A DNA stretch of 43,435 nt from Plicaturopsis crispa FD-325 SS-3 (taxonomy: Eukaryota; Basidiomycota; Agaricomycetes; Amylocorticiales; Amylocorticiaceae): contig KN832579.1 of assembly GCA_000827205.1 (NCBI GenBank), forward strand, positions 170,237 to 213,671. Direction: 5' to 3'. The position numbers and the translations under genes are program-made. The notes beneath the pieces are model-generated. The model was not told the origin of the DNA, did no database searches, and worked only from the letters and a program-made list of their open reading frames with translations. Shown in pieces: positions 1 to 43,435 of this stretch; position 1 is the first letter of the stretch; each line of letters starts with the position of its first letter.

Positions 1-579
1 AAGCCGCAGCAGTTCAGGATGTCAGGCAGATGAAGCAGGTCGTTCTCGTTAAAGCTTTATAGCCGCCAGTTTCACGTCGCGACTGATCTTTCGGAATGGC
101 ATTATAGAGTCAACGAGGCAGAGCTAAGCAGAGGAGCCGGACGACGTCCTGTAAGCTGGATTTCACTGTTTTGCGGAATTTCTATATATATCGAGAAATC
201 GCCGCGACTGCCAACCTTTCTTAAAATGGCTGTAAAGTATACGATTTCACATCCTTTCTCCCCGAAAAAAACATGCCTGTGTAGCTAGGGCAATATTGCA
301 AAGACCTGCGAAGAGACCATACAATTTGAGGTAGTGCTCGAGGTGCAAGAAAATCGGGAGTGCAGATGTTTGCAACTCCCTGTCGGTGATAGTAACGGCG
401 GCAAAGCAGACCAAAGCCGCACAGAGCCGCAGTACTGGCAGAACGATGTCCGAGCAGGACGGGGAACGAGGCTCGCGAATTCGGAGGGCTCCCACGCCAC
501 ATCAGATTACGCGTCTTGGCAACTTTTGCTTTTCCCCTCTCTCTCTCGAGTCTCAACGCTGTTGCGAACGACCACCGCT
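1..579. other. Left flank, no supported gene
   Basis: No gene can be supported here. A minus-strand open frame of about 82 codons at 247-495 has a hydrophobic, protein-like composition, but I see no recognisable domain, no splice partners and no family match. The stretch also contains the first copy of a dispersed header repeat (about 444-508), listed separately. It precedes the first hairpin unit of the array. Confidence 0.4.
444..508. repeat. Header repeat, copy 1
   Basis: The copy contains GAGCAGGACGGGGAACGAGG, CTCGCGAATTC and then CTCCCACGCCACATCAGATT. Diverged copies lie at about 2780-2850 and 4732-4799, with a weaker one near 7043-7083. They divide the hairpin array into blocks of roughly 2 kb. 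The function is unknown. Confidence 0.6.
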
Positions 580-1679
580 GTCCGCCTCCAGCAGCATTTC
601 ACGCCTACACAGTGTCAGCATCAGCAGATCCAGCGCACAATCATGCCCTGCGGTCTACTATGCTGTTGCAGAAGTTACTGCTGGAGCTTAGACTGGCCAT
701 CGTGTCTCATCGCATTCTCTCTCCATTGTTGATAGTTTCTACTCGCCCGCTATGCGATTCGGCCGCGGTGTTCGTGGAGATTGTTGCAGTGCGTGCGTTC
801 TCAATTACACTCCCTCCGCCTGGTGTCCGCTACATACGCCGCCTCCAGCACGCTCGTAAGCCTCGACATCATCATGCGTGCATGCGAGTGGGCTCTTCTG
901 CCCACTTGATCGCGCATAATTCCTGTCGTTGTGTAATGTGCTGGAACCTGCTCGGCGCTCGTGCACGCTGTCCCGATCCTGCCCCCGATCTGCCTCCCGC
1001 AGCATCTCCTTCAACACAACACGTGCAATCCCTCTTTGTCTAGCGCCGTGTCCCATGCCTCGTCCTGTCATCCTGGCAGTATACCGTCGTCGGGTGCTGG
1101 TACAGTGCCCACTCCCCGCTTTTTCATCTGCGCATCCCCGCTTTTTCCATCCGCGCATTGCTCTCACTCGGTCTCGAGACCCACACCCTCCTCCAGCAAT
1201 GCACTCCTGCTATCTCATCATTTGATCTGCGTCCATAAACAGCCTTTGGAGTATTGGTCTGATGGTGTCGCTGTGGTTTCCATTTCTGCTGGAGCGGGGT
1301 GGACGCGACCCGGGTGCGACGCTCGACTCTTTCCTTGGTTTATGCATCTGCTCTCTGCGCGATCTGTGTATTCGCTCGCTGCACGATCTTTGCATACGTT
1401 AGCTGCACGACCAACGTCTAACACCTCCGGGCCCACCTCCAGCACCTACGCACAGCAGCATATCATCGGCCGCGGCACCGCTCCCCCTCGGGCTGTAGGC
1501 CCGCGTTTGATGCTGCTTCGGGAGTTGTGCGTCGGTGCTGGACGCTGGACGCTGTGGATGAGGGCGTCGGAGACTGTAGATGACGGTGCTAGTGACTTCT
1601 CCCCGGTGCTTATTCGAAGCTCATGGCCTCGTGTTTCGCATTCCCATCTCTAGGATCGCCGCACTCTCGACTTCGCTAC

Positions 1680-1783
1680 CTCCAGCGCCGACCTGTGACA
1701 CATATCATCCGGCGCGCAGACGTCCCCGTCGGGTTCTGTTTTCGCGCCCGATGCTTTGCAGCCACTTCAGGCAAGCGCTGGAG
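1680..1783. repeat. Hairpin unit, GC-variant arms
   Basis: Outer arm CTCCAGCGC (1680-1688) pairs perfectly with GCGCTGGAG (1775-1783). The inner stem is CATC plus GGCGCG (1706-1716, one bulged C) against CGCGCC plus GATG (1743-1753, one bulged C). Close relatives at 1945-2046, 2216-2316 and 2465-2567 make a local run of four nearly identical units about 250-265 bp apart. They share the text GTTTTCGCGCCCGATG, so this sub-block amplified most recently. Confidence 0.8.
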
Positions 1784-2464
1784 CTCGCATTGGTTGCGAG
1801 CGCTTCTCGATCCCGATTCTCTTATCCCGTTTTCGCTACTCTCCGAGCACGCACTCGCCATCCTTGACGCATAGTCTCTATCTCGGACTCAATGATCGCG
1901 CGCATCGTACGCGCTGACCATTTTAGACCGTTCTCAACTACGCCGCCTCCAGCGCCTCCTCGTGGCCCCCATCATCCTGCGTGCAGACGTCCCCGTATGG
2001 TCCTGTTTTCGCGCCCGATGCTTTGGAGCCACTTCAGGCAAGCGCTGGAGCTCGCACCGGCTGCGGGTGTTCCTCGATCTTGATTCCCTGAGGTCGTATT
2101 GGCTACTCTCCGAGCCCGCACTCGCCATTCTCGGATCTGTACTCGCTATCTCGGACTCAATGGTCGCGCCCATCGTACGCACTGACCATCTAAGACCGCT
2201 CTCAACCTCGCCACCTCCAGCGCCCCCTCGTGGCCCATATCATCCGGCGCGCAGACGTTCCCGTATGGTCCTGTTTTCGCGCCCGATGCTTTTGTCGCCA
2301 TCTTAGGCACGCGCTGGAGCTCGCATTGGTTGACAGTGCTTCTCGTAGGCTCTTCCACACGGCGCTCACTATCTTATTTTCGTCCCTTTGTGTTCGGTGC
2401 CTTCTCCTTTTCAACTTCGCTGCACCCTCAACCCCGCCGCCGAGATCACCCTCAGCCCCACCAC

Positions 2465-2567
2465 CTCCAGCGCCTCCTCGTGGTCCATATCATCGGGTGT
2501 GCAGACGTTCCCGTGGGTTCTGTTTTCGCGCCCGATGTTTGCGCCCACTTTGATATAGGCGCTGGAG
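2465..2567. repeat. Hairpin unit with 10 bp outer stem
   Basis: Outer arm CTCCAGCGCC (2465-2474) pairs with GGCGCTGGAG (2558-2567), ten perfect pairs. The inner stem is CATCGGG (2491-2497) with CCCGATG (2531-2537). The neighbouring unit at 2216 instead pairs CATC-GGCGCG with CGCGCC-GATG. The left half has changed while pairing to the conserved right half is kept, which points to constraint on the fold. Confidence 0.8.
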
Positions 2568-2779
2568 CTCGTACCGGTTGCGGGTGCTTCTCGATTCTGA
2601 TACCCAGCGTAAGGGCTGTTTCCCGATTCCGTACTAGTACTGCTAATCGCCCATACTGAACCTATCCTCCAACTGACCATTTTGCACATCGCATCCTGGC
2701 CGCGCGTGCACACTCGCATTCCACCGTCTCCTCGCGTGTGATAACTTGCGACGCCTCGGTGATCGCCCGGAAAGGCAGA

Positions 2780-2850
2780 CGAACACGACGAGCATGACGC
2801 GGATGACGGGGAATGAGGCTCGTATCGGGCCTCCCACGCCACCTCAAATT
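2780..2850. repeat. Header repeat, copy 2
   Basis: It shares the core GACGGGGAATGAGGCTCG and CCTCCCACGCCACCTCAAAT with copy 1. It sits just before a run of hairpin units beginning near 2917. Confidence 0.6.
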
Positions 2851-3950
2851 TTTACTTCAACCTCGACTCCAGCTCCTTCCCTCACCGCCCCTCCACCTGC
2901 AGGCGCGCCGCGCTACCTCCAGTACATAATGCCCATGCATCCTACACCGTCTACATGCACTAGGAAACTCGTGCACGCGACGGTGTTGTTCAGTTGCATG
3001 GTTGAACTGGAGCCCGCGCGGAGCCTTCAAGCTGGAGCCCGTGCAAAGCAGTCGCTTTGGAGCACGCGTCCGTGCCATACTGCAAACCTTTTCCCTTCGC
3101 CGCTCCTCCAGCCCGTACCCCGCTCTCCGCCTGCAGGATCGACCATCCAACGACCATCAATGCGCCACCTCCAGCCCGACCGGTCACGCGTCCATGCGCA
3201 CCAGCGGCCCCGTTGGGCGTTACCTGCGCATGCGATGCTGTAGGCCATGCTCTGCCAGGCTGGAGTCCGCGCGGGGTGGTTTCTTTGCGGGTGCGATTTT
3301 ACTTACGGGGTGTCCTTGCTCTCCGCGCGCGCTCGCTGACTTTTCTCTCTAGGCATATGTACACTAGCAACACCCGTCTGCTCCGCATCACGCCCACACC
3401 CAACACCTGCACGCCGTCGTTCAGTGCATGCACACCGCCCGCTGTACGCTGTCTTTGTCGTGACGCGCTTTTGCACGCTTCCAGTCACCACGATTGGTTA
3501 TAGGTGCTGGGCACGGGTGATGCTCAGTCGTTGCGGATTCGTTCGATGCGGCTTCGTTGTTTGTCACACCTTCGTCCGGCCGTTGACTTTTTGTCGCTCG
3601 CCGCACTCTCCCTACCGCTCGCCCTGCCTCCAGCCCATGCGCTCTCTCCAGCACAACACAAGTCCCAGCGCGTACGGGCCTGTACCCCCGCACGCCGCTG
3701 CGGCACATGTGTGTGTATTGCATATTGGGATGGAGCCGGTTTAGGTGCGGGGGTTGATGTACGCTTCCTCTGGTGATAACGTGCCTACTCCCTGCGTTGT
3801 TTGTACGCACGCTATCCCCCGCTTTCCGACATAGCGCCCCGTTTCGCGCTGCGCTGCGGCGTTCTCGCGTTCCATCCCACTGCGCTGTTCTTGTGTTGCA
3901 CCCCGCTGCCCCCTACTGAGCCACCTCCTGCACCCCTTCCTCCTGGCACA

Positions 3951-3994
3951 CATCAGGCTCTACCGACTAGCGCATCAGGCTCTACCGACTAGCG
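3951..3994. repeat. 22 bp direct repeat, two copies
   Basis: The 20-base core CATCAGGCTCTACCGACTAG occurs twice in tandem. It lies between hairpin units and is probably local replication slippage. Confidence 0.7.
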
Positions 3995-4731
3995 GCCCGG
4001 CGTCCAGCACCACCGCGGCCCAGCCTCCAGCACCGCACCGGCATTGCACACCATCCATCGCGTCTACAGCCTTGTCGGGCCGGAGTTCTGCGAAGGATGC
4101 TGTAGCGGTCAAACATGCTATTCGATGTTGGAGCTCGGGGTCGCTTGTTCAAATGCGATGGACCTCTGCTGTTACTTACAGGTAGCGCGCCTGACTTTCT
4201 GACGACACAGTGCTTTCGTATTCACCGTCCGCCTCCTAGTGCTTTCTCGCCTCCAGCACCGACCGCACATTCCACACCGTTGGCTGGCCTAGGGGCGCGC
4301 CCTCGAAGCTACAAGTGGTCTCCCCACGACATACAGGTTTCTGACATCGACACATATGACTCGTCTATCGGTTTGGACTTGTCCAGGATGGCCGTGTACT
4401 TGTTCGGTACACATCTACGTTGGTCGTATACTTTCACATCCCGCGTGTCCTTGAAATTCTTCTACTTATCACACTTCACTTCCCGCTCTGCAGTGGACCG
4501 ATTGCCATTTCTTGCAATGCTTACTGATTCAAGTACGCATCGACATTTCTATCGGTGTATTTGGCGACGGTAAGGGAAGGCATACTAGTAGAGAGGACGA
4601 ACATGAACGTAGATTAGTGAAAGTGGGTACATAGAGAAGGGCGTGAAGGATGACTGTGAGCCTGGAGGAGCCGCACAGACGACAGACTTGCGACAGACGT
4701 CCTTTGAGCCAGCTCTTTGCGGTCACCGTAC

Positions 4732-4799
4732 GTGGTGAAGATGGTCCGAGCGGGACGGAACACGAGGCTCGCAAGGATGTTCCCACGCCACATCAGATC
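4732..4799. repeat. Header repeat, copy 3
   Basis: The copy reads GAGCGGGACGGAACACGAGG, then CTCGCAAGGATGTTCCCACG and CCACATCAGATC. It matches copy 1 through most of its length and again precedes a run of hairpin units (next left arm near 4968). Confidence 0.6.
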
Positions 4800-5210
4800 A
4801 TCGATTTTGCCTCTCGTCGCCTCTCGTCTTTGCTCTCTCGTCTCATCCACCGTCCATGCCACTCCGTTTTGCGTCCGATGGCCTCTGTACGTGCCCGCTA
4901 CCCAGAGTCTATCCTCGTTCCTCCCTCTGTGTTTCGCCCTCGCGGCGCGGCGTCTCATCACCCCGCCTCCAGCATCGATCTGCGGTCCACACACCAGAGG
5001 ATGAAGGGCCGGTTTCTCGACCCGTGGTTTCGTGTCCGCTGCTGTGGGGAAAGTCTGAGGTGGTGGAGCTGGCTTAGCACGCCGACGTACTTAGCTCTGC
5101 ATATGTGCCCTGCCAATCTGAGTACGCCTCTCCACTTTCTGTATTCAGTTTCCCTCTCGTCGTCTCTTTTCGGGTTTCCTTCTCGCAATACACGCACCTC
5201 GTCACCCCGC

Positions 5211-5313
5211 CTCCAACACTGGACATCAACCCGCTCATCATCAGACGCTTGCGCGGCCCTGCTGGGCTACGCGTGGGCCTCCGATGCTGGTTTCAAAGCC
5301 GTTCATGTTGGAG
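5211..5313. repeat. Hairpin unit with AACA/TGTT arm variant
   Basis: The left arm is CTCCAACA (5211-5218) and the right arm is TGTTGGAG (5306-5313). Compared with the common CTCCAGCA/TGCTGGAG pair, both arms changed so that the G-C pair became A-T. The central CCGATGCTG motif (5281-5289) is retained. Confidence 0.75.
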
Positions 5314-6988
5314 CTGGCTCGACGCTGCTGCGGTCGTCGCTCACTTCCTTTATCTTCGTCGTTCGATGTTTAATTGCGCCTTCGTCGTCGTGTGACACTT
5401 GGGCCTTCGTCTTCCCATCCTTGCGCCCTCGTCTTCCCACCACTGCGCCCTCGTCTTCCGATCACCGTGCCGCCGCCCCACCGCCTCCAGAAATGACACA
5501 AGGCTCAACATCTCGCGCACGCACGGCCCCCTTTGGCTGTGCTGTCTACGCCTAATGCTGTGGCTTTTGTTTTTTTAGTCGCGGTCGCGCGGCTCACATG
5601 TGTTGGCTGGAGCGCTTCCTTGTGTTGGCTGCTCTGTTCTTGACGTTGTCTGCATACTTCCTTGCGTCCTCTCCACCATCGTCTCGCATCTACCCTGCAC
5701 CCGTCCCGCCGCCTCCAGCACTGGGACCGGCCATATCCAGCATCTGGAATGTACGCCGCTGTACGCTGCTGTTGCATCCGATGCTTGATGCCATGCGAGC
5801 TTCTATGCTGGAGATGGCTGGGGCGAGCTGTGTGCGCGTTGCTGCTCGAGTCCTCTACACCGTCATCTCGCATTCCCGTACTCCCCTCGTGTCCCGCCGC
5901 CTCCAGCACCGAAAGACGAGATCCCATTGAGTATCCGGCATGTACGTAGCGGTAGCTGTGCTGCTGCATCCGAATGGAGTTCTTTCTTCATGTTGGAGAT
6001 GGCTGGGGCGAGTTGTGTGTGATGTCGGTTTCATGGTGCGCTTTTCCCGGGGCATTAATGCTTTTTGAGTCTTGTACACATTCCTTGTGAGTGTTGTACA
6101 CTTTACTCTGGTCATCTACACTTTCTTCACGCATTTCCGTACTGCCACCGTGCTTTTACCATGCGTATCGGCGCCTTGCTTCCACGTCCCTCCACCTGCA
6201 TCCCATCCTACCGCCTCCAACGCTTCAGGTTTCATACACCATCATCCGACGCACGCACGAGCCCGTTGGGCTCTGCTCGTGTTCGTTGTTGTTATGCAAA
6301 TCTCCGTGCTGGGGGCGTCTAGATGGGGCAGGTGGGCTTGGTGAGCCTTGCTCAGTTTTCTCTACTCAATTTCATCGGGTTTCGCTCAGTGTCATCGGAC
6401 GTTGCTCATGTTCCTCAGGCCTTTCCCAGTTTCTTCTGGCCTTCGCTATCAGCCTGCATCCCATCCTACCGCCTCCAAAACTGAGAGCTGGTACACCATC
6501 ATCTTACGCACGCACGAGCCCGTTGGGTTCTGCTCGTGTCCGTAGTTGTGATAAATACCTCGGGTTGAGGTGGCGTCTTGACTGGGCCTTGCTCAGTCAA
6601 CTCGGGGTCATGCTCACCCTCACTCGTGTGTCCTCACTCATCTGTGTGCCACTTGGTATTCTCTGGCATGCACTTTCCCCGAAATCGACACCCGACTGGC
6701 TTTCCGTGAGTAGTGGTCTCCATTTGCACTATTTCCAGGGCTAACAACGTAACTTAAACTCTTTGTTAGACCGAAGCCAGCGAGGCGTTCGCTCGACGTA
6801 GTAATGCTGCCGCCGACGCTGTCCGCCCCTGCATCAGTAGTTTTGTTTTCTCTCTGGCACGCGCTCTCAACGCTGAACTCGTACGGCTATCGATTCTCAT
6901 CGCGAAACAGTTTGGACTTTGCGATGCCAATCTGCCATCGGAGGACGGCCGGTTACCATATCCTCGTACGTTCTCCCTATAGCTTCAC

Positions 6989-7080
6989 GGTGCTCATCAT
7001 GAGCAGGTTCTATGGCGCTCATCACGAGCAGGTTCCATGGTGTTCGTTGCGAGTAGGACGGACCGTTCACACGCCACTCC
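6989..7080. repeat. 25 bp tandem repeat with palindromic core plus header-like tail
   Basis: Two full 25 bp copies (6989-7013 and 7014-7038) each contain a near-palindrome such as TGCTCATCATGAGCA. A third, decayed copy follows from 7039. The tail GAGTAGGACGGACC and CACACGCCACTCCA resembles the header repeat, suggesting a fourth, weak header. Confidence 0.5.
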
Positions 7081-7394
7081 ATACTTATAGGCGCTCGTCT
7101 CGCCAATCGATCATCGATCGTCCTTGGACTGTAACCACTACTACCTCTCCTCTATCTACGAGTGCTCTACCTGTCTGTCCTCGACCGACTATATGTCGAC
7201 GTGGCCGTTGATAGCTCAATGAAAGTGCCAACGAAGGTACTGTTCATCCTCTTAGATTGAATGCACACCGATGCGCTGATTTGTGCTCAACAGATTGCTC
7301 TAGGATATCATACAAGCTCCCGACGGTGGTATACCCCTCGTCCTTGCTCTTCGATACGGATATGCACGCCCGCTTCGCCTCGCCACGTCGCCAC

Positions 7395-7502
7395 CTCCAA
7401 CACCGAGGAGGAACACATCATCGGATGAACAGTACTAACGCCCAGCCCCGTCGGGCTGGGCGTCCGCGTCCGATGCTGTGCCATTTCTTCTTGTTGTTGG
7501 AG
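7395..7502. repeat. Hairpin unit with three stacked stems
   Basis: The outer stem is CTCCAACA (7395-7402) with TGTTGGAG (7495-7502). The middle stem is CATCGGA (7419-7425) with TCCGATG (7469-7475). The apical stem has 11 pairs, ACGCCCAGCCC (7438-7448) with GGGCTGGGCGT (7453-7463), closing a four-base CGTC loop. It is one of the best-folding units in the array. The arms carry the A-T compensatory variant also seen at 5211. Confidence 0.85.
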
Positions 7503-7738
7503 CTGGCTCGACGTCGGTTGCTCGTGCGCGATTTATATCCTCGTCTGCGTCCCCTCTCGCACGACCCTCGCCGCCTCCAGCACCGACTACCACGCGCATT
7601 GATCCGCGCTCGCGAGCACACCACCCATCTGGTTGTGCTTGCGCGTGCGATGCTGATCATACGCTGTGCTCTCGTAATCTGCTGGAGCTGGCTGAATGTC
7701 GTCGCGTTGCTCGTGAGCAAACATCCCCTCTTTGTAGT

Positions 7739-7826
7739 CGTCTCGCCTGCACTTCATCGTCCTCGCGCCTGCACTTCATCGTCCTTGCGCTTGCACTTCA
7801 TCGTCCTCGCGCTTGCACCTCATCGT
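7739..7826. repeat. 22 bp tandem repeat, about four copies
   Basis: The unit is close to TCGTCCTCGCGCCTGCACTT plus CA, repeated about four times with a few changes, immediately before the hairpin arm at 7837. A similar pyrimidine-rich tandem (GCCCTCGTCTTCCCA units) lies at about 5400-5460 before the unit at 5482. Confidence 0.75.
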
Positions 7827-7836
7827 CCCGCGCCGC

Positions 7837-7944
7837 CTCCAGCACCCAAGCTCTCGGATATCATCCCTTGCACACGCGCTCCACTAGGTGCTCGCTTATG
7901 TACGGGATGCTTTCCAATCCCACGGAGTTTCAAGGGTGCTGGAG
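7837..7944. repeat. Hairpin unit with 11 bp outer stem (subtype B)
   Basis: CTCCAGCACCC (7837-7847) pairs perfectly with GGGTGCTGGAG (7934-7944). Inner CATCCC (7862-7867) pairs with GGGATG (7904-7909). Units at 8287-8388 and 9220-9328 have the same interior (GCGCTCCACT..GG..GCTCGC then ACGGGATGC) and form subtype B. Confidence 0.85.
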
Positions 7945-8081
7945 CTGGTTTGAACTTTCGACGCGGTGGGGTGTGTTTGTCACTCAAAGCGCGCGATTTA
8001 TTTGTTCATCTGCGTCTCTTCTAATCTTTATGTACACACCCCCTCCTGCCACATCACTCGCCTCTCGCACGAGCCCACCGC

Positions 8082-8181
8082 CTCCAGCATCGACAAGTCT
8101 GCATCGCCCCGCGAGCAAACCACCCGTCTGGTTTCGCTCGTGCGCGATGCTGGTACAGGCCCCGCTGGCCGCGTGCTGGAG
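8082..8181. repeat. Hairpin unit with four stacked stems (subtype A)
   Basis: The outer stem is CTCCAGCA (8082-8089) with TGCTGGAG (8174-8181). Inside are GCATCG (8101-8106) with CGATGC (8145-8150), GCGAGC (8111-8116) with GCTCGT (8136-8141, one G-U type pair), and AAACCA (8117-8122) with TGGTTT (8129-8134), closing a CCCGTC loop. Related subtype-A units begin at 7575, 8702 and 8979. All are followed by a shared tail, GCTGGCTGAATGTCGTCG or a close variant. Confidence 0.85.
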
Positions 8182-9387
8182 CTGGCTGAATTGTCGTCGC
8201 GGTACAGTTCGTTGCTTGCTCCCTTTTTCACTACGCTCCCTCTTCTCCCTACGCTGTCCGCTCAGGCTGCGTCGTCCTCGCTCCGCCTCCAGCACGCAGA
8301 GCTCTCGGATATCATCCTTTCCAGACGCGCTCCACTAGGCGCTCGCTCCTGTACGGGATGCTTTCCCATAGAGTCTTGGGTGCTGGAGATGGCTTGAACA
8401 TCGAAGCGGTGGTAAGCTTTCTGCGACTCAAACACTCTTTGTGTTATGTTCGTTCAGTGTTTTTCCCTGCGCGTCTTGCGGTACTGTTCCCTCCTCCCTT
8501 GCCTCCCCGCCTCTAGCACAGAGAAGGACAACATCATCGGACGAGCACCGCGTTTTCAGTGTTCACGGCTGGGGCGTCCGATGCTGGGTCTTTGCTTGTG
8601 GTGTTGGAGATGGCCTGGTGGTCGGCTCGGGCGGTCTATGTGCATCTTTGCTTTCCCTCATTTTCTTTACGCTACACGCTACACGCCTCGTCCCTTACCA
8701 CCTCCAACACCAACAAAGCGCGCGCATCGCCCCCCGAGCCACCCATTCCTCTGGTTGCGCTCGCGTGTGCGATGCTGATAAACTGCACTCTTGTCGCGTG
8801 CTGGAGCTGGTTGAATTATCGTCGCGCTATAGTGCATCTAGCTCCCCTTTTTACCGCGCTCCTCTCTTCATCGCTGCGCGTCTTCGGCTCACTTACCGTG
8901 CATCTTCATTTCTGCCACGTACAACATCGTCCCCTTCACACTACGAGTACATGTCGCCTCTCGTACATCCCTCACCACCTCCAGCACCGACAAAGCGCGC
9001 GCATCGTCCCGCGAGTGACCCACCCGTCTGGTTCTGTGCTCGTGTGCGATGCTGGTACATGTAAGCTTGTCCCGTGCTGGAGCTGGCTGAATGTCGTCGC
9101 AATGCACAGTGAGCGGAGTGACTACTATACTATGCTTCCATTTTCAAAAGTTGTTCCTCTTTCTACCACGCTCCCCCTCTTCACCGCATTTCCCTCTTCT
9201 TACCGTGTCGTCCCGCCGCCTCCAGCCCACCAAGCTCTCAACCAACATCCTTTGCAGACGCGCTCCACTTGGGGCTCGCTTCCGCACGGGATGCTTTCGC
9301 ATCGCATGGAGTCTCAAGGGTGCTGGAGCTGGTTCGGACTTCGCAGCGGTAGTGAGGTTGTGCGACTCGAATCCTCCTTTTTTGCAA

Positions 9388-9515
9388 TTTATACTGCGCG
9401 TTAATATATACTGCGCGTTCATTTATACTACGCGTTAGTTCATTTATACTGCGCGTTAATCCTCCTTTCTTTGTGCACACCAACAATATGCTATCTATCT
9501 AACTACTCTAGATCT
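9388..9515. repeat. Short tandem repeat downstream of F-box gene A
   Basis: About four copies of a 17-23 bp unit containing ATTTATACTGCGCGTTA (9388-9460) mark the right edge of the hairpin array. The remaining bases to 9515 are the 3' flank of the minus-strand F-box gene, and no polyadenylation signal stands out. Confidence 0.65.
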
Positions 9516-11250
9516 CTAGGTCCCCTGGACGTGCGGTGCGGGCGTTACTTCAGGATGCGATGCGGCCTTCTTGTCCTTGAGGTAGCCCACGAGATCGAGC
9601 TCGATGCGGTCCCATTCTGCCCGCCGACAGATCCGTAAGCATTGGGAGCAGAGAATCCCAGGGAGGCGTGGTACGCACCACGATCTGTGAGCTCCCGCTC
9701 CCGCCCCCATGAATGGTCCACCTCGACGCCTGAGCTCGAGTGCCCCACCTTGACAATACTACGAAACTCCTCCTCCTCCATCCTGTCGAGCTGATCTCCG
9801 TACCCGAGGTCTACGATCTTTTGTACGATGCTACGCGTGGGTTTTTCGCATAGTAAGTGCACATGTATGATGAGGATGATGATGGTGGTGGTGGTGGGAA
9901 GAGGGAAGAGGGAAGAGGGAAGATGATGAGGATGGTGGTGGTGGGAAGAGGGAGATGATGAGGGAAGATGATGATGATGAGGAGGATGAGGAGGAGGGAA
10001 GAGGGAGAGGGACGATTGTGGCTCGGGCCCGGACTCACCCATCGAATCTACGCTCCCTAACCCTCGCCAGCTCGTGCGCACGCTTTTTCCTTTGGACACG
10101 CTCCCATAGTTTGCATTCCGCGACATGCTACATATCAGAATCAGACACGTCACACCATGAGCACCGCGACCCAGCTTCCTCGCAGAGTGACACGACCAGC
10201 TTCCTCGCAGAGCAGAGTAGAGCAGAGCGGAGTAGAGTAAAGTAGGCGCGAGACATACCACATGCAAATCCCGCATCCTTCCCTCCTCCCGCTTGACGAA
10301 CGCCTCCCTCTCTTCTCCAGGAGGCAGTGCGTCGAGCTGGCGATTAAAGCCTTCTACATCGCCAAGGAGGTATTGGCGTCGTCCATCTACATATCAACAC
10401 CAATCACCGCGTCAAGGAAAGGAGCCTCTACGGGAAGTGGATACTAGTGTGTGAAGGGCTTACGGGAATCGGGCGCGGTAGGGAGGACGTACTCCAGAGG
10501 AACGCAGAAGTAGTACGGCGCCTTGCTGTCTACGTGATACACGACTCTACAGTAACATAGCGCCGATGAAGGTAGCGTGAGTACTACTCGGACGGCAGTA
10601 TTAAGGAGAGGAGGAGGAGAAGGAGGAGGAAGGACGAACCGTTTTTCGAGGCAGGGCTGGCAGTATCGTACGCAGAACCACCAAAAGACCCTCGTCTCCC
10701 CCTCCCCCGCCGTGCCCTCACAGTCCTACGTTTTCAGAAAGTCAGCCACCCCAATCCGAACCTGCATGCATGAATATATGCAGACGCACCCCATGACATT
10801 CCCTCGAGCACATCAACCTGGCATACTGCGGCTCGTTCAGCCCAGGCGGACAGTCCGGGATGTCGGGGTAGTGCCTCTCGAACGCGGCCTTCCATGTGGA
10901 GAGCGCGGTGCGTCTGTGCAGGAGCAGAGAGCGGATGGGTTTGGATGTGCGGATGAGGCAGAGTAGGTCTTCCGGTCGTGTCCATCCGAATATCTGGCAT
11001 CCTCGTCAGGAACGGTGTGGAATGCAAGGGGTAATGGCGCACCTCGAAGAGGATCTCGACAGGCATATCCGAGAAGCCGGCGTACTTACTTGCCTCCGAG
11101 CATTCCCACTGGTGTTTTAGTATGCGGCACTGTGGCCTCCGTGACGTTACTGGCAGCACCAGACGTCTTGATGCGTTTCGTAGGGCGCGTCGATTTCGAA
11201 GCTGCCTCAGCATCAAGAGGCTGCTGCTCGCCCAAAACACAAGAAGGCAT
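9516..11250 (-). CDS. F-box protein A (inverted duplicate; 5' frame break)
   Basis: Exons on the minus strand: 11250-11043, 10993-10790, 10725-10640, 10546-10464, 10386-10259, 10127-10039, 9830-9679 and 9616-9516. Exon 1 ends in an F-box start (MPVEILFE), continued by IFGWTRPEDLLCLIRTSK in exon 2. Later exons carry Cys pairs (CSRECH, YCQPCL) and basic/acidic helices. F-box proteins bind Skp1 in SCF ubiquitin ligases; the substrate is unknown. Exons 2-8 join in frame with the same phases as gene B. Exon 1 differs: its frame from ATG 11250 meets a stop after 54 codons because of a net +1 change near 11085. Translation from the internal ATG at 11066 would still give about 288 residues including the F-box. 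The gene may therefore be functional but shortened, or a young pseudogene. Intron 6 is expanded by simple repeats. Confidence 0.75.
9862..10012. repeat. Microsatellite-like expansion inside intron 6 of F-box gene A
   Basis: The plus strand carries GATGATGGTGGTGGTGGT, repeated GGGAAGA and GATGATGATGAGGAGGA-type runs. They fill most of a 208 nt intron between exons ending at 10039 and starting at 9830. The matching intron of gene B is only 76 nt and lacks the repeat, so the expansion happened after duplication. Confidence 0.8.
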
Positions 11251-11544
11251 GTCTGCGATCACAACAGAGTATAGAGATGAAATAAAGGTGTAGAGAGTAT
11301 GTAGAGATCGGTGCGCGGAAATGTGGTGGTAGGAAGCTTCAAGAAACAAATTTGGCTGCATGCAATCGGGCCCGAGGCGCTCGGAGTTAAGGACGGCGAC
11401 GTGATGTGGGGCATTGTGCTTGATATACGCGAGACGCCCAGCTCTTTTTGTTTCTTCCAACTACGTTTCCTTGCACCAATCTCCTCCTCTCTACTACGAT
11501 ACAGCGCTTTCATTCTATCTCTATACTCCATTGTGGCCGTAGAC
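11251..11544. promoter_or_regulatory. Shared divergent promoter of the two F-box genes
   Basis: This 294 bp spacer separates the two start codons. About 45-50 bp next to each ATG are homologous in inverted orientation (ATCTCTATACTC then TTGTG then the start). The middle, about 11320-11490, appears unique. No clear TATA box is visible. The symmetric leaders show that the duplication included the 5' untranslated region. Confidence 0.6.
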
Positions 11545-13036
11545 ATGTCTTTTTGCGTTTCGGACCAGCAGCAGTCTCTCGGTAACGCAGCTTCGACATC
11601 AACACGCCCTACGAAACGTACCAAGACGGCTGGTGCTGCTAGTAACGTCACGGAGGCCACAGCTCCGCAGAAAACACCAGTACTAATGGGAATGCGAGGT
11701 GAATACGCCGCCGGGGGTTTCTTGGACATGCCAGTCGAGATCCTCTTCGAGGTGCGCCCTCCTCACCACGTCGCTTTCCGCTTTGCTCCTCCTTCCTAAC
11801 CAGGATGATTGCCAGATATTCGGGTGGGCACGACCAGAGGACCTCCTCTCCCTCACCCGCACATCCAAACCCCTCCGCTCGATTCTGCGAAACCGGCGCA
11901 CGGCACTCTCCACATGGAAATCCGCGTTCGCGAGGCACTACCCCGATATGCCGGCGTGTCCGCCTGGTATGGACGAGCCGCGGTACGCTAGGTTTATGTG
12001 CTCGAGGGAGTGTCATGGGGTGCGTCTGCGTGTATTCAGTGCACTGGGTGTAAGGCTTGGGGTGCTGATGTTGACGTTGACGTAGGAGTGTGAGGGGCTA
12101 GCGGGGGAGGGGGAGACGAGGGCGTTCTGGTACCTCCGCGTTAGGTACTGCCAGCCCTGCCTCGACAAACGGTTCGTCCTTCCCATTTCTTCATTCCGGC
12201 GTCCGCGTACTCATGTTTTGCCTCTTGGCGTCGTGTAGAGTCATCAACCGCATAGACAGCAAAGCGCCGTACTACCACTGCGTTCCTATAGAGTACGTCT
12301 TCCCTGCCGCGTCCGCCCCGTGTAAGCCCTTCACATCCCCTTCCTCCTGCATACGCTCATTTACGAGGTGATTAATATTGGTATATGTAGACAGACGACC
12401 CCAATACCTCCTCGGCGACGTAGAAAGCTTCAATCGCCAGCTCGACGAGCTTCCCCCCGGTGAGGAGAGGGATGCGTTCATCGAGCGGGAGGAGGAAAGG
12501 ATGCGTGGGTTGCACGAGGTGTGTCTTGCTTCCCTCTCCTCTGCTCTGGGAGGGTACTGATGGTGTCTCGTAGCATGTCGCAAAATGCATGAAATGGGAG
12601 CGTGAGCAGAATATGAAGCATCACGCCGAGCTGGCCAGGATTAGGGAGCGTAGATTCGACGGGTGAGCCTTCCCCACAATCTCCCCCTCCCACCACCATC
12701 ATTATCGTAGTACTGATGTGAAATCCACGGGTGGGTAGCATCGTACAGAGGATCGTAGACCTCGGGTACGGAGATGAGCTCGACAGGATGGAGTCGGAGG
12801 AGTTTCGTAGCCTTGTCAGGGTGGATGATCACTCGCGGGAGCAGGAGCTCACAGATCGCGGTGCGTACCATACTACGCCTGCCCCTTCCTGGTACCATCG
12901 CTCACGGCTTTGTCTGTCTGTCTGGCTGGCAGAATGGGACCGCATCGAACTCGATATTGTAGGCTACCTGAAGAGGAGACGGAGCGAGGAGGAGACGGAG
13001 CGAAGAGGAGACGCAGCGTGCGAGGCGGAAGCCTAA
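11545..13036 (+). CDS. F-box protein B
   Basis: Exons: 11545-11751, 11816-12019, 12086-12171, 12239-12321, 12391-12518, 12574-12662, 12739-12860 and 12933-13036, giving 340 residues. All junctions keep frame; the first intron has a CCTAACC branch site. The N-terminus has a basic stretch (RPTKRTK). The F-box at about residues 62-105 reads MPVEILFE, then IFGWARPEDLLSLTRTSK. Next come WKSAFARHYPDMPACPPG and a Cys-rich patch (CSRECH, YCQPCL), a pattern I associate with a common basidiomycete F-box family. The C-terminal half is charged and helical (REEERMRGLHE). The role is inferred as an SCF substrate receptor; no substrate-binding repeat is recognisable. It is the head-to-head partner of gene A. 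In exon 2, about 53 of 68 residues match by eye. Confidence 0.85.
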
Positions 13037-13721
13037 AATCCGCTATATGACCCCGCGTGCGGTGTAGATGATACCTGCCGTACGGGGTGGAGGATGCCCT
13101 GCTCAAGCGCCATGTTGAGGACGGGTGTGTGGCATTGTTTCTGGGGCTGAAGTTGTTCGATGCTCACGGTGCTGTTGACAGACAGACGCAGATATGATAT
13201 CGACGCTGTATGGATTGTTGTAAGCTGCGTAGCCCCGATAGTCCCCGCTGTCGCCCGTGCCAATCGTGTTACACTTGTCTATTTCAATAAACTGGGAGTA
13301 TGGCGCATGCACAAGGCAGTCATATGGCTTAGGCCTTAGGTGTAACATATCTACTTTACCCTTTGTATGCGCGTGTACGGTGTTATCCATAGCTTCATTT
13401 GTTCCAACCCGGCTTGAACCTGGCCTACAAGCTTATAAGACTTCAAAGATTCACCATCGGTACGCACGAAACAAGCAATCGGAGCTAGGTTTCGATTCAA
13501 ACAAGTACCATTGAAGTAAAGTAGCGAACTTCCTGTACTTAACAGCAGACGAAGGAAAGGGAAACCGATCCATTACACGTAGAGATACCAAGGCACATGG
13601 GCTGTAAGTAGAACCAATACAACGGGATTAGACGCCGACGTCGAAGATTAGTACAACAGATACAAGTGGATATAGCATAGCGAGTCCCTTTCCACCGACA
13701 AAACTCGACATCCAAGTCCAA
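13037..13721. other. Intergenic, no gene seen
   Basis: These 685 bp separate F-box gene B from the convergent HAM1-like gene. Only short, uninformative open frames occur. A minus-strand GGTTCAAGCC resembles a tRNA B box but no cloverleaf can be formed. Confidence 0.6.
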
Positions 13722-16667
13722 TCACGCGTTCACGATGTTGAACCTACCCCAAAACGATCAGCCCAATGCACCCAACACGGAGATGGTATGGGGGGACTTA
13801 CGACGCGGAATGCCACTCCTTCCCCTCGAGCGCGCGCTCCTCCTTTTCGGCCGTGCGGTTCGCCCAGCCGGACGGGTGCCCGACGTTCCCGGCGAGGATC
13901 GAGTTGCGCTTGTTCCCGACGACTTTGAACTGCGAGGACTTGCCCTCGCTCGACTTTACCGTCGACGTCGTCTCTTCCTTCTTGTGGTTGAACAGCTACA
14001 CAAACGCACGCGTTAGCATCTCAAGCACACAATGAGGTCGCGCACGGAAACGCACCTGCTGCAACGCCTCCATCCTCCCCTTCCCATCCCCCTCCTTACC
14101 CGCCTCCTTCACCCGATCACGCACGCCCACAAGCTGCCCATCCGCATACTCCATCCCCGTCGTGATCGCGTCCGCGAACGCCTTCTGTATCTGCTTCTTC
14201 ACGAGGCCCGTCGCCAGCGGCCTTACGACGCGGTACAAAAAGTCGTGCTTCGAGTCGCGGATCGAGAACTTCAGCGAGTCCACCTTGACGGACACGTTCT
14301 TCACCTTGAACACCGACGTCGGGTCGCGGTCGGAGGAGACGAGGTGCACGGTCGCGGTGAGTCCGGACCCGCCGAGGACGACGTCCGCGAGGCCGGAGTC
14401 TTTGAGCTTCATCCCGCTCTTTTTGTTGAAGTAGAACGCGACGTCGCGCATGTCCGCTTGGATCTGCGCGAAGGTGAGCGTCACTTCGTGGTGGTGCTCG
14501 TCTGCGATCGCGTCGTACGGCGAGAACTTGACGAAATTGTGCGCTTCAAGGGAGACGTGGTTTGGGAAGAGGTTCCGTCCGGAGAGCGTCAGGTTCTCCA
14601 CGACGAGGTCGAGCGCGTCGTCCGTGTACTCGATGCGCGGGATTGGCACGTAGCCCACCTGCGCGAGCCGTAAGTATACTGATGAGGAGCAGGTAGAGGA
14701 GAAAAACGTACCTTGTCGATGAGCGTCGGCAATATCACCTTCCTAATATCATTCCACAAATCCGGCTTAAACTTCAAACTCCCCTCCGCATCAAACAACA
14801 AATCCCGCGTCAGCCTCGCCCAATCCTCCCCAAACCTTCTATTCAATTTATCCTCCCCCATCGCGCCGAACCACGCGCCAACGCTCTCGAACAGGTTGTC
14901 GAAATGCGCCTTGTAGGTGCCCTCGTAGAATTGGCGCCCGGACTCGCGCAGGTCGCGGCCCTGGGAGTTGCATTGGGGCTCGAGGACGAAGCCGGCGTCG
15001 AGGAGGACGCGCCGGGCGTAGGTGTCCAGCGAGGCGAACCAGGCGCGTAAAGACTCGTCGGTGCGCGCGTCTTCGATGAGGGCGTTGAGGGCGTCGATGA
15101 TGGTGGAGATGGAGCGCCCGTTGGCGAAACGCTCGAGGAGGGTGCGGAGCTCGTGTGTGGATTGTTTCAGTGCGGGGTCCGAGGTTAGGGACTGGTGTGT
15201 GTCTTTGCCGTGCGCGGCGAGGGTTTGGGCGTGGTGGACATATTCCTCGAGGTAAGAGAGGAGCCATTTGAGGCTCTCCTGGTAGTCGTCGTGCTTCTGG
15301 CACTCGATGATCACCTTCACAAACACCTCATTAGGATTGTGCGACAGCGGCAGAAACGATGATACACAAACCTTCTTGCCGCGGTAGATGAACTGGTCAC
15401 GGCGCTCCTCGGGGAAGTACTCCTCCGACAAGAACTGCTTGCCCCGGTCGAAATGCGCATTCGCCTTGTCCTTATGCTGCTGCGGGATCCGATCCGTAAG
15501 GCCCGTCTACCGCCAGCACCCACATAAGCCCTCATCCAACACCCACACCCAAATAACAAGGGTGAACGCACCTTGAACGCCCTTGCCCTATCCATAAACC
15601 CCTTCTTCGTCTCCTCATCCTCATCACTCAACTCACGGTCCACAAGCCCACTAACATCCTCCCCACCCACATCCCCACGCTCCTTCAGCTCCCTCGCCTT
15701 CGCCTCCCCCTCCCTATACGCCTCCCCGCCCGTCTGCACGCTCCCATTCTCATGCCGCACCCTCGTCTCCCCCTCCCGCGGGTGCCTCTCCACAGTCCTA
15801 TCCGTCCCCGGCACGCGCGCCTGCAGGACGGGCGTCTCGTTGGGCCCGGTGTGGCGCCCGTCTGCGGTGACGAATTGGTCCTGCGGGGCGGCGTCGTCGA
15901 CGGCGGCGAGGCGCGCGGGGTCGGGGGCGAGGGAGCCCGCGGCTTTGGAGGCGCCGCGCGCGAGGAGGTCCCGCCCGATGAGCGAGAAGTCTGAGAGGAG
16001 CTTGCGTACTTCGGAGTTGGTGAGTACGAGGGAGAGGATCGTGCGGAGGTGCTGCACCGCTGTATCCGTCCCACATCGTCAGTGTCCACATATGAGGCAT
16101 AAGGGTAGGGGTAGGGGGGGACGCACCGATCTGCCCGTCATCGCGCGCTTTCTCTCCATCCACAGGCTTCAGGTCCGCCGGGTCCTTCTTCGCCCCAGTG
16201 CCCGCAATATCCACCCCCCGCGTATGCCACACGAAGTTCTGAAACAGCTCGTCCGCGTTCTTCTCGCGCACGATCAGGCGCGCGGTCTCGATGATGTCGC
16301 GCGCGTCGGCGATCAGCGCGCGGCCGCCCGGCGAAAGGGCGTCCGCATCGACGGGGGAGTTGGCGAGCACGTACGCGAGGGTTTCGTCTATTTGTTTGTT
16401 GTCGGGGAGCCGGCCTTGGCGGAAGGCTTCGATGACGCCGTAGAGCCGGATCTGGGTGGGGTGTTAGCAGGTGCGATACGTAGATGGCGAGGGAGGGGGG
16501 GAGACGGACCTTTCTGTCGACGTCTGCGTCTTTCTGCTTGGAGTTAACTGGGTCGACTACAGAGCCCTGTGGATGGCGTGAGATGGCGGTCAGCTGCGAC
16601 ACGATGGAAGGCAACTCACTGCAGCCGGTTTGTTCGAGATATCCTTTGTCGCAGCGGGTAGAGACAT
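13722..16667 (-). CDS. HAM1-like / DUF5923 domain protein
   Basis: Nine minus-strand exons: 16667-16620, 16566-16510, 16451-16127, 16059-15572, 15506-15372, 15314-14712, 14658-14056, 13995-13802 and 13743-13722, together 824 residues in continuous frame. Exons 3-4 hold IRLYGVIEAFRQGRLPDNK and a region with PGGRALIADARDIIETARL. A charged linker follows, then a helical block (ESLKWLLSYLEEYV). Exon 7 carries VGYVPIPRIEYTDD, GRNLFPNHV and KFSIRDSKHDFLY. These motifs are what I recall of the fungal HAM1-like N-terminal (DUF5923) and HAM1 C-terminal families, whose C-terminal part resembles BPI/LBP-type lipid-binding folds. Function is poorly known; lipid binding is inference. No signal peptide is visible. 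The last exon, only 22 nt, replaces a stop read through a GTAAGT donor and gives the tail AFNIV-like SFNIVNA. The alternative without it ends HSAS at 13798. Confidence 0.88.
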
Positions 16668-18059
16668 CGTGTTAGTCGTTCGTTAGTCGTAAATCGTGTT
16701 GAGGTAAATTCGAGACGAAGTGAAGTTGGAATTCAGGCAGCGTCCTGGACTTGGAGGTTTGCTTAAGTATGTCGGACGGACGGTATGACGCGGTGCGACG
16801 TCATACCGTGTACGGTGGAGGGTGGAGGGTCAAGGGTGAACTACGTTTCCTGCCTAAGTGCGAAATTATTTTTGTTTTGTTTTTCGCGCGAGGACGGTCA
16901 TAGTGATGTCAGTCTTTCCGAACAAGTCTAGTCGCAGCTCCATCCTAAAAGTCGCGATTCCTGTCACTCTACAAAGCGGGCTAAGCACGCAAAGTGAAGC
17001 GTAGACGGAGGCTAAACTCACTAGAGGATAGTGCTCCACCGAGATCGCTGCAGGACTACCGCTATGACCACTTCCAGGTCCCGTCGCGCCCCATGAAACT
17101 CGGGAGTCGACGTCAACGACGGTCGGCACGATCGTGACCTTGGATCAGGTAAGTACTTGGACTAGTCATGGCGTTTTTCGATGCTGATTAGACGGTCCAT
17201 CGACAAGACCAATATGTGCAATAGGGAATCGACGTGGACGAGGTAGTTCAAGGACTGGATCTGCAGTCAAACTCGAAGCCGCTCAGCCGACTCGTGAGCC
17301 TCGTGTTTTTGCCTATTTCCTTTTTCGTTTTGAGTTGTGCCACGTTTGCACGGATCGTCGCGTCGTTTGAGGCCTCCGAGGTCAAGAGAGGACTTAAGTG
17401 CATATACTTGCCGCATATTCGTGGACGTGGCAGTAAGTAGCAGTACGACGACTCGATTTGAACAAGGAAGCGAGAGCGAAGGAAGGACGTAGCCGATGCG
17501 AGCCTTCATTGAAGTCGTGTTTCTCCCTCGTGCAGCCATCTAGATTCTAGCTTCATCTTTTCGACCTCTTCAACTCAGACCGTCAAGGCTCGACCGCCGT
17601 GGCCACCTTTCCCCAGTTCTCCCACTGCTTTCGCGCCGCTACAGCGATTTTACAGCGATTTCACGAGCTCGTTGTATCCGACACGTCGCTTCCGCCATGG
17701 ACAGGCGTACCCAGCCGCCTTCGACTCCTCGATGGGTTTTTAGCACGACAGTAATCTGGCAGGCCAGTTTCCAGGTACGCACCCAGTACGCACTGCCCGT
17801 AGTCTCGGTCGACCTCACCTCGACCCTTGCAGCCACTCTCCGACATGCATCATTCCCAAATCGTCATGACGTTGCAACAGTGTGCTCTCCTCCGCCTCTC
17901 TCTCGTCTCTGTTTTGCGCTGGTGCAGACGCGTCTTGTTGAAATTTTTCGTGCACGCGCGTGGCTGCGAACGGTTTTGCTTGGCGGTGTATGTCGATATC
18001 TTTGCTTCCTTTCCCGTGCCCGTGGATAGCGTGCATCCCCAAGCTCTCGCGCGCTCGGG
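16668..18059. other. Gene-poor region with a possible exon remnant
   Basis: There is no supported gene. On the plus strand, about 17092-17280 reads VGTIVTLDQ, then a plausible intron (GTAAGT at 17150 to CAATAG at about 17224), then GIDVDEVVQGLDLQSNSK. This looks protein-like, but the frame has a stop just upstream and no convincing continuation downstream. It may be a fragment of a decayed gene. The 200 bp 5' of the HAM1-like gene shows no clear promoter motif. Confidence 0.35.
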
Positions 18060-18067
18060 TCCCTCGT

Positions 18068-18116
18068 CATGGATCTGCACGGTCAGCCGTTTACGCGGTG
18101 AATGTGCAGATCCATG
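18068..18116. repeat. Perfect 13 bp inverted repeat
   Basis: CATGGATCTGCAC (18068-18080) and GTGCAGATCCATG (18104-18116) are exact reverse complements separated by 23 bases. The loop holds a further short CCG/CGG match. It lies just upstream of the second hairpin array. It could be a protein-binding palindrome or an RNA hairpin; no transposon ends are visible. Confidence 0.85.
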
Positions 18117-18619
18117 GCCGATCTACTACGGTGCGCGCGACAGTGGTTAGGAGATGCTGCCATGGTGCTTCGGAATCGTATCAGCGGTTCGCGCAGTGTT
18201 TTGTAGTGTGCGCTACCGATACTCCTCCCTGCTCGTACCGACTCCCGTCCAACCACTTCCGCGCGCACAGGTGGCGGGACCATGTGTCGCCACGGGCATC
18301 CGCTCATATCAGAGCTGGGGTGCCCGTGCTGACTCATCGTCCTCTTTTTCATTTCCTGTGCGCGCGAAAGTCTGGCGAGCGTTAGCGTTCGCGGCTCATC
18401 CTCCCTTCTCTTCCACCTGACTACACCGACGTGCTCTCCGCCCATACGTCTGTCCGTGCCCGCGCACTGGATCACTGGTCACACATGCGTCTCCGGAAGG
18501 GCGGCGTGCACGATTCGTAGAGCGCTGTCCCTGGGGACTCTTGTTGTGATGCCATGATTTCGTGCGCGCTTTTGCGGACTTAGGGCTGATGTTCAATGAT
18601 CTCGGGAGTCACGCCGCAT

Positions 18620-19760
18620 GCATGTAGCCCGCGCACGGTCTTGGCCAGCCTTATGTGTCCCCTCGCAGTCGGCGCTTCCTCACGACAGCAGCTGCCGACG
18701 GGGATTCATGCGTCTTTGCGAGTTCCAAGACATCCTGCGCGGATTCACAGGCTCGGGCTTTCGACTCGGACGCAGCTCTCCCTGACTAACGATCGTTGCC
18801 TGGCGCATATGGTTCGTGCGATATTCTGTTCTAATGCCTCGCGGTCAACGATGCTCTCAGTCTGTACATCTGTTACCCGCGCACGGTCTTGGCTAGCCGC
18901 ATGTGTCCCCTCGCAGTCGGCACCTGCTCTCACTAGCAGGTGGCACCGGTGACCCGTGTTTTTGTGCGACCTGGATCTGTGCGCGCTTCTCAGTCGTAGG
19001 CTCGAGGCCTTGCTTGTCCCCGCAAACAATCTTATCCGGCGCCGATCATTGTTTTATCTCCTTGCCTTTGTCAAACGATACTCTTCAGTCGGTTGCACCC
19101 CAACGTCTGTAGCCCGCGCACGGTCCTGGCTCGCCTCCTGTGTCCCCGTGAAGGCAGCGCCTGCTCTTACCAGCAGCTGCCGCTAGGATTCATGGTGCAA
19201 CGCAAGGGATCCTGCGCGGATTCACAGGCTCGGGCTGTCGACTCGGACGCCGTGGCTTTCCCGGCCAAGTAAAACTCCGCATATTCAATGGGCTCTGGTC
19301 ATGCGGAGCTCCGGCCGGTCTCAGCTCGCATGTTGGTCTCAGCTCGCATGTTGGTCTCAGCTCGCATGTCGGTCACCCGCGCACGGTATTTGCCAGCCGC
19401 ATGTGTCCCCGTGAAGTCAGCGCCTGTACTTCTCACCAGCTGCCGATGGGGATTCATGATGTTCTGCGAAACCGTTGTGCGCGTCATTACCGTTGCACGC
19501 AGGTCGTCGACTCAGGTCTATTTCACGGAATGATCATCGTCTGGCGCGTTTTCTCGCAATCCGTTTGCCTTTCTCAACGATACCCATCGAGTTTCGCAGC
19601 CGATACGCCTATTCCCCGCGCACGGAGATCCTGGCACAACATGTGTCCCCGTGAAGGCAGTGCTTCTATAGCGACTGTCGACCGGAGTTCATGTAGACTT
19701 GCCAGGAGGTTCTGCGCGCCTTCGCAGATCGTAGGCTTGCGGACTCCACGATGGATTTGC
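18620..19760. repeat. Second tandem array, about 240 bp units with hairpins
   Basis: Five clear units begin near 18629, 18872, 19110, 19376 and 19614. Each starts with CCCGCGCACGG and continues with CATGTGTCCCC(G). A short stem-loop follows, then usually GGATTCATG, TGCGCGGATTCACAGG and CTCGGGC. Stem sequences differ but remain paired. Unit 1 has GTCGGC/GCCGAC (18668-18673/18694-18699). Unit 2 has CACCTGCT/AGCAGGTG (18921-18928/18935-18942). Unit 3 has GGCAGC/GCTGCC (19153-19158/19176-19181). Unit 5 has GGCAGT/ACTGTC (19656-19661/19674-19679). More degenerate units may precede it at about 18261 and 18465. No open frame spans the units. Confidence 0.75.
19317..19370. repeat. 18 bp tandem repeat, three copies
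   Basis: GGTCTCAGCTCGCATGTT is repeated three times almost exactly, just before the fourth unit of the 240 bp array. It is recent local slippage. Confidence 0.9.
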
Positions 19761-21960
19761 TCGTCATATACTCCTTGTCCACAATGTCTGAATTCTGCGG
19801 TGCGTTTGTGTCTGTGTCCTGAATGCAATTTGCGTAGCATGACGATCTCTCGGACCGCCCGGACAGTAGCTATACTAAGACGGTGCTTTGCCATCTCTCA
19901 ATGGCCTGGGTATTTACTACCCGCATCGTCAGTGTCTATGGCTGATACGCCTCATATCAAAGGCCCACCTGCCAGGGTGGATTCCAACGATCACCAGAGC
20001 AATTTCGGGCCTGAGTGCAGTATGTAGTTCTGCGCTACGTGTTGTCCAGTGCACGCAGAGGGACACACAAGCCTACCGAACAGTGGGCTGCCGGTCCACC
20101 TTCTTTCGCCACCGTAGGGCCCAGGACACCTTGCTGGACATATGTATGCAGGACCAAAACGATGCCGTCGGTGCATGGTGCGTATTTCAATTTCGTTTGG
20201 CCGGCGGGGTGCGCACGGTGGACGAGGTTTGGATCTGCTGGGGCATCTGTAATGCGGCGCCGGCTGTTTTCTAGCAGCAGTCGTGCCATAGTATGTCTCT
20301 CTTTGATGTATTCCGCGGTCCTGCTGAGTCCTCCATAATCGTAGCTATTGGTCGCCCCCGCCGCCGACATTCACCACGCAGAAGACTAGGTTTCGTTGTC
20401 AGTTAGGCACGGTGATGAGCGTGCATTTTCCGGAGACGGTACTAGTTCTCGGGGAGCTGTCGTCTCGTACGACCAAAAACCAGCCGTGGTATGGCCATTT
20501 CAGCACGCTGGGAAATCGGTCTACCTTCATGTGTACCCTCAGGGTGTTCAGGCAAGTGCATTTCTACATCGATACATATACATTTGTTCCTTCGTTGACG
20601 ATGCCCTATTTATATGACCGGAGAGCATTGGATCGCGGAATTTTGTCAAGCTGGGCGTCATAGCTTCAGGAATGTCGATTTTGCGTAAGTACGGTACATG
20701 CAAGGTACGAGCAACATCATGAGTTACGAAGTATACGAGGTATCACCGTATCTTGAGACCGTGACCATGGTATTATTGTTAGCACACCCAACAAAATCCG
20801 CGGCGAAACCGGATGAAACATCGGTCGTTCATTCTATGATGCATGAGCACTCGCCGGCACCGAACGCGCGAGTAGTGAAACCAAGGCGAAACATATCACA
20901 CTGACCGTCGTAAGGAGCATCCACAGGCTCGAGTGCCTAACCGCATGGTCACGGCACGGACAATGTCTTTCCCCATGCACGGGCGGCTGTGTCCCGAGCA
21001 ATTTCGAATGCGCAAACCGTTCAAACGTGGGCGTAGGAGATGCGAGGTGGCATGGCATCGGCCGCTGGGGAACGCCGATGGTTGGGAGGAAAGCGCTGAG
21101 ATCATGGCGATCTGCATATACGAAGGTGATTAGCGGTGCAGCCTGTTTCTAGGACGCACAGGGACGTACCTCGAGGACGTGCGTTCACAGGCATCGAGCG
21201 CTGGATGCAACGTTGCCGTCCATGCGTCTCCTACTTATGGTCACTGCGTGTGTGCATCCTGTTGCTGGAAACGATGCCCCAGCGATGCCCAGACAGATTT
21301 CATCTGCAGGTTGCTCATGCTTTGACGAGGTAAACAGGGAGAAGAAAAGGCTCACCGCGATAGATGAGATAGAGGCGCCCGTAAATTGCGCGCGGCAAAA
21401 GGTTGGACGCCGGAAGTCGCGATATCATTCCTTTAAACCGTTCGAAGCGGTGTTCGCAGGCGCTGTTCCGTTGCAAAAGGACATGTAAGACCGACAAACT
21501 GCGTTAGCGAGGATAAGACCAAGGCCGGAAACTTCAGATTGGGGATGGACGAGCGTTGAGATAAACAGAATGAGCGAACGATTTCGGCATCGGAGCCTCG
21601 AGTCGGATGTATTACATAATCGACTTTTACAGGCCGAGTACCGCTGGGTCGCCTCTTACTTTAAGCCTCCATCGCCGTCCTTTCTTTCGTCTTTTCTCCT
21701 CCGTCGCTGGAGTCCTTTTGCTGGTCTTTCTGCGGGACCAAATGTACCTGTAGCGTCTGGACTGCTGCTCATTACAGGTGTCGCTCGTGTCCCTGGATCC
21801 GCCAACTCTGATCAGGAACAATATCCGCCGCAACTCGTTCAGTCCAAACTAAAACCGTCATACATTACCATCGAGGCTCCTCCTATCGCTCAATTTTTCC
21901 CACCTCGTAGGCTCGTAGCTGGGTCTTTTCGCGTCGAGCTCAGCTCCGTGGACCGCTACG
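19761..21960. other. Intergenic, no gene supported
   Basis: These 2.2 kb hold only short open frames on both strands, with no conserved domain and no convincing exon chain. The last ~300 bp before 21961 are the 5' flank of the ankyrin gene and are CT-rich (about 21660-21720), as is common upstream of highly expressed fungal genes. Confidence 0.5.
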
Positions 21961-24824
21961 ATGCCTGTACCATCGAAAACACACAGGGCGGAGGTGAAGT
22001 ACAATGTCACGACAGAATGTAAGTCCAATTTTTTTCAGTCTGGCATCGATATCGGCGCTGACCCGCGAACGCAGTCCCTCATCTGGGCCTGCATTCTGCA
22101 GCAGCTACGGGAAACGTCGGCCTCGTCAAGTACGCCTTGAGCCACGGCCAGCCTATCAATTCCGTTCTCGACGGTGTACTGCCTTTGCACGCGGCTTGTT
22201 CAGGTGGAAGCGAATTTGTCGTCAAGTTGCTGATAGAAAACGGTGCGGACGTGAATGCGCCTAGGTGCGTACCCAGGAAACTCCTTGCCTCATGTTCAAC
22301 CAACTAAACGCCTCAAAATTAGACTTCCTCGTCGATATTCTAACGACAAGAACCGCGATGCATCAGCGCCCATCGTGGGTACCTCCGGATCTACCCCACT
22401 ACATTTCGCAGCCGCCAACGGGCACATTGCGGTCATACAAACGCTCCTCCTCCACGGTGCCCACCCCGATCGCCCGGACAAGCACGGCGTTACGCCTGAG
22501 GCTCTCGCGCGCCAGAACGGCTGGATCGAGGCCTCCAACATCATCCGCGATTGGCACCAGAACAAAAACAGAGACCTCGCGGCACGCGAAGAACCCGTGC
22601 TCGACGACGAGCATGCGGCTGCCATGTCCGTCTGCTCGATCGACAGCAAGCGCCTGCGTGTGAAGCGATCCATCGACACGGCGCTTCACCTGCTTAAGCA
22701 GTCCTCGTCTTCACACCTCAACGTGTCGTCCGACGGCGGCTCTTCCTCTGCGCTCCCACCACATCCATCTTCTTCCCCAGATCAATCCGCATCTAGCGGT
22801 CTCAACGCATTCAGCAAATACACGTTCTATCCGCGCTTGCCGGACGCTGACGACGATGAAGCTCATGCACGACGTCCGTCGCTGCCGCATATATACGACA
22901 AGCAGCCGCGCAAGGCCTCCACGTCGAGCTATAGCTCACGGCGGCCCAGCTCGGCCGGAACCAGCGCCGAACCAGCTCCCCCACGAAATCGCAAGATCAC
23001 CTCGAAGTACTCCTTGCTCAACCTGTTCAAAAAGTCCGCCGCCGATACTACCAATCCGCAAGTTGTCGTTGAGCCTGCATCGTCATCCTCTGCCTCGGCC
23101 GAGCCCTCGCCGAGGGGCCTTCCGGGAGACCTACCCGACTCGTCCAATAGCAATACGCAGCTTTCGCCCCGGCCCCGTTTACCCAGCGATGCAGGCCATA
23201 TTCACGTGCCATCCGTGTCCACGACGGATTATGCGTACGAGCGGGCCGGCTCTGACGGCGTCCCGAGCAGCAGCCCGCCCGTGCGCCCCGGGATCCTCCG
23301 CGCGCACCAACGCTCGTCGTCGGGGTCGCAGGACAGCTCCCGCGCGTCCACACCCCGCACATTGCGCTTCGACTCGTCATCCTCGACGAATTTGTGGCGC
23401 CAGGGCCGCCGGGCGTACCGGAGCGGGAGCGGTAGCGCAGATAACCGGCCGGGCAGCGCGGGCTCCGTCGTGTCTGTGAAGGGCACTACGGAGTCGGCGC
23501 CTGCTACGCGCGCGAGCTTCGAGTTTGATACAGCTGTTGCGGACGATGAGGATGATGAGGACGACGACGAGTACGGCGTGCCCATCGTGCAGGCCGCGCC
23601 CAAGTCGCGTCTTGCGGAGCTGCGCACCGAGGGACGGCCCCGCGGGCACTCGGTAGCCTCGTCTACCTCGTCTCTGTCCCCCATCCTCTCGCCAGGCAAC
23701 ATCGTCGAGGCCACCAGCGCCGAGTTCCCTTTTAGCATCAACCAGCCTCCTCCTATAGATGACCACCTCGACGTGCCCAAGGGCGACAACCGCGCGCGGG
23801 GCGACTCCGTCAGCAGCACGAGCACGGACGGGAGCGTGAACCCGCAGCTGAGCTCGAGCAGCAACACGACCGCCAGCAGCAACGGGAGCGACATGCTCAC
23901 CACTCCCGCGCCGTCCGTGCACACGCTGCCGCTCCCCAAGCAGCGTCAGGGCAGCGATGCCGCGGAGCGTCGCCAGCGCATACCGCTGGACATCCAGATT
24001 CGCTCGGTGTCCTCGCACGCACAGGCGGAGGCGCTCGTGCAGCGCGCGCAGCGGTCGATTTTGGAGATGGAGGAGTCGCCCGTGGTGGAGCAGGAGGAGG
24101 TGCCGAAGAGCGCGCGCTCGCCACTGAGTGCGCGGCTTGCGGCGTATGGTGAGAGTTTGGCGCTGGAGCGGCGGTTGAAGCAGGAGGCGGCCGTAGCCGC
24201 GGGGCTGGGTGTGAATGACGCGGTTGCAGACGAACGCACGTCGACGTCGACGATAGAGGTGGAGGATCGTGGCTTAAGGAAGGGCGAGCGCGTGAGAGCA
24301 CGCACGCTCACGCGGCCTAGCACTGGTAGCAGTGAACGTCGTGAGTTGCTCTTGCGTTTCTCACCGCATTTTCCCTTTTTTGACCGTCGGTAATTGTAGA
24401 AACGGGCGACTACCCAATGTTCAGCCATCACCGGTTCTCCCGCTCGACGTCGAACATCGACGCTCTCGCCTACACCGAATTTTCAGACGTCCTACACACG
24501 CCCCTGCCGTCGTATACAACTCCCCACCATAGCGCGAGCCTCTCTGAGACTGCTGTCTACCCTTCCCCAACACCCCCGCACGCGAGCCGTCCGCGCTCGC
24601 GCACGCCGGATCCCGAATCGCCTGTTATGAGCGCTGCATTGAACCGTGTTCCGACTGCGCCTGCGCAGGAGCCGCTGCCGCGACATATCGCGACGGCGAG
24701 CAAGCTGACACGGATGGGCTTCTCTGGGCCGGACGTGAACGCAGGCACCTCGCCCAAGCAGGGCGGACACAAGGCGCGGTTCGGCATCAAGTCGTTCATG
24801 CATTCGTTCAAGGGGAAGGCGTGA
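21961..24824 (+). CDS. Ankyrin-repeat protein with long disordered tail
   Basis: Exons: 21961-22018, 22075-22264, 22323-24340 and 24400-24824, 896 residues. Introns of 56, 58 and 59 nt have GTAAGT/GTGCGT/GTGAGT donors and CTGAC/CTAAAC-like branch sites. Residues about 20-140 form three ankyrin repeats: HLGLHSAAATGNVGLVKYAL; LPLHAACSGGSEFVVKLLIE; then TPLHFAAANGHIAVIQTLLL followed by GVTPEALARQNGW. The rest, about 750 residues, is Ser/Pro-rich with acidic (DDEDDEDDDEYG) and phospho-site-like stretches (RSTSNID) and a basic end (RFGIKSFMHSFKGKA). Ankyrin repeats bind partner proteins; the partner here is unknown. The domain layout recalls fungal scaffold or signalling adaptors, but I cannot name an orthologue. 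The start is the first ATG in frame with the first repeat. Confidence 0.9.
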
Positions 24825-25130
24825 CCTTCTCTTCGTATTCGTTTTCTTGGGAACATTCTCTGTTCGTGGCTTTCACTTTCACCTCCTCTTGCGCATTACT
24901 TTCGGCTGTGTGGTTTGTTCTGTTTCGTTCTTGTCCACTGCATTGTTATCGCACTCATTATATCTTGTTGTACGACCACACCACCCGTGTACCCCATGTA
25001 TGAATACACTGTTTCTATTATTTTATTGCACGGACTTGGGCATCGATATGGAGGGAAATGGCGCAATGAGCACCACCCATTCGACCGTCGAGAATCGAGA
25101 ATTATCTATCAAGAGACACCCGGCAGGCGC
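24825..25130. other. Intergenic between ankyrin and SOD genes
   Basis: The stretch contains the 3' flank of the ankyrin gene, T-rich and AT-richer than the coding DNA. It also holds the distal upstream region of the SOD gene. No gene is seen. Confidence 0.6.
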
Positions 25131-25138
25131 TGACGTCA
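25131..25138. promoter_or_regulatory. CRE-like palindrome TGACGTCA upstream of SOD
   Basis: A perfect TGACGTCA lies 134 bp before the SOD start codon. This is the consensus of ATF/CREB bZIP factors, which control oxidative-stress genes in fungi. An inverted CCAAT (ATTGG, 25145-25149) follows. Regulation by an Atf1-type factor is inference. Confidence 0.55.
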
Positions 25139-25173
25139 ACCACGATTGGTCACTGATAAAACTCGCGCTGACT

Positions 25174-25179
25174 TATATA
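25174..25179 (+). promoter_or_regulatory. TATA-box-like element of SOD
   Basis: TATATA within ACTTATATATTTCG lies about 91 bp upstream of the start codon. It is followed by a CT-rich stretch (about 25198-25250) typical of fungal transcription start regions. Confidence 0.55.
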
Positions 25180-25264
25180 TTTCGTGACTCTCGCCGTTGT
25201 CCATTTTCTTTTCCCTAACCCTTTCTTTCCCCCTCACCACCCGTACACTTTGCACACACACAAA

Positions 25265-26076
25265 ATGTCTGGCCACACCCTCCCCGAGCTGCCATACGCG
25301 TACGACGCCCTCGAGCCGTACATCTCGAAGCAGATCATGGAGCTGCACCACAAGAAGCACCACCAGACGTACGTGAACTCGCTCAACGCCGCAGAGGCCG
25401 CCTACGCCAAGGCCTCCTCCCCGAAGGAGCGCATCGCCCTCCAGGCCGCACTCAAGTTCAACGGCGGTGGTGAGTACCCGTCTCTCTCCGTACCGTGTTG
25501 TCGATGCGTTATCGGCGGCTGATCGCGCGCGATCAGGACACATCAACCACTCGCTGTTCTGGAAGAACCTTGCGGGCGCTGCGTCTGAGGGCAAGGGCCC
25601 CGGCGGTGCGCTCAAGGCGGGCCCGCTCAAGGACGCCATCGATGCGTCCTTCGGCAGCCTCGATAACCTCAAGAAGGAGTTCAACGTCGCTACCCTCGGC
25701 ATCCAGGGCTCCGGCTGGGGCTGGCTCGTGAGTAGTAGTCTATGCGTTGTGCGGGATCGGTGCGATCGGGCTAAAATTTATTGGGGGAAATAGGGACTGA
25801 ACCCGTCGACTAAGCGTCTCGAGATCGCCACCACCGCGAACCAGGACCCGCTGCTCACGCTCGTCCCGATCATCGGTGTCGACATCTGGGAGCACGCGTT
25901 CTACCTCCAGTACCTCAACGTTAAGGCCGACGTGCGTTTCCCGTTTCCGATCTGAGGGCATTGTGCTTGTAGCTGACGTGGATGGCTGGCAGTACCTCAA
26001 CGCGATCTGGTCCGTCATCAACTTCGAGGAAGCGGAGAAGCGCTTCACGGAGGGCCTCGCTGGCGCCAAGCTCTAA
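25265..26076 (+). CDS. Mn/Fe superoxide dismutase, probably cytosolic Mn form
   Basis: Exons: 25265-25469, 25537-25727, 25794-25931 and 25993-26076, giving 205 residues. It converts superoxide to hydrogen peroxide and oxygen. Family hallmarks are [15 protein letters not shown] at the N-terminus; metal ligand His28 in MELHHKKHH; the second His in [11 protein letters not shown] (about 73); [10 protein letters not shown], with the Gln typical of Mn enzymes; and ligands Asp162 and His166 in [12 protein letters not shown]. The length equals a mature MnSOD, and the protein starts directly at the family's mature N-terminus. No mitochondrial transit peptide is encoded, and no upstream in-frame ATG exon is evident. 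Cytosolic location is therefore inferred. The promoter has CRE- and TATA-like elements. All splice junctions keep frame. Confidence 0.97.
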
Positions 26077-28608
26077 GCGGGTACTTGTAGAATGAATGGA
26101 AGAAGAAGGAAAGAAAGAAAGTGGACGGGAAATGTTGTAACATGAAATTATCTGGTGTTTGTAACCTTACGACGCGGTGTTTTGCTTCATGAAGAAACCA
26201 GTTGTGCTACACTTGTTCTATCACGGCCTTATCTCTCTTGGATTGAGAGCATTGTGATGATTTTGAGGGCAGCGACATGATTCGGCTGTTAGTGCATGAG
26301 CGCACTGAACGCGTGTGAAACAGTTAGATGAGATGGGGACACGGATTGGAGTCCTCCTTTGGGAGCAGCGAAGTCTACTGCATGCGCACGCATATGATGG
26401 AGGAAGTGTAGCTTAACAGAGAGGAAGAATAAGAAGTAGGATGCAAGTATCGAACGTCCGACAGCAGGGATTAGACGCAAAAAAAACCATTTATTCATTG
26501 ACCAATGGCGGTGATATATGGTACGCTAGCGGAGACATGCGAGCAAGACCCATCCCCTCACAGTATCTCGAGATTTTTAGCTGCCGACAAAATAATCTGA
26601 GTATGAGTAGGAATCGTAACGGTGCGCAAGGTATCGTTGATTGAAACGTACTGCTGTATAAAACTGGAGAGACCCGTGCATGTAACGAGACTGAGCACAC
26701 CCGTAAGCGTGGCCAATCATATTGTATGACCAGTCTCGGACGTCGAATAGGACAATGGCATACATACAACAAGCTCCGTACGACTGATATACTCGCGGAC
26801 TTGAGGGTGGAAGGAGTATGAGCTCATGGAGCCTGCCTGGTCGATCGACCGTAGATTCTCGGGAGCACATTCATCCATCCCGTCCGTCCGCGGGAATGTG
26901 CAGTCAGAAGGGGGGTGCATGCCCGTGAAGGAACGTGCGGCGGGAGGGGGAACACAAGACTCACACATTGGTCCATTCCGTGGCGTTTGCGATGCATGAA
27001 GACGGCACCAAAGCCTGACAAACGATCAAGATGAGGAGAAAGCAGCTGTTTGCGCATTTGTCTTCCAGGGAGCCGCGCGACCTGGATAATGCGATTTAAC
27101 ATGTATACACGACGTCGACTGTTGCAGCAAGCGCAAGCAGCCGACATCGCAGACACACGTCCCCGAAATCCAAGTCGCGCGAAGCATGATATAGTTGCGA
27201 TGACAGGATATAGCGCATCCACGGAGGGAAAACACAAGAAAAACACAGGGAAAGACGAGAACGCGTAAGTACCAGCACAAATCGTCCAGCGGACGCGCGG
27301 GACAGAGGGTGAACATGAAGGGAATCTCGGTGGATCTGCAGTCGTCAATGACCATGACACCACCGAGAAAGAGTACGCTCGCCATCTCCCCGCGCGGCAT
27401 GCATATGCGAACGAGCTGCGCAGTGATACGAAAGCGTCTGAAAACAAGTGGAATTCGAACAAAGACGGAGAGCGTTCGAAAATCACGAAGACGATCACCA
27501 CCCACCCTGCGACTACCGTACGCGCATATATCTCCTTGGCCATGGGCCCCCACGACGCCGATAACGACCAAACGGTCGCACGCGCCGGAGAGCTCATGCC
27601 TGGACGTCCGTATGCGCGAACATGCGGCTGCAAGGGTGGGATGTGTAGCGAGGGGCGGGGGTGAGTAACGAAAATGCCGCACGGACTTTCCAGCACAACG
27701 GATGGACGGGGAGACTAAGGGACAGAAACGAGCACGCACGCCTGCACAGCTGTCGCGCGAGATATACCCATTGAGCTTACTTGCCCGATCTTTGCGGCCA
27801 ACGATGGCCCCGACCAAACAGACCGGGTAAGGGCGGTCCAAGATGGGCGTCCCCGCGCGGCGCGTGTAAATGCGAAAGTCGATCGAGGAAAAAAATAGAA
27901 GCAGGATGAGATACCGCGTAGGCCTGCACGGCCTTACTACTCGAGTGGGCCAGCATCGTAGTTGCCCGAGCCGCAGTCCGACGTCAATGGTGTAGATGAG
28001 CCGAACCGGTCCAACAAGATAAACAGATGCGAGATGTACCGCATAACCAGGTAAACAGACGCGCAACCCACATGGCTGAAGGGACATGTACCCGCAACGG
28101 TGCGGCCGCCATGAGGGCCAGCAGCCGGCATCGCGGACACATGCGGCCGCCATTTTGTTGCGCGACTGGGGACTGGTTCGGGGGACACGTCGGATGGATG
28201 AAATACGGATAGAAGAGGAAAAAGAATGCCGCAGCCGTATGGCGAACCACTGCCACGAAATGCAAGGTGGCGTTTGTTTGTACGCGCTGTTTGGCTGTAG
28301 CGTCGGGGCAAGCTTGCCACGTGGCTTGAATGCGCCTCATGTTCATTGTTCTATGAACTCCGCCGCCTCGTCCACCGCCCGCCCACCATGTCTCAATCCC
28401 TCTTTTATTCAGCTGCACACTCCAGCACGACATATAATATCTCCACGAAACATAGACTCGCCATTCCCCCGTACGCCCTTTCTCGCTTTAACATTTAACA
28501 CGCCCCCCTCACGCCTCGCGCCCAACTGCCTCCATCACACGTAACAAAGCCGGCGCTGCACTGGCTCATATACTCTCCCCCCTCTTGACTGGCCATCCTC
28601 TGGCCAGC
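26077..28608. other. 2.5 kb intergenic region with diverged internal duplication
   Basis: There is no supported gene. A minus-strand frame stays open for 375 codons (28153-27026), but its composition is odd, a second long frame overlaps it, and no domain or splice pattern supports it. Two diverged segments about 980 bp apart share the motif GCAGCCGACATCGCAGACAC (27136) / GCAGCCGGCATCGCGGACAC (28121) and weaker flanks, suggesting an old tandem duplication. Near 27514-27604 CGCGCATA and TATGCGCG form the ends of a possible ~90 nt hairpin with an inner CGACC/GGTCG stem. The last ~100 bp are the 5' flank of the next gene. Confidence 0.4.
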
Positions 28609-31607
28609 ATGGACTCCACTAGCACAGACGACTCCTCCCCCGCCGACTCCCCCCCTCCAGCCGCCCACCACCGCCCACCATCCACCGCCCACCGCCGGCG
28701 CACCACCACCAAAGACGCTCACCATCACAAGGACAGCCACAAAGACAAAGACCGCTTCACCGCACGCGAGCTCGCCAAGCTCCTCCTGCACGAAGAGCGC
28801 GAAGCAAAAGAGCTCCAACGCCGCCTCTTCTCCGCCACCTCCCAACTCTCGCACGAATCCCACCGCGCCGACTCCGCCGAGCGCGAGCTGCACGACGCCG
28901 TCACGCGCTTCAAAGCCGTGAACGACGCGCGCCTCGCCGCGCAGCAGGACCTCGCGCGCGTCTCCGAGGAGCTCAGGCTGCACAAGCAGCAGCTCGACGC
29001 CGCGCAGCGCGAGATTTACCGCGCGCAGGACGTGCTTGCGGCGGTGGATGGGCAGAGGCTGGATGCGGAGGCGGAGGCGGCAAGGGCGCGCACGACTGCA
29101 CGGAGGCTGAAGGAGGAGCGGCTGGTGAGTGTGGCGAGGGAGGAGGGGAGGGCGTTGGGGTATAAGCAGGGTGTTGGAAGGGGGATGGAGCTGGGGTATC
29201 AGAGAGGGTACGACGATGCGCGCGCGCGTAGGAGGTACTCGGCGGAGTATGAGTATGATTACGAGTACGACGATGCGGCGTCCGTGCCTATATTCGTACC
29301 GGCCACGGAGGATTCGGACTCGTATACGGTTTCGTCGTCCAAGCGGCCCACGCGCGCCCGGGGCTCGCCACCGCCCATGCCCCCCATCACCGTTCCCCGC
29401 TCGCCCACCGTGCGCCATGCCGACGTCGATGGGCACGTGCGCCACGTAGACGTAGACATCCCGCCCGAGGGCTGGATCCCCGAAGCCGACGACGACGGCG
29501 TCGTCCGCCTCCCCCCGCCCCACGAGATGTCCCGCCCGCCCCAGACGCCCGACATGTCGCGGCCTGGAGGTTCGCGGCCGTTGACGCCTGGTGGAGACCG
29601 CCCGGCGTCCCCACCGCTGCCACCGCTGCCCGTGGAGCAGCAGGAGCCGCTGATGGTCCCCAACCCAACTAGCAAGCAGGACGCGTCGAATAGGCAGGAG
29701 CAGGCGGGCAGGTACGACCCCCCAGGCGGCAGGTACGAGCAGGCCCCGGGCGGCAGATACGACCCAGGCGGCAGACACGAGCCCCCAGGCGGAAGGTACG
29801 ACCCCCCAGGCGGACGATACGACCCCCAAGGCGGACGATACGACCCCCCAGGCGGCAGGTACGACCCGCACCCCCCACGCGACCCCACCCCCTACGCAAC
29901 CGCCTCCAAACACTACCGCGACCCCTACCCGCACCACCACCCGCACCACAGGCCCGTCATCCCCCCTTCTTCCACCACCACACACACCCGCCCGCGCATG
30001 CACCGCCGGCAGTCCTCCCAGTCCTCCCAGGGCTCGACTACAATTTCGCAGTTCGATATCGTCAGCCCGCCCGAGGAGCGTGAGCGTTCGTATGGGGGAG
30101 GTGGGTATGGGGGAAGGGGAGGAGGGGGAGGGGGAGGGAAAGGGGGGGATACGCTGAGTATTATACCGGAGGCGGTGAGTCCGCAGGCGACGCTTGATAG
30201 GGGGACGCCCATGCAGGGGGGGCCTAGAGAGGTGCGTACACGCTTTGTGGGTACGAGGGTGTGATTACTGATGCGGAATTTGGGTTGTGTGGGTGTAGTC
30301 GTTGAGAGACGAGTATTATAGGCGCCAGCGCGAGTCGGAGTCGTCTGAGGACGTGATGCCGCCGCAGCGCGGGCGTACGCATGATCTTGGGGATAGGAAG
30401 AACAGCACGCCGTCTATGAACAGCGTGCCGGAGATTACGATACAGCCGCCCGTACGCCCTTTCCTCCTTTTCGTTTATGTATCTTGCTCGTTTTCGTGTT
30501 TCTGGTTCCCATTCCTCGGTTTCCTCTCCCTCGCTTTTTCTTCTATGTGCTCTCATCCACTGACTACCTCTTCTTATGCAGTCGCGCTCCCCATCAAGCG
30601 GCCAGTCCGCGCACACCCCAAACACACGTCCAAACTTCCTTAGCGCAGCCGACGCAGACCGCCCCGTGCCGCTCCCCTCCCCGCGCAACGAGGCCCCCCT
30701 CCCGCCCACGCCCTCGCAACACCCGCCCGCGCCCACGCCCATGCAGCACCCACCCACGCCCTCACCACACCCACCCACAACCGGCCCCGCGCCCATCGCG
30801 CTCCCCAGCGGCGGCCTGCCCCCCGGCTTCGTCGCCTCCCCGTCGCCCAACAACGTCAGTAACGTGTCCCTGTCCCCCTCCCCCGCCGCGCCCCCCATGC
30901 CCGGCGGCTTCCCCCCCTCTACCTCCTCCTCCTCCAACCCCGCACCAGCTGACCACCCCACAGCTCTAGACGACCCGCCCGTCGTCATCCCGCCACCCGA
31001 GATGCGCTCGTATATGTACCGCGGCAAGGACAGGAGTGGGAGTGAGAGGGAAAGAGAGAGGGAAAGAGAGAGGAGGAGGGAGGAGGACGATTCGGACAGC
31101 GTGGTGTCCTCGAGCTTGTCTAGCTCGGCGGACACGCTCACGACGCCGCCCGCGCGCAGGCGCCGCGCGAACCTCACGCCGTATACTGCGGCGGGTGTGA
31201 CGCTGCCGCCGTCGACGGTGGCTGGGACACCGTACACGGCCGCGGGTGTGCACATGCCGCCGTCAACGGTGGCTGGGACGCCGTACACGGCTGCGGGTGT
31301 GCACATGCCCCCATCGACGGTGGCTGGGACGCCGTATACCGCCGCGGGTGTGCACATGCCGCCATCAACGGTGGCTGGAACACCGTATACGGCCGCAGGC
31401 GTTCACTTGCCACCGTCGACAGTCGCAGGGACACCTGCGCCGTCGGGCCGCACGAAGAGCTCGAAGAAGTCTGCGCGGACGCTGAAGGACAAGGGCTCGC
31501 GGGGGTCGCTGTCGTCGCAGGGCTCGCCGCACAAACGGTTCCAGAAGGAGATGTACGTCGACCCGGCGTTTCTGGCGAGCTCGGAGGATGTGGCGGGCGG
31601 TTCGTGA
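28609..31607 (+). CDS. Large coiled-coil protein with proline-rich tandem repeats
   Basis: Exons: 28609-30231, 30299-30451 and 30582-31607, 933 residues; both introns are phase 0. Residues about 45-200 are a charged coiled coil beginning FTARELAKLLLHEEREAKEL. It ends with a glycine/tyrosine patch, RALGYKQGVGRGMELGYQRG. Residues about 366-423 are imperfect RYDPPGG repeats. Then comes a Gly-rich run, a Pro-rich section, a SERERERERERRR stretch, and five 17-residue repeats (PYTAAGVHMPPSTVAGT type, residues about 792-876). The C-terminus is basic. I do not recognise a named family. The composition suggests a scaffold or cytoskeleton/polarity-associated protein, but that is a guess. The start is the first ATG; the open frame extends 24 nt upstream without one. 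It converges on the DUF3602 gene. Confidence 0.88.
29707..29876. repeat. In-frame RYDPPGG-type coding repeat
   Basis: About eight 18-27 bp units encode RYDPPGG, RYEQAPGG, RYDPGG, RHEPPGG and RYDPQGG variants within the coiled-coil protein. Units keep frame while varying in length, as expected for a tolerated disordered segment. Confidence 0.9.
31179..31433. repeat. Five tandem 51 bp in-frame coding repeats
   Basis: Units at 31179, 31230, 31281, 31332 and 31383 each encode PYTAAGVxxPPSTVAGT, with xx being TL, HM, HM, HM and HL. Most differences are synonymous third-base changes, so the peptide is more conserved than the DNA. Confidence 0.93.
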
Positions 31608-31967
31608 GGGTGGTAGAGGGTTTGTACGATTTTGGTTCTGGTTCATGGACTCTGATGGGCATTTTTTGTACGCATGTTGTATCGTTATTATACTGCATTC
31701 ATAGGATAGATACATTCAATTTACGACTATTTTTTTGGATACAATTGTGAGCGCCGCGCTGCTGAAGTCTACTGTACATAGTCTCCCTTAGCATCCGTCG
31801 AAACAATTCTTTCAACCTCACGGGCTCGGATATTCTTAACTGTACATTGAAGTACACGACTGTCAATCGTACAAAGTGAGAACATCGGTTTTTTGACCGT
31901 TGAATATCCACAATAGAAAATCTCCTTCCCCGAAAACGACTATGCACTGCTTGCTAGCATATTATTA
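31608..31967. other. Convergent 3' intergenic region
   Basis: This 360 bp AT-rich spacer lies between two convergent genes. It should contain both 3' untranslated regions. No canonical AATAAA is obvious on the plus strand, and no gene is seen. Confidence 0.6.
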
Positions 31968-32861
31968 TTACTCTGCTTCCTCCTGGACCGTCTTCTCCTT
32001 GTGGATCGTAGGTATCCCGTCCAATGGCCGCCCGCGAGAGCGCGACCTCGACTTGGATATGTTCCCAAGACCACCGCGGCCGGTCGAGTGCTGTCCGCAT
32101 CGTTAAAGCACTGCAAAAAATTGACAGTGAACATACAACGCACCACGCCCTCGTCCGAATCGTGCCTAATCACTGCGTCCGTTCCAAATTCAGCCTTGTC
32201 AGAAGAGATTAAGTCCGCGTGAGCGTCGCGGGATGGTGAGCGTATGTTTCCGGCACCGCCGCGACCCGTAGAGATAGCCTGCAAAATCCACGGGGTCAGT
32301 GAGCTGTAAGACAGGCACGATACGGGGACGGGCATACCTGGGCAGGGTTCACGGCAGCACGTCCTCTGGCCGGTATGATTTCGGGCTCGCGCGAGACAGA
32401 AGAGGAGCGAATGTTTCCGGCGCCTCCTCGGCCGCTCGATTGCTGGATTTGCGACGAAGATTAACACTCGAGATGGGATGGTTTACAAAATATTGAAGCG
32501 CACCAGTGCCTCTCGTCCACGGGATACCGAACGCGAAGCTGTTTGAGATACAACGGTCAGTATTTCCGTCGGTGAACGCAGTCAGAGAAAAATAGGGGGA
32601 ACATCGCCGTAGGTTGAGCGCTGCGTTCCTCCGGCTAGATAGCAGATGAAACTTGGAAAGGAACGTACCCGTCTCAGTACCGTCCTCGTTATGGGAGCTG
32701 TGGCTCTTTCCCCCCTCGTTGCCCAGTGCCCGGCCGATTTTCGCCCCGATGGCGTGTATTTGCCCCTGCAGCGAGTGGTGGTGCGCCGCGTTCTTGTGCT
32801 CGTCGTGTTCGCTTTTGCCAGGACGCTCCTGGGAGGCGTGAGCGTTAGAGTCTGTGGCCAT
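31968..32861 (-). CDS. DUF3602-type protein (GRGGxGN repeats)
   Basis: Five minus-strand exons: 32861-32669, 32538-32504, 32442-32338, 32278-32144 and 32090-31968, 196 residues. The signature is three exon-borne copies of a GRGGAGN motif: SSGRGGAGNIRSSS, STGRGGAGNIRSPSRD and STGRGGLGNISKSRSR. Each is followed by basic/Ser-rich residues, as I recall for the fungal DUF3602 family. Exon 1 is His/Lys-rich (HKNAAHHHSLQGQ); exon 2 is a 35 nt mini-exon encoding SRSVSRGREAL. The phases of all five exons fit (1, 0, 0, 0). The protein is small, basic and probably disordered; the family's function is unknown. Intron 1 (130 nt) is longer than the others (53-61 nt) and could hide an alternative exon. Confidence 0.85.
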
Positions 32862-33532
32862 AGTTGTCGAGAAAGAAATGGTAAGGTAAGGAAGAGAAAT
32901 ATGTGTTCTCGCTTGAAGGAGCTGCTTAAAATTTTATGGAATGACGCTTGCGGTCCTCAGCGCCGCAAAATGCGTGATCGTGCGTGATCTTGTCCGAGTC
33001 AGTCGAGCAAATTATGACGCAGAACTTGCGCAGAACGCTCGATGGGTGGCCTCCTGACACCAGCCAAGGAAGGCACAGTGCAGACGACGGACGGATCATG
33101 GCAGGAACGATGATGAGCGTTCAACGTTCAGCGTAGGGTAAGACGGTAGTAAGATTGCGACATGGTAGGCTCCGATTAACCGAGGAGGCTCAGGCAGACA
33201 CCGAGCGATACTTCGCTCTCCGATTATCAGATAGTGTACTTATAATTACTAGGAGCACTCATCCGAACGCCAGCGACTGGTGAAATGCAAGATAGGGAGG
33301 CGCGAGGCCAAGATACATACTACAGACACGAGACAATAAATAACCAACGACGAGATTCGGGAGATGGACGCAGAAATGAACAGCATAGCGAGGACGAACG
33401 TGTAGACAGAAGAAATGGCACATGCAGACAGGCAAGGACACGGCAAGAAACGAAACGAGGAAGGGCCGAACAGCGTGTAGACGTTCCATGATATCACTAT
33501 CGGAGGGCAGAGGTCTCGAACTATGGTGCGGG
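32862..33532. other. Intergenic, no gene seen
   Basis: This 671 bp stretch is the 5' flank of the DUF3602 gene and the 3' flank of the zinc-finger gene. The right half is purine-rich on the plus strand (about 33280-33480). No conserved reading frame is present. Confidence 0.6.
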
Positions 33533-35388
33533 CTAAGCATCTTCATTTTTCATAGCCTCAGCTGCGTCGACCGCCTCGAGGAGCTCCGCCTCGGCCTCCG
33601 CATCGTGATCATGCTCGTGGTCATGGTCGTGCGCCGCACCGCCCTCGGCATCCTGCGTGTCCGGCTCGGCCTCTGCGTCCGCGTCTGCATCACCATCCGC
33701 CTCCGCATCAGCCTCACTGTCCACAAGCATGTTCAGCACAGAGTCGACATCGCGGCGCGGCGACCGAGACGGCGACGAACGCGCAGCTTGTTGCGGGGTG
33801 GGCGCGGGCGCGGGGCGAGCGGCGGCGACGATATCCATGTCGACGTCGCTCGTGTCAGGGAGCGTGGCGATCGCGGGCGGCGGCGAGTGTCTTTGGGTGT
33901 TGCTGTACACGGGCAGGGTGTCCGTGCGCTGGAGGTTGGCGGAGGGGGACACGCGGGTGCTGGTGGACAGGGAGAGCGAGGTGGGGTGTCCTTCGAGCCC
34001 GTCGATCGTCCCGCGCCGTTCTACGCGTTTGAATTTCTTGCGGCAGCTACGAAGGTTCGCATTAGGTATATCCTCGCGGATTCTTGCTGTTGGAACGTAC
34101 CGGTCGCACACGGTACCCGGCCCCAACGGCCCCGGGCCCCATTTCTCAACGCATTTCCCCTCCTTGTACCGTCCAGGGACGCCGCACTGCCGGCATATCC
34201 TCTGTCCCGCCTCGTTCTTCTGCGGATACACCACTGCTGGTGGTGGCGGGCTCGTATCGACGGGAACGGCGAGCGCATGATTGACGGATCCGTGCGGAGC
34301 GGATGTCGAACCGTGCGCGACGTTCACGGACGACGCGGCTGGTGCTGCAAAACCATAAGCGACCTACAGTATACGGAAAGAAACGAGCAAACGCACTAAT
34401 TATAGAGTTGTACCGGGGCTTCTTCGACGGCGCGCTCGTGACGGGCGGTGTGAAGACGGGCGGCGGATGCGAGTCGTTATTGCGAACCGCGTCGCCTCTT
34501 CGATCGGTTGCGGCCTCGAGAATCAGATCCTCAAGGTCGTCTGTAGTAGCCCGGCTGTGCGATGACGAGGCCGATCGGCTGCGGCTGCGCTTAGCACCGC
34601 GTGCGTACGGTGGGGCAGCCGCGTTTTGCAGACTGCTTTGCGGGTGTCTGAGGGGGTGGTGCGGCAGCAGTGAGGCAGCTGAGGCTGAGGGACGAGGAGG
34701 ACGGGGCGCGTGGTAGCTTGACTGTACGAGAACGTCAGTATGCTGCTGCAGAAAAGGAAAATCGTGGCGAGTATGCGTACACTGTCGTGTCTGGACTTCT
34801 TCGCGGGCGGTTGCATGTCGTCGTGACGCGGGTTTGCATTCGGTGGTGGCGGGAGCGGTAGCGCGTGCATCGGCGGCATGCGATGCGAACGATGCGATGA
34901 TGTTGGCTGGGCACCGGGAAGAGGTATGGGCGACAGGACGAGATGTCCTCCGCCGTCTTGGACAATTCGCGCGAACCCAGCGCGCGCGTCGGCGGAGCGA
35001 ATATCAACAACCTGTAAGCAGCTGTATGAGGAAAACGAACCAAAAAAACTACACGTTGAAGACTCACCTGAAGATACCGCTCGAGCTCGCCCCATGCCTC
35101 AGTAACAATCCTTCTCCTGACGTCCGCCTCGTCTCTCGCACGCTCTGCGGCTAGCACACGCGCCTCGGCATCTACAACGGCCCTCGCTGCACCGTCGTTG
35201 TCGTTCGCGGCCACGAGTTGGTCGGCGAAGCGCTCAGCCTTTTCTGCGCGCTGAATTGTGGCGGCGAGATCGGCCTTGACGGCCTCGAGTTCTGCATAGG
35301 TTTGTGATAGGAGTGCTGCAAGCTCGGAATTTGGGCTGCGGTGTGTGTGTCGTACGCCATTTGGCTGGGGGAGAAACGACTCAGACAT
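33533..35388 (-). CDS. Coiled-coil protein with GATA-like zinc finger
   Basis: Five minus-strand exons: 35388-35068, 35011-34781, 34721-34397, 34344-34101 and 34046-33533, 544 residues. Residues about 20-107 form a coiled coil (ELAALLSQTYAELEAVKADL). The middle is Pro/Ser/Arg-rich with nuclear-signal-like KRSRSRS and an acidic helix DDLEDLILEAATDRR. A Cys4 finger spans about 343-375: C-RQ-C, 25 residues including YKEGKCVEKWGPGPLGPGTV, then C-DR-C followed by basic RKKFKRVERRG. The spacing is longer than in classical GATA factors (17-18). The tail alternates Asp/Glu/Ala and has DHDHEHDHD. The finger is split by the last intron. A nuclear regulatory role is inferred. The DNA target is unknown, and I cannot assign a named gene. 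Confidence 0.85.
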
Positions 35389-37101
35389 GGCCGTTGCGGA
35401 TTAGGCGGCGGTGCAAAGTCGGCCGCTGTTGAAATCAGTGCGCCGCCGCACTTCCTTTCTCGGCGGCGTTGCGCGTCCGTCGGGATCCAGACTTTTCTTT
35501 TGCTGGAATTTGTTCGTCGAGCGCCATCGCTGTTCTGAACGATGAAAAGGCAGATTTGTTGGCAGCCAGGACGTGCTTTCAGGTAGAGACCCAGAGACGA
35601 GACTATTTACAGTAAAATCGCTGGCTCGATCGATCGCGGACCACGTTTGATTTCATTGGCCGAATTCACCTACTTGTAATTAACCGTCAATTCGCGCGTC
35701 TTCATGCTTCATCGTCCAGAATGCTACCACGCCGCCAGGTACAGCGGTCCTGGCATATGCGGCTAGGAGTGAGGCCGAATTTTTGGAATGATATTGTCGA
35801 GAAAGTGACGAGGTCGGTTTTGACCTCCATTACCGTTGTGCGGCGTACGCTCATTCCTCGTCTAAGCGAGTGTGCACTGATCCTAGTCCAGGCAGTCAGC
35901 CATGGGGTCCGGGAATGCTTTGTCTCATCGTTGAGAACCTTTCTGGATGCCAAATCGTCCCGAAATACCTTGTCGCTTCAGGTACATGGCTTTCTCAGAT
36001 TATCTGCGGACAAAATTGCTCACCTCGAACGATTTACGAATGCTATAGCAGCAAGTTCACGGTCACATCGACATCCGCAACGTCCTTTTTGCCTTGCGAA
36101 ATGAGCGGGTTCAGTGCCATCCTCGGTAGCTCCAGTTCTGCGTCCTGTAGATATTTCTTTAAGCATACTGACTCGGTAGTTTTTTTAGGGCAGGCTACAG
36201 CACATACCGTGTCCTCCGACCGGTACTTACAAGGAGCTGGGATGCAAAGAAGATGCTAATTGTGCAGTTCTTTGATCAGCATTTCGATGGCGCGAATTGT
36301 CTCTAGAACTGCGTGGGTCCTAAACTTTCTTACAGCCTACAGCGGTCACACGAACGAAGACTGACTCCTTCTCTCGCAGTTATCGCACAGACGAGGTCAA
36401 CCACACCGAACAAATGCCATAGCGAGTTCGTGGACACGTCGACGTCAGCGACATCGCATGTTTCTACCCTGCGGATTCTACGACTTCAGTTTCGTCCTCC
36501 GCCCCTTTGGAAACATCGGCCATCAACGATCGTATACGACTCTGTCGCCTGTTCGGCCGTCTGTTCTCGGTGGTCCAATGAAGCATCAATCCACCTTGTC
36601 CACAACCGCCACGCTCGCCATCTCGAACGACCTCAGAGAGCGCTGTCGCTACCGCACCAAGCGTCTCGACTATAACGCGTTACCGCGGTAGTCCATTATG
36701 CACCGATGTTCGGTTTGCCCAAGCCACTTCCCGCGTCCGTTGACGGTCTGAACTTGGTTTGTTTCGATGTTTCTTTTCGTCCGAAAAACTTACGTAGTGT
36801 CGCATGCATGATTTCCATCTCGAAAAACATGGCGGACGGTTCGTTTCTCACTTTGGCTTGTGGCCGTCACCCCGGTCAAGGCTTCGTTGGCTACTGGTGA
36901 GTCGCCGCTTTCCTGTGCTGGTCCCTTTCGTACAATACTGAGCTCCAGCCATCGAACAGACCCACATTTCGACTCGCGGCGGCATAATCGCCCGCACGCA
37001 GCTGCTCGATCGCGGTGGCTCGTATCATAGTGCGGATATCGGGGCTCTCTATTGTACACGCGCTTCCAGTAGACGCGCTTACAGGACATGTACTCGTATT
37101 A
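35389..37101. other. 1.7 kb intergenic region with a diverged direct repeat
   Basis: No gene is supported; plus-strand open frames of 60-130 codons lack domains. Two segments about 375 bp apart, near 36025-36095 and 36395-36465, are clearly related: both run through ACRAATGCYATAGC, a GAGTTC/AAGTTC step, and CACRTCGACRTC then GC then ACRTC. Ends are diffuse, so this is an old duplication or part of a decayed tandem array. Confidence 0.45.
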
Positions 37102-38953
37102 TTATGAATGATCAGTCTCGTATCTGTATTCCTCGCATCCTTGCAAGAAAGCCTCGACGTCAATCAAGAGCATCAGCCATTCCTCGCCAACCTCGTCCTG
37201 CGGGACTATGGTCCTCACCGCCATCGCCACTCCGTCGCTGTCCTCGGCACGCCGCAACATGTCTCGCCAGTCGTATGCAGCTGCAAAATCACGCACCGGA
37301 GGACCAAAATCCGACACACGCTTCACGGTGAATGTCATTGGCACGACGGTGTGGTTGATGTCCAGGACGATGGTGCTTCTTGGAACGCCGGCCTGGAGCG
37401 CATCCCTCAGGATCTTCGGTAGGCGGCGGTTGATCTCCAGTTTGGTGATGAACCGGATGAAGCTCACGTCGAGCTTGTCGCGCGGCATCTCTAGTCCATC
37501 TGCGAGTGCAGCTTTGAATTAGAGGTCACGGACGGAATGCTGGGACGTACCTAATAACATCTGACGTGATTCCCTGCAGCCGCGTTTGTGTAAAGGCCAG
37601 CTGAGTCGCTGGCATTCCTTTGAGCAGTACGTGGGGCCTAGACACCCCGAGCACCGTTTCAGCGCCTCGTCGTCCTGCCTCGTACACTGCCCCGTAATTA
37701 AACGATCATGTAATTGTGCTGGACAACATGGCTTTGCGTACCTGTAAGCGACTGCAGAGCTGGCGCTCGCTACGTCCGCCCTTCCTATCCCATGCATCGA
37801 GAAGGGAGAGCCGCTCCTCGGCAAGCACCTGAAACACTCGCCACGCACCCCACAAAGCCCCGGCGGACTCCTTAGTACCGAGACCCAATTTTGTGACTTG
37901 ACGCAAGCACCTGCGCACGACGCGCAGTACCGAGCGAAATATTAGATACTTGGAGAGCATGTCCGATAAGAGCTTTTCCACGACGCCGAAAAGCTCGGGA
38001 TGCTCTGCAGCATCGATCCATTTACAGGCCCGTAGAGTCGCCGTGAGGAGGCCAGAATCTAGAGCCTGTACAGCCCATGCGGAGCCGTTGGCGGAATGGA
38101 AGCCCTTGAATATGTTGCGATAGCAAAGCAGCATCGCATTTATAGGCCTCGCGTTTGGAGGGTGCGCATTACACCATTGCAGGACCTTTACCATTTCAGG
38201 AATTACGCTATGATTGATGAACGCGAGGTGGAGAGGCTGACAGGAGATGTAAGAGAGGTTATGAACGAGCGAGAGGTGTAAACCGATTTGATCATCCGCT
38301 GCCGCTGCCATAGCTGAGCGCAGACGCGCTAGAACGGTAGTAGCGACGAGTTTTGCATCACCTCCCGCACCAGCAAGGACTTGGGGCAAAGCAGGCAGTG
38401 CGGGCTGCATTGGGTCGAGGACGATATCCAGCGCGACCGAATAGGCCATAGGCTCGTCTATGAGCGCCGATGGTCTCGCTTGAAGCCACTGCCTGGTGAG
38501 GAGCACCAAAACACCAGGTGTGCTGAGGATGGCGCGACGTAATGCCGTGGTCCGGGCCAAGGCCTCCAGCGTCAACGAGATAGCAAAAACAGCACGAGCG
38601 CTCCCGTCCTCACCGTATACCTTTTCTACGATGCATTTGTCGTGCTCGAACTGGATCCACTTCCAGACATGCGGCCAGCCGTCATCCGCGAGTATGCGGG
38701 CTACAAGTGCGGGGGAGGCACGCATGTGCTCGGGGCATGCAACGAGGACAAACAGTGCCGCGTTGGCTAGTGCCACTGTCTGGCGGTCAACTGCGGATGG
38801 CCGCACAGAGCTCGGTATGCGAGCTGGGTCAAGGAAGGGGAATATGGGAGCGATGGTATCGGGAGTCACTGCGCCAAGAGGTGCTGCCTCGACTTGTCTC
38901 GAGAGATCGTCCAAGAGCTGTCGGGTATTGGTACGGGGGTCTACCACGGCCAT
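37102..38953 (-). CDS. MYND-type zinc finger protein
   Basis: Three minus-strand exons: 38953-37742, 37686-37551 and 37499-37102, 581 residues. Residues 1-390 are helical and Leu/Ala-rich, resembling an armadillo-like repeat region (HLSLVHNLSYISCQPLHLAF, LLCYRNIFKGFHSANGSAW). The MYND finger at 400-441 has Cys400-x4-Cys405, Cys416-x2-Cys419, Cys425-x3-Cys429 and His437-x3-Cys441, within YCSKECQRLSWPLHKRGC. The intron after codon 404 falls between the first two cysteines. About 130 residues follow (DVSFIRFITKLEINRRLP, VPMTFTVKRVSDFG). MYND domains mediate protein-protein contacts. Many Agaricomycete genes combine a long helical N-terminus with one MYND; their roles are mostly unknown. There is no SET domain, so methyltransferase activity is unlikely. 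Confidence 0.92.
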
Positions 38954-39440
38954 GAGTATGTATATTCCTGCAGATTAAATATTGTTGAGATGTTTGGCTA
39001 GCGTATTTTTGGACCAAGTGCCACTTCACTTCAGGTTCAAACGTCTAAGTTGCGACGTTTCTCGACGTTCTAAGGCTTGGGGTCAGCTTGCAGGGTGTTG
39101 TACCCAACAGGTCTCAAAACCATTGGCAGGAAGAGAGGAACTCGTCGGATCTCCACGCGTTTGCCGCGTGTTGTCTGCGCGCACTGTGACGTCGACTTGT
39201 CGCCGACAATCTCTCATCTCATTAACACCTTTCTTTCCGGCTCTCATCTTCAATCGCTTTCAACCCGTCTACATCGGCGACGTTTTTTCAGATGGGCTCT
39301 AATAGTACACGGTCGTTAGGATTTGGTTAGGATTGACGTTGGCTGAGGCCAATTCTGCTCGGTGCAAAGGCTCGCAAAGAACACAATGTGAGTGTTTCTC
39401 TCACCACAAACGCGATTCACAATGCTAAATTCTAATGCAT
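38954..39440. other. Intergenic, no gene seen
   Basis: This is the 5' flank of the minus-strand MYND gene, about 490 bp. Short open frames only; no motif was recognised. Confidence 0.6.
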
Positions 39441-39460
39441 CCCCAGGATGAGCCAGCGTA

Positions 39461-41150
39461 ATGCCTTTAGTGGGCGCAGTCAAATACACACTGCGCTACA
39501 CAGGAGGAGCACACGACGAGAGCATGCTGTTGCAACCCCGTCGCCCGTCACCTTCAAATCTCCGCCCGCCATCATCGTCGTCTCCGAGTCAGACCCACCG
39601 CGCACGCTCCCATGTCATAACTTTACTCGATCATCTTCGACATGAAGGTCCCAACGGTGCGCACCTGGGCATACTATTTGAGGCCCTCAGCGAGAGGCTT
39701 GACCGCATCTGGTGAATCAGATCGCGAAGCACTTGGTATCACCTGCATGCCAGGTGTTGCGGTATCATACACACTGGTGCGTTGAGCATGACATCCCTTC
39801 CGCTTGTTTATCACTGAAAATGCACGCTAGGTCTCAAGTCCGACATCAATGCCATTATCCAACTGGAGCTCGCCGGTCATTGGTACTCCTGACCTCCCAC
39901 CAGATTCATCGGCGTACCATCGTTAAAGGGCCGTAGCCGAAAACAGACGCCGCGGTCCGAAACTCTCTTTATTACCGGCTTGCAACCCTTCCCCACGCCC
40001 CCTCGTTTGGCGCTGGCCTAATCCTCGACGAGCAGGCCTTGGACATGACCAATGGTGACAGCGAGAGCGCCGCGAGCCAGTCAAACACCTTGCTGTAGGA
40101 CGTGGGTGATAGCCGGCGCCAGAAGTCGCGTGAGCATGTCAAGGACCGCATCTCAAATGTCTCGCTGGAGCTGGACGCGAACGGCTTCAACGAGAAGACT
40201 CCGCACTCGCGCACCCGGCCGGGCCTTCGCTCCTCACCCAGCAGATGCACGCGCACACGCACGCGTTCACCTCGTCCGTGTCTACGAGTTTTTTTATGGG
40301 CCCGCCGCCCGTGCTGTCCGAGGCGCTGTCCAAGGCGACGTCCCTGTCGACAAACGCACCTCTCTCGGGCTCAGTTATGTTCGTCGACTCTGCACGCAGG
40401 CGGCAGAGCGACACCACGTGGACAGCTAGCATGACGGTGGGCGCGGAGCGCATTACTGCGAAGATCGCGGATCTGGGGAACGTACCGGTACGTCTTCTGT
40501 GTTGCCGCGGACTTTTGACGGTCGCTGACATTGTGATCCAGTTACGTCCTCGGCGCGAAATGGGGTACGAGTGTAGATGCTCGGACCGTCACAGTGAGTC
40601 TAGCATGTTGCGCACAACTGTACAGCGTCTCATGGTGCATCGTAGATGTTCGAACTCGTCGCCGGCAGCCAGTACCTTTTTGATCTTGCATTCGAGTCGA
40701 GATCAAAGACGACGACCACATCGCACAGATAGTCGAGCTGGTTGGCGAGGTCCCGAAAAGCATCGCGTTCTCAGGCAAGTACATTTCAGAGTAATTCAAC
40801 TGCAAAGGGGTGTGCATTGCTCGCGCTGGGCAGAGATACTAATCAGTGTATCTCCGATCTCCCAGGCAAGCTGCTACGCATCCACAAGCCGCGTTTCTGG
40901 TCGTTGTAGGCGGTGCTACACAACAGGTACCTCTTCCCCAAGGAAGACGCGGACACCATCGCGTCCTTCTTGGCGACAATGCTATGCCTCCACCCCGACA
41001 AGTCACGTACGCCAAGGCCAGCGAGCTCATCCACCATAAGTGGCTCGCGGACATCGTTCTCTCTGGCGTCCAAGAAGGCCCGCCAGAAAATGCCCCCGCG
41101 CAGCCTGTCCGAAGCGGAGGTGATGAAGCTGTTCGACGACATCGAGCCCC
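39461..41150 (+). pseudogene. Decayed SRPK-type serine/threonine kinase
   Basis: Pieces in kinase order match SR-protein kinases. HVITLLDHLRHEGPNGAHL and FEALSERL (about 39610-39710) represent the N-lobe/hinge. QIAKHLV follows near 39720. The spacer carries ISNVSLELDANG. ITAKIADLGN (about 40452-40481) is the DFG-equivalent. LGAKWGTSVDA lies near 40550 and MFELVAGSQYLFD near 40650. KDDDHIAQIVELVGEVPKSI follows near 40710. PRFWSL, AVLHNRYLFPKEDADTIASF and YAKASELIHHKWLADIV come later (40880-41060). The frame is interrupted by at least two stops (near 40793 and 40907) and frameshifts (near 40700 and 41008). The exon with the TRQYR/CPE activation segment is missing between 40487 and 40545. Introns keep recognisable GT..AG ends and a TACTAAT branch site (about 40840). 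It is therefore a non-functional copy; SRPK-like kinases are known to be expanded in Agaricomycetes. Confidence 0.8.
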
Positions 41151-41227
41151 TCGTTTTTCTTTCTTTTTTTCTTTTCTTTTTTGCTTAACCACGCTAATCT
41201 CGAACGCGTGCGCCCACCCCTGCGTCC

Positions 41228-41865
41228 TTGACGTGCAAGCCCCACGCGCGAGTGCAACGCTCACCCGCACCCGCACCTTCTCTGCCGCCACCCTCGCATT
41301 TACGCCACTTACGCGCACTCGCACAAGATCAACGCCCACGCGCACGCCCGCCTACGCATCCCCACCACCCACCCTCTCGGCAGCGCGCACGCACAAGCGC
41401 GTATCAGCAGCGCCGCTGCCTGACCGGCAGCAATCGCGCATGCGCATCGGCAGTGCGCGCCCGCTCGGGGATTGCCAGGGCCTACGCCGTCCACGCCCAC
41501 GCCCACGCCCGCGTATTCTCAGTGGCCGCGCCCACTCGCGCATTGCCAGCACGTGCGCCTGCGCCCACACCGTTAGCACCCACCTACGTCCACCTCCGCA
41601 TCAGCAACGTGCGCGCTCGCGCCCACCTGCGCATTGGCACCCTCGTGCGTACGCACATCGTCCGCGTCGGCGCTTATATGCGCGTTGCCAGCGCCAGCGC
41701 CCGCGCCTACATCGTCCACGCCCAGCGTACACCCGCCCGTGCTCCGGCATCCCCCGCACCCCGCACCCCGTCCCGCGTAATGTGGCGTCTGCGCACCTCT
41801 GCGCATCGGTAGTGCACGCCCGTGCACGCATTTCAGCGTGCACGCCCACGTCAGCAGTGCTGTAA
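41228..41865. repeat. Degenerate GC-rich minisatellite
   Basis: The text is built of repeated CGCCCACGC, GCGCATTGCCAGC, GCATCGGCAGTGC and CCGTCCACGCCCACG modules in a loose ~45-60 bp period, strongly C-rich on the plus strand. A plus-strand frame of over 300 codons is open here only because of this composition (Arg/Thr/Pro/His/Ala) and is not supported as a gene. It directly follows the kinase remnant and a short T-rich tract (41154-41184). Confidence 0.7.
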
Positions 41866-41869
41866 GATC

Positions 41870-42990
41870 GCGTACCTTCGACTTATCTGAAGCGCCTGCA
41901 ATACACCGGACCCAATGTATAGGGAGACAATGTAGCGTACAAGCGTAGTGATGATAAGTATAAAGGTAAAAGATGCCGTGGGAAATGTCCTGAGAACGGC
42001 TATATAGTTGCCTGAATAAACATTCATCAACAAAGGCAGTGGCTTCAGCCACTGCCAATTTCCCAGACCTGACACATTCCCCCCGAATGAATGAATGCAG
42101 GGGTCGACAGACCACATGCATGAAGGAATACAATGCTAAGTCTATCAGCTCGCTAATGCGTCTGGACTCTAAGCATCTTCTGCTCTGTGTCAAGTGGCAC
42201 AGAAGGCTCGTCGGAATGACATGATGCATTAGCGTCATCCACCATGGCTACAACTGAAATAGCATGCATCATAAGTGCTCGGAATGAGCAAGATGATAGA
42301 ATCGTCGACAATGACGATCAGCATAGCAAAGGGAATGGCTAGCGTGGATGTGCTTGCACAACGCCATCCGGACAGACCAGCACGTTGGTGTCAGCCTCAG
42401 TCGAGGGTCTGCAGGATAGCAATGGATAGGGTGAGCTACCATATCCCTAGCTCTGGATGAGCTGATCATGATACATCCTATTGGACATAGTCATCGCACT
42501 GCGGCGGTCGCGCAGCTCATGCTGTTATTCGGTGAAGAACAACGCGCATAAGTTATCGCTCCTCGTCAGTGGCTGTGGTGCACAATTTGTGACCGCAACA
42601 AGACTGATGCATAGCTGAATTACATGCCTTCATTAGAAAGGCAAGTCGTTCAACAAACCAGAGGTGACGGTCCACATTTGAGGACCAATGCAGTTGGTAC
42701 GAGCCTGCAGAAGCAGCACACATATGTGCGCCATGGATAATCGGGGATGTGTCAGAGCATTTGCTCTGGGTGTCTAGAGTCATGCAACAGCACGATCCTA
42801 GGTCGGGTACAATAGTATCCCGAGGGTGGATAGAAGTAAATGAAATGAAATGAATGGATAGAATGATGAGAATAAAATGGAAACGAAAACATATGTGGCC
42901 CTCCCCCACAGAAGACGAAGCCATACGGCAAGCACTTCATGGAATAAGGTGGCCGCCTAGGAGTTATCCCAGTCCTATCTATCTAAGTCC
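41870..42990. other. AT-richer non-coding block of uncertain origin
   Basis: Base composition shifts at about 41870 from very GC-rich to roughly balanced. No intron-bearing gene is seen; minus-strand frames of 88 and 123 codons (42117-41851, 42924-42553) lack recognisable domains. Short palindromes (GGCAGTGGCTTCAGCCACTGCC at 42033-42054, written here by its arms GGCAGTGG/CCACTGCC; CAGAGCATTTGCTCTG at about 42752) occur. The block could be an inserted mobile-element fossil, but I find no terminal repeats or coding parts to prove it. Confidence 0.3.
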
Positions 42991-43057
42991 CATAATCCAG
43001 TAGTTGATTAAAACAGCCCTCTTTTTTCCTTTTTAGGCAATCATTTTACGAATTCCC

Positions 43058-43435
43058 GTCTTTTTTGCTTCCCCATCATTTTTCTCCTCTTTTTCCGACC
43101 GTCTTTTGATCGTCTCCCCTCTGTTTCGCCCTATCTTTTGATCGTCTCCCCTCTTTTTCGTCCGTCTTTTGATTCTCTCCCCTCTGTTTCGCCTGATTTT
43201 TGATCCTCTCTCCTCTGTTTCGCCCGTCTTTTCATCCTGTCCCCTCTGTTCCGCCTGATTTTTGACCCTCTCCCCTCTGTTTCGCCCGTCTTTTGACCCT
43301 ATCCACTCTGTTTCGCCCGTCGTTTCATCGACCCCCTCTCTTGCGTCCGTCTTTTCATGCTCTGCCCCTGCTTCTCGCCGTTATTTCGTCCCGTCCCTTC
43401 CTTTTTCGCTCTCCTTGTATGCTCTTCCCTGTTTT
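43058..43435. repeat. 31 bp tandem minisatellite running off the window
   Basis: The unit is close to GTCTTTTGATCCTCTCCCCT plus CTGTTTCGCCC (31 bases). The regular array starts at 43101, with about 11 copies to the window edge. More degenerate copies begin at 43058 and again in the last ~100 bp. Units alternate GTCTTTTGA and GATTTTTGA openings, so a 62 bp higher-order unit may exist. The plus strand is almost purely pyrimidine. Confidence 0.9.

Follow-up and report, generated by a model that had tools for sequence, protein, structure and literature searches.

Organization of the hairpin arrays

The window analysed here is a 43,435-nt stretch of contig KN832579.1 from the basidiomycete Plicaturopsis crispa FD-325 SS-3. 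A model search at E ≤ 1e-4 identified 28 hairpin units on its plus strand, between positions 577 and 9337 (array A, Table 1). An earlier note on this DNA had counted more than 25 such units, which agrees with this number, and the complementary arm pairs that it quoted were found where it had placed them (1680/1775, 5211/5306, 7395/7495, 2917/3006 and 3169/3258). The units are ~104 nt (~100 nt) in length. A further 24 units, 19–53 kb upstream, lie on the minus strand of this contig and bring the total to 52 diverged copies, arranged in about ten groups. The model was built from 26 of the 28 window units, so that the match of these 26 is by construction; the 24 outside units were not in the training set. 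The minus-strand arrays lie outside the window and thus beyond the view of the earlier note, from which the promoter-like blocks and the second array, described below, were also absent.

The 52 units are widely diverged, with 33 representatives at <65% identity. Array growth by tandem duplication is visible as a 267/268-bp spacing, and paralogous groups are 64–75% alike. In an informal coding check, start-to-start distances varied irregularly, and many were not divisible by three; a repeated protein is therefore unlikely. A second hairpin array (array B, 18.06–19.72 kb) is of similar build and unlike array A in sequence, and searches found no relation between the two sequence families.

Table 1. 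Positions in the window of the hairpin units and promoter-like blocks
Feature	Position	Strand	Remarks
Promoter-like block 1 (GGACGGGGAACGAGGCTCGC...CACGCCACATCAGATTA)	457..510	+	before group 1
Hairpin unit A1	577..695	+	group 1
Hairpin unit A2	834..955	+	group 1
Hairpin unit A3	1182..1303	+	group 1
Hairpin unit A4	1428..1552	+	group 1
Hairpin unit A5	1671..1792	+	group 1
Hairpin unit A6	1938..2059	+	group 1
Hairpin unit A7	2206..2328	+	group 1
Hairpin unit A8	2456..2576	+	last of group 1
Promoter-like block 2	2804..2852	+	between A8 (end of group 1) and A9
Hairpin unit A9	2908..3021	+	group 2
Hairpin unit A10	3160..3274	+	group 2
Hairpin unit A11, degenerate	3619..3744	+	30.3 bits, E 2.4e-6; outside training set
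Hairpin unit A12	4016..4142	+	last of group 2
Promoter-like block 3	4753..4801	+	between A12 (end of group 2) and A13
Hairpin unit A13	4958..5077	+	group 3
Hairpin unit A14	5202..5322	+	group 3
Hairpin unit A15	5476..5621	+	model match ends 5611; 5621 used
Hairpin unit A16	5704..5822	+	group 3
Hairpin unit A17	5892..6007	+	group 3
Hairpin unit A18	6206..6323	+	group 3
Hairpin unit A19, degenerate	6464..6581	+	46.9 bits; last of group 3; outside training set
Promoter-like block 4	7040..7090	+	weakest; core CACGCCAC at 7070; missed by genome-wide pattern
Hairpin unit A20	7386..7511	+	group 4
Hairpin unit A21	7566..7696	+	group 4
Hairpin unit A22	7828..7953	+	group 4
Hairpin unit A23	8073..8190	+	group 4
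Hairpin unit A24	8278..8397	+	group 4
Hairpin unit A25	8502..8618	+	group 4
Hairpin unit A26	8693..8815	+	group 4
Hairpin unit A27	8970..9091	+	group 4
Hairpin unit A28	9211..9337	+	last of group 4
Array B short hairpin, long nearly perfect stem	18064..18118	+	z -7.6
Array B hairpin unit 1	18258..18369	+	
Array B hairpin unit 2	18629..18741	+	
Array B hairpin unit 3	18877..18984	+	
Array B hairpin unit 4	19114..19220	+	
Array B hairpin unit 5	19377..19482	+	
Array B hairpin unit 6	19616..19722	+	

Fold and architecture of the units

Folding of the 52 units was strong relative to dinucleotide shuffles (mean z -3.20), whereas 22 spacers of the window gave -0.04 and 100 control 120-mers gave 0.02; 36 of the 52 units had z < -2, and the other 16 missed that level individually. 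In a sliding 120-nt energy scan, the best 2-kb bins over the arrays had 5–6 windows out of 50 with z below -3, against 2.1% overall. We think that this weak excess reflects windows out of register with the units.

Each hairpin rests on a 9-bp basal stem, CUCCAGCAC/GUGCUGGAG, and carries a conserved inner motif, CAUCAUC/GAUGCUG, usually with a U.C mismatch that is replaced by a Watson-Crick pair in only 4 of 52 units. The distance from base to inner motif is near-constant at 24 nt, and the intervening sequence, which includes a sequence-free, partly paired segment of ~15 nt, is barely conserved. The apical stem above the inner motif is variable, as is the length of the 3′ mid segment (20–52 nt from the end of the inner motif to the base, interquartile range 24–28). 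Conservation sits in two short paired motifs, unlike that of classical miRNAs, which sits in one ~21-nt stretch.

Such an arrangement would suit recognition of structure plus motif. The units may accordingly belong to long, structured non-coding RNAs that escape dicing, in which the hairpin repeat is a multivalent platform for an RNA- or dsRNA-binding protein (scaffold or sponge); this protein would recognize the CUCCAGCAC/GUGCUGGAG base together with the mismatch-bearing CAUCAUC/GAUGCUG motif. The many copies in each group also fit a binding platform, which we regard as possible, if doubtful. By itself, however, it explains neither the strong diversification of the apical and mid segments nor the several separate groups, and it is without a known protein partner.

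Covariation of the arms

In a sequence-only alignment of the 26 window units, 43 paired cells were double-changed, compared with 19.1±3.8 in shuffles, and the true register was 83.5% paired, compared with 27–47% for slid registers. The signal was weaker when counted as pairs with a double change (11 versus 8.4±1.5, with 41 of 500 shuffles reaching 11). In the first 26-unit alignment RNAalifold recovered only the outer stem, and its covariation term (-0.05) was close to zero; the inner stem was, we think, missed where gaps misaligned its arms. Nor did an all-column G-test with APC rank helix pairs on top in the 52-unit alignment, and the anchored, pairing-specific statistics reported next were adopted after this test had failed.

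When the anchoring of all 52 units made no use of pairing, the true antidiagonal ranked first of 31 for the outer stem and first of 33 for the inner. It kept this rank when the set was reduced to 33, 27 or 19 dissimilar representatives, with the exception of the inner Watson-Crick-only run on 19 representatives, which tied at rounding (0.82 and 0.82). Mean pair z was 1.46 (outer stem) and 1.49 (inner stem), whereas data simulated on the tree without structure gave 0.00±0.24 and -0.01±0.25. Arm pairing is thus ~6 standard deviations above the tree-simulated null in both stems. Covariation therefore exceeds phylogenetic expectation, in line with the earlier proposal that the paired changes reflect selection on the fold. 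These data suggest that the fold has been selected while the sequence drifted, and that diverged copies in one genome may suffice to reveal it.

The wobble test, intended to distinguish RNA from DNA as well as the two strands from each other, showed no excess of G.U pairs over A.C mismatches beyond permutation, and only 15 of the 26 window units folded more stably on the plus strand. Pairing alone therefore cannot separate RNA from DNA.

Promoter-like blocks, strand asymmetry and distribution

Ten promoter-like blocks ('GAGGCTC...CACGCCAC') lie upstream of the groups, in the same orientation as the units. Eight were recovered by a pattern search of the 33.2-Mb genome, in which all eight matches fell at arrays and in array orientation (reversed control, 1); the other two are looser. 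In every one of the approximately ten groups, the units are all on the strand of the group's block. The blocks may act as promoters. When viral contigs were scanned with the promoter pattern, 32 stretches matched, and a credible unit was found in none of them (best E 0.95).

The spacers are pyrimidine-rich on the promoter strand, at 64.3% for the plus and 63.6% for the minus arrays; the value for 80 kb of remaining sequence was 50.0%. T-runs of 4–7 occur within units and spacers and, as RNA polymerase III terminates at T-runs, speak against this polymerase. Intron-like motifs on the plus strand were not enriched in the array (0.45 versus 0.80 and 0.74 per kb).

The outer-arm pattern was found at 10 places genome-wide, each matching on both strands and all on this contig (33.2 Mb; reversed control, 2 forward and 2 reverse). 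A looser arm pattern placed 14 of 18 matches on this contig, and the other 4 were not above the control of 13. The two arm patterns revealed no dispersed copies in 33.2 Mb, which speaks against a MITE or other terminal-inverted-repeat element.

The same result bears on a device acting at the DNA level, either inverted repeats that form cruciforms or are prone to recombination, or a cluster of elements with terminal inverted repeats. DNA symmetry predicts the restoration of Watson-Crick pairs without a G.U surplus that was seen here. Blocks and pyrimidine bias, however, track unit orientation both ways, and the inner motif retains its mismatch, so that we consider a DNA-level device very unlikely. 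The cruciform-forming satellite offered as one option in the earlier note is likewise disfavoured, for the strand asymmetry and the blocks follow orientation and the units are diverged, not homogenized; the pairing data alone are neutral on this point.

If an old sequence that already bore the hairpin had been multiplied by tandem and inverted duplication, the units would be neutral remains with their pairing inherited and not selected. This would account for the visible tandem spacing, the paralogous groups and the confinement of the family to one contig by the patterns tried. Set against this are the excess of compensatory pairing over the phylogenetic null and a hairpin length that is nearly fixed (interquartile range 101–106) despite sequence variation. 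Among the 40 best-scoring pairs out of 1176, moreover, 35 showed greater likeness between hairpins than between spacers; the means were 0.844 and 0.759, though pairs are not independent. An origin of this kind is improbable.

Family searches, Dicer and Argonaute matches and search for targets

Rfam covariance models gave no match in the window at gathering score, and the earlier note, which knew of no named family with this consensus, is thus right for Rfam. At a lax threshold the best E values were 2.1 in 400–9500 and 0.67 in 16700–20800; matches to Sphinx_1, sR5, sR44 and MIR1437 fell far below the cut-off and were rejected. ARAGORN found no tRNA genes in the window, which speaks against a tRNA cluster.

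A mid segment of free sequence set in a near-constant geometry is reminiscent of a guide pocket, as might be expected of snoRNA-type guides (single-hairpin, H/ACA-like) in tandem clusters. After the hairpin, however, none of 30 offsets had ACA in more than 3 of 52 units or AGA in more than 1 of 52; CTGA and TGA had no fixed place either. With no Rfam match as well, guides of this class are highly improbable.

Dicer_dimer domain matches were found at 3 places in the assembly and Piwi domain matches at 5, of which 4 were over the cut-off; these are domain matches only. A shared 21-mer matched other contigs 3 times, always with 3 mismatches (reversed control, 1); for a 17-mer, other contigs gave 18 matches with no more than 2 mismatches (reversed control, 10). 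A DNA search with one of the 52 units gave no strong match outside the arrays. With these two short patterns and one unit, no clear target-like near-match was found elsewhere in the genome.

Discussion

The data point to a putative, undescribed family of non-coding RNA genes. For the clustered structured RNA proposed in the earlier note, covariation, same-orientation promoter-like blocks, strand-following pyrimidine-rich spacers and Dicer and Argonaute matches all speak in favour; the small-RNA precursor role that it gave as an example is plausible on the same sequence evidence. We judge the chances to be about even that these are lineage-specific, polycistronic hairpin-RNA genes of RNA polymerase II type, most likely cut by Dicer, resembling a microRNA-like or hpRNA cluster. 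Each gene would start at the shared promoter-like block, and one long transcript would string ~100-nt imperfect hairpins on unstructured pyrimidine-rich linkers. A Dicer-type RNase III would excise the hairpins, which would yield many different small RNAs in the style of a microRNA-like or hpRNA cluster and might serve silencing. Covariation, folding of units relative to spacers, the greater likeness of hairpins than of spacers, near-constant geometry, the blocks, pyrimidine bias, the T-runs and the Piwi and Dicer_dimer matches count for this reading. The lack of a G.U surplus, the strand stability of 15/26, conservation in two motifs, the variable 3′ mid segment and the lack of a clear target-like near-match for the two short patterns count against it.

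More speculatively, in what would be a fast-evolving, lineage-specific gene family, the constant basal stem and inner motif may form a molecular ruler for dedicated processing or loading machinery, with the free ~15-nt segment as a changeable guide cassette. Arrays A and B would then have reached a similar design, and the locus would hold a repertoire of small guide RNAs; we put this forward as a tentative idea.

Xist A-repeats are repeated hairpins on linkers within one long non-coding RNA. Array A shares this build, on a predicted transcript, and differs in unit sequence, size and organism. It is likened to Drosophila hp-CG4068 by organization and not by sequence comparison. The hairpins of hp-CG4068 are in tandem on one common transcript, with 20 copies in D. 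melanogaster and 9 in D. simulans, and copies of other hpRNAs arise as linked transcription units; siRNAs from hp-CG4068 have been demonstrated, and are lost in dcr-2 mutants (PMC10317233). Array A likewise has many tandem hairpins in one orientation, for which the blocks and strand bias suggest a common transcript. Unlike this animal locus with its siRNAs, it is fungal and a predicted source of small RNAs, and its family counts 52 diverged copies, spread over about ten groups.

Fungal milRNA loci, nearly all lineage-specific, are defined by small-RNA reads (PMC9757828), which sets them apart from array A; they share with it hairpin precursors and a genome with matches to the Dicer and Argonaute families. 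In the main text of PMC9757828, the terms tandem, cluster and polycistronic were looked for without a match. Six putative milRNAs lie close together on one contig (PMC6145500); the passages of that paper considered here describe no repeat family that covaries and has a promoter block in common. In a literature search that included few subscription papers, no description of such arrays was among the matches listed.

The diverged copies of one genome may thus show selection on a fold without recourse to any relative, and the promoter-like signature would predict the start of each gene. The arrays would make expanding hairpin-RNA clusters of the hp-CG4068 kind in fungi, and what they silence, directly testable.

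Locus and census of hairpin units

The window forms the last 43.4 kb (170237-213671) of the 213,671-bp contig C26 (KN832579.1), in an assembly of 33.2 Mb and 49 contigs. It carries a HAM1-like gene at 14-16.1 kb, identified by PF19343 and PF14613 domain matches; the taxonomic range of such genes makes a basidiomycete the most likely source. Several other repeats were observed. A purine-rich GATGAT/GGGAAGA simple repeat (9875-10016) lies downstream of array A, the array of hairpin units. An imperfect inverted repeat (10809-12000; four blocks of 43-191 nt, 79-91% complementary), adjoining array A, resembles a gene duplicated head to head. At 31179-31435, a 51-bp unit present in five copies (85% matches) perhaps encodes a repetitive protein, 51 being a multiple of three. 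A 31-bp pyrimidine-rich tandem repeat (43086-43369, about nine copies) lies near the contig end with no telomere repeat after it, and none was found in the last 536 bases of the contig.

A covariance model built from 26 window units recovered, at E <= 1e-4, 28 units on the plus strand of the window, in keeping with the more than 25 reported in the earlier note; 26 of these matches were the model's own training units, so that just two, at 6464 and 3619, were new. Search of eleven upstream stretches (C26:60237-170236), repeated on four of them, returned 23 minus-strand units at E <= 1e-4 and, in the first run, one more at E 0.004; the combined 52 units (28 window, 24 upstream) served for the statistics on the whole set; as the contig was read from 60 kb onward, and in part, these counts are lower bounds. 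The remaining 20 of the 71 model matches in the second run were opposite-strand readings of hairpins already counted. Four weaker matches were excluded from the set, three with E close to 1 and one with E 0.036 (L030:6027, in an upstream stretch), and extents were adjusted by hand for two units (5476-5621, and one split at a stretch border). Between 60 and 117 kb of C26 the model produced a single match, at E 4.9.

Location of the hairpin arrays and promoter-like blocks
Feature	Position	Strand	Basis or content
Array A	window 577-9337	+	covariance model matches
Upstream cluster of related units	C26:117.6-122.9 kb	-	covariance model
Upstream cluster of related units	C26:144.7-151.0 kb	-	covariance model
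Promoter-like blocks	window 457, 2804, 4753, 7040 (weaker)	+	before array A groups
Array B	window 18.06-19.72 kb	+	six ~110-nt hairpins and one short hairpin

Anatomy of the hairpin units

In a MAFFT alignment of the 52 units, the hairpin measured a median of 104 nt from CTCCA to TGGAG (IQR 101-106, range 93-128). Conservation was concentrated in the basal arms, CTCCAGCAC (1.46 bits/column) and GTGCTGGAG (1.29), and in the inner motifs CATCATC (1.09) and GATGCTG (1.11); the apical part carried 0.60 bits/column, and the two stretches separating the base from the inner motifs had 0.25 and 0.11. Spacing was 24 nt between the 5′ base and the inner motif (IQR 23-24, range 18-26) and 47 nt between inner motifs (IQR 46-48, range 37-56), with a looser 3′ side (27 nt from inner motif end to base, IQR 24-28, range 20-52). 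The third pair of CATCATC/GATGCTG was a T-C mismatch in 23/52 units, Watson-Crick in 4/52 and G.T in 5/52. In the outer clamp flanking the base, the two best pairs were C-G in 24/26 and 16/26 units.

Folding and covariation

Folding and arm pairing of the units exceed chance. Units gave a mean folding z of -3.20 (36/52 below -2, 29/52 below -3), compared with -0.04 for window spacers (0/22 below -2) and 0.02 for control 120-mers (2/100 below -2). When 26 units were aligned by sequence only and a structure based on the fold of a single unit was imposed, 83.5% of cells paired vs 77.8±0.7 in shuffles, no slid register exceeded 47%, and both sides had changed in 43 cells vs 19.1±3.8. Pairs with a double change numbered 11 vs 8.4±1.5, a value reached by 41/500 shuffles.

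When each arm of the 52 units was anchored at a single column, the true antidiagonal ranked first for both the outer helix (mean pairing z 1.57, next 0.67, of 31) and the inner helix (1.49, next 0.68, of 33). It remained first with 33, 27 and 19 dissimilar representatives, except for a rounding tie in the inner Watson-Crick-only comparison at 19. A phylogenetic null was obtained from 200 structure-free alignments simulated on a FastTree tree, preserving column composition and change counts; this test is custom and R-scape-like, not R-scape itself. The observed 1.46 (outer) and 1.49 (inner) exceeded every simulated value (mean 0.00, s.d. 0.24, maximum 0.68; and mean -0.01, s.d. 0.25, maximum 0.64), as well as the best of all antidiagonals over 100 simulations (1.06 and 1.24). 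The covariation exceeds phylogenetic expectation, the first point on which the earlier note had said that its reading could fail; that note's array of covarying hairpins is confirmed and strengthened. Individual pairs differed: invariant ones were uninformative, and signal was weak at offsets 9 to 13, in the mid segment (z 0.6 to 1.6). Three results pointed the other way: the RNAalifold covariation term was about zero on the first alignment, a generic APC-corrected G-test failed to pick out the helices, and G.U/A.C asymmetry did not exceed permutation (outer 21 vs 20±7, inner 28 vs 36±7).

Promoter-like blocks and strand asymmetry

Each window group is preceded by a block, GGACGGGGAACGAGGCTCGC...CACGCCAC, and in most cases an A+T-rich box comes next; minus-strand groups are also preceded by the block (five copies and one looser). 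Genome-wide, GAGGCTC-N8-18-CACGCCAC matched eight times, 8/8 at the plus- and minus-strand arrays and in their orientation, with one match for the reversed control. In L030, a protein gene (~7600-9700, plus strand, by eye) appears to start divergently beside a promoter-like block of a minus-strand array; a common bidirectional promoter is possible.

Spacers of 40-350 nt were pyrimidine-rich on the promoter strand in both plus arrays (64.3%, 25 spacers) and minus arrays (63.6%, 17 spacers), vs 50.0% in 80 kb of other sequence. Were the hairpins a DNA-level device, an asymmetry that flips with array orientation would not be predicted. T-runs of 4-7 occur within the putative transcripts; runs of this kind would stop Pol III, which argues against that polymerase.

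Paralogy and a second array

Paralogy links the groups of units: at C26 146.5-147.8 kb, a minus-strand group aligns with window group 1 at 64-75% over stretches of 198-728 bases, and tandem duplication is visible inside groups. Units were compared together with their spacers (1176 pairs from 49/52 units, three having too short a spacer); hairpins were more similar than spacers in 35 of the 40 best-scoring pairs of the 1176 (0.844 vs 0.759), the pairs being non-independent. The outer-arm pattern occurred at 10 places in the genome, each matched on both strands, only on C26 (reversed control: 2 forward, 2 reverse). A looser pattern placed 14/18 matches on C26, the other four being not above the control of 13. 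DNA search with a single unit, less sensitive than the covariance model, recovered itself and three other window units.

Array B, which the earlier note's finding does not include, is of similar build and different sequence. Its stems are CGCGCA/TGCGCG (outer) and CATGTGTC/GATTCATG (inner, with a mismatch), and its base-to-inner-motif distance (25 columns of the alignment, which for most units means about 22 nt) is close to that of array A. Its seven segments gave folding z of -1.6 to -8.2; double changes occurred in just 2/26 predicted pairs among six sequences, so covariation was not shown. Neither the array A covariance model nor the array A promoter core matched array B, and DNA search with 371 of its bases returned array B alone.

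Possible function

The closest functional parallel is Drosophila hp-CG4068, whose tandem hairpins share a common transcript, yield siRNAs that are lost in dcr-2 mutants, and number 20 in D. melanogaster and 9 in D. simulans (PMC10317233). PMC6145500 describes twenty-two candidates, six close together on one contig. Processed reads are what defines a milRNA or hpRNA locus, and array A is a candidate for such a locus. RNAi components are represented in the genome by Dicer_dimer domain matches at three places and Piwi domain matches at five, four of the Piwi matches above cut-off. Two short arm patterns of array A had no clear target match elsewhere.

These covarying hairpin arrays, with their promoter-like blocks, very likely form a real family. 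Their layout agrees with a primary transcript carrying excisable hairpins, which would be diced into small RNAs. This use, unproven and given roughly even chances, is the one we prefer.
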